In this document: positions 1 to 64,000 of the stretch, piece after piece | Numbering within the stretch: the stretch's first letter is position 1 | How the letters are laid out: each line of letters starts with the position of its first letter | Source: Rhodopseudomonas rhenobacensis | Lineage (GTDB): Bacteria > Pseudomonadota > Alphaproteobacteria > Rhizobiales > Xanthobacteraceae | Length of the DNA stretch: 64,000 nucleotides | NCBI RefSeq assembly: GCF_014203125.1 | Contig: NZ_JACHIH010000007.1 | Span: 62,001 to 126,000 of the forward strand | Reading direction: 5' to 3' | Position numbers and translations under genes: made by a program | Notes under the pieces: generated by a model | What the model was told of the DNA's origin: nothing | The model's database searches: none | Seen by the model: the letters and a program-made list of their open reading frames with translations, nothing else

Positions 1-1142
1 ACGGCGCCCTCGGCGCAGTATTCGGCGAACACCTCGTCATGACCCCCGCGGCCCTCGAGATGCGGCTGCAGGCTGCGGCCGTCGGTCTCCGCGGGCCGGG
101 CGGCACCGCCCAGCGCGCACAGCGTCGGCAGCAGATCGACCAGCGACACTGCCTTGTCGACGACATGCGGTTGGAAGCGGCCCGGCGCGTGGACGACGAG
201 CGGGATTCGGCAGGCGCCCTCGAAGAACGACATCTTGTACCATAGCCCGCGCTCGCCCAGCATTTCGCCGTGATCGCTGAGGAACACGGTAATGGTGTTG
301 TCGGCGAAGCCGGATTCATCGAGCGTCTTGTGCAGCAGGCCGATCTGGTCGTCGACGAAGGAGATCGCGCCGTAATAGGCGTGGCGAGCGGCCCTGACCT
401 GGTTCTCGGTGACCGGCTCGGCGTCGATGCCGCAGATATGCCGCAGCCGTGCCGTGTGCGGGTCCGGGGCGCACTGGCGAGCAACCCGCGGCAGGTCGAT
501 CTCGGAGTCTTTGTAGCGGTCCCAGTAGGCCTGTCCGATGTTGAACGGATCATGCGGGTGAGCGAGCGACACCACCATGCAGAACGGTTGATCGTCGCCG
601 AAGCGGGCGAGATCGAACAGCTTGCGGCGCGCTGCAAACACGACTTCTTCGTCGTAATCGATCTGGTTGCTCCGCGCGCACGGTCCGGCCGAAAGCACCG
701 AGTCCATTGAGTGATACCAGTCCGGCCGATGTTCCGGACGGGTCCAGTCGGGAGTCCAGGTGAAATCGGCCGGGTAGATGTCGGTGGTGAGCCGCTCCTC
801 GAAGCCGTGCAACTGGTCGGGACCGACGAAGTGCATCTTGCCGGAGATGATCGTGCGATAGCCGGCGCGGCGCAGATGGTGACCGATCGTCGGCAGCTCC
901 GCGCGCAGTTCGCAGGCATTGTCATAAGCGCCGATGGCGGTTGGCAACCGCCCGGTGAGCAGCGAAGCACGGGAGGGACCGCACAGCGGGCTGTTGCTAT
1001 AGGCGCGATTGAATCGCACGCCGTTCGCCGCGATCCGGTCGAGATGCGGCGTGCGGACGACGCGGTTGCCGTAGGCCGGCAGCGCGCTCGCGGTGAGCTG
1101 GTCGGCAATGACGATAAGTAAGTTCGGCAAAGACGGCGGCAT
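1..1142 (-). CDS. betC: Choline-sulfatase, C-terminal part beyond window edge
   Basis: Hydrolyses choline-O-sulfate to choline and sulfate. The minus-strand translation from the ATG at 1142 begins MPPSLPNLLIVIADQ, and has the sulfatase motif C-G-P-S-R (in SPLCGPSRASLLTG) whose cysteine is normally converted to formylglycine. It also has the SGKMH and DQLHGFEERLTTDIYP segments typical of choline-sulfatases and the SDHGEMLGERGLW block. About 380 residues are present; the family is about 500 residues, so the C-terminus lies left of base 1. A purine-rich AGAAGAAAA lies just upstream of the start. It is divergent from a LysR-type gene, the usual arrangement for betC. The family assignment is strong; substrate specificity is inferred from similarity remembered, not from a search. 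Confidence 0.88.
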   Translation of the reverse strand, partial: MPPSLPNLLIVIADQLTASALPAYGNRVVRTPHLDRIAANGVRFNRAYSNSPLCGPSRASLLTGRLPTAIGAYDNACELRAELPTIGHHLRRAGYRTIISGKMHFVGPDQLHGFEERLTTDIYPADFTWTPDWTRPEHRPDWYHSMDSVLSAGPCARSNQIDYDEEVVFAARRKLFDLARFGDDQPFCMVVSLAHPHDPFNIGQAYWDRYKDSEIDLPRVARQCAPDPHTARLRHICGIDAEPVTENQVRAARHAYYGAISFVDDQIGLLHKTLDESGFADNTITVFLSDHGEMLGERGLWYKMSFFEGACRIPLVVHAPGRFQPHVVDKAVSLVDLLPTLCALGGAARPAETDGRSLQPHLEGRGGHDEVFAEYCAEGA

Positions 1143-1313
1143 GCGGTTGTTTTCTTCTGATTAGCAGGCGCTACGCGGTAAAGCCTTTCTTATGTGGCGT
1201 CGCCGGCAGCTTTTGGATCGCGGTGAGTTGGTGCACAATTGCTATCGAACTAATCAACTATTAAACAAGTCTGTGAAGATGCCATCCTCTAATGGACGAT
1301 ATGAGCCCGATTA
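1143..1313. promoter_or_regulatory. Divergent betC / LysR control region
   Basis: The 171-base gap between the two divergent starts is clearly more A+T-rich than its flanks, especially 1228-1270, as expected for back-to-back promoters and a LysR binding site. No individual -35/-10 box is convincing. Confidence 0.45.
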
Positions 1314-2297
1314 ATGTCAGACGCTTCGTTCCGACCGCTGCTCATCGCGCTCGCCAGTTTCGAAGCGGCGGGGCGACTTGGTAGTTTCAGCGCGGCAGCG
1401 GATGAGTTGCGGCTGACACAGCCGGCTGTCAGCCAGCAGATGTCAGGACTGGAAGCTGAGCTTGGCGTTTCACTGTTCCGGCGATTACATCGCGGGGTGA
1501 CCCTGACGCAGGCCGGCCAGACGCTGTACGATGCGGCTGCGAAGGCGCTGGATCTGATCGATGTCGCGGCCTCGGCGATCCGGCGCGACCCGGCGCGCCG
1601 ACGGCTCGTGGTGTTCACCGATTTCGCGTTCGCGGCATTGTGGCTGATGCCCAGGCTGCCGGCGCTGGAGGATCATCTTCCAGGCGTCGAAGTCCGCATC
1701 CTCACGGCACAGAGCGTCGTTGATCTGCGTGGCGAGGACGTCGACGTCGCGATTTTGTTCGGCGATGGCCGGGGGCGGTTCTTTCCGTCCGGTTGGGAAA
1801 CCAGCCTGTTGTTTGGCGAAGAGGTGACGCCGATCGGCAGTCCGATGCTGCTGAAGGACGCGAAGCCGCCGGTGGCTCCGGATCAGATCGCACAGATGCG
1901 GCGACTGCATCTGCAGGGCGGCCGCGACTGCTGGTTCACCTGGGCGGATTGGATGAAGGCCCATGGGGTGGTGGAAAATCCCGGCGCGCCGCCGCAGGCT
2001 CAGGATCTGAGTTTCGGCAACTATCCACTGATCCTGCAAGCGGTGATGCAAGGGCAGGGCATTGCGCTCGGCTGGAGCCCGCTGGTGGATGATGGACTGC
2101 GGGCGGGATGGCTGGTGCGGTTGACCGAACAAAGCCTGACCAGCGATCGCGGCTATGTCATCGCGGTGCCGACGCTACGCAATCCCGTCGGGCGGCGATT
2201 CCGGGACTGGGTGTTTGCCGAACGTGACCGAGGCGAGATGGCGATGAACGGCCGATCTTGCGCAGAGCCTGAGGGGGTTTTCCAGCCGCGCGGCTGA
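1314..2297 (+). CDS. LysR-family regulator, probable choline-sulfate utilisation regulator
   Basis: A 327-residue LysR-type transcription factor. Residues about 8-66 form the winged helix-turn-helix (ASFEAAGRLGSFSAAADEL, LTQPAVSQQMSGLEAELG). The remainder is a periplasmic-binding-like effector domain of the GcvA-like branch (FRRLHRGVTLTQAG after the HTH). It starts 171 bases from the divergent choline-sulfatase gene, which is the classic arrangement of a LysR regulator and its target; regulators of choline sulfate operons belong to this branch. It ends 24 bases before the convergent rhodanese gene. Its role in controlling betC is inferred from position. Confidence 0.85.
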   Translation: MSDASFRPLLIALASFEAAGRLGSFSAAADELRLTQPAVSQQMSGLEAELGVSLFRRLHRGVTLTQAGQTLYDAAAKALDLIDVAASAIRRDPARRRLVVFTDFAFAALWLMPRLPALEDHLPGVEVRILTAQSVVDLRGEDVDVAILFGDGRGRFFPSGWETSLLFGEEVTPIGSPMLLKDAKPPVAPDQIAQMRRLHLQGGRDCWFTWADWMKAHGVVENPGAPPQAQDLSFGNYPLILQAVMQGQGIALGWSPLVDDGLRAGWLVRLTEQSLTSDRGYVIAVPTLRNPVGRRFRDWVFAERDRGEMAMNGRSCAEPEGVFQPRG

Positions 2298-2320
2298 GCT
2301 TGGGCGTTGCTGTTGGGTCC

Positions 2321-3904
2321 TCACAGCACCCGGAAACCGTGGGTGCCGTCGCGGTCGAGTTGCGCGATCAGGCCGAACTCCCAGTCGAGATAGGCCTGCA
2401 TCGCCGCACTCGCATTGTCGGTGCCCTCATAGGGCCGCTTGTAGACATCGTCGACCGGCTCGATGCTGCGGGTGATGCCGCGCTCGACCGGCAAGCCCGC
2501 CGCCTGCCAGGCCGCGGTGCCGCCGGCCAGCACCGCGATCGGCCGGTCGGTCAGCGCGGCGAGGTCGGCTGCGGCGTAGCGCGCGAGGTCGCCGTCGTCC
2601 GACGTCAGCACCAGCCGTTGGCCCGCCGGCAGGCGTCGCAGCGCTTCGGCGAGTCGCGCGCGAATCACGAACCACGCGCCGGGGACATGCCCTGCCGCGT
2701 GGCGCCGGCTGGTGGCGAGATCGATCACCACGCTCTGGTCCAGCTCCGCCGCAAGCGTCTGCGGCGCAATCGCCGCGATTGCGATCGCCGGGAACGGCGG
2801 CTGGCGCGGCGGCCGCGCGCCAGTCTCCAGTTCGGCGCCGGCGAGGCCGTTCTGCAGCACGTGGACGTCGCGCCATCCCATCTGGATCAGCCAGGAGGCG
2901 GCCAGCGTCGCCCGCACCCCGTCATCATCGGCGAGCACCAGGCGGCCGTGGCGGACGCCGATCCATTCGTCGGTGGCCTGCACCAATTGCCCGCCGGGCG
3001 CCGAGCGGAAGCCCGGCAGATGGCCTTCGTCGAATTCCTCCGGGGTGCGCACGTCGAGCAGATACAGCGAGACGCCGGCCAGGTCGCGCTGCCAGGATTC
3101 CAACGTGGCGCGATCGACGAAGGGAACGCCGACGCGCTCGGCGAGCGACCGCGCGCGCTTCTGCGCGGTTGCGCGCGCCTCGGCCGACAATTCCGGGAAG
3201 CGCCGCTCGGCGCCGTGGTCGAGTTGAAGTCCTGCGAGGGTCCAACCGATGGTGCCGTTGCGCAGCGCGAACACCTTGTTGGGAATGCCGGCATTGATCA
3301 GCGACTGCGTGCCGATGATCGAGCGGGTCCGTCCGGCGCAGTTGACGATGACGGTGGTGTCCGGCCGCGGCGCCAGATCCTGCAGCCGCAACACCAGTTC
3401 GCCACCCGGCACGCTGGTGCCGGTCGGAATCGACATGGTGCGATATTCCTCGAAGCGGCGGGAATCCAGCACCACGATGTCGGCATGATCCGCGATCAGT
3501 CGCTCGATCTCGGCGGCGGCGAGCGAAGGCGTGTGCCGCTTTGCCTCAACCAATTCGCCGAACGCCTTGCTCGGCACGTTGACGTCGATGAACACTTCGC
3601 CGCCGGCGCGCCGCCAACCCTCAAGACCGCCGTCGAGTTCAGCGACATCGCTGTAGCCGAGTGCGATCAGCCGCGCCGCGGCGCGTGCGACCAGGCCTTC
3701 GCCATCGTCATAGAGCACGATCGGCGCATCCAGCCGCGGCGCCAGATCCAGCACGTTCAATTCGAGCCGGCTGAGCGGCAGCGACACCGCGAATAACGGA
3801 TGGCCGCGCGAATAGGGCGCTTCCTCGCGGACGTCGAACAGCGCGATCTCGCGGCCTTCGATCAGGGCGGCGCGGACCTCCGCGACAGTGGCGGTGCGGG
3901 TCAT
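2321..3904 (-). CDS. Four-domain rhodanese-like sulfurtransferase
   Basis: A 527-residue protein made of four tandem rhodanese domains (about residues 1-110, 125-235, 265-365 and 385-485). Only the second has an active-site cysteine, in VNCAGRTRS (about C189). The equivalent loops in the other three carry aspartate (YDDGEG, ADDDG, SDDGD), so they cannot form a persulfide and are probably structural or binding domains. I chose the ATG at 3904 because AGAGAG lies at the right distance; an in-frame ATG at 3931 has no such site. The gene is downstream of, and probably co-transcribed with, the FAD dehydrogenase (35-base gap). Sulfur transfer linked to sulfite, thiosulfate or sulfonate metabolism is plausible but not shown. 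Confidence 0.85.
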   Translation of the reverse strand: MTRTATVAEVRAALIEGREIALFDVREEAPYSRGHPLFAVSLPLSRLELNVLDLAPRLDAPIVLYDDGEGLVARAAARLIALGYSDVAELDGGLEGWRRAGGEVFIDVNVPSKAFGELVEAKRHTPSLAAAEIERLIADHADIVVLDSRRFEEYRTMSIPTGTSVPGGELVLRLQDLAPRPDTTVIVNCAGRTRSIIGTQSLINAGIPNKVFALRNGTIGWTLAGLQLDHGAERRFPELSAEARATAQKRARSLAERVGVPFVDRATLESWQRDLAGVSLYLLDVRTPEEFDEGHLPGFRSAPGGQLVQATDEWIGVRHGRLVLADDDGVRATLAASWLIQMGWRDVHVLQNGLAGAELETGARPPRQPPFPAIAIAAIAPQTLAAELDQSVVIDLATSRRHAAGHVPGAWFVIRARLAEALRRLPAGQRLVLTSDDGDLARYAAADLAALTDRPIAVLAGGTAAWQAAGLPVERGITRSIEPVDDVYKRPYEGTDNASAAMQAYLDWEFGLIAQLDRDGTHGFRVL

Positions 3905-3939
3905 GATGGATCTCTCTGAAATAGCAGGCATCGCGCGGT

Positions 3940-5406
3940 TCAGCCCTGCAGCAGCTTGCCGGGGTTCATGATGCCGTGCGGATCGAGCGCGTGCTTGATG
4001 CGTTGCATCAGCGCGAGTTCGAGCGGGGTCTTGTAGTGCGGCAGGTCATCGCGCTTGGAGCGGCCGACCCCGTGTTCGGCACTGATGGAGCCGCCGAGCG
4101 CGGTGACCTGCCGATGCACCAGCGCGCGGATGTCATTCTCGTGTTCGGCGACGTGGGACTCGTCCTGAGCGAGCGGGCGGGCGACGTGATAGTGCAGATT
4201 GCCGTCGCCGACATGGCCGTGGGCGAATACGCGGACGCCGGGAAAGCGCTGCTGCAAGGCGGCTTCGGTGGTGCGCAGCAATTGCGGGATCTGCGAGATC
4301 GGCACCGAGATGTCGTGCGGAATGACGCGGCCGTCGCGGAGCTGCGACTGGGCGAGATTGACCTGGCGGAGTCGCCACAGCGCCTGGCTCTGCGCCAGGC
4401 TGTCGGCGATCACCGCATCGATCGCGATGCCGTTCTCGATCGCCGAGCCGACGACGCGTTCGAGCGCCTCTTGGGCGTGCTGCTCGCTCTCGCCGTCGGA
4501 AACCTCCAGCAGCACATAGCTGCGCTCGGCCTTCGGTTCCGCCGCGAACGGCAAACGCTCGTCCGGCAATTGGTGCTCGACCAGCGCGTAGGCCGGGCCG
4601 GTGATCAGTTCGAAGGCGGTCAGCGCGGCGCCGAACCCTTCGCGGGCGCGGTTCAACAGCGCCAGCACGTTCTCGATGGTGGCGAGCTTGATGAACGCGG
4701 TGCGTTGCGCCACGGGCTGCGGGAACAGCCGCAGCGTCGCCGCAGTGATGATGCCGAGCGTGCCCTCGCTGCCGATGTAAAGATCGCGCAGATCGTAGCC
4801 GGAATTGTCCTTGCGCAGGCCGCGCAGCCCGTTCCAGATTTCGCCCTCGGGCGTCACCACTTCGAGGCCGAGCGTCAGATCGCGGGTGTTGCCGTAACGC
4901 AGCACCTGGACGCCGCCGGCGTTGGTGGCGAGATTGCCGCCGATCGTGGAGCTGTCCTCGGAGCCGAGGCTGAGCGGAAACAGCCGGCCGGCGTCGCGCG
5001 CGGCGTCCTGCACCTTGCGCAGCGCCAGGCCTGCTTCCACCGTGATGGTGTCGTTGTCGAGATCGACGGCACGCACGCGGTCGAGGCGTTTCAGCGAAAT
5101 CACCACCGCTTCGCCGCTGTCGTCGGGCGTCGCGCCGCCGACCAGGCTGGTATGGCCGCCCTGCGGCACCACCGGGATGCCCCAGGCCGCGAGTTCGCGC
5201 ACCACCTCGGCGACCTCCGCGGTGGAGGCTGGCCGCACCACGGCGCGGGCGCGGCCGACATAGCGGCGGCGATAGTCGGTCAGCGCCTCGGGGGCATCGA
5301 TGCCGGCCACCACATGTGCCGCGCCGACGATGCGACCCAGCGCCTCGAGCAGCGGATCGGAGTGATCGGCGTGGCTTGCGGTCGCGGCTTCGGCAATATT
5401 GCTCAT
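3940..5406 (-). CDS. FAD-linked 2-hydroxyacid dehydrogenase (GlcD / D-lactate dehydrogenase family)
   Basis: A 488-residue flavoprotein of the FAD-binding type 4 superfamily. FAD-domain motifs are PQGGHTSLVGGATP, GGNLATNAGG and GSEGTLGIITAATLRLFP. The C-terminal catalytic segments HGHVGDGNLHYH and SAEHGVGRSKRD are those of D-2-hydroxyacid dehydrogenases, and the protein ends with LDPHGIMNPGKLL. It oxidises a 2-hydroxy acid to the keto acid, passing electrons to a quinone or cytochrome. Members of this family include a sulfolactate dehydrogenase; given the sulfonate genes around it, a hydroxylated sulfonate is a reasonable guess, but ordinary D-lactate, glycolate or 2-hydroxyglutarate cannot be excluded. 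It is first gene of a two-gene unit with the rhodanese. Confidence 0.87.
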   Translation of the reverse strand: MSNIAEAATASHADHSDPLLEALGRIVGAAHVVAGIDAPEALTDYRRRYVGRARAVVRPASTAEVAEVVRELAAWGIPVVPQGGHTSLVGGATPDDSGEAVVISLKRLDRVRAVDLDNDTITVEAGLALRKVQDAARDAGRLFPLSLGSEDSSTIGGNLATNAGGVQVLRYGNTRDLTLGLEVVTPEGEIWNGLRGLRKDNSGYDLRDLYIGSEGTLGIITAATLRLFPQPVAQRTAFIKLATIENVLALLNRAREGFGAALTAFELITGPAYALVEHQLPDERLPFAAEPKAERSYVLLEVSDGESEQHAQEALERVVGSAIENGIAIDAVIADSLAQSQALWRLRQVNLAQSQLRDGRVIPHDISVPISQIPQLLRTTEAALQQRFPGVRVFAHGHVGDGNLHYHVARPLAQDESHVAEHENDIRALVHRQVTALGGSISAEHGVGRSKRDDLPHYKTPLELALMQRIKHALDPHGIMNPGKLLQG

Positions 5407-6019
5407 CGTGGATTTCCCAATGTGTTTCCTAAGTCGTCATGACGGATTAGGTGCGGCCGACGGCCGGCCCGGGTGCAAGCTCGCCGGATCGGTTTTGGCG
5501 AAGGCGGGATGCCGTCGTCAGATTGCGTACTATCGAATCGGCTCGTAACAACCCGATGTCTGTTGGAGATCGGCGATATGATGGTTGGGCCATGATAGAA
5601 CGGCGAACGCCCCTGCGTCTGCCGCTGCTCGGCTAAAACTACCGCTAAGCAGAAAATTGGGAGATTCGGATCACGCGCGCCGCGATCAGGGAAAGGGTTC
5701 TGCTGTGATTGGCCCTTGACTGAGGATCGCGATGCCATTGAGTAAGATTGTGAGGATGGGTGGCTGCAACGCGCGTGGCCGCGTTGCTGTTTGGCTGGAT
5801 CGGTTCGGCCACAATGGTGGGCGCACGCTCGGCTGGTCCATCGCAACGGCTGCTCGGCCGATGCCGGCAATTCTCTCGGCTGGCCGATCGAGAGAAGAGG
5901 AATCTCCACAGCAGTTGATAGTTGGAAATCTGGTCCATTGACCCGACCCTTGGCGACAAGAGATACCTTTGGCTCTCGGCGAAATGTGATCGCCGCGCCG
6001 ATTGCCGTGTGAGAGCCCC
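5407..6019. other. 613-base divergent intergenic region
   Basis: It separates the leftward FAD dehydrogenase from the rightward sulfoacetate operon and should hold both promoters. Short open frames on both strands lack ribosome sites and family resemblance. A GAGAG just before 6020 serves as the ribosome site of the next gene. I see no clear sigma-54 or -35/-10 boxes. Confidence 0.4.
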
Positions 6020-7441
6020 ATGACCGCCGCCGTATCCGTCCCGCGTCCCGCCGATGCGCCCGCAACCGTCGAGGAGGTCGTGCGGCGGGCGCGCGCCGCG
6101 CAGCAGGCGTTTGCAGAGGCCGATCAGGCGCGGACCGACGAGGCGGTGCGCACGCTGGCGTGGTCGTTGTACAAGCCCGAGCACGCCCGCGAACTCGCCG
6201 AACTGGCTGTCGCCGACACCGGGCTCGGCAATGTGCCGGACAAGATCGTCAAGAAGCAGCGCAAGACTTTCGGCACGCTGCGCGATCTGTTGCGGGCGAA
6301 GTCGGTCGGCGAGATCGAGCGCGACGAGAGGCGCGGCCTGGTCAAATTCGCCAAGCCGCTCGGCGTGGTCGGCGCGGTGACGCCGTCGACCAATCCCGGC
6401 GCTACCCCGGTCAACAAGGCGATGATGGCGATCAAGGGCCGCAACGCCATCATCATCGCGCCGTCGCCTCTGGGTTATCGCACCACCGCGCGCGCAGTCG
6501 ACTACATGCGCGCGGCGTTGCAGCAGGTCGGGCTGCCGCAGGACCTGGTGCAGATTCTGCCGGCGCCGATCACCAAGGCTTCGACGCAGTCCTTGATGCA
6601 GGCGGTCGATCTGGTGGTGGTCACCGGCTCGCAGGACAATGTGCGGCGCGGCTATTCCAGCGGCACGCCGGCGATCGGGGTCGGCGCCGGCAACGTCCCG
6701 GTGATCATCGACGAGACCGCCGACCTCGCCGACGCCGCGCGAAAGATCGCAGCCTCGAAGAGTTTCGACAACGCCACCTCGTGCTCGTCGGAGAATTCCG
6801 TGGTGATCGTCGACGCGGTGTACGACGCGGCACTCGCCGCGTTGCGCGACGCAGGCGGGTTTTTGGCTGAGCCGTCGCAGAAATCGCAGATCGAAAGCGC
6901 GCTGTGGCAGGGCGGCAAGCTCAACCGCGACCTGATCGCGCGCGACATTGTGGTGCTGGCGGCTGCCTTCGGTTTGCCGCAAGCCGCGACGGCAAAATTC
7001 ATCATGGTGGAAGAGACCGGCGTCGGCTGGGAGCATCCGTTGTCCGGCGAAAAACTATCGCTGGTGCTGACCGTCTACCGCGCCAGCGATTTCGCCGCCG
7101 CGACCGCCAAGGCGCGGGACATATTGGATTATCAGGGCCGCGGCCATTCGCTCGGCCTGCACACCAAGGATTTCGCCCGCGCCTATCAGCTCGCGGAATC
7201 TTTTCCGGTGGTGCGGGTGCTGGTGAATTTCGCCCACACCTTCGGCAATGGCGGCGGCTTCGACAGCGGCCTCGACTTCACGCTGACCATGGGCTGCGGC
7301 TCCTGGCAAAAGAACAGCATCTCGGAAAACCTGAATTATCGGCACTTTCTCAACATCACCCACCTCGTGGTGCCGATCGCCGAGGACAGGCCGAGCGAGG
7401 ACGAGTTGTTCGGGCCGCATTGGCAACGCTACGGGCGATAG
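6020..7441 (+). CDS. sauS: CoA-acylating sulfoacetaldehyde dehydrogenase
   Basis: A 473-residue acylating aldehyde dehydrogenase. The catalytic cysteine is about C255 in the NATSCSSEN motif; the nucleotide-binding region includes TPSTNPGATPVNKAM and the family hallmark HTFGNGGGFDSGLDFTLTMGCGSWQKNS is near the C-terminus (only part quoted matters: TMGCGSW). It would reduce sulfoacetyl-CoA to sulfoacetaldehyde with NAD(P)H. The substrate is deduced from the downstream xsc, whose substrate is sulfoacetaldehyde, and from the CoA ligase genes directly after it; the family also includes succinate-semialdehyde and coniferyl-type acylating enzymes. I chose ATG 6020 over an upstream TTG because GAGAG lies six bases before it. 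First gene of a four-gene operon. Confidence 0.85.
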   Translation: MTAAVSVPRPADAPATVEEVVRRARAAQQAFAEADQARTDEAVRTLAWSLYKPEHARELAELAVADTGLGNVPDKIVKKQRKTFGTLRDLLRAKSVGEIERDERRGLVKFAKPLGVVGAVTPSTNPGATPVNKAMMAIKGRNAIIIAPSPLGYRTTARAVDYMRAALQQVGLPQDLVQILPAPITKASTQSLMQAVDLVVVTGSQDNVRRGYSSGTPAIGVGAGNVPVIIDETADLADAARKIAASKSFDNATSCSSENSVVIVDAVYDAALAALRDAGGFLAEPSQKSQIESALWQGGKLNRDLIARDIVVLAAAFGLPQAATAKFIMVEETGVGWEHPLSGEKLSLVLTVYRASDFAAATAKARDILDYQGRGHSLGLHTKDFARAYQLAESFPVVRVLVNFAHTFGNGGGFDSGLDFTLTMGCGSWQKNSISENLNYRHFLNITHLVVPIAEDRPSEDELFGPHWQRYGR

Positions 7442-7450
7442 GACGCGGCG

Positions 7451-8578
7451 ATGAACTTCGAAGAGCACGTCGGCAAGGCACTGCTACTTGCCCCGGCCGG
7501 AATTGCTATCCCGCGCGGCGTTGTTTGTACGACGCCCGACGCCGCCGCCGACGCGGCGCGCGGCATCGGGCCGGTCGTGGTCAAGGCGCAGGTGCCGGCC
7601 GGCAAGCGCGGCAAATCCGGCGGCATCGCGATCGCCGTTACGCCGGAGCAGGCGGCGAGTGCTGCGCGAAAAATTCTCGGCAGCAGCATTGCTGGCTACG
7701 TGGTGGAACGCGTGCTGGTCGAAGCGCGCGCCGAGATCGATCGCGAAGTCTACGCGGCGGTGGTGACCGACGTGGAAAGTCGCAGCCCGCTGGTGCTGTT
7801 CTCGGCCGAGGGGGGCGTGGAGATCGAAGAACTCGCAGCCGCAAAGCCCGATACGATCCGCCGCGCCGTCGTCGATGTGACCCGCGGCTTCAGGTCAGCC
7901 GACTCGGTGGATCTGCTGCGCGGGCAGGGGCTCGGCGCGGCCGAGGCGGCGATCGCCGAGGTGCTTGCGAAGCTCTATCAGCTCTATCGCGACCACGATG
8001 CCGAACTCGTCGAGATTAATCCGCTGGCGCTGTTGCGCGACGGCCGCGTGGTGGCACTGGATTGCAAATTCGTGCTCGATGACGCCGCGGCGCTGCGCCA
8101 GCCGGCGCTGGTCGCGGCTGCGGCGCCGTTGAAGCTCACCGCGCTGGAGGGGCGCGGCGCCGAGCACGGGCTGAAATTCATCCAGCTCGACGGCAATGTC
8201 GGGATCCTCGCCAACGGCGCCGGGCTGACCATGACGACGATGGACGTGATCGCGCAATTCGGCGGCCGGCCGGCGAATTTCCTCGAGATCGGCGGCGACG
8301 CCTACACCAAGGCTGAAGTCGCGCTCGATCTGGTGCTGTCGAATCCCGGCGTCAAAAGCCTGGTGGTGAATTTCTGCGGCGCCTTCGCCCGCACCGACGT
8401 GATGGCGGCGGGCGTGATCCGCGCCTGGGAGGTGCTGCGGCCGAGCGTGCCGGCGTTCTTCTCGATTCACGGCACCGGCGCCGACGAGGCCGTGAAGCTG
8501 GTGCGCGAGCGGCTCGGTGTCGAGCCGTACGATCTGATGGAAGACGCGGTGCTGGCCGCGATCGAGGCTGCACGATGA
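7451..8578 (+). CDS. ADP-forming acyl-CoA ligase, beta (ATP-grasp) subunit; probable sulfoacetate-CoA ligase
   Basis: 375 residues, like SucC in length and layout. An N-terminal ATP-grasp domain opens with MNFEEHVGKALL and includes PVVVKAQVPAGKRGKSGGI, EINPLALL and the ATP-grasp core. A C-terminal domain contains GNVGILANGAGLTMTTMD, the region contacting the phosphohistidine loop of the alpha subunit. With the alpha subunit it forms a thioester from a carboxylate, ATP and CoA. Succinate or malate are the common substrates of the family; placement between sauS and xsc points to sulfoacetate, as in the described SucCD-like sulfoacetate-CoA ligases. It overlaps the alpha-subunit gene by four bases (ATGA), indicating translational coupling. 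Confidence 0.82.
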   Translation: MNFEEHVGKALLLAPAGIAIPRGVVCTTPDAAADAARGIGPVVVKAQVPAGKRGKSGGIAIAVTPEQAASAARKILGSSIAGYVVERVLVEARAEIDREVYAAVVTDVESRSPLVLFSAEGGVEIEELAAAKPDTIRRAVVDVTRGFRSADSVDLLRGQGLGAAEAAIAEVLAKLYQLYRDHDAELVEINPLALLRDGRVVALDCKFVLDDAAALRQPALVAAAAPLKLTALEGRGAEHGLKFIQLDGNVGILANGAGLTMTTMDVIAQFGGRPANFLEIGGDAYTKAEVALDLVLSNPGVKSLVVNFCGAFARTDVMAAGVIRAWEVLRPSVPAFFSIHGTGADEAVKLVRERLGVEPYDLMEDAVLAAIEAAR

Positions 8579-9459
8579 TCTATCGCAGCGGACACAGCGT
8601 GCTGGTGCAGGGCATCACCGGTAAGCAGGGCAGCTTCTGGACCCAGAATATGCAGGCCTGCGGCACCAACGTCGTCGGCGGCGTCAATCCGAAGCGCGCC
8701 GGCGAAAGGATTCTCGGCGTGCCGATCTACGGCTCCGCGGTCGACGCGGCGTGGGACGGCGCGATCGACATCTCGGTTATCTTCATTCCGCCGCTGCAGG
8801 CGCGCGCCGCGGTGATCGACGCGATCGACGCTCGTATCCGCACCATCGTGGTGCTGACCGAACACATTCCGACCCGCGACATCGTCGACATTCACGCCCG
8901 CGCCCGCGCTTCGCAGAGCCGCATCATCGGCCCGAACACCGCCGGCATCGTCACGCCCGGCGAGGGCTTCGTCGGCATCATGCCGGGCGGCAACGCGGAG
9001 GTGTTTCAGCCGGGCAGCGTCGGCGTGATCTCGCGCAGCGGCAGCCTCGGCACGCTGATCTGCCTCGATCTCAGCCGCGCCGGGCTCGGCCAATCCGCCT
9101 TCATCGGCATCGGCGGCGATCCGTTGATTGGCACCACGACGCGCGACGCGTTGATCGCGCTCGACCGCGACCCGCGCACGCGGGCGGTGGCGCTGATCGG
9201 CGAGATCGGCGGCAGTATGGAAGAGGACGCCGCCGACTATGCGCGCGGCATGACCAAGCCGGTGGTGGCGTTCATCGCCGGCCGCGCCGCGCCGCCGGAC
9301 AAGAAGATGGGCCATGCCGGTGCGATCGTCAGCGGCGGCCGCGGCGGTTACGATTCTAAGCGCGCGGCGCTGGAAGCCGCCGGCGTGCGCGTCACCGATA
9401 CGCCGAACGAGCTGGCGCGGGCGCTCGCCGGCCTGCTGGCGCCGTCCGGCGTCGCCTGA
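8575..9459 (+). CDS. ADP-forming acyl-CoA ligase, alpha subunit; probable sulfoacetate-CoA ligase
   Basis: 294 residues, SucD-like. The N-terminal CoA-binding Rossmann part includes VQGITGKQGSFWT. The phosphorylated histidine is about H247 in KKMGHAGAIVSGG, at the position expected for SucD. The segment IGEIGGSMEEDAADY is also typical. It carries phosphate from ATP to the carboxylate substrate and hands the acyl group to CoA. Its start overlaps the beta-subunit stop, and it is followed after 34 bases by xsc. The sulfoacetate assignment is by context only. Confidence 0.83.
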   Translation: MIYRSGHSVLVQGITGKQGSFWTQNMQACGTNVVGGVNPKRAGERILGVPIYGSAVDAAWDGAIDISVIFIPPLQARAAVIDAIDARIRTIVVLTEHIPTRDIVDIHARARASQSRIIGPNTAGIVTPGEGFVGIMPGGNAEVFQPGSVGVISRSGSLGTLICLDLSRAGLGQSAFIGIGGDPLIGTTTRDALIALDRDPRTRAVALIGEIGGSMEEDAADYARGMTKPVVAFIAGRAAPPDKKMGHAGAIVSGGRGGYDSKRAALEAAGVRVTDTPNELARALAGLLAPSGVA

Positions 9460-9493
9460 TCATCCCTCGACATTGCAACCTGGACTTCATCCC

Positions 9494-11272
9494 ATGCGTA
9501 TGACCACCGAAGAAGCGTTCATCAAAGTCTTGCAGCTGCACGGCGTCGAGCATGCGTTCGGCATCATCGGCTCGGCCTTCATGCCGATCTCCGACCTGTT
9601 TCCGAAGGCCGGGATCAGGTTCTGGGACGTCGCGCACGAGGCCAATGGCGGGTTGATCTGCGACGGCTACACCCGCGCCACCGGCAAGATCGCGATGGCG
9701 ATCGCGCAGAACGGTCCCGGCGTCACCAATTTCGTCACCGCGGTGAAGACCGCGTACTGGAATCACACGCCGATGCTGCTGGTCACGCCGCAGGCCGCGA
9801 ACCGTACCATCGGGCAGGGCGGCTTCCAGGAAGTCGAGCAGATGGCGATGTTTCGCGACACGGTCTGCTATCAGGAAGAGGTGCGCGATCCGTCGCGCGT
9901 CGCCGAGGTCTTGAACCGCGTCATCACCAAGGCGAAGCGGCTGTCGGCGCCGGCGCAGATCAACATGCCGCGCGATTTCTGGACCCAGGTGATCGACATC
10001 ACGCTGCCGTCGATCATCGAACTGGAGCCGCCGGCCGGCGGCGCGGACGCGGTCGCTGCGGCCGCGAAGCTGTTGTCGGAAGCTTCGTTCCCGGTGATCC
10101 TGTCGGGTGCCGGCGTGGTGATCGGCAACGCGATTGCGTATTGCGTGGCGCTGGCGGAGCGGCTCGACGCGCCGGTGTGCAACGGCTATCAACACAACGA
10201 CTCGTTTCCCGGCTCGCATCGGCTGGCCGCCGGCCCGCTCGGCTACAACGGCTCGAAGGCGGCGATGGAGTTGATCGCCAAGGCCGACGTGGTGCTGGCG
10301 CTGGGGACGCGGCTCAATCCGTTCTCGACGCTGCCGGGCTACGGCATCGATTATTGGCCGACGGCCGCCAAGGTGATCCAGGTCGACATCAACCCGGATC
10401 GCATTGGCCTCACCAAGCCGCTGAGCGTGGCGATCTGCGGCGACGCGGGTCTGGTGGCGCGGCAGATCTTGGCGCAGCTCTGCGCGACGGCGGGCGACGG
10501 CGGGCGTGAGCAGCGCAAGGCGCTGATCCACACCACCAAGTCGGCCTGGCTGCAGCAGCTCTCCAGCATGGATCACGAAGACGACGATGACGGCACCAGC
10601 TGGAACGAACGCGCCCGGGTGCGCGATCCGGAGCGGATGTCGCCGCGGCAAGCCTGGCGGGCGATCCAGGCCGGCCTGCCGCGCGACGCGATCATCTCGT
10701 CGGACATCGGCAACAATTGCGCGATAGGCAACGCCTATCCGAGTTTCGACGCCGGCCGCCGCTATCTGTCGCCCGGGCTGTTCGGGCCGTGCGGCTACGG
10801 CTTTCCGGCGATCATCGGCGCCAAGATCGGCCGGCCGGATCTGCCGGTGGTCGGCTTCTCCGGCGACGGCGCGTTCGGCATTTCGATGAATGAAATGAGT
10901 TCGATCGGCCGCGAGGAATGGCCGGGGATCACCATGGTGATCTTCCGCAACTACCAATGGGGCGCCGAGAAGCGCAATTCGACGCTGTGGTACGACGACA
11001 ATTTCGTTGGCACCGAGCTCGATCCGCATCTCAGTTATGCCCGCGTCGCGGTGGCGTGCGGGTTGAAGGGCGTCACCGTGCGCAGCCCGGACGAGCTCAC
11101 CGCGGCGCTGGCGGAATCCTGCGCGGCGCAGGCGGACGGTGTCACCACCTTCATCGAGGTGGTCTTGAATCAGGAACTCGGCGAGCCGTTCCGCCGCGAC
11201 GCCATGAAAAAGCCGGTGGTGATCGCCGGCATCGACCGCGCCGACATGCGGCCGCAGCAGGGCTCGGCATGA
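9494..11272 (+). CDS. xsc: Sulfoacetaldehyde acetyltransferase
   Basis: A 592-residue thiamine-diphosphate enzyme that converts sulfoacetaldehyde plus phosphate to acetyl phosphate and sulfite, cleaving the C-S bond. The translation opens MRMTTEEAFIKVLQLHGVEHAFGIIG and continues with the TPP-enzyme pyrimidine-domain glutamate region (DVAHEANGG, here E and N), QNGPGVTNFVTAVKTAYWNH and the TPP-binding motif GFSGDGAFGISMNEMSS (GDG...). Length and signature match the Xsc family rather than acetolactate synthase. It closes the sulfoacetate operon. No phosphate acetyltransferase gene, often next to xsc, and no sulfite exporter or dehydrogenase is present nearby. Confidence 0.93.
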   Translation: MRMTTEEAFIKVLQLHGVEHAFGIIGSAFMPISDLFPKAGIRFWDVAHEANGGLICDGYTRATGKIAMAIAQNGPGVTNFVTAVKTAYWNHTPMLLVTPQAANRTIGQGGFQEVEQMAMFRDTVCYQEEVRDPSRVAEVLNRVITKAKRLSAPAQINMPRDFWTQVIDITLPSIIELEPPAGGADAVAAAAKLLSEASFPVILSGAGVVIGNAIAYCVALAERLDAPVCNGYQHNDSFPGSHRLAAGPLGYNGSKAAMELIAKADVVLALGTRLNPFSTLPGYGIDYWPTAAKVIQVDINPDRIGLTKPLSVAICGDAGLVARQILAQLCATAGDGGREQRKALIHTTKSAWLQQLSSMDHEDDDDGTSWNERARVRDPERMSPRQAWRAIQAGLPRDAIISSDIGNNCAIGNAYPSFDAGRRYLSPGLFGPCGYGFPAIIGAKIGRPDLPVVGFSGDGAFGISMNEMSSIGREEWPGITMVIFRNYQWGAEKRNSTLWYDDNFVGTELDPHLSYARVAVACGLKGVTVRSPDELTAALAESCAAQADGVTTFIEVVLNQELGEPFRRDAMKKPVVIAGIDRADMRPQQGSA

Positions 11273-11318
11273 GCGCATCCTCGTGGTGAAGCGTGGCGCG
11301 CCACTTGGCGTCGCACAG

Positions 11319-11427
11319 CCTCATGGTGAGGAGCGCGCCGACTTCGGCGCGCGTCTCGAACCATGAGGCCGCCCTCATCCTTCGAGACGCCCGGCTTCGC
11401 TCTTCGGGCTCAGCCTGGCTCCTCAGA
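11319..11427. repeat. Dispersed palindromic repeat (REP-like)
   Basis: CCTCATGGT at 11319-11327 is matched by ACCATGAGG at 11360-11368, with an inner GCGCGCC/GGCGCGC stem, and it is followed by a CCTTCGAGACGCC...GGCTCCTCAG block. This arrangement is common between genes in Rhodopseudomonas and Bradyrhizobium genomes (recollection, not searched). It could form a hairpin after xsc. Confidence 0.65.
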
Positions 11428-11464
11428 GCCTGACCGAAAAAGCAGCAAGCAAAATCAGGGTTTT

Positions 11465-11573
11465 GTCATTGCGAGCCGAGGACGGCGCGTAGCGCCGGCC
11501 GAACAGCGAAGCAATCCAGGGGCCTTTTTGCGTGGCCCTGGATTGCTTCGTCGCAAGAGCTCCTCGCAATGAC
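11465..11573. repeat. 109-base inverted-repeat element
   Basis: GTCATTGCGAG at 11465-11475 and CTCGCAATGAC at 11563-11573 are exact inverted copies. Inside, GAAGCAATCCAGG (near 11508-11520) is mirrored by CCTGGATTGCTTC (11537-11549). The whole unit can fold into one long interrupted hairpin. This is another dispersed intergenic repeat type seen in the Bradyrhizobium group; it lies between convergent genes. Confidence 0.7.
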
Positions 11574-11636
11574 GCGTTCAATGCCTGATTCCATTGATCG
11601 CTTTTTGAGTCACACTCTCAGGATGAGGAGACTTGA

Positions 11637-12608
11637 TCACTCCGGCTTCGGCGTCCAGATCTTGGCGTCGTCGGCGTTGACCTTCACCGGCAGCAGGCCT
11701 TCGGCGAAGAACGCGTCGGCGATGCGCTGCTGCTCCGACAGCCCCGGCGCCGTCACCGCGCCGACCTTGTAGGAGCGGTGGCTGTTGGCCTCTTCGACCG
11801 TGGTGGCGTCGATGCCCCACAATCCTGCAAGCACTGAGGCTGCGTCCTGCGGCTTCGCCTTCACCCAGCGGCCGGTCTCGTCGAGCTTGCGAAAGATCAC
11901 GTTCAGCACGTCGGCGCGGCGGTCGGCGAACGCCGCGGACGACAGATAGTAGCGCTTGTAGCTGGCGAGCCCGTTGCTGCCGTCGGCGAGCACGCGCGCC
12001 TTGGACTGCCGCGCCGCGCTGGTGAGGAACGGGTCCCACGCCACCCAGGCGTCGACATTGCCGCCGATGAAGGCGGCGCGGCCGTCGGCCGGCGTCAAAT
12101 AGGCCGGCGTGATGTCCTTGAAGCTGAGCCCGGCCTTGGCCAGCGCGGCGAGCAGCAGGAAATGGCTGCCGGCGCCTTTGGTCACCGCGACCTTCTTGCC
12201 CTTCAGATCGGCGATGCTCTTGATCGGCGAGTCCCCCGCCACCAGGATCGCCTGCGCCGAAGGCGAGGCGGATTCCTCGGCGATATAAGCGAGCTTGGCG
12301 CCCGCGGCCTGCGCGAACAGCGGCACGGTGTCGGCGACGTCGGCGCCGAAATCGACATTGCCGGTGTTGATGGCTTCCAACAGCGGCAGCCCGCTGGTGA
12401 ATTCGTGCCATGATACTTTGACGCCGAGAGGCGCCAGCGCCTTTTCGAGGTCGCCATTGGTCTTCAGAATGGCGGTCAGAGTCGATGACTTCTGATAGCC
12501 GATCCGGACCTGGTCGGGTGGGGCCGGTGTCTGCGCGGAGGCGTTCTGGGCGCCGATGGCGAGCGCGGCGGTGCCGATCAGGCCAAGCCTGGAAATGAAA
12601 CTGATCAT
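11637..12608 (-). CDS. Aliphatic sulfonate ABC transporter substrate-binding protein (SsuA-like)
   Basis: A 323-residue periplasmic binding protein with a Sec signal peptide (MISFISRLGLIGTAALAIG..., cleavage after ASAQ-like residues about 22-25). The mature start VRIGYQKSSTLTAILK, the INTGNVDFGADVADTVP segment and the AWDPFLT motif are typical of the SsuA/TauA/NrtA family. It should bind an alkanesulfonate or sulfate ester outside the inner membrane. It stands alone: no permease or ATPase adjoins it, so it may feed the TauBC or SsuBC systems in this window. It is convergent with xsc. Confidence 0.85.
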   Translation of the reverse strand: MISFISRLGLIGTAALAIGAQNASAQTPAPPDQVRIGYQKSSTLTAILKTNGDLEKALAPLGVKVSWHEFTSGLPLLEAINTGNVDFGADVADTVPLFAQAAGAKLAYIAEESASPSAQAILVAGDSPIKSIADLKGKKVAVTKGAGSHFLLLAALAKAGLSFKDITPAYLTPADGRAAFIGGNVDAWVAWDPFLTSAARQSKARVLADGSNGLASYKRYYLSSAAFADRRADVLNVIFRKLDETGRWVKAKPQDAASVLAGLWGIDATTVEEANSHRSYKVGAVTAPGLSEQQRIADAFFAEGLLPVKVNADDAKIWTPKPE

Positions 12609-13207
12609 GGTCCTCGTCTGGGTTTCAGGGATTGTGCGGCGGCGCCAATCGATTGCTGGGACGCGGCGTCAGCACCACTGCCGTCGAATACGCCCTTGTA
12701 TTCCCGCAAATGATGGTGGCGATCCGTCGTGCTGTCGAGGAGTCCTCGGAAATAGCACGGCATTGACTGTCTGCGCCGCGTGCGCGGGTGATTTGTTCTA
12801 TTGAACCGGCGATACGCGGATAGTCTTTCTGATTCGCGGCGTGGCCGTCGCACCGCGCCGAGATCGGCGCGTCATAAGCCACGGTGGCGGTAGCGCCCGC
12901 TCGGCGCTTGGCTCCCTCAGCGTTGCGCGCCGGCGCTGAAAGAATTTTCCCCGAAGCGATGAAGCCCTGAAGGAACCTGCTGCGCCAGCACGCGGAGAAT
13001 GACATCCGTTGCTTTCTTTTCCGACCGATTGATAAGTCGCCGTGACTACGCCACGACTAAGTCGACGAAGCAGCGCCGCGTCCCAGCCTCGCATCGACCG
13101 CGAGAGCTACTGCGTCGCCGACGATCGAATGGACGTCAGGTCAGACGCCGGGACGGGCCTCGTTCAAAATGAGCCGTCGGGCGCGGCGAAGATATGGAGT
13201 TGATGAG
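12609..13207. other. 599-base divergent intergenic region
   Basis: It lies between the leftward binding-protein gene and the rightward tau operon and must hold both promoters. Small open frames on the minus strand (for example 12625-13005) have no family resemblance and no convincing ribosome site. An interrupted inverted repeat around 13033-13060 (AGTCGCCGTGACTACG / CCACGACT) could be a regulator site, but this is weak. Confidence 0.35.
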
Positions 13208-14215
13208 ATGAAGTCGATGACCTGGCTCGCGCTGTTGCTGGCATTCGGATCGTGGGGCACGCCGGCCGGTGCGCAGACCAAGGAGGTCACGATCGCGCAT
13301 CAGGACATGATCGTGCCGTTCCGTGTCGCGCAGGCTGCCGGCGCGGTAGAGCGGTCCACCGGCTACAAGATCAATTGGAAGATTTTCGGCGGAGGCGGCG
13401 ATGTGATCAAGGCGATGGCGTCGGGCGACGTGCCGATCGGCGAGGTTGGCTCCAGCCCGGCGACCGCGGCGATCGCCCAGGGCCTCGACATCGAGGTGGT
13501 GTGGGTGCTCGACGATATCAACAATGCCGAACAGTTGGTGGTCACGCCGAATTCCGGGATCACCGACCTCGCCGGCCTGAAGGGCAAGAAGATCGCGACG
13601 CCCTTGGCTTCGACCGCGCACTACCAGTTGATCTATGCGCTGAGCAAGGCCGACATCAAGCCGGGTGAAGTGCAGGTCATCAATCTGCGGCCGCAGGAGA
13701 TCGCCGCGGCCTGGGAGCGCGGCGACATCGACGGCACCTTCGTTTGGGATCCGGTGCTGAGCCGGGTCAAGGCCAATGGCGGCAAGGTGATCCTGTCGTC
13801 GGCCGACGTCGCCAAGCTCGGCGCGCCGACATTCGATGCGGTGATCGTCAACAAGGCGTGGGCCGACAAGAACAAGCCGTTCGTGACCGCCTTGGTCAAG
13901 GAACTGGCGCGGGCGGATGCCGCGTATCGGCAGGACAAGACCCGCTACGCCGCCGACTCCGTCGTGGTCAAGACCATCGCCCGCGTGGTCGGCGCGAAGG
14001 CCGAAGACGTGCCCGCCACGCTCGACAGCTACGCGTTCCCGCCGGCGGCGGTGCAGGCCTCGGCGGTCTGGCTTGGCGGCGGCAAGGAGAGCGGCGTCGC
14101 CAAGGCGCTGGCCAATACAGCGCATTTCCTGAAGGAGCAGGGACGCATCGTCGAGGTGCCGGCGGACTTCTCGAAATACGTCAACGCCGAATACGCCGCG
14201 GCAGCGGCGCGATGA
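13208..14215 (+). CDS. tauA: Taurine-type ABC transporter substrate-binding protein
   Basis: A 335-residue periplasmic binding protein. It has a signal peptide ([23 protein letters not shown]), then [19 protein letters not shown] and features of the TauA branch: [20 protein letters not shown] and [10 protein letters not shown]. It would bind taurine or another small sulfonate and deliver it to TauBC. The start was placed at the ATG at 13208, preceded by GGAG about ten bases upstream; an earlier in-frame start at 13169 would add a non-signal extension. The stop overlaps the ATPase start (ATGA), so the three genes form a tight operon. Confidence 0.87.
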
Positions 14216-15027
14216 CGCGGCCGGAGTCCGCGGCGGCGCTGACGGTCGACGAGGTGTCGGTCCGTTACGCCACGCGGGACGGCAGCGTCGCGGCGCTCGA
14301 CAGGGTCAGCCTGTCGATCGAGCAGGGCGAATTCGTCGTGGCGATCGGCGCCTCGGGCTGCGGCAAGACCACCTTGCTGTCGGTGATTGCTGGATTTCTG
14401 GCACCCACCGACGGCGGCGTGCGGCTGCGCGATCGAGCGGTCGTGGGTCCGGGCTCGGACCGCGGCGTGGTGTTTCAGAAGCACGCGCTGATGCCTTGGC
14501 TGAACGTGATCGACAACGTCGCCTTCGGGCTGCGGATGCGCGGAGTGGCCAAGGAGCAGCGCTACGCGTCGGCGCGCGAGCAACTCAAGCTGGTCGGTCT
14601 GGCGGATCTTGAGACCAAGATGGTCTATGAGCTCTCCGGCGGCATGCAGCAGCGCGTCGGCATCGCCCGCGCGTTGGCCTGCGACCCGCAGATCCTGCTG
14701 ATGGACGAGCCGCTGGGCGCGCTCGACGCGCTGACCCGCGAACAGCTGCAGGAACTCATCCTCGATGTCTGGCACCGCACCGGCAAGATGGTGTTCTTCA
14801 TTACCCATTCGGTCGAGGAGGCGCTGTTCTTGGCGACGCGCCTGGTGATCATGACGCCGCGCCCCGGCAAGATCGAGCACAGCATTGAACTTGATTTCGG
14901 CCGCCGCTTCGTCGCCTGCCGGGACGCGAGGCAGGTGAAGTCCAATCCGGATTTCATCGCGATGCGGGAATTCGTTCTCGCCGCGATCCGGCAGCGCGAT
15001 ACACTCGCGGTGGCCCGATGTCCGTGA
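14212..15027 (+). CDS. tauB: Taurine-type ABC transporter ATPase
   Basis: 271 residues. Walker A is GASGCGKTT, the signature is LSGGMQQR, Walker B is [12 protein letters not shown] and the switch histidine is in [10 protein letters not shown]. It energises import on the cytoplasmic side of the TauC permease. The start overlaps tauA by four bases and the end overlaps tauC by ten. The SsuB/TauB/NrtC branch is clear; substrate depends on the binding protein. Confidence 0.9.
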
Positions 15028-15869
15028 TCACCGCCAAGCCCGAACCTGACGCCGCGGTCCGACCCCCGGGGCCGCAGAAGACCAGCCGCTATCGCCGGCT
15101 CGGCGAGGGATCGAGCCTGGCGCTGAACGCGGCCAGCATCGCCGCGCTGCTGCTAGTGTGGTGGGGCGCCACCCATCTCGGGCTGATCAAGCCGCTGTTC
15201 CTGCCGAAGCCGGAGAGCATCTGGATCGCGTTCCAGCAGGCTGCGGCCGGCGAACTCGACGGCCACACCCTGGCGGTGCATTTTGTCACCAGCATGTGGC
15301 GGGTGTTCCTCGCGTTCGCGCTGGCCGCAGCGGTCGGCATCCCGATCGGCATCGCGATGGGCGTGTCGCGGATTGCCCGCGGCATCCTCGATCCGCCGAT
15401 CGAATTCTATCGGCCGCTGCCGCCCCTCGCCTATCTGCCGTTGATGATCGTGTGGTTCGGGATCGGCGAATTGTCGAAGGTCCTGCTGTTGTTTCTGGCG
15501 ATCTTGGCGCCGGTGGCGCTTGCCGCCCGCGCCGGCGTCCGCTCCGCAGGCCAAGAGCAGATCCAGGCGGCGCGCTCGATGGGCGCGTCGACGCTGCAGG
15601 TGATCCGGCACGTCATTATCCCGAGCGCGATGCCGGAAATCCTGGTCGGCTTGCGGATCGGCATGGGCGTCGGCTGGACCACGCTGGTCGCCGCCGAAAT
15701 GGTCGCGGCCGACGCCGGCCTCGGCAAGATGGTGTTCAATGCATCGAATTTCCTGCGGACCGACGTGGTGATCCTGGGCATCCTGGCGATCGGCGCGGTC
15801 GCCTACGCGTTCGAGCTCGCGATGCGCGGGATCGAAACGCGGCTGGTGCCTTGGACGGGCAAAGCCTAG
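15018..15869 (+). CDS. tauC: Taurine-type ABC transporter permease
   Basis: 283 residues with six predicted membrane segments (first at [20 protein letters not shown]). The conserved cytoplasmic EAA loop is [27 protein letters not shown]. It forms the inner-membrane channel and works with TauA and TauB, whose genes lie directly upstream. Family: BPD_transp_1, SsuC/TauC branch. Confidence 0.9.
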
Positions 15870-15976
15870 CGGGAGGTTCGAAGATCATATCCGAAGCGTG
15901 GAGACAGCCGCGCCAATTCCTGTATCGTAACTTGTCTATCTGCGATCTTCCACACGACTGACCAATGGAGTGCGAC

Positions 15977-16522
15977 ATGTCGCGCGTATCGATCAAGACC
16001 AAAGCCGATCTGCCGGCCTCGCTGCATCCGCTGTGGGACCGCATGGAAGGCTATGGCGCCTTTGCGAGCCAATCCGGCGCCATGGCGCAGCGGCCGCCGA
16101 TCTTTCAGCACATGTGGTCGCTGCTGGTCGAACTGGCCGATGACGGCGTGATTGCGAAACGGCACCTTGAACTGGCGCTGGTGACCGTGTCGTTGCTCAA
16201 CCAGTGCAGCTATTGTGTCACGCATCACACGCCGAAGCTCGCGATCCAGGGCGTCTCCGAGGCCGGCGCCGAGCGGTTGCTGGACTACCAGAACCATCCC
16301 GAATTGGATGAGGTCGATAAATTGGTGATCGAGTATGCGATCACCGTGACGAATAACTGGAACAGGACCAGGGACGACATCTTTGCGCGATTGCGCGCTC
16401 ATTTCACTGAGCCGCAGATCGTCGAGCTGACGTGGCGGATCGCGCTGTGCGGGGCGTTCAATCGCTTCAACGACATTTTGCAGGTCGACGTCCAGGACGG
16501 AGCACAGGCGGCCGCGGAATAA
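15977..16522 (+). CDS. AhpD / carboxymuconolactone decarboxylase-family protein
   Basis: A 181-residue all-helical protein of the carboxymuconolactone decarboxylase-like superfamily. The redox CxxC is C77-S-Y-C80 followed by a histidine (NQCSYCVTHH), the peroxidase-type signature of the AhpD subgroup. Such proteins reduce peroxides or disulfides, or act on small organic substrates. I chose the ATG at 15977, with GGAG at about 15967. It follows tauC by 107 bases on the same strand and may be in the operon. A second, different member lies at 45707-46246 beside another sulfur gene group. Substrate unknown. Confidence 0.75.
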   Translation: MSRVSIKTKADLPASLHPLWDRMEGYGAFASQSGAMAQRPPIFQHMWSLLVELADDGVIAKRHLELALVTVSLLNQCSYCVTHHTPKLAIQGVSEAGAERLLDYQNHPELDEVDKLVIEYAITVTNNWNRTRDDIFARLRAHFTEPQIVELTWRIALCGAFNRFNDILQVDVQDGAQAAAE

Positions 16523-16783
16523 ACGCGCGCCACCGCCGCGCGATCATTCCACACAAATTGATGCGCAACTTTCCGGAGCGATCGCGGCCGTCGTGCACGC
16601 GATTAGGCTTGCGCAGCAAGAAATGGCCTGTGTTGCTGGCACGAGCGATCCGATCGTGCTCCGCATCCCGACTAATTTGAAATTGACCATCGCAACCGCG
16701 CACCTCGATATACGCGTAGGTATTTCTGGCCGGCAACGCTGCCGCCTTAGAAAACGCGTCACGGTCGATTTCACGAGGGACGG

Positions 16784-17063
16784 ATGCTGCATCAGCGATC
16801 AGCGCAACGCGCGCGAGGATTTGAACCAGCGATTGACGCAAGGCGTTTTCGCAAATGGACCTCGGCCGCGGCGATGGCCGCGGCCTTGCTACTTTCGACA
16901 CCGGCATTGTCCGAAGCGCCGCAGCCCGGCGGGACGCTGACCGCGATCATCCAGCCGGAGCCGGTGATCCTCACCGCCGCGATCAACACCGCGGCGCCGA
17001 CCGGCACCATCAGCGGCAACGTGTTCGACGGCCTGGTCGATTACGACACCGATCCCAATTATC
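16784..17063 (+). pseudogene. Fragment of family-5 (oligopeptide-type) ABC binding protein, 5' end only
   Basis: The frame gives a signal peptide (AAAMAAALLLSTPALSEA) then PQPGGTLTAIIQPEPVIL and SGNVFDGLVDYDTD, which is the N-terminus of a solute-binding protein of the DppA/OppA type. Such proteins are about 500 residues; similarity stops at about 17063 and the sequence switches to unrelated material. It is a truncated remnant, and the junction marks an old rearrangement. Confidence 0.6.
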
Positions 17064-17093
17064 CGGTTTGCACCACAAGCCGAAGATTTAGCG

Positions 17094-17273
17094 AAATGGC
17101 AGCCTTAACCGACCAAGAGAAACCCGCGCGGGTCGCGGACTCCTCAGAGATTGAGGTGACGCAAGAAATGATTGAGGCCGGAATCGACCCGCTTCTTCGC
17201 TTTGCCCCACAAGGGCGACACTGAGGAAGAGACCGTGGCGGAAATCTATCGCGCTATGTGGTCTGCTCGTTAG
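17094..17273 (+). pseudogene. Small hypothetical gene with apparent frameshift
   Basis: One frame starts MAALTDQEKPARV and runs through VTQEMIEAGIDPLL to a stop at 17224. One base out of phase, the sequence continues GDTEEETVAEIYRAMWSAR to a stop at 17273. Joined, they resemble small phage- or mobile-element-associated proteins with an EMIEAG...EIYRAM pattern. The break is at about 17205-17215. This resemblance is by eye and weak. Confidence 0.35.
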
Positions 17274-17730
17274 CGCTAACCGCGCCCCGCTCAATGCGCT
17301 CTAGGCAATAGGCAACCATTTCACTGAAAATCTGGAGCTTGGCCGCCTTTCCAGTGAAGTTGAAGCTTTGAAAGTGTTTGAATAAATCGCCGGAAAAGAA
17401 GGTGTATTCTTTTGGCTCGTGCGCCATCCGGTTCCTTATGTTCTTGATTGCCATCAATTTTACATACACATCATCGTCAATAACCTCCAAGGCGTAGGCA
17501 ACATCTATCTTTGCCGCGAACTCGCTGAGGGGCTTAAGGCCGCCAAAGAGCCGTTCTTGTTTTTCCTTGGAAAGCCCCGGTTTCATTTTTGCCAGAATGG
17601 CGCCTCTTAGGGCTCGGTCAAGGATGGATGCTGATAGGATGGCCGTACCGGCGTGACTCTTGGTCCAGAGCTCAAACGTCTCAAAGAATCGTTTGGCCCC
17701 AAGCGTCGGATTATCGGATGTATCGGACAT
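17254..17730 (-). CDS. MltR-like (mannitol repressor-family) cytoplasmic protein
   Basis: 158 residues starting MSDTSDNPTLGAKRFF at the ATG at 17730; the longer open frame upstream overlaps the methionine-rich gene on the same strand in another phase and is not coding. Helical segments TAILSASILDRALRGAILAKM and AIKNIRNRMAHE resemble the MltR/DUF4145 type, in which an RNxxAH motif follows a helical bundle. These proteins are often found near mobile elements. I cannot assign a function. Its 3' end overlaps the frameshifted gene on the other strand. Confidence 0.6.
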   Translation of the reverse strand: MSDTSDNPTLGAKRFFETFELWTKSHAGTAILSASILDRALRGAILAKMKPGLSKEKQERLFGGLKPLSEFAAKIDVAYALEVIDDDVYVKLMAIKNIRNRMAHEPKEYTFFSGDLFKHFQSFNFTGKAAKLQIFSEMVAYCLERIERGAVSANEQTT

Positions 17731-17777
17731 GACGAAAGCCCCCAAGGTTGACGACGAATACAGCGACGACGAAATGC

Positions 17778-18074
17778 TCAGGCCTTCGTCGGCATCATGC
17801 CCATCATCATCATGCCGCCGCAGCTCATCATCATCGGCATGCCGTTGCCCATCATCGCCATCATGTTCTGACAGCACTGCATGAACATGTCCTTCATGGC
17901 GGCATCCATCGGCGCCATTTCGCAGGTCATCGTGCCGTCGGGAGACATGCTGCAGGTCATCTTGCACATCATCATCGGCAACGGCATCGGCATCGCCATG
18001 CCGGGCATGCCCATGCCGGGCATCCCCATCATCGGCATCGACACCATGGGCATCATTTGCATCGCGGCGTTCAT
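17778..18074 (-). CDS. Extremely methionine-rich small protein
   Basis: 98 residues, of which 39 are methionine by my count (40%), and six are cysteine (C37, C41, C51, C67, C68, C84). It starts MNAAMQMMPMVSMPMMGMPG, with repeated M-P-M and G-M-P-G blocks, then MCKMTCSMSPDGTMTCEM and a helical second half MKDMFMQCCQNMMAMM. GGAG lies eight bases before the ATG at 18074. Methionine clusters with cysteines usually bind soft metals such as Cu(I). I see no signal peptide. In an island devoted to sulfur recovery, a methionine store is an alternative reading. It is 47 bases upstream of the MltR-like gene on the same strand. Confidence 0.65.
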   Translation of the reverse strand: MNAAMQMMPMVSMPMMGMPGMGMPGMAMPMPLPMMMCKMTCSMSPDGTMTCEMAPMDAAMKDMFMQCCQNMMAMMGNGMPMMMSCGGMMMMGMMPTKA

Positions 18075-18557
18075 AGCTCGCTCCAGCACTAGGGACGAAA
18101 CTGATTTCGCCCGACCTGACAAAGAGTAGGACCATCTCCGCATTCGCTCAATAACAAGCAAATTCCTCTCGTCTCTTTCCTCCAACAAAGCGCCTGAGCT
18201 GACGCCAGCGCGGACAGATCCGCCGTTATCTTGGAAGTTCATCCAATATATTGGCGATCAGCCACAGACCCGCGAGGGCATGGCGTGATCTGATGCATTG
18301 TGGCTGGGGCGACTCGTGTAGTTGCTGGCCGGAAAGAGCGCTCCGCTCACGCCAGTTACACAGCCTAGGAGTGGCGATAGCTTTGGCGCGATAGCCTAAC
18401 GGGCGCCCTTCGCCCAGTTACCCTGGTGATGTGCAGCTGCGGTGCATGGCTCTAGGTTTGATGGGGCTCGTAGAGCCCGGCGAGCGAATGAGAGGTTGTT
18501 GTGGAAATAATTACCAAAATTGCCGAGATGACCGAGCGATATTAGCAGAAGATGATC

Positions 18558-18580
18558 GCGGGTCGACGACGCCGACCCGC
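18558..18580 (-). terminator. Hairpin terminator after the small secreted protein gene
   Basis: GCGGGTCG (18558-18565) and CGACCCGC (18573-18580) form a perfect eight-base-pair stem with a seven-base loop, nine bases past the stop of the minus-strand gene ending at 18589. No T-run follows. Confidence 0.5.
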
Positions 18581-18588
18581 ATTCATCA

Positions 18589-18813
18589 TCAGCGATCGAA
18601 AATGAACCTGTCGTGCCGATAGGTCCGGTGACGTTCGCCCGTCCGGAGGAAAACGGTCTCGTCGCGGGGCAGCGACAACACCCGGCCGTTGACAACAACC
18701 GTGCGAACGCCGTGGTCCTCAGGGCCCCAGCCGATTCCGACCGTGGCCTGAGCGGGCACGGCCGCAACCAGGGTCGTCACGGCGGCAGCAACTAACGCCA
18801 ATCGTAACGTCAT
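18589..18813 (-). CDS. Small secreted protein
   Basis: 74 residues with a clear signal peptide (MTLRLALVAAAVTTLVAAVPAQA) and a short mature part beginning TVGIGWGPEDHG and rich in arginine and histidine (RTGERHRTYRHDRFIFDR). AGGAG stands eight bases before the ATG at 18813. No recognised family. It is flanked by gene-poor DNA; the 514 bases between it and the methionine-rich gene hold only its terminator and a 12-base palindrome CCAATATATTGG at 18244-18255. Confidence 0.6.
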   Translation of the reverse strand: MTLRLALVAAAVTTLVAAVPAQATVGIGWGPEDHGVRTVVVNGRVLSLPRDETVFLRTGERHRTYRHDRFIFDR

Positions 18814-19370
18814 TTCAAAGCTCCTTTTGTGGGTTAACAATTCTAATTCAATCGGCGTCCATGAAACAAGTTCCTACTCACCTGGTAAAGATTAGTTGAC
18901 AGGTAATAACGTAGGACGGCGGGGGTGATCCATCGCGATCCCTGCGAGCGCCGGGCGCGGTCGAAAATGCACATTGGCGACGCCCTGCGCGGCTGTCGCT
19001 AAGACTCAAGAGTCGCTTCGCTCGTCACTCACCGCGGGCCGGTGTAATCCGTGCTGCGTCAGACGAAATCCGGGACTAATTTGCAAAATAATCGCAACTA
19101 AGCGACGCGCGACGCGGTGAGATCAACGCGAATGGAAATATCCCTGAAGTGATACGCGGCTTGGACGATTAGTATCGACGTAGCCGAATCTTTGGATGGG
19201 GCGAGTCAGCTGATTTCATTGACAATAATGGCCCGACAAATCACGCTTAGTTGATGAAATGACGTGTTGCACGTCGTTCGTGAACTGAGATGCGCAGTTC
19301 GCTTCTCCATCAAACATGTCGGTTTGCTAGTTGCGCGGGCAAACTGCGAGCCATTATAGAGGAGTTCTTT
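18814..19370. other. 557-base intergenic region, lower G+C
   Basis: No gene recognised. It should contain the promoters of the leftward small gene and the rightward amino-acid transporter. TTGACA occurs at 19219-19224 at a plausible distance, but no good -10 follows. GAGGAG at about 19359-19364 is the ribosome site of the next gene. Confidence 0.35.
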
Positions 19371-20411
19371 ATGAGACATATGTTGCGCCGGCGCGCCGGC
19401 ACTTTCATTCAGGCGACGGCGGTCGCGGTCGCCATGCTCGGCGCGGTCACCGCGGCCGATGCAGGGCCGACGCTCGATGCCATCAATGCACGCGGCAAGA
19501 TCAAGGTCGGCGTCGGCACGTCGCCCGGCTTCTTCGCCCCGGACAGCAACGGAAAATGGCAGGGCTTCTTCGTTGATTTCGGCCGCGCCCTCGCAGTCAC
19601 CGTGTTCAACGACCCGGAGAAGGTGGAGTTCACCTCGTCGTCGCCGCAGCAGCGGCTGCCGTCGTTGCAGGCGGGCGAATTCGATGTTCTGCTCTCCGGC
19701 GTGACGCAGACCATCACGCGGTCCTTCAAGCTCGGTTTCCATTTCGGACCCGTGGTGTTCTATGATGGCCAAGGCCTGCTGGTTAAGAAGTCGCTCGGCG
19801 TCAGCAAGGGCGCTGACCTGAACGGCGCCACGATCGGGATTCAAAGCGGCACCACCGGCGAGCTCAACATCGCCGACTTCTTCCGCAAGAACAAGAACAC
19901 CTTCAAGCCCGTCGTGATCGAGGAGACCAAGGAGCTTCGTACGGCGCTGGAATCCGGCCGGGTCGATGCTTTGACCCAGGACGCGACCGACCTCGCCATC
20001 ACCCGCGTGCAGCTGACGAAGCCGGATGACTACGTGCTGTTGCCGGAACGGCTCTCCAAGGAGCCGCTGGCGCCGGCGATCCGGTCCGGCGACGACCGCT
20101 GGCTCGAGGTCGTCAACTGGACCGTCTACGCCACCATCCAGGCTGAAGAGCTCGGCATCACCAAAGCCAACGTCGACAGCCTGCTGGAAAGCGACGATCC
20201 CGAGATCAAGCGCTTTCTCGGGACCGACAAATCGCTTGGCGAGGCGATCGGGCTCGATCCGAAATTCGCCTATAACATCGTCAAGGCGGTCGGCAATTAC
20301 GGCGAGATCTACGAGCGCAATGTCGGCAAGGGCACCAAGCTCGACTTCGAGCGCGGCTATAACCAGCTCTGGACCAAGGGCGGTCTGCTGTATTCCCCGC
20401 CGTTCCGCTGA
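19371..20411 (+). CDS. Amino-acid ABC transporter substrate-binding protein (AapJ-like)
   Basis: 346 residues, with signal peptide (VAVAMLGAVTAADAG) and a family-3 solute-binding fold: TLDAINARGKIKVGVGTSPGFF, GKWQGFFVDFGRALA and the QSGTTGELN and EALxxGRVDALTQD-type segments. It is most like the general L-amino-acid binding proteins of rhizobia. A strong GAGGAG precedes the ATG at 19371. It is the first gene of a three-gene operon with two permeases but no ATPase. Ligand unknown; a sulfur-containing amino acid would fit the island but is speculation. Confidence 0.85.
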   Translation: MRHMLRRRAGTFIQATAVAVAMLGAVTAADAGPTLDAINARGKIKVGVGTSPGFFAPDSNGKWQGFFVDFGRALAVTVFNDPEKVEFTSSSPQQRLPSLQAGEFDVLLSGVTQTITRSFKLGFHFGPVVFYDGQGLLVKKSLGVSKGADLNGATIGIQSGTTGELNIADFFRKNKNTFKPVVIEETKELRTALESGRVDALTQDATDLAITRVQLTKPDDYVLLPERLSKEPLAPAIRSGDDRWLEVVNWTVYATIQAEELGITKANVDSLLESDDPEIKRFLGTDKSLGEAIGLDPKFAYNIVKAVGNYGEIYERNVGKGTKLDFERGYNQLWTKGGLLYSPPFR

Positions 20412-20420
20412 GTTGCGGCG

Positions 20421-21623
20421 ATGGCGGACATCGGACAATTGCCGACCGCGGCGAGGCCGAACCCAACCGGGTTCGGCTTTCGTCATGTGATGGCGGCGTG
20501 GTGGGGAGAGCGGCCGCTGGCGCAGCTCGGCGTGTTTCTTTGCGTCGGCATCGTGTTGGGCTATCTCGGTTCCAATCTGTCCGGCAACATGGAGCGCGTC
20601 GGCATCAGCCCGGGCTTCGCATTCTTCTGGTACGCAGCCAATTTCGAGATTGGCGAGTCGCCGATCAACTATGCGGCTGGCGATAGCTACGGCCGGGCCA
20701 TCCTGGTCGGCCTCCTGAACACGGTGAAGGTGGCCGCAGTCGGTTGCGTTCTCGCCACCATCCTTGGCGTCGCGCTTGGCGTCGCGCGGCTGTCGCACAA
20801 TCGGCTGCTGTCCGGACTGATACGCGGCTACATCGAACTCGTACGCAATACGCCGCTGTTGCTGCAATTGTTCTTCTGGAACATCACCGTGCATATGCTG
20901 CCGGGGCCGCGCCAGGCCTTCGAGCCGATGCCGGGCGTGCTGCTGTCCAACCGCGGGGTGTTCGCGCCGGCGTTGCAGTCGAGCGCGGAATGGATCGCGC
21001 TGATCATCCTTGCATTGTTGCTGCTGATCGGGTGGGTGGCTCGCCTGCGGCGGCTTGGCGGTGCCAGGTTGTCGGCGGGTGTGCTCGCCGTGGCGTTGTT
21101 GTCGGCGGTGGTCCTGCCGCTGGCCGTGGCGCGCGCGTTCGGGGTCTCGATCGCCGTCGACTGGCCGCGGCTCGAGGGCTTCAACATTGCCGGCGGCCTG
21201 TCGCTGTCGCCCGAATTTGCCGCATTGGTGATCGGGCTGGTGGTGAATTCCGCAGCCGGCGTCGCCGAGACGGTGCGCGCCGGGATTCTCTCGGTGCCGA
21301 CCGGCCAATGGGAGGCGGGGCAGGCCTGTGGCCTCAGTCGATGGCACGTGCTGCGGCTCATCGTGGTGCCGCAAGCGCTGCGCGTCATCGTCCCGGTGAT
21401 GACCTCGAACTATCTCAGCCTGACCAAGAACTCCAGCCTGGCGGTGGCGATCGGTTTCCCGGACCTGGTCAGCGTGCTCAACACCACGGCCAACACCACG
21501 GGTCAGGCGCTTGAGACCATCGCCATCATGATGCTGGTCTATCTGTCGCTCAGCCTTGGCGTGTCCGTGGCGATGAACGGGTACAACCGCCGCTTGGCGA
21601 TGCGCGAGGCAGGTCGCTCGTGA
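20421..21623 (+). CDS. Amino-acid ABC transporter permease (AapQ-like)
   Basis: 400 residues with about eight membrane segments. It has the large periplasmic insert characteristic of AapQ-type permeases and the C-terminal EAA loop GQACGLSRWHVLRLIVVPQALRVI; the segment RGYIELVRNTPLLLQLFFW is the HisMQ-type signature. It pairs with the next permease (four-base overlap at 21620-21623) to form the channel. It starts nine bases after the binding-protein stop. Confidence 0.86.
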   Translation: MADIGQLPTAARPNPTGFGFRHVMAAWWGERPLAQLGVFLCVGIVLGYLGSNLSGNMERVGISPGFAFFWYAANFEIGESPINYAAGDSYGRAILVGLLNTVKVAAVGCVLATILGVALGVARLSHNRLLSGLIRGYIELVRNTPLLLQLFFWNITVHMLPGPRQAFEPMPGVLLSNRGVFAPALQSSAEWIALIILALLLLIGWVARLRRLGGARLSAGVLAVALLSAVVLPLAVARAFGVSIAVDWPRLEGFNIAGGLSLSPEFAALVIGLVVNSAAGVAETVRAGILSVPTGQWEAGQACGLSRWHVLRLIVVPQALRVIVPVMTSNYLSLTKNSSLAVAIGFPDLVSVLNTTANTTGQALETIAIMMLVYLSLSLGVSVAMNGYNRRLAMREAGRS

Positions 21624-22702
21624 CGGTGACAAGTCTCAATTCCGAATCCCGGCGCACCCAGCGGCGCGGCGTCACGGTGGCGCCGTGGCGCCGCGGCCTG
21701 CTGGATTCTCCCGGCAACATCGCGATCACGCTGGGCTATGTCCTCGTCGTTGCCTGGCTCGGCATTCCGTTTCTTCGTTGGGTGGTCTTCGACGCGACAT
21801 TTAGTTCGGACGCTGCCGGCTGCGCGTCCGGCGGCGGCGCTTGCTGGGCCTTCATCGGCGAGAAATGGCGCTTCATCCTGTTCGGCACCTATCCGGTTGA
21901 ACGCCATTGGCGGCCGGCCTCGGCCTGCATTCTGCTGATCGGCCTCCTGATCGCGGCCTGCATCCCGCGATTCTGGGGACGCGGGCTGGGCTACGCGGGG
22001 GCGGCAGGCCTCATCGTCGCCGCGATGTTGCTGTGCGGGGTTCCCGGGCCGATCGTCGCGACCGATCAATGGGGCGGGCTGCCGGTCACGCTGTTCCTGT
22101 CGGTCGGCGCTTTCGCCGGGGCGTTTCCTCTCGCGATCTGTCTGGCGCTGTGGCGACGCTCCGACCAGGGCGGCGTGCGCTGGCTTGCCACCGCCTTCAT
22201 CGAGGTGGTGCGCGGCGTGCCGCTGATTTCGCTGCTCTATGTGGCGACGTTGCTGTTTCCGCTGATGCTGCCCGCCGGCGCCAGCCTCGACAAATTCGTT
22301 CGCGCTGGCGCCGCGCTGACGCTGTTCGTCGCCGCCTATCTGGCCGAAATCATCCGAGCCGGTTTGCAGGCCGTGCCGCGCGGCCAGTATGAAGCCGCGC
22401 TGTCCCTCGGATTGTCGCAGCGCCAGGCGACGCTGCTGGTCGTGCTGCCGCAGGCGTTGCGCGCGGTGATCCCGCCGATGGTCAATCTGGCGACCGGAAT
22501 GTTCCAGGAGACCACACTGGTCGTCATCATCGGAATGTTCGACCTGCTCAATACCGCGCGGGCCGCCGCCAACGATCCGAATTGGATCGGCTACTACAAC
22601 GAAGCCTTTGCATTCGTGGCGCTGATCTATTTCGTGTTCTGCTTCAGCCTGTCGCGCTACAGCCTCTGGCTGGAGCGCCGCTTCGGTCAGGCCAAGCGGT
22701 GA
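21620..22702 (+). CDS. Amino-acid ABC transporter permease (AapM-like)
   Basis: 360 residues with multiple membrane segments and the family signature FIEVVRGVPLISLLYVATLLFPL, then LSLGLSQRQATLLVVLPQALRAVIPPM. A cysteine-containing periplasmic insert (AAGCASGGGACWAF) follows the first membrane helix, as in AapM. Its start GTG/ATG overlaps the preceding permease stop. In standard aap operons an ATPase gene (aapP) follows; here the next gene is a LysR regulator, so the ATPase must come from elsewhere. Confidence 0.86.
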   Translation: MTVTSLNSESRRTQRRGVTVAPWRRGLLDSPGNIAITLGYVLVVAWLGIPFLRWVVFDATFSSDAAGCASGGGACWAFIGEKWRFILFGTYPVERHWRPASACILLIGLLIAACIPRFWGRGLGYAGAAGLIVAAMLLCGVPGPIVATDQWGGLPVTLFLSVGAFAGAFPLAICLALWRRSDQGGVRWLATAFIEVVRGVPLISLLYVATLLFPLMLPAGASLDKFVRAGAALTLFVAAYLAEIIRAGLQAVPRGQYEAALSLGLSQRQATLLVVLPQALRAVIPPMVNLATGMFQETTLVVIIGMFDLLNTARAAANDPNWIGYYNEAFAFVALIYFVFCFSLSRYSLWLERRFGQAKR

Positions 22703-22792
22703 TCGCCAGATGTCGTTGATCGATCAGCCTGGGACGCAAGCGCATTCATCGCGGCGGGATGTCGGCCTCGTCCGAAGCGATGCAGCCGTCCG

Positions 22793-23695
22793 ATGAGTCG
22801 TCGCCTGCCACCATTGATTCCGTTGCGAGCCTTCGAGGCCGTAGGCCGCACCGGAAGCATCCGCGCCGCCGCCGAGGAGCTGTCGGTCAGCCATTCGGTG
22901 GTCTCGCATCACCTGCAAACGCTGCAGCAGCAGCTGCGCGTCAAGCTGGTTCAGGCCCGTGGCCGCGGTATCGAACTCACCCCAGAAGGGATCAGGTTTC
23001 AGGAGGAGATCGCACGGTCGTTCGACCAGATCGCGCAGGCGACCTGCAATCTCGGCGGCGCCCCTGCCGATCGGACGCTGAAGATCTGGTGCCGACCGGG
23101 GCTCGCCGAGCGCAAGCTGATGCCGTCGCTGCCGGATCTCAGAGCCAAGCTGCGGGACCGCGACATTGTGCTGTGCCCGACCAATCTGCGTCCAGACCTC
23201 ACGGCCGGTGAGGCCGACGTCGAGGTGACATCCCTGCATCATATCAGCTCCGATACGCGATTGTCCGCGGAGCTTCTGAGCCGTCCGCGGGTCTTTCCGA
23301 TCGTCAGCCCCGGCTTTCTGGCGCGCTATCCGGAGGTCACCAAGTTTGAATCGCTGACGCGGATGCCGCTGCTGCATGAGGATAGCACCAAACAATGGGA
23401 GCGCTGGCTCTGCGCCGTGCGACCAGGGTCGTTCGATCAGCTGTGCGGAGTGCGGCTGTGGAATGCGCAGTTGACGATCCAGGCCGCGCGGTTGGGGCAG
23501 GGCATCGCCTTGTCCAATGACGCGCTGGTTTCCGAGGAACTTGCCGCCGGCGATCTGGTCGAGCCGATTGCCTCGAATGTGCGACTTTGGGGTTACTACG
23601 TTCTGAGTAAGGCGTCGCGATGGCGCGACCCGGCCATCGTAGTCGTCCGCGAATGGTTGCATGACATCTGCACCGCGGTGCCGCAGCAGGCTTGA
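22793..23695 (+). CDS. LysR-family transcriptional regulator
   Basis: 300 residues. The N-terminal HTH is PLRAFEAVGRTGSIRAAAEEL / VSHSVVSHHLQTLQQQL, followed by a LysR effector domain of the GcvA-like branch (RGRGIELTPEGIRFQEEI, QAARLGQGIALSNDALV). It lies 90 bases after the amino-acid permease on the same strand and may regulate that transporter or other sulfur genes. A LysR protein is known to control Mar genes in Rhodospirillum; whether this one does is unknown. Confidence 0.85.
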   Translation: MSRRLPPLIPLRAFEAVGRTGSIRAAAEELSVSHSVVSHHLQTLQQQLRVKLVQARGRGIELTPEGIRFQEEIARSFDQIAQATCNLGGAPADRTLKIWCRPGLAERKLMPSLPDLRAKLRDRDIVLCPTNLRPDLTAGEADVEVTSLHHISSDTRLSAELLSRPRVFPIVSPGFLARYPEVTKFESLTRMPLLHEDSTKQWERWLCAVRPGSFDQLCGVRLWNAQLTIQAARLGQGIALSNDALVSEELAAGDLVEPIASNVRLWGYYVLSKASRWRDPAIVVVREWLHDICTAVPQQA

Positions 23696-24135
23696 TTGTC
23701 GGCAGGGTGCGTCGTTTAGGTCACACCCATTTGCCTGTTGCGAAGTAGCACGCGAGGCGTAGCTACAAGATGCCCTCGCACTTCGCGACGTTACAATCGT
23801 TACCCGCCTGAGGCCGTCGCCATATCAACGCGCGTCGCGTCCCGTGGGTTTGTCGAACAATCTGCTACCCGTCGTAGATGAGATTAGTTCGCCGGTTTGG
23901 TGCGGAGACCTCTTGCGTCCATTGCTGCAGCAGATCGACCAGTTAGTTAGATATTACATGATTGTCCGGATCGAAGCCGCCAAACATAGTTTTTTGCAAC
24001 GGCTTGTCGTGCATCACCGACATTTCGCAAATCATCAGACGGGGTAGCTGCATTTTGCAGCAGCGCGGATCTGTGGGCGGGGCAAGCGCGTGAAACACGG
24101 CGACACAATCGCCATTGAAACGGGGGACGTTGATT
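23696..24135. other. 440-base intergenic region
   Basis: It contains the promoter for the porin gene. Short open frames at 23844-24047 (plus) and 23943-24188 (minus) have no family resemblance. GGGGGA at about 24122-24127 is the ribosome site for the porin ATG at 24136. Confidence 0.35.
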
Positions 24136-25536
24136 ATGCGAATGACTGAAATATTACTTACCAGTGTTTGCGCTGCGGCCATCGGCATCGGCCTCGGGGC
24201 TGGGCCGGCCGCCGCCGACGAGGCCGGGGATCTTAAATCGGAAGTGAAGGCGCTCAGGGCCGCACTCGAAGCCGTGCAGAAACGTCAGCAGGCGCTGGAG
24301 CGCAAGGAGGCGGTACGACAGGCCGCTGCGGCCTCCGCCCCCGCCGCCGGGCCCTTGCTGGCGGTGAAGTCGCCGTTTGCCACCGCGCATCCTGGCTATC
24401 TGCAGATCCCCGGCAGCAATACGCTGATCAAGATCGGCGGCTATGTGAAGGTCGATGGCGTTTACGACGTCAAAGGCAGCTTCAACGGCACAGCGGCCAC
24501 GTTCGGCGACATTCCGCTGGAAGGCACCGCGGCGTCGAAGCGCAATCCGAATTTCAGCGCGACCGCCCGCGAAAGTCGTTTCAACATCGCCACCTTGACG
24601 CCGACCGAATTGGGCGAACTCAAGACCTTCATCGAAGGCGATTTCTACGGGGCCGGCGGCAACGCCGAGCAATCCAACAGCTACGGTTTCCGGCTGCGTC
24701 AGGCCTATTTCGAAGTCGGCCCGTGGCTCGCTGGCCAAGCCTGGACGACCTTCGCCGATCTCGAGACGGTGCCCGAAACGCTGGAATTCAACGGTCCGTC
24801 CGGCTTCCCGATCGCCCGCCAGGCGCTGGTTCGCTACACCACCGCGCTCGGGCCGGGCGCTCTCAGTCTGGCGTTTGAGAATCCGTCGAGCGACGCCCAA
24901 TACACCCACGCGGTCTGGCCGGATTCGATCGGGACGAATTTCGCGCCGGAGGGCGTGGTGCGATGGAAGGCCGATCCGTCCTGGGGCCATGTCGCCGTCG
25001 CGGGCCTCGCCCGCGAGATCAGCGCCGACACCGGCGGCCCGAATATCTTCGGCATCACCGGCAAGTCCTCGACCTTCGGCTGGGGCGTGCTGGGCGCGAT
25101 CGGATTCAATACCATCGGCAAGGATCGGCTGTCGTTCCAGGGAATCGTCGGCGAGGGCATCGGTCGCTACTTCAACAACGGCGCCGACGACAATTACCAA
25201 GGCGCCTCGGTCAATCTCGACGGGTCGGTACGCGCCACGCCGGCATTTGGCGTGACCGCCAGCTACAAGCACTATTGGAACGACTGGGTCCGGTCGACGG
25301 TGGCCTATGGTCACACCGAGTATGACAACGAGCTGCCGCGCGACCAGCTCAATTCGATTCGCAGTATCGATTCGGTGCACGCCAACTTGTTGTTCAACCC
25401 GTTTGTGAACACCACGGTCGGCGTCGAATACGTCTTCGGGCATATCAAGAAGGATGCGTTCGATCCGGCGACCGGGGCGACGGGCCCGGACGGCTGGGCG
25501 CATCGCATCCAGACGTCGGCGATCGTCAACTTCTGA
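24136..25536 (+). CDS. DcaP-type outer-membrane porin
   Basis: 466 residues with signal peptide (MRMTEILLTSVCAAAIGIGLGAGPAAA), then a short coiled coil (about residues 28-60, DLKSEVKALRAALEAVQKRQQALERK) that trimerises DcaP-type porins. A beta-barrel follows (TLIKIGGYVKVDGVYD, ARESRFNIATLTP) and ends in F (TSAIVNF), the outer-membrane insertion signal. The family admits negatively charged small molecules such as dicarboxylates; organosulfonates would be reasonable cargo here. The ATG at 24136 with GGGGGA before it is preferred over a TTG at 24115. A strong hairpin follows the gene. Confidence 0.85.
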   Translation: MRMTEILLTSVCAAAIGIGLGAGPAAADEAGDLKSEVKALRAALEAVQKRQQALERKEAVRQAAAASAPAAGPLLAVKSPFATAHPGYLQIPGSNTLIKIGGYVKVDGVYDVKGSFNGTAATFGDIPLEGTAASKRNPNFSATARESRFNIATLTPTELGELKTFIEGDFYGAGGNAEQSNSYGFRLRQAYFEVGPWLAGQAWTTFADLETVPETLEFNGPSGFPIARQALVRYTTALGPGALSLAFENPSSDAQYTHAVWPDSIGTNFAPEGVVRWKADPSWGHVAVAGLAREISADTGGPNIFGITGKSSTFGWGVLGAIGFNTIGKDRLSFQGIVGEGIGRYFNNGADDNYQGASVNLDGSVRATPAFGVTASYKHYWNDWVRSTVAYGHTEYDNELPRDQLNSIRSIDSVHANLLFNPFVNTTVGVEYVFGHIKKDAFDPATGATGPDGWAHRIQTSAIVNF

Positions 25537-25576
25537 GCGCGGCCGCATCACGCGGCTGACCGTTACGACATCGATG

Positions 25577-25601
25577 GACCGGCGGCGTTGCGCCGCCGGT
25601 C
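25577..25601 (+). terminator. Strong hairpin terminator after the porin gene
   Basis: GACCGGCGGCG (25577-25587) and CGCCGCCGGTC (25591-25601) form a perfect 11-base-pair G+C stem with loop TTG. It lies 41 bases past the porin stop. No long T-run follows. Confidence 0.7.
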
Positions 25602-25667
25602 ATGAGTTTGGGGACCGACCCCGTATGTCCTGCCCCCGCCGGGACGGCTAGCATCATTTCACATGGC

Positions 25668-25860
25668 TCAGAACGTCGCCTTCATGTTGACATAGAAAGT
25701 TCGCCCGACTTCCGGATAACCCAGGCGAGGGCGCTGTTTCTGGGCAGCGTCACCGTGATCGCAATTCTCGTGCACTGCTGTGCTGTCGCACACCACCTGG
25801 TTCCCGACATACTGGAAGGGCAAGGTCGCGGCGATCGAGAGCCAGGTCAACATCAGATAG
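25668..25860 (-). pseudogene. C-terminal relic of a TonB-dependent receptor
   Basis: The minus-strand frame ending at 25668 reads ...LSIAATLPFQYVGNQVV... and finishes RLGYPEVGRTFYVNMKATF. A final aromatic residue after a GRTFYVNMKATF strand is how TonB-dependent outer-membrane receptors end. Upstream the resemblance fades within about 60 residues, so only the last strands of the barrel survive. It may once have served siderophore or sulfur-ester uptake. Confidence 0.45.
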
Positions 25861-25962
25861 CATTTCCTGAGAGCACGTGCAGCCGGCCGGGATCCACGGG
25901 CCATTCCTTTGCGACGACGCATGATCCTCACGCGCGCAAGGCATGGGGTAACGGGATTCATC

Positions 25963-27123
25963 ATGGTGTATGCCCCTGTTCCCGAAGACCCGCGGCTTCC
26001 GCCGGTTCTCATCAACATGTTTTCTGAAACCCAGACCAGGCCGAGCCCGGCGATGCGCGAGGCGATGGCTTCCGCCGAGGTCGGCGACGAGCAGATGGGC
26101 GCCGATCCGACGGTGAATGCGTTGTGCGAGCGGGTGGCCAACCTGCTCGGCAAGGAGTCTGCGGTGTTCATGCCGTCGGGCACGATCTGCAACGTCGCCG
26201 CGACGCTGACTGCCGGCCTGGCGACGAGATTCTCGCGCATGAAACCGCTCACATCTTGACGCTGGAGGGCGGCGCCCATGCGGCGCTCGGCGGCGTTCAG
26301 ATCAGGGCGCTGCATGGCGCCGGCGGCCAATTCACGGCCGACGGACTTCGACGAGCGCTTCGTCGCCCCGACCGGCGTCAAGCGCGGCAAGCGCTGATCA
26401 GCGTCGAGCAGACCACCAATCTCGGCGGCGGGACGATCTGGGAAGAATCCGAGCTCGATGCCGTGGTGGACATCGCGAGGGCCGCGGGGTTGGCGACCCA
26501 CATGGACGGCGCGCGGCTGCTGAATGCCTGCGTTGTCACCGGCCTCAGCCCGCGCCAGATGGTCGCCGGATGGGATTCGGTCTGGATCGATTTCAGCAAG
26601 GGGCTATGTGCGCCGCTCGGCGCCGCGCTGGCCGGATCGCGCCGCTTTGTCGACCAGGTTTGGCGCTGGAAACTGCGGCTCGGCGGCTCGTTGCGGCACG
26701 CCGGCATCTGTGCCGCCGCCTGTCACTACGCGCTCGACCACAATGTCGGCCGCCTTGCCGACGATCACGCCAACTCCTGGACGCTCGCCGACGGGCTGTC
26801 GGCGATCCCCGGCATCGTTGTGCAGGCCCTGCAATCCAATCTGGTGTTCTTCAATGCCAGCGGCGCCGGATTGAGCAACGAGCGAATGGAGACCGCGGTG
26901 CGCCAGCATGGCGTGATGATCTCGATCATGGGCGGTCGGCTGCGCGCCTGCACCTATCTCGACGTCAGCGCCGCGATGGTCCAGGGAAACATTGGAGATC
27001 TTCGGCGAGGTCTTTCGCAATCGGGACGTTGGCGAATTGAGGCAGCGCGAGTTTTTCGGGCGTGGCCTGATCGTTGGTCTTCCTCGTCAGCCCATGGTGC
27101 TGGCGCGGACCACCGTGGTGTAG
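25963..27123 (+). pseudogene. Low-specificity threonine aldolase-like PLP enzyme, frameshifted
   Basis: The first frame (from ATG 25963) gives NMFSETQTRPSPAMREAM, EVGDEQMGADPTVNAL and ESAVFMPSGTICNVAAT. At about 26222-26232 it goes out of phase and continues as AHETAHILTLEGGAHAALGG, EQTTNLGGGTIW, THMDGARLLNA and WIDFSKGLCAPLGAALAGS (PLP lysine in SKG). A second phase change at about 26985-26990 leads to TLEIFGEVFRNRDV and a stop at 27123. The family is about 345-350 residues and one chain. The 3' end overlaps the convergent nitrogenase-like gene. The missing bases at the first break would be explained by deletion between two GCGAC copies. Non-functional unless the breaks are sequencing errors. 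Confidence 0.75.
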
Positions 27124-28466
27124 GTTCGCTCGATCAGCGCCAGCGCGCCGCGATAGCCCACATAGGCGCGCGACAGCACTACTTCGTCGGTGCAGGGATA
27201 TCCGATCTCGACCAGCGGTGCGCCGATCGAATCCGCCAGCGCCGCCTCCCAGGTGGTGCCGAACACGATCGGTAGCTCACCGCTGAAATCGGCCTGCCGT
27301 ATCGACTGATGGATCAGGAAGCCGTCCTGCTCGAACGCCACCTCGGCGCCTTCCCCCAGCGCGCGATAGCGTGCCTCGATCGCCTCGCGATGCTCCGGCG
27401 GCGGATTTTCGCTGATCACCATCGGTCCGGGATTGAGCCCCAGCTGCTCGATCAGGAAGGTCGCCACCGCGAGGTTATAGGCGCTCTCGCTGACCACCAC
27501 GGCCTGCGACGGCAGCCGATACTGGCTGGTGCAGCCGGCATAGAACGCGGCGAAGTCGCGCAGATAGATGTAGTGTTCCTTCTCCTCGGCGGCGATGAAG
27601 GCTTCGGCGCGGTTGCGGTCGAGCCCGGCGAATTCCACCACCTCGCGCAAAAACGCGCTGGTCGCTCGGGCGCCGATGGGAATTGTCGGCACGTGCAGGA
27701 ACGGCTGGCCGCAGGCCTGTTCGAGATGCGCCGCGGTGGCGAGCCCGAGCCACGGCGACAGCACCAGGTTGAACTGCGCGCGCGGAATCGCCCGCCACTC
27801 CTCGACGCCGGCGGACGCCGGGCCGAACAGGATGTTCACCTCGAGCCCGATGCCCTGCAAAATCCGTTTGATCTCGGAGAGGTCGCCGCGCCAGAACGGA
27901 TTCTGATAGGGCAGCAACGACCAGACATTGACCAGCCCTTGCTGTTTCGGGACATCCCCTTGGCCCGCGAACTGATCGACGATGGCGCGGATGATGATCT
28001 CGTGGCCTGAGAAATTGTTGCCCCGATAGCCGGTGGTTTCGGCGAACACGATCGGCACGCCGCGCTTCTGATAGCGACTGACCACGCTCGCCACGTCGTC
28101 GCCGACTAGACCCGGAATGCAGCCGGACTGCACCACGTAGAGATCGGCCGTCATGACTTTCAGCGTCGAGCGGATCAGTTCGTCGAGCCGGTCGGCGCCG
28201 CCGAAGATCACCTCCTGATTGCCGAGATTGGTCGAGGGGACATGGAATTCACCGCCCTGATAGCCGTTGATGCCGGATAGCGCATGGAACTGCTTGGTGG
28301 CGCAGCCCGGGCCGCAATGGGTGATCGGCACCGCGCCGGGGATCGCGATTACGCTGGCCAGCGCGCCGAGGCTGCATCCATAGCGAACCTGCTCGATCGC
28401 GCCCGGCGAACTGCAGAACGACTCCGAGGAATCGCGAGGGTTGGAAACCGGAGATAACATCGGCAA
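27087..28466 (-). CDS. Nitrogenase-like beta subunit (NifK/MarK paralogue), module A
   Basis: 459 residues, closely similar in layout to MarK at 42911-44293. The three P-cluster cysteines are kept: C31 (RYGCSLGAL), C55 (in THCGPGCATKQ) and the one in VVQSGCIPGLVGDD. It also shares GLVNVWSLLPYQNPFWRGDL and FNLVLSPWLGLATA with MarK. It would form a heterotetramer with the D-like protein encoded just upstream (six-base gap). It lacks the N-terminal extension of true NifK. ATG at 28466 or 28460 are both possible starts. Related to the Mar/group IV nitrogenase-like enzymes; actual substrate unknown. Confidence 0.85.
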   Translation of the reverse strand: MPMLSPVSNPRDSSESFCSSPGAIEQVRYGCSLGALASVIAIPGAVPITHCGPGCATKQFHALSGINGYQGGEFHVPSTNLGNQEVIFGGADRLDELIRSTLKVMTADLYVVQSGCIPGLVGDDVASVVSRYQKRGVPIVFAETTGYRGNNFSGHEIIIRAIVDQFAGQGDVPKQQGLVNVWSLLPYQNPFWRGDLSEIKRILQGIGLEVNILFGPASAGVEEWRAIPRAQFNLVLSPWLGLATAAHLEQACGQPFLHVPTIPIGARATSAFLREVVEFAGLDRNRAEAFIAAEEKEHYIYLRDFAAFYAGCTSQYRLPSQAVVVSESAYNLAVATFLIEQLGLNPGPMVISENPPPEHREAIEARYRALGEGAEVAFEQDGFLIHQSIRQADFSGELPIVFGTTWEAALADSIGAPLVEIGYPCTDEVVLSRAYVGYRGALALIERTYTTVVRASTMG

Positions 28467-28472
28467 GTGTCC

Positions 28473-29978
28473 TTACGCCGGCTCGGCGCTGAGCGCGTAG
28501 GGGTTGGTCTCGGCGAGCCAGGACGGCTGATAGGGAAACGCGGAATGCGCCGCGACGTCGTCGTAGAACCGCTTGCGCGGCAGCACCCCCAGGATGGCGC
28601 GGCCGATCGTCAGCAGGCCCTCGTAGCCAAGCCCGTCGTTGGAGTAGAAGATCGGCAGCACCGGGATGCCCATCCGCCCGGCCAGCACCGCCATGGTGCC
28701 GGAATGTCGGCAGATGACAAAGTCCGGCTTGGCCCGCTGTAAGGCGGCGTGGGCCTGAAAATGCTGGTCGGGGCTGACCGTGTAGTTCGGCACGTCGCCC
28801 CAGGTCTCGACCAGATGCCCGAGCGAATCCTGCTGCGGGTCACCACTGTCGGTCGCGGGGTCATGGTGGAATGAGAACGCGCCGTCGACCACGACGCCGA
28901 GTTCGCGCAAGTCAGCCAGCAGCCCGTGCGCGAAGGCGGCGCCCGCGGCGACGAAGCCGCGCTTGCCGGCGAGGGCTTTGCGCAAGTGCGCCAGCTCCGG
29001 CGCGATCCGGGCGCGTTCGCTTTCAATGATCGCCTCGACGCGGTCCTCGCGGCCGGTCAGTCGCGCGATGTCGCGTAGCCAATAATCAGTCGCGTCGAGA
29101 CCATAGGGCAGCGGCGCCTTGACCTCGGGCACGCCAAATTCCTGCTCCAGTCCGGTCGCGAGATACGACAGCACGAAGCACATCGTCACGGTGGCCACGG
29201 CCTCCGAGCATCGCGCCAGCACCTCCAGCGTATTGCCGCCCATCACCAGATTGACCCGCAGCCCCAAGGGCGCAAGCAACGGCGTGAAGACGTCCGGTCC
29301 GCCGAGATGGATGACGTTGATCAGGTCGGCCTGCTTCGTTGGCGTGTGCGGCACCAGCCGGCGCAGGATGCCGTGCTCGATGACGTCCCAGCCGCTCGAC
29401 CAGTGCTTCGACTTGAAGCCCTCGCAGTGCAGCGTGACCACCGGAATCCCGATTTCGTCCTCGACCCGCTTCGCCGCGCCATCGACGTCATCGCCGATGA
29501 TACCGGTGGCGCAGGAGGTGGCGACGAAGATCACGCGCGGATTATGCCGCGCGAAGGCGTCGCGGATGGTCTGTTCCAGCCGCTCGACGCCGCCGAACAC
29601 CATGTCCTGCTCGCCGAGATTGCTGCAGATCGATTTCGGATCTTCCAGCTTCCAGCCGCGCCGCGCCGCCAGATCGCGATAGTAGCGTGCGGTGAAGGAC
29701 TGACTGGCGGAGCAGCCGATCGGCGCGTGCTGGATCACCACCGACTGCTGGATGATGGTGGCATTGGTGACCGCGATGTGCTCGGCGCACATCGAGGCCT
29801 GCGCGAACGGGCTGGATTGCTCGCACAATCGCCGACCGCCATTATCGCAACCTTTAGCGCAGCCGTAGGTGAAGGCGGAGTCCCGCGCCAGCTGCGTGGC
29901 GCTGCCTTCCCATTGGGTGATGGTGCCGAGCCGCTGGTCGCGGGTTTCGACCTGGGGGAGTCTGAGATTAAGCGCCAT
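28473..29978 (-). CDS. Nitrogenase-like alpha subunit (NifD/MarD paralogue), module A
   Basis: 501 residues. P-cluster cysteines are present: C64 (SMCAEH), C89-equivalent (HAPIGCSAS) and TSCATGIIGDD. The cysteine matching the cofactor ligand of NifD is in VTMCFVLSYLATGLEQEFG. However, the C-terminal loop that in MarD reads G-D-E-H-H-A-L-G-Y here reads F-Y-S-N-D-G-L-G-Y, so both histidines are gone. An N-terminal cysteine cluster (C40, C44, C52) is shared with MarD. Directly downstream of metY (18-base gap) and upstream of its K partner; no H or B gene in this operon, so it must use the MarH/MarB or module C proteins. Likely a C-S reducing paralogue of Mar with a changed active site. Confidence 0.85.
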   Translation of the reverse strand: MALNLRLPQVETRDQRLGTITQWEGSATQLARDSAFTYGCAKGCDNGGRRLCEQSSPFAQASMCAEHIAVTNATIIQQSVVIQHAPIGCSASQSFTARYYRDLAARRGWKLEDPKSICSNLGEQDMVFGGVERLEQTIRDAFARHNPRVIFVATSCATGIIGDDVDGAAKRVEDEIGIPVVTLHCEGFKSKHWSSGWDVIEHGILRRLVPHTPTKQADLINVIHLGGPDVFTPLLAPLGLRVNLVMGGNTLEVLARCSEAVATVTMCFVLSYLATGLEQEFGVPEVKAPLPYGLDATDYWLRDIARLTGREDRVEAIIESERARIAPELAHLRKALAGKRGFVAAGAAFAHGLLADLRELGVVVDGAFSFHHDPATDSGDPQQDSLGHLVETWGDVPNYTVSPDQHFQAHAALQRAKPDFVICRHSGTMAVLAGRMGIPVLPIFYSNDGLGYEGLLTIGRAILGVLPRKRFYDDVAAHSAFPYQPSWLAETNPYALSAEPA

Positions 29979-29996
29979 ACGATCCTCGGACTGTGT

Positions 29997-31310
29997 TCAG
30001 GCTTGATCGAGCGCCTGCGCGATGTCGGCGATAATGTCGTCGACGCCCTCGATCCCGACCGAGATCCGCACATAGCCGGGCGTGACGCCGGCGGCGAGTT
30101 GCTTGTCGGGTGCGAGCTGCGCATGCGTGGTCGACGACGGATGGATCGCCAGGCTGTGGGCGTCGCCGATATTGGCGACGTGGAACAAGAGCTTCAACGC
30201 GTTGATGAAGCGGCGGCCGGCCGCGAAGCCGTCGTGCAGTTCGAAGCCGACCAAAGCGCCGTAGCCGCCGGTCAGATACGTATCGGCGCGGCGGCGGGCC
30301 TCGCCGCTCTGCAGCCCCGGATAGATCACGGTCTCGACCTTGGGGTGCTGGGCGAGATAGTCGGCGATGCGCGCGGCGTTGGCGGTCTGCTGCCGGATCC
30401 GCAGCGGCAGGGTTTCCAGCCCCTGAATTAGCTGAAACGCGTTTTGCGGCGCGATCGCCGGGCCGAGGTCGCGCAGCAGACCGGCACGCGCCGCGAAGGC
30501 ATAGGCCACCGGGCCGTAGGGGCGGGCGATGTCCGGCCAGTTGCGGCCATTATAGGATGGGTCCGGCCCGGTAATTAGTTTGTGCCGTTCGGCGAACTCC
30601 TCCCAGGGAAACTGCCCGCTGTCGATGATGACGCCGCCGATGGTGGTGCCGTGACCACCGATGTATTTGGTCGCCGAATGCACCACGATCGCCGCGCCAT
30701 GATCGATCGGCCGCGCCAACAGCGGCGCCGCGGTGTTGTCGATGATCAGCGGAATCCCAAAGCCGCGACCGATCTCGGCGACCTCGCGGATAGGAAACAC
30801 GTTGAGCTTGGGGTTGGGCAGGGTCTCGCCGAAGTAAAGCCGTGTGCGATCGTCGGTGGCGTTGCGGAAGGCTTCCGGATCGGAGGGGTCGACGAAGCGC
30901 GCCTCGATGCCGAACTGCTTCAGCCGGTTGGCGAAGAAATTCCAGGTGCCGCCGTACAGATCGGTGCCGGTGACGATGTTGTCGCCGGCCTGCACCAGCG
31001 TCAGCACCGACAACGCCACCGCCGCCTGTCCGGATGCCAGCGCCAGCGCCGCGGCGCCGCCCTCGATCGCGGCGATGCGCTCTTCGAGCACATGCGAGGT
31101 CGGGTTGCCGATCCGCGAATAGACGAAGCCGAACTCTTCGAAATTCACCAGCCGGTCGGCGCGTTCGGTGCTCTGCAGATCGAACGACGTCGACTGATAG
31201 ATCGGCACCGTGGTGGCGCCTGTCGCCGGATCTGCGCGGAACGAACCGCCATGCAGCGCAAGCGTATCAATGTTGCTGGTCTGAAGCGGCTGATGCGTTT
31301 GCAGCGACAT
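29997..31310 (-). CDS. metY: O-acetyl-L-homoserine sulfhydrylase
   Basis: 437 residues of the Cys/Met-metabolism PLP family. The PLP lysine is in VVHSATKYIGGHGTTIGG, and the long insert after it (FPWEEFAERHKLITGPDPSYNG) marks MetY rather than cystathionine synthases. It opens with NIDTLALHGGSFRADPATGAT. It condenses O-acetylhomoserine with sulfide or methanethiol to homocysteine or methionine. First gene of the metY-D-K operon of module A, which suggests it captures the thiol released by the reductase. An intact copy; a second metY at 44392 is frameshifted. Confidence 0.92.
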   Translation of the reverse strand: MSLQTHQPLQTSNIDTLALHGGSFRADPATGATTVPIYQSTSFDLQSTERADRLVNFEEFGFVYSRIGNPTSHVLEERIAAIEGGAAALALASGQAAVALSVLTLVQAGDNIVTGTDLYGGTWNFFANRLKQFGIEARFVDPSDPEAFRNATDDRTRLYFGETLPNPKLNVFPIREVAEIGRGFGIPLIIDNTAAPLLARPIDHGAAIVVHSATKYIGGHGTTIGGVIIDSGQFPWEEFAERHKLITGPDPSYNGRNWPDIARPYGPVAYAFAARAGLLRDLGPAIAPQNAFQLIQGLETLPLRIRQQTANAARIADYLAQHPKVETVIYPGLQSGEARRRADTYLTGGYGALVGFELHDGFAAGRRFINALKLLFHVANIGDAHSLAIHPSSTTHAQLAPDKQLAAGVTPGYVRISVGIEGVDDIIADIAQALDQA

Positions 31311-31752
31311 AGAACATCCTCTTGATCAGGGCGCCGAAGTGATCGCGGCGGGTGACGCCGCCGGCCGCGGCTATCGTCCACGTGAATGCCACAACGCTAG
31401 AGAGGGCGCGCGCGAAGATCAATCGCGATGCATAGAAGGAAACTTCAATCTGCGTGCGATTAGGGAAAAGCGGTTTCGCCGCCGAACCGCGCCGAGCGAG
31501 CGGACGTGATAATAGGTAGCAAGGTGGTCAGGCATCCAGACTGATTTGCGACGCTTAGCTGGCGGTGCGGCGGCGGCTTGCTACCGGGCTTCGAGAAAAT
31601 TGCCCTTCCCGGGAGCACGCCCCCGACATGAAACGCGCGCCGGCATCGGTGATCGGAGTACCAGCGTCGCTATTTTGCCGGATCTCTCGACAGTCACCAA
31701 ACCCGGCGGCATCATTCCGCCGTTACTGTCGCTCATGGCATCGGCGTTCATC
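31311..31752. other. 442-base divergent intergenic region
   Basis: It lies between metY (leftward) and the oxygenase-transporter operon (rightward), and should hold both promoters. In-frame extension of the oxygenase to 31546 gives residues with no family resemblance, so I treat it as non-coding. A SAM-type riboswitch was looked for ahead of metY and not found. Confidence 0.35.
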
Positions 31753-32799
31753 ATGACTGTTTCGCAAAAGGCGCTCCCAGTCCTCGACTTGACCAGCTTC
31801 GACGCCGAACCGTCGCAACGCGGGGCGTTCCTACGCGAGCTGTGCGAGGCGGCGCAAGGGCCGGGCTTCTTCTATCTGGTCGGCCACGGCATTTCAGCTG
31901 ATCTGATCAGCGATGTGCTGGCTGCATCGCGGCAATTCTTCGATTTGCCGGAGCGGGACAAGTTCTCGATCGAGATGATCAACTCGCCGCATTTCCGCGG
32001 TTACACCCGCGCCGGGCTGGAATTCACCCGCGGCCTGCCGGATTGGCGCGAGCAGCTCGACATCGGCGCCGAACGCGACGCGTTGCCATGGGACCGCACC
32101 GCGCCGCCCTGGATCCGGCTGCAGGGTCCCAATCAATGGCCGGCGGCACTGCCCGGGTTGAGGCCGACGCTGTTGCGCTACCAGGCGGAGGCAACGGCGC
32201 TGGCCATCAAGGTGTTGCGCGCCTTTGCGGCCGCGCTTGAGCAGCCGGACAACGTGTTCGAACCGATCTACGCGCCGAGCCCGAACCAGCTCCTGAAGAT
32301 CATCCGCTATCCCGGCCGCGATGCGGGCGACAGCGATCAGGGCGTCGGCGCCCACAAGGATTCCGGCTTCGTCACCATCCTGCTGCAGGACAAGGTCGGC
32401 GGCCTGCAGGTCGAGACCGCGGACGGCTGGATCGATGCGCCGCCGCGGCCCGGCTCCTTCGTAGTCAACATCGGTGAAATCCTGGAGCTGGCCTCGAACG
32501 GGGCGTTGCGCGCCAACGTGCATCGCGTGGTGTCGCCGCCGGCCGGCGTTGACCGGCTGTCGGTCGCGTTCTTCCTCGGCGCCAGGCTCGATGCCACCGT
32601 ACCGCTGCTCGACCTGCCGCCGGAGATCGCGGCGCGGTCGCGCGGGGTGACGGAGGATCCGCTCAATCCGTTGTTTCACGAAGTCGGCCGCAACTACCTG
32701 AAGGGCAGGCTGCGCTCGCATCCCGACGTGGCGCGCCGGCATCACGCCGATCTGCTCGACCCGTCATCGACCCAATCGGAGCCGGCCTCGGCTTATTAG
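31753..32799 (+). CDS. 2-oxoglutarate/Fe(II)-dependent oxygenase, isopenicillin-N-synthase-like
   Basis: 348 residues. The N-terminal DIOX_N part reads LPVLDLTSFDAEPSQR and GPGFFYLVGHGI. The 2-His-1-Asp iron triad is H201, D203 (GAHKDSGFVTILLQ) and H257 (NVHRVVS), followed by the R-x-S motif (DRLSVAF). It oxidises an organic substrate with O2. Encoded 32 bases upstream of a periplasmic binding protein and ABC transporter, it probably acts on the imported compound; oxidative desulfation or desulfonation, as by TauD/AtsK-type enzymes, would fit, though this is the IPNS-like branch. ATG 31753 was chosen because homologous proteins start just before the LPVLDL block. Confidence 0.82.
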   Translation: MTVSQKALPVLDLTSFDAEPSQRGAFLRELCEAAQGPGFFYLVGHGISADLISDVLAASRQFFDLPERDKFSIEMINSPHFRGYTRAGLEFTRGLPDWREQLDIGAERDALPWDRTAPPWIRLQGPNQWPAALPGLRPTLLRYQAEATALAIKVLRAFAAALEQPDNVFEPIYAPSPNQLLKIIRYPGRDAGDSDQGVGAHKDSGFVTILLQDKVGGLQVETADGWIDAPPRPGSFVVNIGEILELASNGALRANVHRVVSPPAGVDRLSVAFFLGARLDATVPLLDLPPEIAARSRGVTEDPLNPLFHEVGRNYLKGRLRSHPDVARRHHADLLDPSSTQSEPASAY

Positions 32800-32831
32800 G
32801 CCGCGCCGGCCGCGACATACAGGAGCGTTCA

Positions 32832-33863
32832 ATGCCTCAATCGAAATCTGCTGGCGGCCGGGTGTCGCGGCGCACCTTGCTCAAAGCCACCGGCGTGGCC
32901 GGCCTTGCCGCATCGGCCGGCGTGCTGGCGAACCAGATCTATTCGCCGGCGGTGGCCGGTCCCGCGCCAAAGGTGCGGCTGGCCTGGACCGAGGTTGCGG
33001 CATGCCACTCGCCGCTCGGCTTCGGCGTCGCCAAGGGCTTCTACGCCAAGCACGATCTCGACGTCGAATTGTTCTATCAGGGCGCCAGCGGCCAGACCCT
33101 GATCCAGGCGCTCGCCACCGGCAAAGCCGATGTCGGCGCAGGGCTGATCGGCGACTGGCTGAAGCCGCTCGAGCAAGGCTTCGACGTCAAGCTGTTCGTC
33201 GGCTCGCACGGCGGCTGTCAGCGGTTGCTGGCGTCGAAAGCCTCCGGCGTCACCGACATCGCCGGCGTCAAGGGCAAGACCATCGCCAGCTACGACGTGG
33301 TGTCGCCGCCGAAGGTCGCGTTCCAGGTCACCCTGGCCAAAGCCGGGCTGGATCCCGAGAACGACGTCACCTGGAAGGTGGTGCCGTTTGATCTCGTCGG
33401 CGAAGCGGTCAAACGCGGCGACGCCGACATCGCCGCGCATCTCGATCCTTGGGCCTATTCGATCGAGAAGAAGTTCGATCTCGTCAAGATCGCCGACACC
33501 CAGACCGGGGTCTATGAAGGCCACACCTGCTGCGTGCTCGGCGCCAACGGCCCGTTCCTCAAGGCCAACAAGGATGCGCTGCGCAGGCTCGCGCAGGCGA
33601 ATATCGAAGTGCACGACTACGTCGCCGACCATCCGGACGAATTGGCCAAGTGGTATCTCGACGCGTTGAAGCCGGCGGGGCTCACGCTTGCAGAACTGAC
33701 CGAGATCCTCGGCTCCTTCGTGCTGCACAATCATCCGATCGGCCCGCCGCTGGTCGATCAGATCCGCAAGACCTCGGAGGACCTCAAGCTGGTCAAGGTG
33801 CTCGATCCGAGCACCGATCCCAAAGCCTTCGCCGAGCGCGTCACCGTCAATCTGTTGGCCTGA
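32832..33863 (+). CDS. ABC transporter substrate-binding protein with Tat signal
   Basis: 343 residues. The N-terminus has a twin-arginine signal (VSRRTLLKATGVAGLAASAGVLA), so it is exported folded. The mature part resembles the NrtA/SsuA/TauA family (VRLAWTEVAACHSPLGFGVAKGFYAKHDLDVELFYQGASGQTLIQAL, shortened; GADVGAG-type segment GKADVGAGLIGDWL; AAHLDPWAYSIEKK). AGGAG precedes the ATG. It serves the permease and ATPase encoded immediately downstream. Substrate unknown, likely an organosulfur compound given the surrounding oxygenase and transsulfuration genes. Confidence 0.84.
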   Translation: MPQSKSAGGRVSRRTLLKATGVAGLAASAGVLANQIYSPAVAGPAPKVRLAWTEVAACHSPLGFGVAKGFYAKHDLDVELFYQGASGQTLIQALATGKADVGAGLIGDWLKPLEQGFDVKLFVGSHGGCQRLLASKASGVTDIAGVKGKTIASYDVVSPPKVAFQVTLAKAGLDPENDVTWKVVPFDLVGEAVKRGDADIAAHLDPWAYSIEKKFDLVKIADTQTGVYEGHTCCVLGANGPFLKANKDALRRLAQANIEVHDYVADHPDELAKWYLDALKPAGLTLAELTEILGSFVLHNHPIGPPLVDQIRKTSEDLKLVKVLDPSTDPKAFAERVTVNLLA

Positions 33864-33873
33864 GACTTCCACG

Positions 33874-34872
33874 ATGACCGACGCGACTGAAACGCTCGAC
33901 GGCGCGGCAGCAGTCGACGCGCCGGGGCTATTGCCAGGGCTGTGGCGCGACGGCCTGCTGATCGCTCTGGCCTGGGGAGTCGCCGCGGTGGTGACGGTAA
34001 GCCTGCCCGACGTGGTGCCATGGGGCGGTGGCGATTTGTTCGCCGCGATCACCGGGGTGGGAGCGCTGACTTTCGTCGTGCTGGCGTTTGCCGCGCACCG
34101 GCTCGGGCGGGCAGGCGAGATCCTGATCCATTATGGCCCGTGGCTGATCGCGATCGGGGTGTGGCTGGCGCTGTGGGAACTGATCACGGCGAAAACCGGC
34201 TGGCTGCCGAAGCCGTTCTTTTCGCCGCCGCACGGACTGCTCAACGTCTATGTCAATGACGGCCAGCGGCTCTTGATCTGCATCGGCTATACGCTGCGGC
34301 TGTGGGCGCTCGGCTTCCTCTCCGGCATCGTGGTCGGCTACGCCGTCGGCGTGGCGCTGGGCTGGTCGAAGCGTTTCGCCTATTGGGGCATGCCGTTGTT
34401 GAAGCTGATCGGTCCGGTGCCGGCGACCGCCTGGATTCCCTGCACCTTCTATTTCTTTCCCACCACGTTCGGCGCCAGCATCTTCATCGTCGCATTGGCC
34501 TCGGGAATTCCGGTCGCGATCCTCACCGCGTCCGGGGTCGGCTCGGTCAACCGCGCCTATTACGACGTCGGCCGCATCCTCGGCGCCGACAGCCGCTATT
34601 TGATCCGCCGGGTGGCGATCCCCGCTGCGATGCCGCACGTCTTCGTCGGGCTGTTCATGGCCTTGTACTATTCCTTCGCCGTGCTGGTGGTCGCCGAAAT
34701 GCTCGGCGCCAAATATGGGCTTGGCTGGTACATCCAGTTCCAGACCGCCTATTCGGGGTACGCCAATGTCTACGCCGCGCTGCTGATCATGGCGGTGCTG
34801 TGCGCCGGCATCATCCGGCTGTTGTTCGTGGCGCGCGATCGCCTGCTCAAATGGCAGCAGGGCTTCATCTGA
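33874..34872 (+). CDS. ABC transporter permease (SsuC/TauC family)
   Basis: 332 residues, longer than usual because two extra N-terminal membrane helices (LLIALAWGVAAVVTVSLP, AAITGVGALTFVVLAFAAH) precede the common six-helix core. The EAA loop is YDVGRILGADSRYLIRRVAIPAAMPHVFVG. It starts ten bases after the binding protein and its stop overlaps the ATPase start by one base (TGATG). Confidence 0.87.
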   Translation: MTDATETLDGAAAVDAPGLLPGLWRDGLLIALAWGVAAVVTVSLPDVVPWGGGDLFAAITGVGALTFVVLAFAAHRLGRAGEILIHYGPWLIAIGVWLALWELITAKTGWLPKPFFSPPHGLLNVYVNDGQRLLICIGYTLRLWALGFLSGIVVGYAVGVALGWSKRFAYWGMPLLKLIGPVPATAWIPCTFYFFPTTFGASIFIVALASGIPVAILTASGVGSVNRAYYDVGRILGADSRYLIRRVAIPAAMPHVFVGLFMALYYSFAVLVVAEMLGAKYGLGWYIQFQTAYSGYANVYAALLIMAVLCAGIIRLLFVARDRLLKWQQGFI

Positions 34873-35708
34873 TGAGCGACGCAGTCTTCGCAGAGCAGGC
34901 CGTTGCCGATCAGGCCGTTGCAGATCGCGCCGTCGCGGCGCCGGCGCCGCATGCGGGCGCCGGCATGGCGGTGGAGATCCGCAAGGTCAGCCATCACTTC
35001 CGGCTCTCGGGGAAGTCGCTGCCGGTGCTGGAGGGGATCGACTTCAGCGTGGCGCCAGGGGAATTCGTCGCGCTGCTCGGTCCCTCGGGCTGCGGCAAAT
35101 CAACCCTGCTGCGGCTGATCGCCGGACTGGAGCCGCCGTCGGCCGGAGCGATCGTCGCCGACTCCGAGCCGGTCAACCGGCCCGATCCGTCGCGCAATCT
35201 GGTGTTTCAGGATCCGACGTTGTTTCCCTGGGCGACGGTGTGGCGCAACGTCGCCACCGGGTTGGAAGCGCGCGGTCTCTTAAAACAGCATCGCGCGCGG
35301 GTCGACGACGCGCTGGCGCTGGTCGAGCTCGGCGGCTTCGCCGACGCCTATCCGCATCAATTGTCCGGCGGCATGGCGCAGCGCGCCTCGCTGGCCCGCG
35401 CGCTGGTCAACGACCCGTCGCTGCTGTTGCTCGACGAACCGCTCGGCAAACTCGATTCGCTGACCCGGATGACGCTGCAGGTCGAACTTGTGCGGCTGTG
35501 GCAGCGCAACGGCTTCACCGCGCTGTTGGTGACCCACGACGTCGAGGAGGCGCTGCTGTTGGCCTCGCGGGTGATCGTGTTCAGCGAGCGCCCGGCGCGG
35601 ATCAAGGCGGAGTTTCGTTTCGACGAGCCGTATCCGCGACACCGCGACGATCCCGGGCTGATCGATCTGCGCCGCCGCATTCTCGGCACGCTCGGTCTGG
35701 CAACGTGA
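34872..35708 (+). CDS. ABC transporter ATPase (SsuB/TauB family)
   Basis: 278 residues. Walker A GPSGCGKST, signature LSGGMAQRASLARAL, Walker B LLLLDEPLGKLD and switch LLVTHDVEEALLL. The first about 35 residues are a short alanine/valine/glutamine-rich repeat (AEQAVADQAVADRAVAAPA) not found in typical SsuB and probably unstructured. Third gene of the transporter operon. Confidence 0.89.
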   Translation: MSDAVFAEQAVADQAVADRAVAAPAPHAGAGMAVEIRKVSHHFRLSGKSLPVLEGIDFSVAPGEFVALLGPSGCGKSTLLRLIAGLEPPSAGAIVADSEPVNRPDPSRNLVFQDPTLFPWATVWRNVATGLEARGLLKQHRARVDDALALVELGGFADAYPHQLSGGMAQRASLARALVNDPSLLLLDEPLGKLDSLTRMTLQVELVRLWQRNGFTALLVTHDVEEALLLASRVIVFSERPARIKAEFRFDEPYPRHRDDPGLIDLRRRILGTLGLAT

Positions 35709-35715
35709 GCTCGTC

Positions 35716-36000
35716 GTGACCCGCACCGGCACAGGCTTGCTGATCGCCGGCGTTGTGCTGCTGCTGGTCGCCGTGGCGTGGTGGTGGCTGACCTTCGCCG
35801 ACGTGGTTCGCTATGCCTATCTGAGCGCGCCGGAGGCGGCGGCCTGCCTGATCGGCCGCTCCGACGTCTGCGATCTCGCCCGTGCGATGTGCCGCGGCTC
35901 GCATCCTGCCGCGGTGCTGGCCTATTGGTGGGGCACGTTCTGGATCGCCATCGCGCTGGCGTCGGCGAGCCTGAGCCTCGCCGGCGCCAAGCGCGCCTGA
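35716..36000 (+). CDS. Small two-helix membrane protein
   Basis: 94 residues starting with GTG at 35716. Two hydrophobic helices (GLLIAGVVLLLVAVAWWWLTF and VLAYWWGTFWIAIALASASLSLA) flank a short loop with four cysteines or near-cysteines (AACLIGRSDVCDLARAMCRGS; three cysteines). It follows the ATPase by seven bases and so belongs to the transporter operon. No recognised family; it may be an accessory subunit of the transporter. Confidence 0.6.
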   Translation: MTRTGTGLLIAGVVLLLVAVAWWWLTFADVVRYAYLSAPEAAACLIGRSDVCDLARAMCRGSHPAAVLAYWWGTFWIAIALASASLSLAGAKRA

Positions 36001-36009
36001 CCGTCGACC

Positions 36010-37185
36010 TCAAATGATCGCCAGCGCCTGCTCGAGATCCTCGGTCAAGTCCTCGACGTCCTCGATCCCGATCGACAGCCGAATGAGATTGGGTCTGATG
36101 CCACGCGCGAGGCGGTCGGCCTCGGGCAGCGAGCCGTGGCTCATGGTCCAGGGTTGCCCGACCAGGCTCTCCACCGCGCCGAGGCTCTCGGCGAGCGCGA
36201 TCAGCCGAAACCGCTTAAGCACCTCGACGGTCTGTTGCTCGTCGGCCTTCAGATAAGCTGCGACCATGCCGCCGCCATTGCTCATCTGCCTTGTGGCAAG
36301 ATCGTGCTGCGGATGGCTTTGCAGCCCCGGATAGATCACCCGCTCGACCCTCGGATGCGCCTCCAGCCAGCGCGCGATGGCGAGCGCATTGTCGCCGTGG
36401 CGCTGCATCCGCAGCGGCAGCGTCTTGATGCCGCGTAGCGCGAGAAAGCTGGAGAACGGGTCGAGGATGCCGCCGGTGGCGTTCTGCAGGAAGGCAAGTT
36501 TCTGCTCGAGCTCGGCGTCGCGCACCACGATGGCGCCGCCGACGATGTCGGAATGGCCGCCGATATATTTGGTGACCGAATGCACCACGATGTCGATGTC
36601 GTGTTCGAGCGGGCGCTGCACCGCCGGCGAGGCGAAGGTGTTGTCGACCACGGTGAGCACGCCATGCTCGCGGCCGATCGCCGCCACGGCCTCGAGATCG
36701 GCCAGCCGCAACAAGGGATTGCTCGGCGTCTCGATCCAGATGAAGGCGGTGTTCGGCCGGATCGCGGCGCGGATCGCCGCGGGATCGGCGGGGTCGACAT
36801 GCGTGGCCTCGAGATTGGCCGAATGATTGCGCACCCGGTGAAACAGCCGCCAGCTGCCGCCGTACAGATCCTCGGATGCCACCACATGGCTGCCGTGCGG
36901 CGCGAGGTCGAGAATCGCGGCCTCCGCGGCAAGCCCGGAGGCGAAGGCAAACGCGGCGTGGCCGCGTTCGGCGTCGGCGATCGCGGCCTCGAACGCCGCC
37001 CGCGTCGGGTTCTGCGAGCGGGCGTACTCATAGCCTTTATGCACACCGGGCGCCTGTTGCACGAAGGTCGAGGTGGCGTAGATCGGCGTCGTCACCGCGC
37101 CGGTCGACGGATCGACATGCTGGCCGCCATGGACGGCGCGGGTGTTCGGTCCGGCGAGCCGGCTGTTACGAATGTTGTCATGCAT
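36010..37185 (-). CDS. Cystathionine gamma-lyase/gamma-synthase-family PLP enzyme
   Basis: 391 residues, Cys/Met-metabolism PLP family. It opens NTRAVHGGQHVDPSTGAVTTPI; the PLP lysine is in VVHSVTKYIGGHSDIVGGA and the C-terminus has ESLGAVESLVGQPWTMSHGSLP, a pattern common to cystathionine gamma-lyases and gamma-synthases. Its start overlaps the end of the cystathionine beta-synthase gene by eight bases, so gamma-lyase (cystathionine to cysteine, 2-oxobutyrate and ammonia) is the likeliest role, completing reverse transsulfuration. Confidence 0.87.
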   Translation of the reverse strand: MHDNIRNSRLAGPNTRAVHGGQHVDPSTGAVTTPIYATSTFVQQAPGVHKGYEYARSQNPTRAAFEAAIADAERGHAAFAFASGLAAEAAILDLAPHGSHVVASEDLYGGSWRLFHRVRNHSANLEATHVDPADPAAIRAAIRPNTAFIWIETPSNPLLRLADLEAVAAIGREHGVLTVVDNTFASPAVQRPLEHDIDIVVHSVTKYIGGHSDIVGGAIVVRDAELEQKLAFLQNATGGILDPFSSFLALRGIKTLPLRMQRHGDNALAIARWLEAHPRVERVIYPGLQSHPQHDLATRQMSNGGGMVAAYLKADEQQTVEVLKRFRLIALAESLGAVESLVGQPWTMSHGSLPEADRLARGIRPNLIRLSIGIEDVEDLTEDLEQALAII

Positions 37186-38584
37186 GGCGATCGACCTTAC
37201 GGCGGAGGTGGTTGACGAGATCGATCCGCGTGATCAACCCCAGGAAATGCGCGCCGTCGACCACCACCACGACGTGGCCGCGATCGAACACCGGCAATAG
37301 CTGCTCAAGCGGCGTCGACACCGACACGGTCTCGACGCGTTCGCTCATCGCAAGGCTCACCGGATCGGCAAAGCGTGCGGCATCGGCGAAGGTCGCCATC
37401 AATAGATCGGACTCGTCGATGATCCCGACCACATGGTCGTCGATCAGCACCGGCAGCTGCGAGACGTCGTACAGCTTCATCCGCGAATAGGCGAAGTTCA
37501 GCGTATCGTCGGGCGCCACGGTGATCGCCGCGCCCTCGTCGTGGCGGCGCTGGATCAGGTCGCGCAAATCGCCCTGCTGCGGCCGCTGCAGAAAACCCTG
37601 GTCGGTCATCCAGGCGTCGTTGAACATCTTCGACAGATATTTGTTGCCGCCGTCCGGAAACAGCGTGACCACGCGCTTCGGCGTGGTCTGCTCGCGGCAG
37701 TAGCGCAGCGCGGCCGCGAGCAGCGTGCCCGACGAGGAGCCTGCCAAGATGCCTTCCAGGCGCAACAACTCGCGCGCGGCGGCAAACGAGTCCGCATCCG
37801 AGATCGAATAGCCCCGCGCCACCCGCGCGAGATCGGCATTGGGCGGCACGAAATCCTCGCCGATGCCTTCCACCAGCCAGCTACCGAGTTCGCCGGGCTG
37901 CCGTCCTTCGACGACATCAACCAGGATCGATCCTTGCGGATCGGCCAGCACCATCTCGGTCGACGGCGAAACGCGCGCGAAGAACCGGCTGATCCCGGTC
38001 ATGGTGCCACCGGATCCGATGCCGGCCACCACCGCGTCGACGCGTCGGCCCATCTGCTCCCAGATTTCCGGGGCGGTGCCGACCTCATGCGCCAGCGGAT
38101 TCGCCGGATTGGCGAACTGATTGATGAACACCGCGCCCGGTGTCTGCGCCGTGATCCGCGCGGCGACATCCTGGTAGTAAGCGGGATGGCCCTTGCCGAC
38201 GTCGGAGCGGGTCATCACCACTTCGGCGCCGAGCGCCTTCAGGTGCAGCACTTTCTCCCGGCTCATCTTGTCGGGAATGACAAGGATCAGCCGATAGCCC
38301 TTCAGCGCTGCGACCAGCGCCAGCCCGAGCCCGGTGTTGCCGGCGGTCGCCTCGACCAGCGTGCCGCCGGGCTGCAACCGGCCGTCGCGCTCGAAAGCGG
38401 TGATCATCGACAGCGCCGGGCGATCCTTGATCGAGCCGCCGGGATTCTGGAATTCGAGTTTGGCGAACAGCCGGCACGGGCCGGTATCGAACTGGGTGAG
38501 TTCGACCAGCGGCGTATTGCCGATCAGATCGAGCAGACTGCGTGGGGTCTGCTCGTCGGAATGCAAGGCTGCAATCATATTCAC
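37178..38584 (-). CDS. cbs: Cystathionine beta-synthase with C-terminal CBS-domain pair
   Basis: 468 residues. The PLP fold-type II catalytic part (residues about 12-325) has the PLP lysine in NPGGSIKDRPALSM, and VEATAGNTGLGLAL and GIGSGGTMTGISRFF. Two CBS domains follow (about 340-460; ITVAPDDTLNFAYSRMKLYDVSQLPVLIDD and VETVSVSTPLEQLLPVFDRGHVVVVVD in shortened form). It joins serine and homocysteine to cystathionine. The start is GTG at 38584, with an alternative ATG two codons on at 38578. With the downstream gamma-lyase it converts homocysteine sulfur to cysteine. Confidence 0.88.
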   Translation of the reverse strand: MNMIAALHSDEQTPRSLLDLIGNTPLVELTQFDTGPCRLFAKLEFQNPGGSIKDRPALSMITAFERDGRLQPGGTLVEATAGNTGLGLALVAALKGYRLILVIPDKMSREKVLHLKALGAEVVMTRSDVGKGHPAYYQDVAARITAQTPGAVFINQFANPANPLAHEVGTAPEIWEQMGRRVDAVVAGIGSGGTMTGISRFFARVSPSTEMVLADPQGSILVDVVEGRQPGELGSWLVEGIGEDFVPPNADLARVARGYSISDADSFAAARELLRLEGILAGSSSGTLLAAALRYCREQTTPKRVVTLFPDGGNKYLSKMFNDAWMTDQGFLQRPQQGDLRDLIQRRHDEGAAITVAPDDTLNFAYSRMKLYDVSQLPVLIDDHVVGIIDESDLLMATFADAARFADPVSLAMSERVETVSVSTPLEQLLPVFDRGHVVVVVDGAHFLGLITRIDLVNHLRRKVDRHA

Positions 38585-39099
38585 TGAGCGTCTCGCAATG
38601 ATGGCGTCCCCATGATGCGCTCACCGAGCCGGGCCGCGGTTCACAACTAACTGATCCTCGGATCGCGTCGTCGTCAATACGCCGGGACGACTTAAGCAGA
38701 AACTGTGAGTTCCACCGCCGCAGGCAGCATGGAACTGCACAAAGCGTCACTTCGGCAGCATCGCGTTCTTCGCGGTTTCGGTCAACGCGTGAGGGAACCA
38801 TTGCGGTCGTGTCGAGGTCACTTTGCGGTGACGATGCTCGCGCCGTCCACCCGCGTCGCGGATCCCTAATGGCTCGCGTCGAGCGACTTGTAAGCACGGT
38901 GATACCTTGCGTTATCAGCACAGCAACAAACAGGTCATGGACATACGCGTAGAAGAATACTCTTCACGGTTGAGTGGCGACTATGAAAACCAATCCTCGC
39001 GCAAATGAGTTACGAGTCGTGGTATCCGCTCCGTTGTGAGCGTGCCGAACGTAACTATCAGCGACTGCTGGTCGTCAATTCGCAACGATGTGATCGCGC
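38585..39099. other. 515-base divergent control region between cbs and the mar operon
   Basis: It contains the promoters for the leftward transsulfuration operon and the rightward mar operon. A short plus-strand open frame (39005-39238) overlaps the nifX-like gene in another phase and is not supported. No recognisable NifA upstream site, sigma-54 box or riboswitch was found by eye. The A+T-richer stretch 38930-39005 is the likeliest promoter area. Confidence 0.4.
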
Positions 39100-39480
39100 A
39101 TGGGTCCGCCACCGAGCTCAACCGAACCAACCCGGGTGGCGATCGCCACCGGCGACGGCGTCGCGGTCACCGAGCATTTCGGCTACGCGACGCAATTCCA
39201 GATCTGGGACTTTTCCGGCAGCGCACCGCGGCTGGTAGAGACCAGGCGTAATCTTCCGGCCTGCGGCGCCGATCGCAGCGCAGAGCGCCGCGATCCGATG
39301 GATATTTCGGTGGATCTGGTCGCGGATTGCCGCGCCGTGGTGGTGGCGCGGATCGGCGAATGCGCGATCAACCGGCTCTCGGCGCTCGGCATCCTGGCGT
39401 TCGAGACCGATGACGCGGTGGCGACAGCGGTGCGTGATCTCGCCGAAAGCACGCTGTTGCGGGAGCCCGTGCGCGCATGA
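39100..39480 (+). CDS. NifX/NifB-C-terminal-like cofactor-binding protein
   Basis: 126 residues of the dinitrogenase iron-molybdenum cofactor biosynthesis fold (RVAIATGDGVAVTEHFGYATQFQIWDF, in which HFG is the hallmark; VVVARIGECAINRLSALGI). Such domains carry or bind Fe-S cofactor precursors. In many NifB proteins it is fused to the radical SAM domain; here it is a separate gene whose stop overlaps marB by four bases (ATGA). It presumably hands the MarB product to MarDK. Confidence 0.82.
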   Translation: MGPPPSSTEPTRVAIATGDGVAVTEHFGYATQFQIWDFSGSAPRLVETRRNLPACGADRSAERRDPMDISVDLVADCRAVVVARIGECAINRLSALGILAFETDDAVATAVRDLAESTLLREPVRA

Positions 39481-40409
39481 CGATGCCTGTCGATCCTTGC
39501 GCGGCGCAGACCATGCGGTTGGAGGCGACCAAGCCGGCGTTTCCGGCGCTGGAGGGCCGTCACCCTTGCTTCAGCACCACCGCCGTCGGGCACGCGCGCA
39601 GCGCGCGGCTGCATCTGCCGGTCAGCCCCGGCTGCAATATCGATTGCGCCTTCTGCATTCGCGATTTCAATCGCCGCGATCAGCGCCCGGGCGTCGCGAC
39701 GCGGCTGCTCAGTCCAGATCAGGCGGTGGAGATCACCGAGCGGGCGCTTGAGCTGTGCCCCACCATCAACGTGATCGGCATCGCCGGGCCGGGCGATCCG
39801 TTGGCGACGCCGCATGCGCTGCAGACCTTCGAGAAAGTTCACGCCCGCTGGCCGGAGCTGGTGCTGTGCCTGTCGACGAACGGCTTGATGCTGCCGGAGC
39901 GGATTGAGGAGATCGCCGCGGTCGGCGTCACCACGCTGACGGTCACCGTCAATTCGGTCGACCCGCAGATCCAGGCCCAGATCACCCCGAAGATCGCTTG
40001 GCAGCGCCGCAGGTTGGACGGCATCGCCGCGGCCGAGCGGCTGATCGCCAATCAGCTCGACGGCATCGCCAAGGCTGCGGCGCTCGGGTTGACCATCAAG
40101 ATCAACACCGTGCTGATCCCGACCGTCAATGACGACCACATCGGCACGCTGGCGCAGCGCGTGGCGGAGGCCGGCGCGCAAATGATCAACATCATCCCGC
40201 TGATCCCGCAGCACGGCTTCGCGCATCTGCCGGCGCCCGGCATGATGAAGCGTTACGTCGCCCGCGCCGACGCCGAGCAGCACTTGCGGGTGTTCACGCA
40301 TTGCCAGCGTTGCCGCGCCGACGCCTGCGGCATTCCCGGCGTCAGCGACTACACCGCGCAGCTCTATGGCGACGGCATCAGCGCCGAGCCGACCTTCTCG
40401 CACGGCTGA
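39477..40409 (+). CDS. marB: NifB-like radical SAM cofactor-assembly protein
   Basis: 310 residues. The radical SAM cluster motif is C53-x3-C57-x2-C60 (SPGCNIDCAFC), followed by VIGIAGPGDPLATP, typical NifB segments INIIPLIPQHGF, and the C-terminal cysteines HCQRCRADACG. NifB makes the carbide-containing iron-sulfur core used by nitrogenases; this version lacks the fused NifX domain, supplied by the gene just upstream. It precedes marH by 38 bases. Name follows the described mar order B-H-D-K. Confidence 0.9.
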   Translation: MTMPVDPCAAQTMRLEATKPAFPALEGRHPCFSTTAVGHARSARLHLPVSPGCNIDCAFCIRDFNRRDQRPGVATRLLSPDQAVEITERALELCPTINVIGIAGPGDPLATPHALQTFEKVHARWPELVLCLSTNGLMLPERIEEIAAVGVTTLTVTVNSVDPQIQAQITPKIAWQRRRLDGIAAAERLIANQLDGIAKAAALGLTIKINTVLIPTVNDDHIGTLAQRVAEAGAQMINIIPLIPQHGFAHLPAPGMMKRYVARADAEQHLRVFTHCQRCRADACGIPGVSDYTAQLYGDGISAEPTFSHG

Positions 40410-40447
40410 CGCCGTACACCCAACAGCAACAACCAGGAGCGCCGATC

Positions 40448-41323
40448 ATGGCCAAGAAGCTGAAGCAGATTGCGATTTACGGCAAAGGCGGGATCGGCAA
40501 GTCGACCACCACCTCGAACATCAGCGCGGCGCTGGCTGAAGCTGGATATAAAGTGATGCAGTTCGGCGCCGACCCCAAGGCCGATTCCACCAACACGTTA
40601 CGCGGCGGCGAATACATCCCCTCGGTGCTCGACCTGTTGGCGGAGCGGCGCCGCGTCGACGCCTATGAGGCGATCTTCGAAGGTTTCGGCGGCATCTATT
40701 GCGTCGAGGCCGGCGGCCCGCAGCCCGGCGTCGGCTGCGCCGGGCGCGGCATCATCACTGCCGTGGAGCTGTTGAAGCAGCAACGGGTGTTCGAAGAACT
40801 CGACCTCGACATCGTGATCTACGACGTGCTCGGCGACGTGGTGTGCGGCGGTTTCGCCGTGCCGGTGCGGGAAGGCATCGCCGAGCACGTGTTTACGGTG
40901 TCGTCGTCCGACTTCATGGCGATCTACGCCGCCAACAATCTGTTCCGCGGCATCGAGCGCTTCTCCAATTCCGGCGGAGCGTTGCTCGGCGGCATCATCG
41001 CCAATTCGATCAACACCGATTTCCAGCGCGAGATCATCGACGACTTCGCCGCCCGCACCGACACCCCGATCGTGCAATATGTGCCGCGCTCGCTCACCGT
41101 GACGCAAGCCGAATTGAGCGGCCGCACCACCATCGAAGCGGCGCCGCAATCGGCGCAGGCCGATGTCTATCGGCAATTGGCCCGCCGCATCGCCGAGCAT
41201 ACCGACTCCAAAGTGCCGACCCCCCTCAACCCGACGCAATTGCGCGAATGGTCGGCGCGCTGGGCGGACCATCTGGTCGCCGCCGAACAGGCCGAGGCCG
41301 AGCGCAGTAGGCAGGTCGCCTGA
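40448..41323 (+). CDS. marH: NifH-like reductase of methylthio-alkane reductase
   Basis: 291 residues, an ATP-dependent electron donor. The P-loop is [10 protein letters not shown] (from residue 11); the [4Fe-4S] cluster cysteines are C97 (GVGCAGRG) and C133 (GDVVCGGF); R100, the site ADP-ribosylated in NifH, is conserved. The switch-region motif reads GADPKADST, with alanine where NifH has cysteine. AGGAG precedes the ATG at 40448. It would reduce MarDK and possibly the module A D/K proteins, which have no H gene of their own. Confidence 0.92.
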   Translation: MAKKLKQIAIYGKGGIGKSTTTSNISAALAEAGYKVMQFGADPKADSTNTLRGGEYIPSVLDLLAERRRVDAYEAIFEGFGGIYCVEAGGPQPGVGCAGRGIITAVELLKQQRVFEELDLDIVIYDVLGDVVCGGFAVPVREGIAEHVFTVSSSDFMAIYAANNLFRGIERFSNSGGALLGGIIANSINTDFQREIIDDFAARTDTPIVQYVPRSLTVTQAELSGRTTIEAAPQSAQADVYRQLARRIAEHTDSKVPTPLNPTQLREWSARWADHLVAAEQAEAERSRQVA

Positions 41324-41386
41324 CGGCGGCCGCGCGGCCGATGGCGAGGCCACACTGTCAGCATCTGTGCCAGCGGAGTATTCGGC

Positions 41387-42898
41387 ATGACCCTCAATCT
41401 GAAAACCTCCAGCGTCGAGACCCGCGAGCAGCGGCTCGGCACCATCATCGGCTGGGACGGCACGGCGACGCAGCTCGCCGATGAATCGGCGTTTTCGCGC
41501 GGCGATTGCGGTGGTTGCGGCGGCAAGGCGCGGCGGATCTGCGAATTGGAGGGGCCGTTCACCCAGGGCTCGGTGTGCAGCGAGCAGATGGTGGAGTGCC
41601 AGGCCGGCAACATCCGCGACGCGGTGCTGATCCAGCATTCGCCGATCGGCTGCGGCGCGGGGCAAGTGATCTACAATTCGATCTATCGCAACGGATTGGC
41701 GATGCGCGGCCTGCCGGTGCAGAACATCCGCTTCATTTCCACCAATCTGCGCGAACGCGACATGGTCTATGGCGGCGCAGATAAGCTGGCTTTCGCGATC
41801 AAGGCCGCGGTCGAGCGGCACGCGCCGAAGGCGGTGTTCATCGCCACCTCCTGCGCCTCGGGCATCATCGGCGACGACGTCGAGAGCGTGGCGCGCGCCG
41901 CGGAGGCGGAGTTCGGCATTCCGATCATTCCGCTGCATTGCGAGGGCTTCAAGTCGAAGCACTGGTCGACCGGCTTCGACGCCACCCAGCACGGCATCCT
42001 GCGCCAGATCGTGCGCAAGAACCCGGAGAAGCGGCAGGACGACCTGATCAACGTCATCAACTTGTGGGGCACCGACGTATTCACCCCGATGCTCGGCGAA
42101 CTCGGGCTGCGGGTGAACTATGTGGTCGACATGGCGACCGTCGAGCAACTGGCGCAGATGTCGGAAGCCCGCGCCACGGTGAGCTTCTGCTACACGCTCG
42201 GCACTTATCTGGCGACCGCGCTGGAGCAGGAATTCGGCGTCCAGCAGATCAAGGCGCCGCAGCCCTACGCCTTCGCCGGCACCGACGCCTGGCTGCGCGA
42301 GCTCGCCCGGGTCACCGGCCGCGAGCAGCAGGCCGAAGATTACATCGCCCGCGAGCACGCTCGGGTGAAGCCGCTGATCGCCGAACTGCGGCCGAAGCTG
42401 AAAGGCCTGAAGGGCTACGTCGCCACCGGCTCCGCCTATTCGCACGGTCTGATCGGCGTGCTGCGCGAGATCGGCGTCGAGGTCGACGGCTCACTGGTGT
42501 TCCACCACGACCCGGTCTACGACTCGGAAGATCCGCGGCAGGATTCGCTCGGCCATCTGGTCGAGACTTACGGCGACGTCAAACATTTCACCGTCGGCAA
42601 CCGCCAGCAGTATCAGTTCTACAATCTGCTGCAGCGGGTGAAGCCGGACTTCATCATCATCCGCCACAACGGGCTGGCACCGCTGGCGGCGCGGCTCGGC
42701 ATTCCGGCGATCCCGCTCGGCGATGAGCATCATGCGCTGGGCTATCAGGGCATGGTCAATCTTGGCGAGTCGATCCTGGCGGCGCTGCAGCATCGCAAAT
42801 TCCATCAGGACATCGCGAAACGCGTCAGCCTCCCCTACAAGCAATCCTGGCTGGCTGAGCCCGATCCGTTCGCGCTGTCGCGCGGCGCCACCGCGTAA
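41387..42898 (+). CDS. marD: Methylthio-alkane reductase alpha subunit, NifD-like
   Basis: 503 residues. P-cluster ligands C64, C89 (HSPIGCGAG) and C156 (TSCASGIIGDD). The cofactor cysteine is about C268 (VSFCYTLGTYLATALEQEFG). Two histidines, about H448-H449 (GDEHHALGYQG), stand in the loop that carries the cofactor histidine in NifD. An extra N-terminal cysteine cluster C41-x2-C44-x7-C52 is absent from NifD. With MarK it reduces the C-S bond of small methylthio compounds such as 2-methylthioethanol or dimethyl sulfide, giving methanethiol and a hydrocarbon or alcohol-derived product. Assignment rests on gene order B-H-D-K and sequence pattern. Confidence 0.9.
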   Translation: MTLNLKTSSVETREQRLGTIIGWDGTATQLADESAFSRGDCGGCGGKARRICELEGPFTQGSVCSEQMVECQAGNIRDAVLIQHSPIGCGAGQVIYNSIYRNGLAMRGLPVQNIRFISTNLRERDMVYGGADKLAFAIKAAVERHAPKAVFIATSCASGIIGDDVESVARAAEAEFGIPIIPLHCEGFKSKHWSTGFDATQHGILRQIVRKNPEKRQDDLINVINLWGTDVFTPMLGELGLRVNYVVDMATVEQLAQMSEARATVSFCYTLGTYLATALEQEFGVQQIKAPQPYAFAGTDAWLRELARVTGREQQAEDYIAREHARVKPLIAELRPKLKGLKGYVATGSAYSHGLIGVLREIGVEVDGSLVFHHDPVYDSEDPRQDSLGHLVETYGDVKHFTVGNRQQYQFYNLLQRVKPDFIIIRHNGLAPLAARLGIPAIPLGDEHHALGYQGMVNLGESILAALQHRKFHQDIAKRVSLPYKQSWLAEPDPFALSRGATA

Positions 42899-42910
42899 AG
42901 GAGCTCGATA

Positions 42911-44293
42911 ATGGCCATCCTCGCCCTGAAATCGCGCCCGACCGAGATTTCGCCGGACGCCGACAAATCCGGTCCGATCGAGCTGGTGCGCTATGTCTGC
43001 GCGATCGGCGCGATGCAAAGCGCCGCGGCGATTCCGCGCGTGGTGCCGATCACCCATTGCGGCCCCGGCTGCGCCGACAAGCAATACATGAATCTGGCCT
43101 TCTATAACGGCTTCCAGGGCTCAGGCTATGGCGGCGGCCCGGTGGTGCCGTCGACCAACGCCTCGCAGCGCGAAGTGATCTTCGGCGGCGCCGATCGGCT
43201 GCGCGAATTGATCGAGTCCACGCAATTGGTGCTTGATGCCGATCTGTTCGTGGTGCTGACCGGATGCATCCCGGATCTGGTCGGCGACGACGTCGGCTCG
43301 GTGGTGCGCGATTTCCAGAAGAAAGGCGTGCCGATCGTCTATGCAGAGACCGGCGGTTTCCGCGGCAACAATTTCACCGGCCATGAAGCGGTGACGCGGG
43401 CGATCATCGAACAGTATGTCGGCCCGTGGGACGGCGTCCGCGAGCAGGGGCTGGTCAACGTCTGGTCGCTGCTGCCGTATCAGAACACGTTCTGGCGCGG
43501 CGATCTCGAAGAGATCAAGCGGCTGCTCGAAGGCATCGGGCTCAAGGTCAACGTGCTGTTCGGGCCGGATTCCGCGGGCTTGAGCGAATGGCGCGACATC
43601 CCGCACGCGCAGTTCAATCTGGTGCTGTCGCCGTGGCTCGGGCTTTCGACCGCGACGCTGCTGGAAGAACGCGTTCACCAGCCGTTCCTGCATATCCCGG
43701 TGGTCCCGATCGGCGCGCGGCAGAGCAGCGAGTTCTTGCGCCAGGTCGCGGAATTCGCGGGTCTGCCGTCCGAACGCGTCGAGGCGTTCATAAAGAGCGA
43801 GGAGACGCGGTACTACAATTACATCGACGGCTTCACCGATTTCTATTCGGAATATTGGTGGGGCTTGCCGGCGAAATTCGCGGTGGTCGGCGACAGCGCC
43901 TACAATCTGGCGCTGACCAAGTTTCTCGTCACTCAGCTTGGCCTGATCCCGGCCAAGCAGATCGTCACCGAAGATCCGCCGGTCGAGCACCGCGACGCCA
44001 TCCGCGCCGAATTCCGCAACATCGATCACGACGTCAGCGTCGAGATCGATTTCATCGAAGACAGCTACCAGATCCACCAGAGCATCCGCAACGCGGACTT
44101 CGGCCACAAGCCGCCGATCATCTTCGGCACCACCTGGGAACGCGACCTGGTCAAGGAGATGAAGGGCTCGCTGGTCGAGGTCGGCTTCCCCGCGTCGTAC
44201 GAAGTGGTGCTGTCGCGCAGCTATGTCGGCTATCGCGGCGCGCTGTCGCTGCTGGAGCGGATCTACTCCACGGTGGTCAGCCACAGCGCGTGA
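42911..44293 (+). CDS. marK: Methylthio-alkane reductase beta subunit, NifK-like
   Basis: 460 residues. P-cluster cysteines are C30 (RYVCAIGAM), C54 (in THCGPGCADKQ) and C119 (LTGCIPDLVGDD). The body includes GLVNVWSLLPYQNTFWRGDL and ends in a YRGALSLLERIYST helix as in NifK. AGGAG stands nine bases before the ATG. It forms the heterotetramer with MarD. The last gene of the operon, followed by a hairpin. Confidence 0.9.
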   Translation: MAILALKSRPTEISPDADKSGPIELVRYVCAIGAMQSAAAIPRVVPITHCGPGCADKQYMNLAFYNGFQGSGYGGGPVVPSTNASQREVIFGGADRLRELIESTQLVLDADLFVVLTGCIPDLVGDDVGSVVRDFQKKGVPIVYAETGGFRGNNFTGHEAVTRAIIEQYVGPWDGVREQGLVNVWSLLPYQNTFWRGDLEEIKRLLEGIGLKVNVLFGPDSAGLSEWRDIPHAQFNLVLSPWLGLSTATLLEERVHQPFLHIPVVPIGARQSSEFLRQVAEFAGLPSERVEAFIKSEETRYYNYIDGFTDFYSEYWWGLPAKFAVVGDSAYNLALTKFLVTQLGLIPAKQIVTEDPPVEHRDAIRAEFRNIDHDVSVEIDFIEDSYQIHQSIRNADFGHKPPIIFGTTWERDLVKEMKGSLVEVGFPASYEVVLSRSYVGYRGALSLLERIYSTVVSHSA

Positions 44294-44330
44294 CGATGGG
44301 GTCGGTCGTCATCGATCGACGAGGAGCCGA

Positions 44331-44352
44331 GGCGGAAGATTGAACTTCCGCC
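44331..44352. terminator. Hairpin between marK and the convergent metY remnant
   Basis: GGCGGAAG (44331-44338) and CTTCCGCC (44345-44352) make a perfect eight-base-pair stem with loop ATTGAA. It sits between two convergent genes and could stop transcription from both sides. Confidence 0.6.
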
Positions 44353-44391
44353 GACCTCTGCCTTGGTTCGTTTGACGACGCAGCGCCCCTG

Positions 44392-45694
<1,303 letters not shown>

Positions 45695-45706
45695 GTCGAT
45701 CCTCGC

Positions 45707-46246
45707 TCATGCGAAATAGGTTTCGGGCTGGATACGGAACGGATCGAGCGCGGCATCGATATCGATGCGCAGCGCGCTGTTGACCACGTTGTTGACGATC
45801 ATCAGCGCGCCGAACACCGTCAGCTCGACGATCTCGGCCGGCGAGAACTCGGCGGCCAGCCGGCCATACAGCGCGTCGTCGACGCGGTTGGCGTCCTTGG
45901 CCAGTTGCTGGCCGTAGTCCCAGAGGAGCTGTTCGCGCGGCGTCAGCTGCAGCGTCTCCGGCGCCTCGCCCCAGCCGGCGATCTCCCGCCGCATGAAGGT
46001 GGTACAGAGCTCGCAGGCATTGGCGCGGGAGATCGCAAAGCAGAACAGCACCGCGGCGCGTTCGCCGAGGAACGGCTTGACCCGGGCGAACAGCGTGTAC
46101 CATTGCAGCACGGCGTGCAGCGCCACCGGCGAATGCAGCAGCACCGCCTTCATGTTGGAGAGGCTATGGGTCTTGATCAGCGCGTCATAGGCCGCGCGAA
46201 TGTCGGCCGGCGCCGTCGCCGGGTCGATGGGGGCAATGCGGGACAT
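45707..46246 (-). CDS. AhpD / carboxymuconolactone decarboxylase-family protein
   Basis: 179 residues starting MSRIAPIDPATAPADIRAAY. The redox pair is C78-E-L-C81 (ANACELCTTF), preceded by the LHSPVALHAVLQWY helix common in this family. Another family member is at 15977, next to tauC. It lies 12 bases upstream of the broken metY and may have been co-transcribed with it. Peroxide or disulfide reduction is the usual inferred role; no substrate can be named. Confidence 0.75.
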   Translation of the reverse strand: MSRIAPIDPATAPADIRAAYDALIKTHSLSNMKAVLLHSPVALHAVLQWYTLFARVKPFLGERAAVLFCFAISRANACELCTTFMRREIAGWGEAPETLQLTPREQLLWDYGQQLAKDANRVDDALYGRLAAEFSPAEIVELTVFGALMIVNNVVNSALRIDIDAALDPFRIQPETYFA

Positions 46247-46423
46247 CTCGGGATTCCTGGCTTTGCTCGGCGCTGAAACATCTCGCGCGATTCCTCCGCC
46301 GCTGCTGTTGTCGCGGAGCTGTCCGCGGCTCTGCTGCGGCATCGAGCGGAAGATTGCTGCGCCATGGTGGGATGCGCGATGGCGGTGGAGGCGATCCGCC
46401 TCCACCGTTTTCGAGGACGCGTG

Positions 46424-47860
46424 CTATTCGGCCGGCACGGCGGGGGCCGCGGCGGCTTCGTTGAGGTCGACCTGGATCAGTTGCAGCACGCTCGGCGAGC
46501 GGCTGCGCAGATACAGGAAATGCAGCGCGCCGATCGCCAGCAGCGCCACGAAGATGTAGGGCAGCAGGTTCAACGGATAGGGCGGGATCGGGTACAGCGA
46601 GCCGATCAAGGGCAGCGCCAGCAGCAGCACCGAGGCCGCCGACACCGCGAGATGAGCGGCCCTGAGCTCGCCTCGGCGCTTCAGGAACAGCGGCGCCGCC
46701 ACCGCGACCAGAATATAGGCCACCAGGAAGCCGAAGGTGGCGAGCGTGCCCAGATAGGCGAAGGCGTCGAGCAGGCCGACGCCGAGCAGCGTCAGCGGCA
46801 GCGACAACAGCAGCACCGCGACGCTCGCGATCGCCACCGCGATATGCGGCGTGGAATGGGTGGCGTGGGCGTCGCCGGCGCGGCTGTGGATGATGCCGTG
46901 GCGCGACAGCAGAAACAGCACCCGCGCGCCGGCGTTGATGCTGGCCAGCGCCGAGGCGAAGAAGCTGGCGGAGACGCCGGCGGCGATCACCGGGCCGAGA
47001 TAGCTAAGGCCGATCGCCGAGGCGACCACCGACAGCGGCGCATCGGCCTTGTCGAGCGGCGTCGCGCTGCCCTGGAACGCGGCGACCAGCACATAGGCCG
47101 ACACCACGAAGAACAGCCCGGTGAACGCCACGGTGGCGATGATCGAGCGCGGGATCACCCGCAGCGGATCCTTGGCCTCGTGGCCGAGCACGGTGGCGCT
47201 TTCAAAGCCGACGAAGCTGAAGAACGCCAGCACCAGGCCGAGCTGCAGGTTCTCGCGGCTGACGTCGGTGAGCCTGAGTTGCGCGGCGTCGATCGACGGG
47301 CCGGCATGAATGAAATAGCCGACCACGACCGCCAGAATGGCGATCACCGTGATCGCCTCCAGCGTGAGCGACAGCCGCGTCGACAATTTGATGCTGCGCC
47401 ATGCCACGTAGAACGCCAGCCCGATCGCCGCCAGCGACAGCGCCACCGCGGGCCACAGCTCGGCGAACTCGCCGAACACCAGATGCAGCACCACCAGCGC
47501 GTAGTTGATCGAACCTGCGACCACGGCGCCGGCGGTGAACAGATAGGCGATCACCAAGGACCAGCCGGCGATGCCGCCCCAGAACGCGCCGAGGCCCTGG
47601 CCGGCGAAGGTGTAGAGCGCGCCCGGCGAAGCCGAGCGGCTGGCGAACACGTTGATGTTGAGTGACAACAACAACAGCGCCAGGGTGGCGAAGAAGTACG
47701 CCAGCCAGGTGCCGTTGCCGGCGGTGGCGAACACCCCGAGCACCACGAAGGCCGGCGTGCCGGAGGGCGCGATGACGCCGACCGATTGGGCGACGACGTC
47801 TGCAAAGGACAGATGGTCGCGCTTGAGGGATCCTTGCGGCGGGTGAAGAGCTGAGGTCAT
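46424..47860 (-). CDS. APC-family amino-acid/amine permease
   Basis: 478 residues with about 12 membrane segments. Family signatures include FADVVAQSVGVIAPSGTPAFVV at helix 1, SPGALYTFAGQGLGAFWG at helix 3 region, and FFSFVGFESATVLGHEAKDP in helix 6. It imports an amino acid or related compound; neighbouring metY suggests a sulfur amino acid or a homoserine derivative, but this is inference. The ATG at 47860 is adopted because the family similarity begins soon after; in-frame ATGs at 47890 and 47911 are possible. Confidence 0.83.
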   Translation of the reverse strand: MTSALHPPQGSLKRDHLSFADVVAQSVGVIAPSGTPAFVVLGVFATAGNGTWLAYFFATLALLLLSLNINVFASRSASPGALYTFAGQGLGAFWGGIAGWSLVIAYLFTAGAVVAGSINYALVVLHLVFGEFAELWPAVALSLAAIGLAFYVAWRSIKLSTRLSLTLEAITVIAILAVVVGYFIHAGPSIDAAQLRLTDVSRENLQLGLVLAFFSFVGFESATVLGHEAKDPLRVIPRSIIATVAFTGLFFVVSAYVLVAAFQGSATPLDKADAPLSVVASAIGLSYLGPVIAAGVSASFFASALASINAGARVLFLLSRHGIIHSRAGDAHATHSTPHIAVAIASVAVLLLSLPLTLLGVGLLDAFAYLGTLATFGFLVAYILVAVAAPLFLKRRGELRAAHLAVSAASVLLLALPLIGSLYPIPPYPLNLLPYIFVALLAIGALHFLYLRSRSPSVLQLIQVDLNEAAAAPAVPAE

Positions 47861-47933
47861 GAGCGTGGGGTCTCGCAATTGCCGATTCATCGATGCACGG
47901 AGAAGGGCCATTGCGGCCCGGCGATGGCCGTCA

Positions 47934-48047
47934 GGCCACCGCCCCGCTACATGGGTCGGCGGAACCGGAGACGGCGGGAAGGATGATGGCGAAGCCGGCG
48001 AAGCCGACCACCTCCCGCCAAGGCTTGAAGGCCCACAGCAACTTCAT
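47934..48047 (-). CDS. Possible 37-38-residue hydrophobic peptide
   Basis: From the ATG at 48047 the frame gives MKLLWAFKPWREVVGFAGFA followed by a hydrophobic stretch and a C-terminal tail with one cysteine. AAGGCGAG lies upstream. Composition resembles a signal or membrane peptide. It could be a real small gene ahead of the permease or chance; the rest of the 410-base gap 47861-48270 shows nothing recognisable. Confidence 0.25.
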
Positions 48048-48270
48048 GAATCCAACTCGCCTTTCGGACGAACGCGGATCAGTGCGTAGTAACGGTTTCG
48101 ACGCGCAACAAACTCGTTGCGCACGCAAATGCTATGTGGCGTGTCCGTCCACGTCAACGAAAGCCGTTTTCGTAATTGCGCTGCACGACGCAACAAACCT
48201 CCGCTGCTAAGCGCAGTCGGAGTTATCTGTTTCATGGCGAGTGCTGGACCGGCTGCAACGCCGCGCGTAA

Positions 48271-49536
48271 CTATCCGATCGCGAGGATCTGTTCGATCAA
48301 GGCGAGGCCACCGCGGAAGCCGCCGAGACCCGCAACCAGCCGATGCTTGCCGGTCGGGACCGCGACTTCGATCAGCGGAATACCGAGTTCGTCCGCGACG
48401 GAGCGTTCGATCGCGCTGCCGAGCACGATCTCTGCGCCGGAGCCCCGCAGGATGTCGTCGATGCCGCCGGCGTCCTCGATGAATTGGACCTCTGCAAGGC
48501 TCTCAGCGAGAGCGTCGCGGACCTCAGGCGCGGGGTCGTCGGTGATCAGGGTTGCTCGCGCGGTCCAGCCCAGCGTCTCGGTTAGGAATCGCGAAAGCCC
48601 CGCGGCGTGCAGGCTCGGCGCCACCACGGCGAAATCGCGCTGCGCCTGGCGGCGATAGAGCGCCTCGGCGACGGCGTCGAGCAGGTAGGCTTCGCGCCGG
48701 ATCTCTTTGGCCAGATAGGACTCTGCCTCCGCAGGGCGCGGCGATATCAGCCCGGCAACCCGACGCAGCAGATCGACCGAGGCGTCGGCGCCGACGGGAA
48801 GGCCGGTGACCTGCAGCCAGGGAATGCCGAACCGCGATTGCAGCGCGCGCGCCGGCTCCAGCCCCCAGGGCGACACCACCAGGCTGAGTTCGGCCTGCGG
48901 CAGAGCGCGCAGGCTATCGACGCCTCCATCGGGCCCGAATAGCGAATTGGCGTGCAGTCCGATGCCGGCGAGCATCCGCGACAGTTCGTCGAGTTCGGCC
49001 AGCCAGAACGCGTCCTGCTGCGGCACGATGCCGAGGATATTGACGAGGCTCACGCGCGTGCCGCCCGGTGCCGGATCAAACGCCACCCGTTGCGCGATGA
49101 CACCCTTGAGAAAGGCCTCGTAGCCCTGATAGGCCGAGCCGCGGAAACCGGCCGTCGCGATTTCGATCGCCGGCTCACCCTGATTGCGGACGTCCTGCAC
49201 CATGGCGGCGACGTCGTCGCCGATCATCTCGGCGGGGCACCCGCTCAGCACCACGGTCAACTCGCCATCGACCAGGCCGATGGCGTTCTTGACCTGCTCG
49301 CGCAACCGCGAGCCGCCGCCGAAAACGATGTGCTTTTCGGAGAGATTGCTGCTGGGCACCGCGAGGCGGCGGTCGTCGCCGAGGCATCCTCCGCCGGCGA
49401 GAGCCGACTGATAAGCCTGGACGCCGCAGCCGGGCGTGGAATGTAACAGCGGCGTCACGCCGTCGATCGCGGCGGCGGTGAACAGCGCGCCGTGCAACGC
49501 GCAGCCGCTGCGCGAGCGCGTGAGCGGAATCGCCAT
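48271..49536 (-). CDS. Nitrogenase-like K/N-type subunit of module C
   Basis: 421 residues, shorter than MarK. It keeps three cysteines at the positions of the P-cluster ligands: C12 (RSGCALHGA), C37 (STPGCGVQA) and C100 (LSGCPAEMIGDD); the spacing (25 and 63) matches MarK (24 and 65). The conserved loops PSSNLSEKHIVFGGGSRL and LGGFRGGLALIEQIL are present. It directly follows the E/D-like gene with no gap. With only one cysteine on the partner, the interface would hold four cysteines, more like the single [4Fe-4S] cluster of NifEN or of dark protochlorophyllide reductase than a P-cluster. Function unknown. Confidence 0.8.
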   Translation of the reverse strand: MAIPLTRSRSGCALHGALFTAAAIDGVTPLLHSTPGCGVQAYQSALAGGGCLGDDRRLAVPSSNLSEKHIVFGGGSRLREQVKNAIGLVDGELTVVLSGCPAEMIGDDVAAMVQDVRNQGEPAIEIATAGFRGSAYQGYEAFLKGVIAQRVAFDPAPGGTRVSLVNILGIVPQQDAFWLAELDELSRMLAGIGLHANSLFGPDGGVDSLRALPQAELSLVVSPWGLEPARALQSRFGIPWLQVTGLPVGADASVDLLRRVAGLISPRPAEAESYLAKEIRREAYLLDAVAEALYRRQAQRDFAVVAPSLHAAGLSRFLTETLGWTARATLITDDPAPEVRDALAESLAEVQFIEDAGGIDDILRGSGAEIVLGSAIERSVADELGIPLIEVAVPTGKHRLVAGLGGFRGGLALIEQILAIG

Positions 49537-50898
49537 CTACTTGACCTCGAGTTTGATGTACCAGTCCGGGCTGCGCTTGAACCATCCTGGCTGATAGTCC
49601 CCGCGTCCGCCGGCGAGACGTTGCACCAGCGCGGTGTTGCCAAGCGCCCGCGAGGCCCGCCGCGCCAGCCGCGCGACGCCGCGGTAGCCGAGCAGTTCAT
49701 CCGCGTCGATCGACAGCGCGGGAATTCCCGATCGTGCGGCGAGTGCTGCGAGGTCTGCCGGGCCGATGAACAGATCCGGCGCCAGCCGGCGCAACCGATT
49801 GGCGTGCTCGAACGGCTGCCCGTCGGCGACGTGCAGCGGCAGATCCGGCCGCTTCACCGCAAAGTCCTGCAACGCGCCGATATGAGTTCTGTCGATATGG
49901 TCGACGCTGATGCCGACCAGCTCTCCTTCCAGTTCGACAATCAGATCGCCGAGTGCAAAGGCGGTGGCGGGCGCCGCCGCCACGGCGACGCGACGCCCCG
50001 ACAGCGTCTCCAGCCCCGATGCTTCGATGCCGGCCGGCACTGTCCGTCCCGTCGCCGCTGCAATCGCTGCCACAAAATGATTGGTCGCCGCGGTGCCGAC
50101 CGGCGGCGGCAGCCGCAGCAAGGGCACGCCATGCACGGCAGCCAGACCGTCGCCAAGCGCCGCAGTGCTGTCGGGGTCGACCGTGACGCTGAGCGCGGCC
50201 GTCGCCGCGCGACGGAAGCCTTCCGCATCCGCGGCGTGGGGTAGCCGGTTGACCGTCAGCCCGAGTGACTGCAGTTCGCGTTCCAGGGCGACGAGGCCTG
50301 GGCCGGCCTGCGTCGCCAGCAGATTGACGAGGTCGTCGCGTCGCGCCTGTTCGGCGGGCGGCACCAGTTGCAGCACGGCTTGGGCGGCGGCGTCGAAGCC
50401 GGTGGCGGCGATCCGCGAGCGGAAGCCGTCGGTGCGGACCTCGATCACCGGGATGTCGAGCTCTTCGCTGAGCTCCAGCGCAGCGGCGCGGATGTCGTCA
50501 TTGTTGATCGCGATCACCGGCGTGGCGACGATGAACACCGCCCAGGGCCGATGCCGTCGGACCAGCGCCCGCACGGTGTCGGAGAGGATGGTTTCGGAGC
50601 CGAGGATGGTGTCGCGCTGGTCGAGATTGGTCACCGCCCAGGCGCCCTGCGGGGCAAACCGCGTCAAGGCGGCGGAGCAGCCGCGGGCGCCATGCACCAC
50701 GATGGCGGTGCCGCGGATCGCGCCGAGCACCGCCAGGGCGCGGATCAGATCGTCGGGCGCGCTCTGCGCAAAGGTGCGGATGCGGTCCGCGGATTGACCG
50801 CTTAGCAGTTCGGCGACCAGCGGAGCGACGTCCCCGAGATAGGCGCCGATCGCGCCGAGCCGCTTCTCGCGGATCAGCAGATGCGGTAGGCGAGCCAC
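49537..50898 (-). CDS. Nitrogenase-like D/E-type subunit of module C, cysteine-poor
   Basis: 453 residues. Only one of the expected cluster cysteines remains, C74 in VVHGARGCSAAL. The position 25 residues before it is D49 (SAPDDLIRA) instead of cysteine, and the third site (MarD TSCASGIIGDD) reads ATPVIAINNDD. The cofactor cysteine is also missing (SVTVDPDSTAALGD in place of SFCYTLGTYLA). So it cannot hold a NifD-type cofactor or P-cluster. The fold is still recognisable from VFIVATP, VIEVRTDGFRS and the C-terminal LLGYRGVARL. Encoded directly between the H-like and K/N-like genes. A scaffold (NifEN-like) or a direct substrate reductase (DPOR-like) are the two readings. Confidence 0.78.
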   Translation of the reverse strand: MARLPHLLIREKRLGAIGAYLGDVAPLVAELLSGQSADRIRTFAQSAPDDLIRALAVLGAIRGTAIVVHGARGCSAALTRFAPQGAWAVTNLDQRDTILGSETILSDTVRALVRRHRPWAVFIVATPVIAINNDDIRAAALELSEELDIPVIEVRTDGFRSRIAATGFDAAAQAVLQLVPPAEQARRDDLVNLLATQAGPGLVALERELQSLGLTVNRLPHAADAEGFRRAATAALSVTVDPDSTAALGDGLAAVHGVPLLRLPPPVGTAATNHFVAAIAAATGRTVPAGIEASGLETLSGRRVAVAAAPATAFALGDLIVELEGELVGISVDHIDRTHIGALQDFAVKRPDLPLHVADGQPFEHANRLRRLAPDLFIGPADLAALAARSGIPALSIDADELLGYRGVARLARRASRALGNTALVQRLAGGRGDYQPGWFKRSPDWYIKLEVK

Positions 50899-51774
50899 TC
50901 AGATCGCCTCCTGTGGCGCGACGATGCCGGCCTCGACGCCGAACACACGGTCGCCCCAGTCCCGCGCCCAGGCCTTCAGCGCCGGGCCATTCAGCGGCTT
51001 CGGCACGGTGCTCTCGTGGTTCTCCGCAATATGCCGGGCCAGCGCGCGATAGACGTCCGCCTGGGCGGAGCGCGGCTGCGCTTCGATCACGGTCTTGCCG
51101 TAGAGTTCGCTCTGCGCCACCACCTGCGAGCGCGGCACGTAGCCGACCACGCTGGTGCCGGTGCGTGCGGCGAAATCATCGATCAGCGACGCGGCGTAGG
51201 GCGTCTGGATCGAGTTGGCGATCACGCCACCGAGCCGGGCGCCGCCGGAGGGCGCGTATTTGCTGATCGCCTTGAACAGATTGTTGGCGGCGAAAATCGC
51301 CATGAAGTCCGACGAGGTGACCACATAGGCGGAGTCGGCGATGCCGTTGCGGATCGGCACCGCGAAGCCGCCGCACACCACGTCGCCGAGCACGTCGTAG
51401 AGCACGAAGTCCGGCTTGAACTGTTCGAACAACTCCAGCTCATGCAGCAGATCGACCGCGGCGTTGATGCCGCGCCCGGCGCAGCCGACGCCGGGCACCG
51501 GGCCGCCGGCCTCAATGCACAGCACGCCGGCGAAGCCGGTCGCCGAAACATCGGCGATCGACGGCCTGCCGCGCTCGCGCAAACTGTCGAGCACGGTCGG
51601 CAGATCGTCGCCGCCACGCAGGATGTTGGTGGAATCGCTCTTCGGATCGCAGCCGATCTGGATCACGCGGAAACCGGCGTCAGCCAATGCCGCGCTGATA
51701 TTCGACGTGGTGGTCGACTTGCCGATGCCGCCCTTGCCGTAGATCGCGATGTGTTTGGGTTTTCGTTCAGTCAC
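50899..51774 (-). CDS. NifH-like reductase of module C
   Basis: 291 residues, about as long as MarH. P-loop [10 protein letters not shown], switch motif GCDPKSDST, [4Fe-4S] cysteines C98 (GVGCAGRG) and C134 (GDVVCGGF), and R101 at the NifH ADP-ribosylation position. It abuts the E/D-like gene without a gap, so the three form one transcription unit. It should donate electrons to that complex with ATP hydrolysis; it might also serve module A. Confidence 0.9.
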
Positions 51775-51891
51775 AGGGCCTCCGGGAAATCAGCAAGTTG
51801 CAATCGGGTGCGCGGCGCGATTCCGCGCACCGCGCCTGGCGCGTAAGCACAGCTTGGCAGTCGAGTTGCCGCAATGCCGCAGCGGTCGCGA

Positions 51892-53106
51892 TTATTCCGC
51901 CGCCACCAGCCGCTTGGTTTCGGCGAACACCGGCAGCAACTCGTCCTCGATCCGCCAGATGTCGTGCTGCAAGCTGTCGGAGGAGGCGTGGCAGTCGTAG
52001 ATCTGCTGATAGCTGAAGCCGTTCTTTTTCCAGATCGCGACCTGCTTATGCGCCAAGTCGAGATACCAGCCGGGCTCCGGCGAGCGATGGCCTTCGAGCT
52101 CCGAGCCGGGATTCGGGCACCACACCGTCGCGGTGCCGACCACGCCTTTCGAGGCGAGATATTCCAGTCCGGCCACCGTGCTTTTCTTCGGCTCGATGCC
52201 GGCAACGATGTTGGAGCGCACCCGGCCGTGGCCGAACACCTTGGCGGCGTATTCCAGCGCCTTGACCCAGTGCTCCCAGCCGCCGCTGCCGCGGGCCTTG
52301 CCCGGGCAGATCGCGTTGTAGATGCCCTTGTCCCAGATCTCGATGTTCATCGCGGTGGTGCGGTAGCCGGATTCCTTGAAGCGATCGATGTTGCGCAGGT
52401 CGAGCGGCGCGGCCACCGTAGCGGTGCCGTTGAAGTCGTCGAGCCCGGTGTGGCGCTGGATCGATTCGGCGACGTCGAGATAATAGTCAAGTTCGCGGCG
52501 CTCCGGGATGATGCCGCCGCTGACCGTCAGGTGATCAATCTCGCCGAAGCGATAGGCCTGCGCCGCCGTCTCGCCGATCTGCTTGGCGTTCTTCCAGAAC
52601 GGACGCTCGGCACCGTACACGTCCCTGGTGTAGTTGATGTTGCAGAACAGGCAGTCCTCGCCCTTCTCCTTGTAGGAGCACTCGTTGCTGTAGACGATGA
52701 ACAGATGGCGCTGGGCATAATGCGCGCCGATGTTTGACATCTCGATGCCGTCCGAGGTCTTGGCGCCGTAGAATTTCGGTCGCGGCTGGAATTCCACGTC
52801 GGCCAGCACCTCGTTGCCGTGGATCAGCACGGTGCGCTCGCCGATCAGATCGATCCGATAGGTCGATTTCGGATTCCAGCGAAACGGCACCGTCAACCCG
52901 TGCGGCAGCTGGAAGTGCGACGGCAATTCGGTGGTGTGGATCTCGAAATCCATCTCGAACAGGCAGTGCACCTGTTCCTGCGCCTTCACCCCCGGCTGGA
53001 TCAGCTCGAGCGCCTCGCCACTGATGGCGACGCCGTTGATGCCAAGTTCGGCCTTCAGCGCCAATTCGCGCCACAGCTGGTCCTTCAATTCACCGACTGT
53101 CGTCAT
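51892..53106 (-). CDS. Radical SAM protein with unusual cysteine spacing
   Basis: 404 residues. The cluster-binding cysteines are C143, C152 and C155, spaced C-x8-C-x2-C (NECSYKEKGEDCLFCNIN) instead of C-x3-C-x2-C. A TVSGGIIPERRELDYYLD segment follows, resembling the radical SAM GGE region, and an N-terminal domain of about 130 residues (AISGEALELIQPG, SHFQLPHGLTVPFRWNP) has no family I recognise. Additional cysteines (TAICPGKA-type at AICPG, TVWCPNPGSE, YDCHAS) lie later. It is first gene of the module C operon, 117 bases upstream of the H-like gene. It could build a cofactor for, or modify the substrate of, the H/D/K-like complex. Confidence 0.8.
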   Translation of the reverse strand: MTTVGELKDQLWRELALKAELGINGVAISGEALELIQPGVKAQEQVHCLFEMDFEIHTTELPSHFQLPHGLTVPFRWNPKSTYRIDLIGERTVLIHGNEVLADVEFQPRPKFYGAKTSDGIEMSNIGAHYAQRHLFIVYSNECSYKEKGEDCLFCNINYTRDVYGAERPFWKNAKQIGETAAQAYRFGEIDHLTVSGGIIPERRELDYYLDVAESIQRHTGLDDFNGTATVAAPLDLRNIDRFKESGYRTTAMNIEIWDKGIYNAICPGKARGSGGWEHWVKALEYAAKVFGHGRVRSNIVAGIEPKKSTVAGLEYLASKGVVGTATVWCPNPGSELEGHRSPEPGWYLDLAHKQVAIWKKNGFSYQQIYDCHASSDSLQHDIWRIEDELLPVFAETKRLVAAE

Positions 53107-53527
53107 TGATCCGTCCTTAGGTTTCGCCGAGGCGTCACGCCGCGATCGCAGGCACGCCGCGAAGCTGCAATCGGCCTCGATGCAGGCGGTGGAGGCCGGT
53201 GCGTTGATAGTGACCTAACTTATCGGGCGATCGACCCAAGGCAATTTCGAAAATCCGCCCGATGGCGGACGAAACTGCTCGGTGAACGGCGCGGCAAAGC
53301 AAATCAATCCTTGGCAATACTCCGGTAGGGCGCGGCCGTGCGGCGATCGCTTGCTCCGACGCAGAACCTCCATCAGGAGAGGAACTTGGTCGCCGGCCTT
53401 CGTAACTAATCAGGTTTGTTGCGCACGTCGTCTGATCTTTGAAACAACAATCCGAGGATTTCGGCCTAGCCTTGTCGGTTCAGCGATCTCGCATCGCGTA
53501 GCCGGGACAATGGAGCAAAGTCGACAT
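53107..53527. promoter_or_regulatory. Divergent control region between module C and the ssu operon
   Basis: 421 bases with no supported gene. It must contain promoters for the leftward radical SAM operon and the rightward ssu operon, so the two may be co-regulated, probably by sulfur availability. A weakly A+T-rich stretch 53400-53465 is the likeliest rightward promoter; GGAG at 53512-53515 precedes the ATG at 53528. No specific operator could be identified. Confidence 0.45.
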
Positions 53528-54490
53528 ATGCAGCAGACCCGAAGAGCGCTTATCGGCGCATTGGCCATCGCATTGCTGACCATGGCGGGTGCGGCACCGT
53601 CGCCGGCCGCGGCGGATGATCTGAAGGAAGTCCGCATCGGTTTCCAGCGGGCGGGCATCTTCCCGGCCACCAAACAACGCCACACCGTCGAGGACGCCTT
53701 CAAATCGCGCGGCATCGATGTGAAGTGGGTGGAGTTCGCGTTCGGGCCGCCATTGCTCGAGGCGCTCAACACCGGCAACATCGATTACGGCTACACCGGC
53801 GATGCGCCGCCGGTGTTCGCACAGGCCGCCCGGGCCAATTTGCTGTATGTCGCGGCATTGCCGTCGGCCGGCAAGAACGAGGCGATCGTCGTTCCCGAGA
53901 ACTCACCGATCAAAACGGTGGCGGATTTGAAGGGCAAGCGGGTCGGCTTCGCCAAGGCCTCGAGTTCGCACAACACCACGGTGGCCGCGCTGGAAAAGGC
54001 CGGGCTGTCGTATTCCGATATCACCCCGGTGTATCTGGCGCCGGCCGATGCCGCGGTAGCCTTCGCCGGCGGCAATCTCGACGCTTGGACGATCTGGGAT
54101 CCCTATCTGGCGCTGGTCGAAAAGGGCAAGGTCCGGGTGATCGTCTCGGCCAAGGACGTCCACGAGGCCAACGCCTTCTTCCTCGCCAACCGCGACTTCA
54201 CCGCCAAGCATCCCGACGTCGTCGCCAAGCTCAACCAGATCTTCGCCGATGAATCGGTGTGGGCCACCAGTCACCACGCCGAGATCGTCAAGGCGTTGCA
54301 CGAGTCGACGGGCCTGGAGACCGAAGCGTTGACCCGCGCGGTGGATCGCACACAATTCCTGGTCACCCCGGTGACCGACAAGGTGACCGCGACCCAGCAG
54401 ACCGTCGCCGATCGCTTCCACAAGCTCGGCCTCGTTCCAAAGCCGGTCGACGTCAAGGAGATCGTCTGGACCTGGACGCCGGGGTCGTAA
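53528..54490 (+). CDS. ssuA: Aliphatic sulfonate-binding protein (SsuA-like), first copy
   Basis: 320 residues. Signal peptide MQQTRRALIGALAIALLTMAG...; mature VRIGFQRAGIFPATKQRHTVE, LNTGNIDYGYTGDAPPVFAQAA and WTIWDPYLALVEKG match SsuA. It binds alkanesulfonates in the periplasm. ATG 53528 was preferred over ATG 53510 because the shorter form starts directly with a signal peptide. It is followed by a second ssuA-like gene (254-base gap). Confidence 0.87.
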   Translation: MQQTRRALIGALAIALLTMAGAAPSPAAADDLKEVRIGFQRAGIFPATKQRHTVEDAFKSRGIDVKWVEFAFGPPLLEALNTGNIDYGYTGDAPPVFAQAARANLLYVAALPSAGKNEAIVVPENSPIKTVADLKGKRVGFAKASSSHNTTVAALEKAGLSYSDITPVYLAPADAAVAFAGGNLDAWTIWDPYLALVEKGKVRVIVSAKDVHEANAFFLANRDFTAKHPDVVAKLNQIFADESVWATSHHAEIVKALHESTGLETEALTRAVDRTQFLVTPVTDKVTATQQTVADRFHKLGLVPKPVDVKEIVWTWTPGS

Positions 54491-54744
54491 CGGTTGGCAA
54501 AGCAGCGGCGCGATGAACGACGGCCGTCGGTTGGCTGCTGTGCGGGAGCTTGCGCCGGCGATCTTGCTGCCGAGGGATGAAACAGCCAAAGCGTCGCAGC
54601 GCGGGTTCCGGCAATAAACCCATCGCCGCGGCGCCGATGTACAGCGCGGTCATTGCTATTTCGGCCGGACCCTCGACACCCATCGCCGGCAATACCATCA
54701 TCCATTAGTTGAATAATGAGCGGCAGCGGCGCGGAGACCGACGC

Positions 54745-55701
54745 ATGAGGCGCAGGCAGTTCCTGAAATTATCGGCTGGCGCCGCGGTGCTCGCCGCGTT
54801 GTCGTCGCCGTCGCGGGCGCAATCCTCGGCGCCGCTCAACGAAATCCGCATCGGCTATCAGAAGAACGGAGTGCTGGTCGTCGCGCGGCAGCGCGCCACG
54901 CTGGAGGCACATTTTGCGCCGCAGGGCATTGCCGTGAAGTGGGTCGAGTTTTCCTCCGGTCCGCCGATGCTGGAGGCGATGAATGTCGGCAGCGTCGATT
55001 TCGGCGCGGTCGGCGATTCGCCGCCGATCTTCGCGCAGGCCGCCGAGGCTGCGATCGTCTACGCGGCCGGGCAGCCGATCACCACCGGGCAAGGCATCCT
55101 GGTTCCGCAGAATTCTCCGATCCGCACGCTCGCGGATCTGAAGGGCAAACGGGTTGGCTTCACCAAGGGGTCCAGCGCGCACAATGTGCTGGTGCTGGCG
55201 TTGGAAAAGGCCGGGCTCAGCTACGCCGATATCATTCCGGTCTATCTGACGCCGCCGGACGCCGGGCCGGCCTTCGCCAATGGCAGTATCGAGGCCTGGT
55301 CGATCTGGGACCCGTATTTTGCGATCGGCGAAACCAAGCAGAACGGCCGCATCCTGGTCCATGCGTCCGAGGTCGGCAAGACGAACGCCTTCTTCATCGC
55401 CAACCGCGATTTCGCCAAGACCCACGGCGACGTGTTGCAGCAAATCATCGACGTCACCGCGGCCACCGCGCGATGGGCGGAAGGCAATCGCGGCGAGGTC
55501 GCCAAGGCGCTGAGCGCGGTGACCGGGATTCCCCTCGACATCCAGACCGTCGCCGCCGACCGCAATGCTTTCGTGGTCGGTCCGATCACCGAGGACATCG
55601 TGACGACGCAGCAGGACGTTGCTGATCGGTTCTTCAAGCTCGGGCTCATTCCGAAGCCGATCGTGGTGCGCGACGCGGTGTGGAAGCTGAGCCAGACATG
55701 A
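54745..55701 (+). CDS. Aliphatic sulfonate-binding protein (SsuA-like), second copy
   Basis: 318 residues, with an N-terminus MRRRQFLKLSAGAAVLAAL that looks like a twin-arginine signal, unlike the Sec-type signal of the neighbour. Mature part IRIGYQKNGVLVVARQRATLE, MNVGSVDFGAVGDSPPIFAQAA and WSIWDPYFAIGETK. GGAG precedes the ATG at 54745. Tandem binding proteins with one permease/ATPase pair suggest two ligand ranges served by one transporter. Confidence 0.86.
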   Translation: MRRRQFLKLSAGAAVLAALSSPSRAQSSAPLNEIRIGYQKNGVLVVARQRATLEAHFAPQGIAVKWVEFSSGPPMLEAMNVGSVDFGAVGDSPPIFAQAAEAAIVYAAGQPITTGQGILVPQNSPIRTLADLKGKRVGFTKGSSAHNVLVLALEKAGLSYADIIPVYLTPPDAGPAFANGSIEAWSIWDPYFAIGETKQNGRILVHASEVGKTNAFFIANRDFAKTHGDVLQQIIDVTAATARWAEGNRGEVAKALSAVTGIPLDIQTVAADRNAFVVGPITEDIVTTQQDVADRFFKLGLIPKPIVVRDAVWKLSQT

Positions 55702-55772
55702 TCCTCACGCGGGCGGCCGCCCTGTTTGTCCCTCAACGACAAAAAGCCTGATCTGACACGGAGAACCGACCG

Positions 55773-56939
55773 ATGAGCGTCTCGCAATCGCCCGCCAATT
55801 TTCTCTGGTTCTTGCCGACCCACGGCGACGGCCATTATCTCGGCACCGACGTCGGCGCACGAGAGGTGAACTTCAACTATCTGCGGCAGATCGCGCAGGC
55901 CGCCGATCAGCTCGGCTATTTCGGCGTGCTGCTGCCGACCGGGCGAAGCTGCGAGGACTCCTGGATCACCGCCTCGGCGGTAGCGCCATGGACCGAGCGG
56001 CTGCGCTATCTGGTGGCGGTGCGGCCCGGGTTGCAGTCGCCGAGCGTCGCGGCGCGGATGACCGCGACGCTCGACCGCGTCAGCAATGGGCGGGTGCTGA
56101 TCAACGTTGTCACCGGTGGCGATCCGGTGGAGAACAAGGGCGACGGCGTGTTCCTCGCGCACGACGAGCGCTACGCCGTGACCCGCGAATTCCTCACCGT
56201 CTACAGCGATCTGTTGGCCGGCAAGACGGTGAATTTTCAGGGCCAGCACATTCGCATCGAGGATGGCCGGCTGTTGTTTCCGCCGGTGCAGCTGCCGCGC
56301 CCGCCATTGTATTTCGGCGGCTCGTCGGACGCCGGCATCGACGTCGCCGCCGACACTGTCGACAAATATTTGACCTGGGGCGAGCCGCCGGCGCAGGTCG
56401 CCGAGAAGGTCGCCAAGGTCAAAGCGGTCGCCGAGCCGCGCGGCCGCAAGCTGTCGTTCGGCATCCGGCTGCACGTCATCGTGCGCGAGACCAACGAGGA
56501 GGCGTGGCGGGCGGCGGACGACCTGATCCGCTACGTCACCGACGACACCATCGCGGCGGCGCAAAAGATTTTCGCGCGAATGGATTCAGTGGGGCAGCAG
56601 CGGATGGCGCAGCTGCATGGCGGACGGCGCGACAAGCTCGAGATCAGTCCCAATCTGTGGGCCGGGGTGGGGCTGGTGCGCGGCGGCGCCGGCACCGCGC
56701 TGGTCGGCGATCCGCAGACCGTGGCGGCGCGCATCAAGGAATATCAGGAGGTCGGCGTCGATACGTTCATCCTGTCCGGCTATCCGCATCTCGAGGAAGT
56801 CTATCGCTTCGCCGAACTGGTGTTCCCGCTGCTGTCGTTGCAGCGCCCCAGCAATGTGACGCCGTTGCGCGCCAACACCGGGCAGTTCGGCGAGACCATC
56901 GCTAATGAGCGGCTGCCGTTGAAGCAGGCCCAGCCATGA
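55773..56939 (+). CDS. ssuD: FMNH2-dependent alkanesulfonate monooxygenase
   Basis: 388 residues of the bacterial luciferase-like family. It oxidises alkanesulfonates with O2 and FMNH2 to aldehyde and sulfite. Signatures: [17 protein letters not shown] at the N-terminus, [15 protein letters not shown] with the conserved cysteine about C60, [29 protein letters not shown] and [15 protein letters not shown], all typical of SsuD. Length close to the 381 residues of the E. coli enzyme. Its stop overlaps the permease start by four bases. Confidence 0.94.
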
Positions 56940-57748
56940 GCCTGATCGAAAGCCTGCCGCGACTACGCACGCTGCGTCTGCCGCGCGCCGACGGTCTGAT
57001 CCAGTGGATCGTGCCGCTGTTGATTCTGCTGATCTGGCAACTGGCGTGCAGCAGCGGCTTCGTGCCGTCGCGGGTGCTGCCGGCGCCGAGCGATGTGGTG
57101 CTGGCGGGATGGAAGCTGCTGCTGTCCGGCGAACTGGTGCGCAACATCTGGGTCAGCTTCTGGCGCGCCAGCGTCGGATTCGCGATCGGCGGCGGCATCG
57201 GCTTTGCCTTCGGGCTCGCCAACGGGCTGTCGTCGCTGTCGAACAAATTGTCCGACACCACGCTGCAGATGGTGCGCAACGTGCCGCATCTGGCGCTGAT
57301 CCCGCTGGTGATCCTGTGGTTCGGCATCGACGAGCAGGCCAAGCTGTTCCTGGTCGCGCTCGGCGTGTTTTTCCCGATCTATCTCAACACGCTGCACGGC
57401 ATCCGCACCGTCGATCCGCAGCTGATCGAGATGGGTCGGATCTACGGCATGAGCAATGCCGAATTGTTCCGCCGGGTGATCTTCCCCGGCGCGCTGCCAT
57501 CGATCTTCGTCGGGGTGCGGTTTGCGCTCGGCATCATGTGGCTGACGCTGATCGTCGCCGAGACCATCGCGGCGTCGTCGGGGCTCGGCTACATGGCGAT
57601 GCAGGCCCGCGAATTCATGCTGATCGACGTGGTCGTGCTCAGCATCCTGATCTACGCGCTGCTCGGCAAGGTCGCCGACAGCACCGCGCGGTTGCTCGAG
57701 CGGTTGACGCTGTCGTGGCACCCGGCCTTCCAGAACGGTGAGGACTAA
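56936..57748 (+). CDS. ssuC: Aliphatic sulfonate ABC transporter permease
   Basis: 270 residues, six membrane helices, with the EAA loop [28 protein letters not shown] and the segment [16 protein letters not shown] of the SsuC branch. It is between ssuD and ssuB, as in E. coli ssu operons. Confidence 0.92.
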
Positions 57749-57749
57749 C

Positions 57750-58595
57750 ATGCAGGAGCCACTCCGTTTGCTTCTATCGGACGCGCAGGCGGTCGATTCC
57801 ATCGAATTCGTCGAGGAGGCCCGGCTGGCGCGCTGGAGCAGCGAGGCGGACTCCCGCGGGCTGTCGCTGACGATCCGCGGATTGCGCAAATCGTTCGGCG
57901 ACAACGAGGTGCTGCGTGACATCGATCTGCACATTCCGTCAGGCCAGTTCGTCGCCATCGTCGGCCGCAGCGGCTGCGGCAAGAGCACGTTGTTGCGCCT
58001 GATTGCCGGGCTCGATCAGCCGACCGCAGGCCACATCACATTCGGCGAACAGACCCGTCCGGAAGACATCCGCATCATGTTTCAGGAGCCGCGGCTGTTG
58101 CCCTGGGCGCGGGTGCTGTCGAACGTCGAGGTCGGGCTCGGTAGCCAGCGCAAGTCGGCCGACGCCAAGGCGCGCGCCGAACAGGCGCTGGTCGAGGTCG
58201 GACTGCAGGAGAAGCGTGGGCAATGGCCGGCGGTGCTGTCCGGCGGCCAGAAGCAGCGCGTTGCGCTGGCCCGCGCGCTGGTCAGCCGTCCGCGCCTGTT
58301 GGCCTTCGACGAGCCGCTCGGCGCGCTCGACGCGCTCACGCGAATTTCGATGCAGCGATTGCTGGAGCGGGTCTGGCACGAGCAGAGCTTCACCGCGATC
58401 CTGGTGACCCACGACGTCGCCGAGGCCGTGGCGCTGGCCGACCGCGTGCTGGTGATCGAGGACGGCCGCATCGCCAACGACGTCACCATCGATCTTAAGC
58501 GGCCGCGCGAGCGCGGTTCGGCTGAACTCGCCGGGCTGGAAGGGGCGATCCTGCGTGATCTGCTCCAAGGTGCCGACGGCACGACAGACTTGTGA
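57750..58595 (+). CDS. ssuB: Aliphatic sulfonate ABC transporter ATPase
   Basis: 281 residues. Walker [10 protein letters not shown], signature [15 protein letters not shown], Walker [13 protein letters not shown], switch [13 protein letters not shown]. About 45 N-terminal residues precede the ABC domain. ATG 57750 with GAGGA just upstream (overlapping the ssuC stop) was preferred over GTG 57738. Confidence 0.91.
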
Positions 58596-58603
58596 GGCTT
58601 TCC

Positions 58604-59188
58604 ATGACAACGGCCGTCCAGGATACTGCGATCGAACCCAGCGCTTCTCCGGCAAAGTTTCGCGCCGCGATGCGTCATCTGACCGGCGGCGTCTGCGTGA
58701 TCACCGTCGGCCGCGAGCTGGACATTTCCGGCATGACGGTGACGTCGGTAGCATCGCTGGCAATCGACCCGCCGACGCTGATCGTCAGCATCAACCGGCA
58801 GTCGTCGTCCTGGCCTTTGCTACAGCGCTATCGATCGTTCGGCGTCAATATCCTGACCGCCGATCAGGTCGACATCGCCGAACGGTTTTCCGGCGGCAAC
58901 GGATTGCAGGGCATCGACCGGTTTTCCGGGGCGGAATGGGTGAGCGGCGTCTCCGGCGCGCCGCTGCTGGTCGGGGGGTTGGCTGCTATCGACTGCAAGG
59001 TCGATGAAATCGTCGAACGCCACTCTCACGCCGTCGTCATCGGCCGTGTCCTGAATCTGCAGCAATCGGCGTGCAAAGCCGGACTTGCGTATTGGCAAGG
59101 ACGTTACGTCGCCATCGACCGGGACGAAGATGCAGTCAGATTGGCGGAGGTCAGCCTGCCGACCGCCCGGGCGCTGTGGGAAATATGA
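58604..59188 (+). CDS. Flavin reductase (FMN reductase-type)
   Basis: 194 residues of the flavin reductase-like, FMN-binding family (FRAAMRHLTGGVCVITVGRE, SVASLAIDPPTLIVSINRQSSSWPLL, FGVNILTADQ). It provides FMNH2 to SsuD. It replaces the unrelated SsuE of E. coli, as in many alphaproteobacteria. It starts eight bases after ssuB and closes the operon. Confidence 0.88.
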   Translation: MTTAVQDTAIEPSASPAKFRAAMRHLTGGVCVITVGRELDISGMTVTSVASLAIDPPTLIVSINRQSSSWPLLQRYRSFGVNILTADQVDIAERFSGGNGLQGIDRFSGAEWVSGVSGAPLLVGGLAAIDCKVDEIVERHSHAVVIGRVLNLQQSACKAGLAYWQGRYVAIDRDEDAVRLAEVSLPTARALWEI

Positions 59189-60273
59189 CAGGCCCGGCCG
59201 CTATTTCGAAAGCACTGTCTTCGCATCGACCACCGGCAACTAAGCCATTTGCTCTCCGATCCAGCCAAAATATTCTTGGCGTTGGTCCCACTATGACAGG
59301 TTCAAATCGTAGATCTGCGGTGATCGTCTTTCCGCTTAGAGGTAGGCTCGAGATGTGTCTTCAATACTCTGAGCTTGCCATCATCAGCTTTCCTCTTTGC
59401 ACCAAGAAGTGAGTACCGTTCGACTTCCGCAAGAGCGACAATGGTCTTCCCCCGGCACAGGTTGATGAGTGGAGGAGAGGATATTAACTACGAAAATGTG
59501 CTCTCCAATTTATGCCATTTTGATATCAACGCACCTCGTCTGCAGGTGAACGACTCGTCTTGTAGGTCAAAAAAAGCGCGGCCAAAAATGGAAGAAAAGG
59601 ATAAGAGAGGCTGACCATTGGCGAGCGGCCGGGAGGGTCAACGTCCGCCGTGCCGCTTTCGCTCGTGCCGAGAATGGGAATCTGCGCAAATTGCCGATGG
59701 CTGTCCTCATTCTCGAGTGGACCTCATGATGAACGCACATTGGCGCAGGTATCGAAACGGTTGTCGACTTCGGGCATTGTTTCAGCCCACGCCCGGAACG
59801 CCTGCAGCAGATTGATTGGTTCATCCAGACCCTCGCGGCGCATCAGAACATGAAGACGGCGATAGCTAAGCCGGCGGCGGAAGGCGGCCAACTCGCGCAG
59901 CCGGACCCGGCATGCCGCCTCGTCCGGCCGCCTTCTCCGGTAGCGCATCGACGTGCGATTCACGCGCGGTGCCGTACACGCCCGCCGCTCGCTCACCTCG
60001 AAAGGCGAATCGTAGACGAGCGACGGCCTCTCGCCTCTCGGCGGGCGTCACCATTTTTTTCGCGGCAACGTCCTTGAGCACGGCGTTGTCGAGCATCGCT
60101 CGGCTAAAAGCTTCTTCAGCTTGGCATTCTCGTCCTCCAGCGTCTTCAATCGTGTGGCGTCTCCGATGATCTGCTCTTCCGTGCCGACTTGGCATCATGG
60201 GTGCATCTCTTCCGAGGTGATGGACTCTACCCATTCTTGGAATTGGCGGGGCTCAGGTCAGCATCAATAATAC
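59189..60273. other. Gene-poor region after the ssu operon, with a transposase relic
   Basis: No intact gene is supported. 59189-59720 shows nothing recognisable and has lower G+C. 59724-60235 holds the degenerate IS3-family relic listed separately. Short open frames on both strands lack ribosome sites. Confidence 0.5.
59724..60235 (-). mobile_element. Degenerate IS3-family transposase relic
   Basis: One minus-strand phase gives AEEAFSRAMLDNAVLKDVAAKKMVTPAERREAVARL, the junction between the two transposase frames of IS3-group elements (pattern DAMLDNAALKDLLAKK...REAV). Another phase gives RLRELAAFRRRLSYRRLHVLMRREGL, the HTH-like part before the DDE domain. The phases do not join and the DDE catalytic domain is absent, so it is a truncated, frameshifted remnant. 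No terminal repeats found. Confidence 0.65.
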
Positions 60274-60672
60274 TCACTCCCGATTCTCGTCCTCGTCGTC
60301 AGCCGGTGGCGGCGTGCGCCAACGCTTTCGGAGCCGGCGCATGACTTCACGTGCCTCGGACAGCCGGTAGCCGCGGCCGTGCAGATCCAGCAATGCGACC
60401 GCCAAAATCCGGCCGCTGGCCTCGTCGAAATCTTTCTGTTCCGCCGTGCAGACGGCTTTCAGCAGCGCCATTGCGATGACCGCGGCTTCCGGCCGTCTCA
60501 GTTGATCGTTCTGAAGCCGCCAGCCCGCGACGCGCAGCCTGGATTTGGCTTTCCTCGGCGTATCCAAGGAGATGGCAGCATCCGGCGTAGCAATTCGACT
60601 CTGCGGCCGGTTGTCCGACCGATAGAGACCGGTGCGCGACAGCTCGTTTAAACGTGCGATTTCTGTGCTCAT
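60274..60672 (-). CDS. Hypothetical protein
   Basis: 132 residues from the ATG at 60672 (MSTEIARLNELSRTGLYRSD). Basic, with a helical C-terminal half (AVIAMALLKAVCTAEQKDFDEASGRILAVALLDL, GYRLSEAREVMRRLRKRW) and an acidic tail. No family recognised. It lies downstream of the replication-like gene on the same strand and may be part of the same mobile replicon. No good ribosome site, so the start is uncertain. Confidence 0.45.
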   Translation of the reverse strand: MSTEIARLNELSRTGLYRSDNRPQSRIATPDAAISLDTPRKAKSRLRVAGWRLQNDQLRRPEAAVIAMALLKAVCTAEQKDFDEASGRILAVALLDLHGRGYRLSEAREVMRRLRKRWRTPPPADDEDENRE

Positions 60673-60960
60673 GCCGCCGTTATCCAGCGACGTCCTGCAA
60701 GCTGCAAGTAGCCAATGCAGCATCGTGACGAACGATACCTTGGACGGCGGACCGAACGATATCCCGGGCGGTCGACACCATGGCGGCGCTGGTGACGGCA
60801 TGGCTCGTCAGGATGGTCGACAGCGCTTGGAGTGGAGAACACCCGCCGGGTCTGATCTGCTGAATCCTGACGAGGCCGACGGCGTCCGTCGGTTGCAGGT
60901 AGACGTTTGGCCGTTAAGCCGGCACCGCAGCCCGCAGCGAGCATGCACCTGCCGTCGGGT

Positions 60961-63066
60961 TCAGGCGTACCCGGTCCTGGTAGCGATTGAGTCTAGCCCA
61001 GCGTTCGGACGACAGCGTGCTATCAGGCAGGCCGGTGTCGGAACGCGTCCGTTTTCCGTTGGCGACAGCCGGACGGTCTGACGACGGTACCGTGATTGGC
61101 CGTTTGACGGACAGGAAGTTTTGATCAAGGTGCTGGATGCAGGTCTGACTATATATCTTCCGACAGCTTGGTGGAATTCGATACCCAAATGATGGCAGGC
61201 CTTCTCAAACGTGTTGTACGCGTAGGATTTTTTGAACGCTTTCGAATCGATCATCGCTTTGATGAAGGCCGGCTTCCGGATGCAGCCGGTGGCCTTCATC
61301 GCCTCCTTGACCGCGATAACGTACTTTTGGAATAGCACGTCCGAGTTCTGCTCCCGCGAGCGCCGTCCGGCCTCTTGCTGCCGCTCTTCGGCCGTCGGCA
61401 TCGTGAATCTGGTGTCGCGATCGCGGCCGCGGCGGCCGGTGCGCTCCTTGTGCTTGTCGGCGGCGCAGTAGCGGGCGGCGAACGTCGTCCGGCGGTCAAG
61501 GATTCGATCGAGCTCGTCGCTGGCCCCGAGCTCGGCCTCGAGTGCCGGTCGGACGAGGCTGTCGAAATATCCGGCCAGGCGCTGCTGCGTCGAGCCGGCG
61601 GCGACGAACTCGGGGCGGGAGATCGCAAGCTCTCGATAGACGGTCGGCATCAATTCCGCGCCGACGCGATTCCATATCTCATTTGACGGCGTCGATCCGA
61701 TTTGGCTGCGAACTATGTGAGCGCGCCGCGCCATGTCGGCCTCGTCGACGTGCAGATCCAAGGCATCCATCAAACAAGGGCGGGCGTCGACCGTTCCGTC
61801 GGCGGCCGGTTTGCGGCGGCCGAGGCGGTGGCGGTTGACACCGTTGGCGATGACGCAGGTGAAAAACGGAGACGTCGCGCCTTTTGTTTTGTAGACGTTG
61901 TGCTGGGCCGGATCGGCGCCGAGATCGATGAGTTTGCCGACGAGCGCACGCTGGATGCGGTGGTAAAAATCGATCGGTGCCTTTCGGCAGCGCTTGTCAC
62001 CGACCCAGCGCAGATTGCCGTCAGCGTCGGCCTCCTGGCGTCGGACGTCGTTCCAGACGGTTTGCTCGAGAATCCAGATCAGATGAGGGCGAACGAATTG
62101 GCCGTGGTCCATGCGTCCGGTGATGAAATTCGGCATCGCCCAGGATTCGAATTTTTCCCGCAGCGCCGTCATCAGATCCTCGACGCTCGTCCAGTTGGAA
62201 TCGAGCTCGACGATGATCGCGCCGAGGCGTTTCATGTCCAGCACGTGATACGGAGCGGTGAGCATCAACGCCTTGCTGTCGCCGCCTCCGACAAACGTCT
62301 TTTCGTTGCCGACCCGGAGCCGGTCCTTGCGCGGCAGGATCTGCGGCCAGAACGCGAGCATAGGGTCTAGATGCGACCGCAACACGCCATCGCCGAGGAA
62401 TTCGCCGAACGCATCATACCCGCCGCCGGCGATCCGGCCGCCGGGATAGTAGAATCCGTGGCGGTATAAGTCTGCGACCTGCTGCTTCACGGTCCGCGCG
62501 CGCTCGGCGGCCTTTTTCGCCTGCCCGAACTTCTCGGCGGCGACGAATTCCTCGTCTGCTGTCAACGTTACAGCGATCTGTTTCGCCGCCGCAGCGGCTC
62601 GTTTCGCGAGTTTTTTTGCTCGGGCTTCGAGTCGAGCTTCGTGCTCGGTGCGGGCGCGCTCCTGACTCGCGGTCATAAAAGCCACCAATCCAGCATGCGC
62701 CGGGTCGGCGGCGTGGGACGTGTATTTCCATGCCTCGTCGTGCGCGAGGCGCGCCGGAGCGACGTAAGCCTGCTCGACGACGACAGTGCCGTCCGCCAGC
62801 TGCTCATACTCTCGTCGCTGCACGAATGCGACGACGCCATTCGGGCTGCCGATGTCGCGGTCGATCTGCGGCGGCGTCGCAGGCCGCGCTCCGTGCGCGT
62901 CCAGCGCGGCGGCCAAGGCGGCCATTGCCCCGCCGGCTTCACGCAATTTCTCGTCGCTCGCGCGGTCGCTGGCCAACGCGTCCAGACACCTGTCGCGATG
63001 CCACTCGGTCTGTGCGGCCCGGGTCTCGGCAACGTAGCGGATGCGTGGTTTGTATGTTCGGGCCAT
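60961..63066 (-). CDS. Large replication-protein-like gene (possible plasmid Rep/primase)
   Basis: 701 residues if started at ATG 63066 (MARTYKPRIRYVAETRAAQTEW); a TTG at 63123 would add 19. A central part reads AIIVELDSNWTSVEDLMTAL, then PNFITGRMDHGQFVRPHLIWILEQTVW, an arrangement of acidic residues, P-N and a following histidine reminiscent of archaeo-eukaryotic-type primases and plasmid replicases. An alanine/lysine-rich coiled-coil region (ARLEARAKKLAKRAAAAAKQ) precedes it. The last 50 residues look unlike the rest and may be read-through past an original end. Directly upstream are repeated near-palindromes of iteron type. The replication role is inferred from this pattern and context. 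Confidence 0.5.
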   Translation of the reverse strand: MARTYKPRIRYVAETRAAQTEWHRDRCLDALASDRASDEKLREAGGAMAALAAALDAHGARPATPPQIDRDIGSPNGVVAFVQRREYEQLADGTVVVEQAYVAPARLAHDEAWKYTSHAADPAHAGLVAFMTASQERARTEHEARLEARAKKLAKRAAAAAKQIAVTLTADEEFVAAEKFGQAKKAAERARTVKQQVADLYRHGFYYPGGRIAGGGYDAFGEFLGDGVLRSHLDPMLAFWPQILPRKDRLRVGNEKTFVGGGDSKALMLTAPYHVLDMKRLGAIIVELDSNWTSVEDLMTALREKFESWAMPNFITGRMDHGQFVRPHLIWILEQTVWNDVRRQEADADGNLRWVGDKRCRKAPIDFYHRIQRALVGKLIDLGADPAQHNVYKTKGATSPFFTCVIANGVNRHRLGRRKPAADGTVDARPCLMDALDLHVDEADMARRAHIVRSQIGSTPSNEIWNRVGAELMPTVYRELAISRPEFVAAGSTQQRLAGYFDSLVRPALEAELGASDELDRILDRRTTFAARYCAADKHKERTGRRGRDRDTRFTMPTAEERQQEAGRRSREQNSDVLFQKYVIAVKEAMKATGCIRKPAFIKAMIDSKAFKKSYAYNTFEKACHHLGIEFHQAVGRYIVRPASSTLIKTSCPSNGQSRYRRQTVRLSPTENGRVPTPACLIARCRPNAGLDSIATRTGYA

Positions 63067-63149
63067 GCGATCTCGGGCGAGGGTGAGCGCGCGAGTATCT
63101 GCCGCGGTACGCACGACAGGCAAGCGCGGCGCCGAAGATTCGACGGAGC

Positions 63150-63435
63150 AATCCTCCGAGAGTCGAAATGATTTCGATGAGCCGAGATTGGCAACTTTGA
63201 CGACGTGAGTATCGCTGTCGGAATGCGATAAAATCCTTCGACTCTCGAAAGAAATTCCTTCGATTCTCGAAGGATTTTCTCGTCAAGTTCTTCGTTTAAC
63301 TGCCATTTCCTGGAACGACTTTTCAGATGTCGAGATGGCGACGCCTAGATAGACACGGAACGAATCCTTCGAGAGTCGAAGGATTCGTTCCGTGGGTAAT
63401 CCCAATAATCCTTCGAGAGTCGAATTGATTTCAAT
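63150..63435. repeat. Iteron-like cluster of near-palindromic repeats
   Basis: At least five copies of an AATCCTTCGA-(3)-TCGAA core: 63150-63178, 63232-63249, 63254-63276, 63362-63386 and 63407-63435. The first and last extend alike for 29 bases (AATCCTYCGAGAGTCGAA then TGATTTCRAT; 26 of 29 identical by eye). The two at 63232 and 63254 have the centre in reverse orientation (GACTCTC or GATTCTC). They lie between a ribbon-helix-helix gene and the rep-like gene, the usual site of a plasmid origin or of an operator array for autoregulation. Confidence 0.65.
63354..63394. repeat. Perfect 19-base inverted repeat
   Basis: CACGGAACGAATCCTTCGA (63354-63372) and TCGAAGGATTCGTTCCGTG (63376-63394) are exact inverse copies separated by GAG. 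It contains one copy of the iteron-like core. It can act as a strong hairpin or as a dimer binding site. Confidence 0.75.
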
Positions 63436-63481
63436 CACGTGAAATGACCCACTGTAACATTCCGTGATCATCCGACGGCCT

Positions 63482-63880
63482 TCACCGTCGCTTCGGCGCC
63501 GGCGGCAGTTTTGCGAAATCCTCGAGCGTAAATCGCGCGCCGGCCGACCTCGCCGCGAACGTCTGAAACGGCGTCCGGCTCGCCGCCATCTGTTTCACCG
63601 GGTGGTCCTCCGGATACTCGATCCTGCGCCCGATCGCGTCCAAAATGTCGTATCCCCAGGTGTTATTAATCGTCGCGATCATTAATCGCTCGATGAACGC
63701 CGTCCGAACCTCGCCGTTGAGGCGGGCGACTTTGTTGAGTTCCGCCGTCAGATCCGGATGAATCCTGAACGCGATGCGGTCCGTCCGCAGATCGCCGGGA
63801 TCAACGCGCGGACGCCCGGGCCCGCCCTCCGACGGCTTCTTCGCGGGTTTCTTCTTCGTCGTTTTCGAATCCTTCACCAT
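63482..63880 (-). CDS. Ribbon-helix-helix-type DNA-binding protein
   Basis: 132 residues starting MVKDSKTTKKKPAKKP at ATG 63880. A basic, disordered N-terminus is followed by DRIAFRIHPDLTAELNKVARLNGEVRTAFIERLMI, a strand-helix-helix unit like CopG/ParG/MetJ repressors (about residues 35-70). The C-terminus has no recognised domain. It lies next to the repeat cluster, so it may control copy number, partition or rep expression. A longer open frame to 63949 overlaps the divergent partial gene and is less likely. Confidence 0.6.
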   Translation of the reverse strand: MVKDSKTTKKKPAKKPSEGGPGRPRVDPGDLRTDRIAFRIHPDLTAELNKVARLNGEVRTAFIERLMIATINNTWGYDILDAIGRRIEYPEDHPVKQMAASRTPFQTFAARSAGARFTLEDFAKLPPAPKRR

Positions 63881-63930
63881 TTCCCAATCGACTCCTTGAA
63901 ACAGAAATCGTGTTGCCTCTAAAGTCACGC

Positions 63931-64000
63931 ATGGACAACGAAAACTCATTCGTGCCGATCGGCGTCGTACTTCAGCGGCTGCTGATTCTCATCGCGGAAG
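63931..64000 (+). CDS. Start of an unidentified gene running off the window
   Basis: From ATG 63931 the frame is open to the window end (MDNENSFVPIGVVLQRLLIL...). It is divergent from the ribbon-helix-helix gene. Too short for any family call. Confidence 0.35.
   Translation, partial: MDNENSFVPIGVVLQRLLILIAE

Follow-up and report, generated by a model that had tools for sequence, protein, structure and literature searches.

What does a radical SAM protein contribute when its gene stands at the head of a nitrogenase-like operon and its cluster motif departs from that of NifB? The question is raised by a gene, here P0001, in a stretch of 64,000 nucleotides from Rhodopseudomonas rhenobacensis (contig NZ_JACHIH010000007.1, positions 62,001 to 126,000; hereafter the window). 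An earlier note on this DNA had described P0001 as a divergent radical SAM protein, with longer cysteine spacing than usual, encoded ahead of a nitrogenase-like set, and had suggested for it a partner role different from NifB.

The P0001 gene and its operon

The P0001 reading frame extends on the minus strand from an ATG at 53106 to a stop at 51892, and a plus-strand reading of 51892-53106 is interrupted by a stop. The gene is the first of four in the order B-H-D-K, all on the minus strand and nearly abutting, which confirms what the earlier note said of its place in an operon, before a nitrogenase-like set. A divergent stretch of sulfonate transport and utilization (ssu) genes lies upstream. 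The features are as follows.

48271-49536, minus: isrK-like gene, nitrogenase component 1 homologue, 421 aa; PF00148 (Oxidored_nitro), 222 bits
49537-50898, minus: isrD-like gene, nitrogenase component 1 homologue, 453 aa; PF00148 (Oxidored_nitro), 182 bits
50899-51774, minus: isrH-like gene, 291 aa, NifH/BchL-type ATP-dependent iron protein with the cluster cysteines C98 and C134; PF00142 (Fer4_NifH), 319 bits
51892-53106, minus: isrB-like gene (P0001), radical SAM protein, 404 aa, with C143-x8-C152-x2-C155 and invariant C267-P-G-K
52642-52680, minus: codons of the C143-x8-C152-x2-C155 motif (residues 143-155), counted from the ATG at 53106
53282-54490, plus, divergent: SsuA-type sulfonate-binding protein 1; TIGR01728, 237 bits; true start probably downstream of the listed one
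54709-55701, plus: SsuA-type sulfonate-binding protein 2; TIGR01728, 234 bits
55773-56939, plus: SsuD alkanesulfonate monooxygenase, the oxygen-dependent counterpart; TIGR03565, 636 bits
56936-57748, plus: SsuC-type sulfonate transporter permease, from its translation; kept beside isrB in four Rhodopseudomonas genomes
57738-58595, plus: SsuB-type sulfonate transporter ATPase, from its translation; kept beside isrB in the same four genomes

A flavin reductase-like open reading frame closes the ssu stretch (53282-59188). The arrangement of the window also occurs in four named Rhodopseudomonas genomes, the B proteins of which are 80-83% identical to P0001. Cysteines are scarce in the nitrogenase-like subunits. 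The sole cysteine of the D protein is C74 (column invariant in an 11-row alignment), and the protein lacks the FeMo-co ligand cysteine and two of the three P-cluster cysteines. K carries C12, C37, and C100, the columns of which are invariant in a 13-row alignment.

Motif, domain, and fold assignment

The three motif cysteines lie exactly where they had been reported, and C143, C152, and C155 are invariant in 33 aligned relatives spanning Pseudomonadota, Chlorobiota, Bacillota, Synergistota, Thermodesulfobacteriota, and candidate division FCPU426. The x8 spacing was present in every full-length homologue of the P0001 family found; exceptions were outlying MSMEG_0568-type relatives (x9) and one relative with x14. 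P0001 scored above the cut-off of both Pfam Radical_SAM PF04055 (34.2 bits, cut-off 29.5) and NCBIfam NF045502, "variant_rSAM" (435.9 bits over residues 13-361, cut-off 125). The latter is a domain model that covers nearly all of its length in this match and names no function. The match to TIGR04043 (MSMEG_0568), whose members have x9 where P0001 has x8, was weaker and far under the cut-off (90.6 bits against 303.7). Among the matches listed in plasmid records, only MSMEG_0568-type or unnamed relatives (24-28% identical) were seen.

An AlphaFold model based on the 33-sequence alignment (mean pLDDT 92.4, pTM 0.91) comprised a barrel and an N-terminal domain. Its Foldseek neighbours in the PDB were the radical SAM barrels of LipA, HydE, PylB, BioB, ThiH, and NosL, all of them enzymes of this superfamily that hold the substrate in an enclosed site. 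The matches were modest (query TM of approximately 0.43 over about 240 residues) and left the N-terminal domain unmatched, and no PDB chain related to P0001 by sequence was found. P0001 is thus a member of the radical SAM superfamily with a confidently predicted radical SAM barrel, and both the domain search and the structure prediction proposed in the earlier note agree with its description of a divergent radical SAM protein. Its remark that no family accounts for the first 130 residues needs amending: NF045502 begins at residue 13, while no characterized domain was recognized in that region. The suggestion that later cysteines hold auxiliary clusters (SPASM, BATS, or similar) fared worse. 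Such clusters are unlikely because, among C267, C330, and C372, only C267 is invariant in the 33 relatives; C267 is itself missing in some more distant relatives, where PGK is still kept.

Assignment to the isethionate reductase system

P0001 can be assigned to a system that has recently been described, so the impression of a protein without a family does not hold. IsrBHDK (nflBHDK) of Rhodobacter capsulatus SB1003, published in 2024, has a radical SAM gene just 5' of nifHDK-like genes (PMC11423573). Anaerobic growth of R. capsulatus on isethionate requires all four genes, which are induced 1,100-fold to 5,000-fold and can be replaced by isethionate lyase (islAB complementation); isrBHDK with a sulfonate transporter is sufficient in R. 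sphaeroides (PMC11423573). Diagnostic features of the R. capsulatus proteins are an IsrD with only Cys74 and without FeMo-co ligands and an IsrK with Cys12, Cys37, and Cys99; the IsrB is unrelated to NifB and comes from a different radical SAM lineage (PMC11423573). That study did not settle what the radical SAM subunit does (PMC11423573). The window shares the B-H-D-K order, the single cysteine of D (C74), the three P-cluster-type cysteines of K (the third at position 100 rather than 99), the two cysteines of H, a variant radical SAM B unlike NifB, and nearby SsuABC-type transporter genes. It differs in its neighbours, which are two SsuA genes and SsuD, SsuC, and SsuB, all divergent; the comparison showed no xsc, tpa, or tauABC next to the window operon. 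On account of the gene order, the lone Cys74 of IsrD, the three IsrK cysteines, and the sulfonate transport neighbours, P0001 is best filed, judging from sequence, as the IsrB of an isethionate reductase-type, sulfonate-desulfurizing IsrBHDK system. No known radical SAM subfamily with a characterized unrelated reaction was matched; the matching system is itself nitrogenase-like.

The likeness to R. capsulatus IsrB rests on published features and on a relative, Cereibacter ovatus, from the same family as R. capsulatus. Its B is 65% identical to P0001, and its K has Cys12, Cys37, and Cys99. Among 295 genomes searched from that family (a sample without R. capsulatus), IsrB was found only in C. 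ovatus. In a tree of 73 sequences, P0001 grouped with Rhodopseudomonas, C. ovatus, and an Acetobacteraceae MAG in a 7-row clade (96/97 support). In C. ovatus JA234 (locus L021, 10247-12003), isrH is fused in frame to the final residues of isrD, leaving H truncated and D deleted, which is either a natural deletion or an assembly error.

BciD was named as the nearest SWISS-PROT relative of IsrB (PMC11423573). It oxidizes the C7 methyl group of bacteriochlorophyll e, acting directly on a tetrapyrrole substrate, and is compared here by description only. BciD is not known to have a nitrogenase-like partner.

Contrast with NifB and MarB

A second nitrogenase-like operon in the window, a complete marBHDK set (39477-44293) that ends about 4 kb from the isr operon, offers a direct comparison.

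39477-40409, plus: MarB, NifB-like, about 12 kb from isrB
about 40448-41323, plus: MarH
41387-42898, plus: MarD
42911-44293, plus: MarK

The two systems share a BHDK operon, nitrogenase-like subunits, and C-S bond chemistry, whereas MarD keeps cluster cysteines that the isr D of the window does not. Window MarB is NifB-like (TIGR01290, 253 bits, CX3CX2C). Like NifB, P0001 is a radical SAM protein whose gene accompanies nitrogenase-type genes. Membership in either group was rejected: P0001 did not match TIGR01290, matched NF045502 instead, has spacing x8 rather than x3, and showed no BLAST similarity to window MarB beyond the motif. Its IsrD-like client, with only C74, also lacks the FeMo-co or L-cluster ligands expected of the client of a NifB/MarB maturase.

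Across the window and four selected stretches of the same genome, one MarB was found for three MarDK-like sets. The two further MarDK-like pairs are at 27087-29978 (minus) and at locus L088 (9871-12792, minus), and neither H nor B was seen adjoining them in the searched stretches. The former pair adjoins an O-acetylhomoserine sulfhydrylase gene (29997-31310). A second such gene (44392-45694, minus) is split into a C-terminal part (44392-44952) and an N-terminal part (45152-45694) with a frame-shifted appearance, suggesting a pseudogene or a sequencing error. The genome as a whole has an unusually rich set of eighteen PF00148 matches, on contigs C3, C7, C16, C45, and C48.

Many IsrB proteins accompany a single IsrD

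Another difference from NifB is that IsrB occurs as paralogue arrays. Relatives of IsrB form tandem arrays next to one IsrHDK set, with as many as eight full-length members, and sulfonate transporters adjoin the arrays. Over the 30 genomes reached from our scan, there were 1 to 9 IsrB places per genome, while strong IsrD matches nearly always numbered one (two in one genome). Of the counts given in this section, some come from MAGs, and some places are fragments. One genome (G398) has eight full-length IsrB genes on one contig and one IsrD. Among Chlorobiaceae, IsrB was detected in 23 of 86 genomes and IsrD in exactly the same 23, with 76 IsrB places against 25 for IsrD. IsrB was present in 7 of 206 Clostridiaceae genomes at 1-7 places each (some of the seven in G928 being broken copies), and every one of these genomes had one IsrD above 500 bits. 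Mixing of MAGs could have inflated such counts; this is answered by three IsrB-positive Clostridiaceae that are single chromosome-sized contigs, with B:D of 2:1, 2:1, and several:1.

Apparent cases of IsrB without IsrD were set aside on inspection. IsrD lies on another contig in Geobacter UBA698 and G391, the case in Paenibacillus forsythiae is an edge fragment, IsrD carries an insert in Rhodopila, and C. ovatus has the IsrD deletion described above. In two Gracilibacteraceae MAGs with IsrB, IsrD matches were weak and split only. The isrD of a Chlorobiaceae MAG (G395; locus L026, 6323-7696) has an internal TAG, alongside an intact isrB.

Two or three deep IsrB clades recur together in the loci of Chlorobiaceae (Chlorobiota), Geobacteraceae, and FCPU426 in the 73-sequence tree. 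Paralogues within one array are 66-88% identical, and orthologue pairs between genomes have dN/dS of approximately 0.03-0.06. By these sequence comparisons, the paralogues are old and have been kept under strong purifying selection. The motif, the barrel-mouth residues, and CPGK are fixed across paralogues. Fifteen positions are fixed within orthologue groups yet differ between groups, and five of the 15 fall in residues 371-382, hinting that paralogue-specific variation may be concentrated in this loop, which adjoins an alignment gap.

SAM supply and other genes of isr clusters

A metK gene was present in all seven clostridial isr loci, with a partial match in L023; the methionine adenosyltransferases of the four loci scanned scored 589-602 bits (equivalog cut-off 309). 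Five of the seven loci also encode an MTA/SAH-nucleosidase or PNP-family protein, and one has an adenine phosphoribosyltransferase gene, apt, as well. Outside the clostridia, metK adjoins two isrB genes in an FCPU426 locus (L046), and the association was seen mainly in Clostridiaceae and this one locus. All seven IsrB-positive Clostridiaceae have at least two metK copies, compared with 34 of 199 IsrB-negative genomes (hypergeometric 8e-6, relatedness not corrected); those 34 have two to four copies each. Read most naturally, this gene content would mean that each turnover spends SAM and has its adenosyl product cleared away, although metK could serve other SAM users in these clusters.

In many Chlorobiaceae loci, a conserved SDR oxidoreductase gene (75-77% identical) separates the last isrB from isrH, a position that fits a carbonyl or alcohol product.

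L025, 1698-2495: SDR oxidoreductase
L026, 4561-5364: SDR oxidoreductase
L029, 14491-15300: SDR oxidoreductase
L031, 10219-11007: SDR oxidoreductase

Two other gene groups recur. A second NF045502-type radical SAM group (approximately 27% identical, with CX8CX2C and CPGK or CSGK) occurs near isr loci of Chlorobiaceae and Clostridium. Arylsulfotransferase (ASST) genes recur in Clostridiaceae and Chlorobiaceae isr clusters, at 63-77% identity to the L072 copy across phyla.

L023, 383-1669: second NF045502-type group
L027, 3616-4881: second NF045502-type group
L031, 14821-16107: second NF045502-type group
L039, 17107-18393: second NF045502-type group
L043, 6606-7859 and 17003-18313: second NF045502-type group
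L024, 13485-14939: ASST family
L031, 16247-17686: ASST family
L069, 687-2147: ASST family
L072, 3208-4650: ASST family

A proposed role for IsrB and its alternatives

The counts of many IsrB to one IsrD suggest that IsrB is a substrate-specific catalyst rather than a cofactor-building helper. Given these counts, the old and retained paralogues, the variable loop at 371-382, the metK and SDR genes, and the Foldseek neighbours, we consider it fairly probable that IsrB binds the sulfonate and catalyzes cleavage of its C-S bond, with IsrHDK acting as a shared ATP-driven reductase. A more detailed version, towards which we lean with a little less assurance, is that IsrB proteins are substrate-specific sulfonate C-S lyases spending one SAM per turnover, and that the paralogues (up to about eight) are interchangeable modules on one HDK. 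The [4Fe-4S] cluster on C143, C152, and C155 would cleave SAM, and the 5'-deoxyadenosyl radical would take a hydrogen from the carbon beside the sulfonate-bearing one (for isethionate, the C-H at the hydroxyl). The C-S bond would then break, yielding a carbonyl compound, for instance acetaldehyde, together with sulfite, which would leave as the sulfite radical and be reduced afterwards. IsrH and IsrDK, which have one site of the [4Fe-4S] type and lack FeMo-co ligands, would serve IsrB as a low-potential reductase, either reducing its cluster or a bound intermediate or acting on a common downstream intermediate, and a single IsrHDK could be common to several paralogues of different substrate specificity. 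The single IsrB of this genome would probably act on isethionate or another small alkanesulfonate without oxygen, with the divergent SsuD covering the same sulfonate role when oxygen is present.

The published genetics can be read differently. The need for all four genes and the islAB complementation in R. capsulatus are silent on which subunit binds isethionate, and the essentiality of isrB (PMC11423573) would also suit a maturase, similar to NifB or MarB, that builds or inserts an IsrDK cofactor while IsrDK alone reduces the sulfonate. NifB acts in this way and MarB is assumed to (PMC12552129), and isrB is the first gene of its operon. We regard this as unlikely. IsrB is from another radical SAM lineage, with similarity to NifB and MarB limited to the motif; IsrD has no FeMo-co ligands and retains one P-cluster cysteine out of three; and the presence of metK and nucleosidase genes implies that SAM is consumed continuously. 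Copy number weighs further against it, since up to eight B per D is the reverse of the Mar arrangement in the stretches selected here (one MarB, three MarDK-like sets), and a maturase would not be expected in eight retained paralogues per client. It is for this reason that we propose IsrB as the C-S cleaver, and the counts, added to the domain and BLAST results, favour the role different from NifB that had been suspected from the window.

Copy number also bears on two other schemes. IsrB might act as an activase, generating a protein radical on IsrDK (or IsrH) as the activating enzymes of glycyl radical proteins do and leaving IsrDK as the catalyst, a possibility raised in the published discussion by analogy with IslB and PflA (PMC11423573). 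One activase per target would suffice, so that an array of paralogues for one HDK would not be expected, and SAM would be used only in catalytic amounts, leaving the metK/nucleosidase clustering unexplained. Known activases are smaller CX3CX2C proteins, unlike the 404-residue CX8CX2C family of IsrB, and we consider this scheme very improbable. Many-to-one counts, SAM demand, and the need for four genes would be explained equally well if IsrB and IsrHDK catalyzed successive steps, IsrB making an intermediate (for example, an adenosylated, methylated, or oxidized sulfonate) and IsrHDK performing a common reductive C-S cleavage. This division requires an unknown common intermediate, and few sites vary between the paralogues; we judge it unlikely. 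Alternatively, the members of an array might carry out consecutive steps of a single pathway.

Implications

What is new here is the genomic pattern, namely the IsrB arrays, the exact match of IsrB and IsrD occurrence, and the clustering with metK, and it challenges the maturase reading. We found no mention of this pattern in the published isr text, and the literature searched had nothing on isrB arrays or on radical SAM proteins with CX8CX2C as a class. Copy number, co-occurrence, and SAM-gene clustering lead to a testable prediction, that the sulfonate is both chosen and attacked by the radical SAM protein and not by the nitrogenase-like part. If the module scheme is true, its division of labour would be opposite to that of NifB and MarB, where the radical SAM protein serves a nitrogenase-like catalyst, and relatives of nitrogenase could act as reductases for radical SAM catalysts. 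Chlorobiaceae, clostridia, and purple bacteria would then carry modular toolkits for obtaining sulfur from sulfonates under anaerobic conditions.
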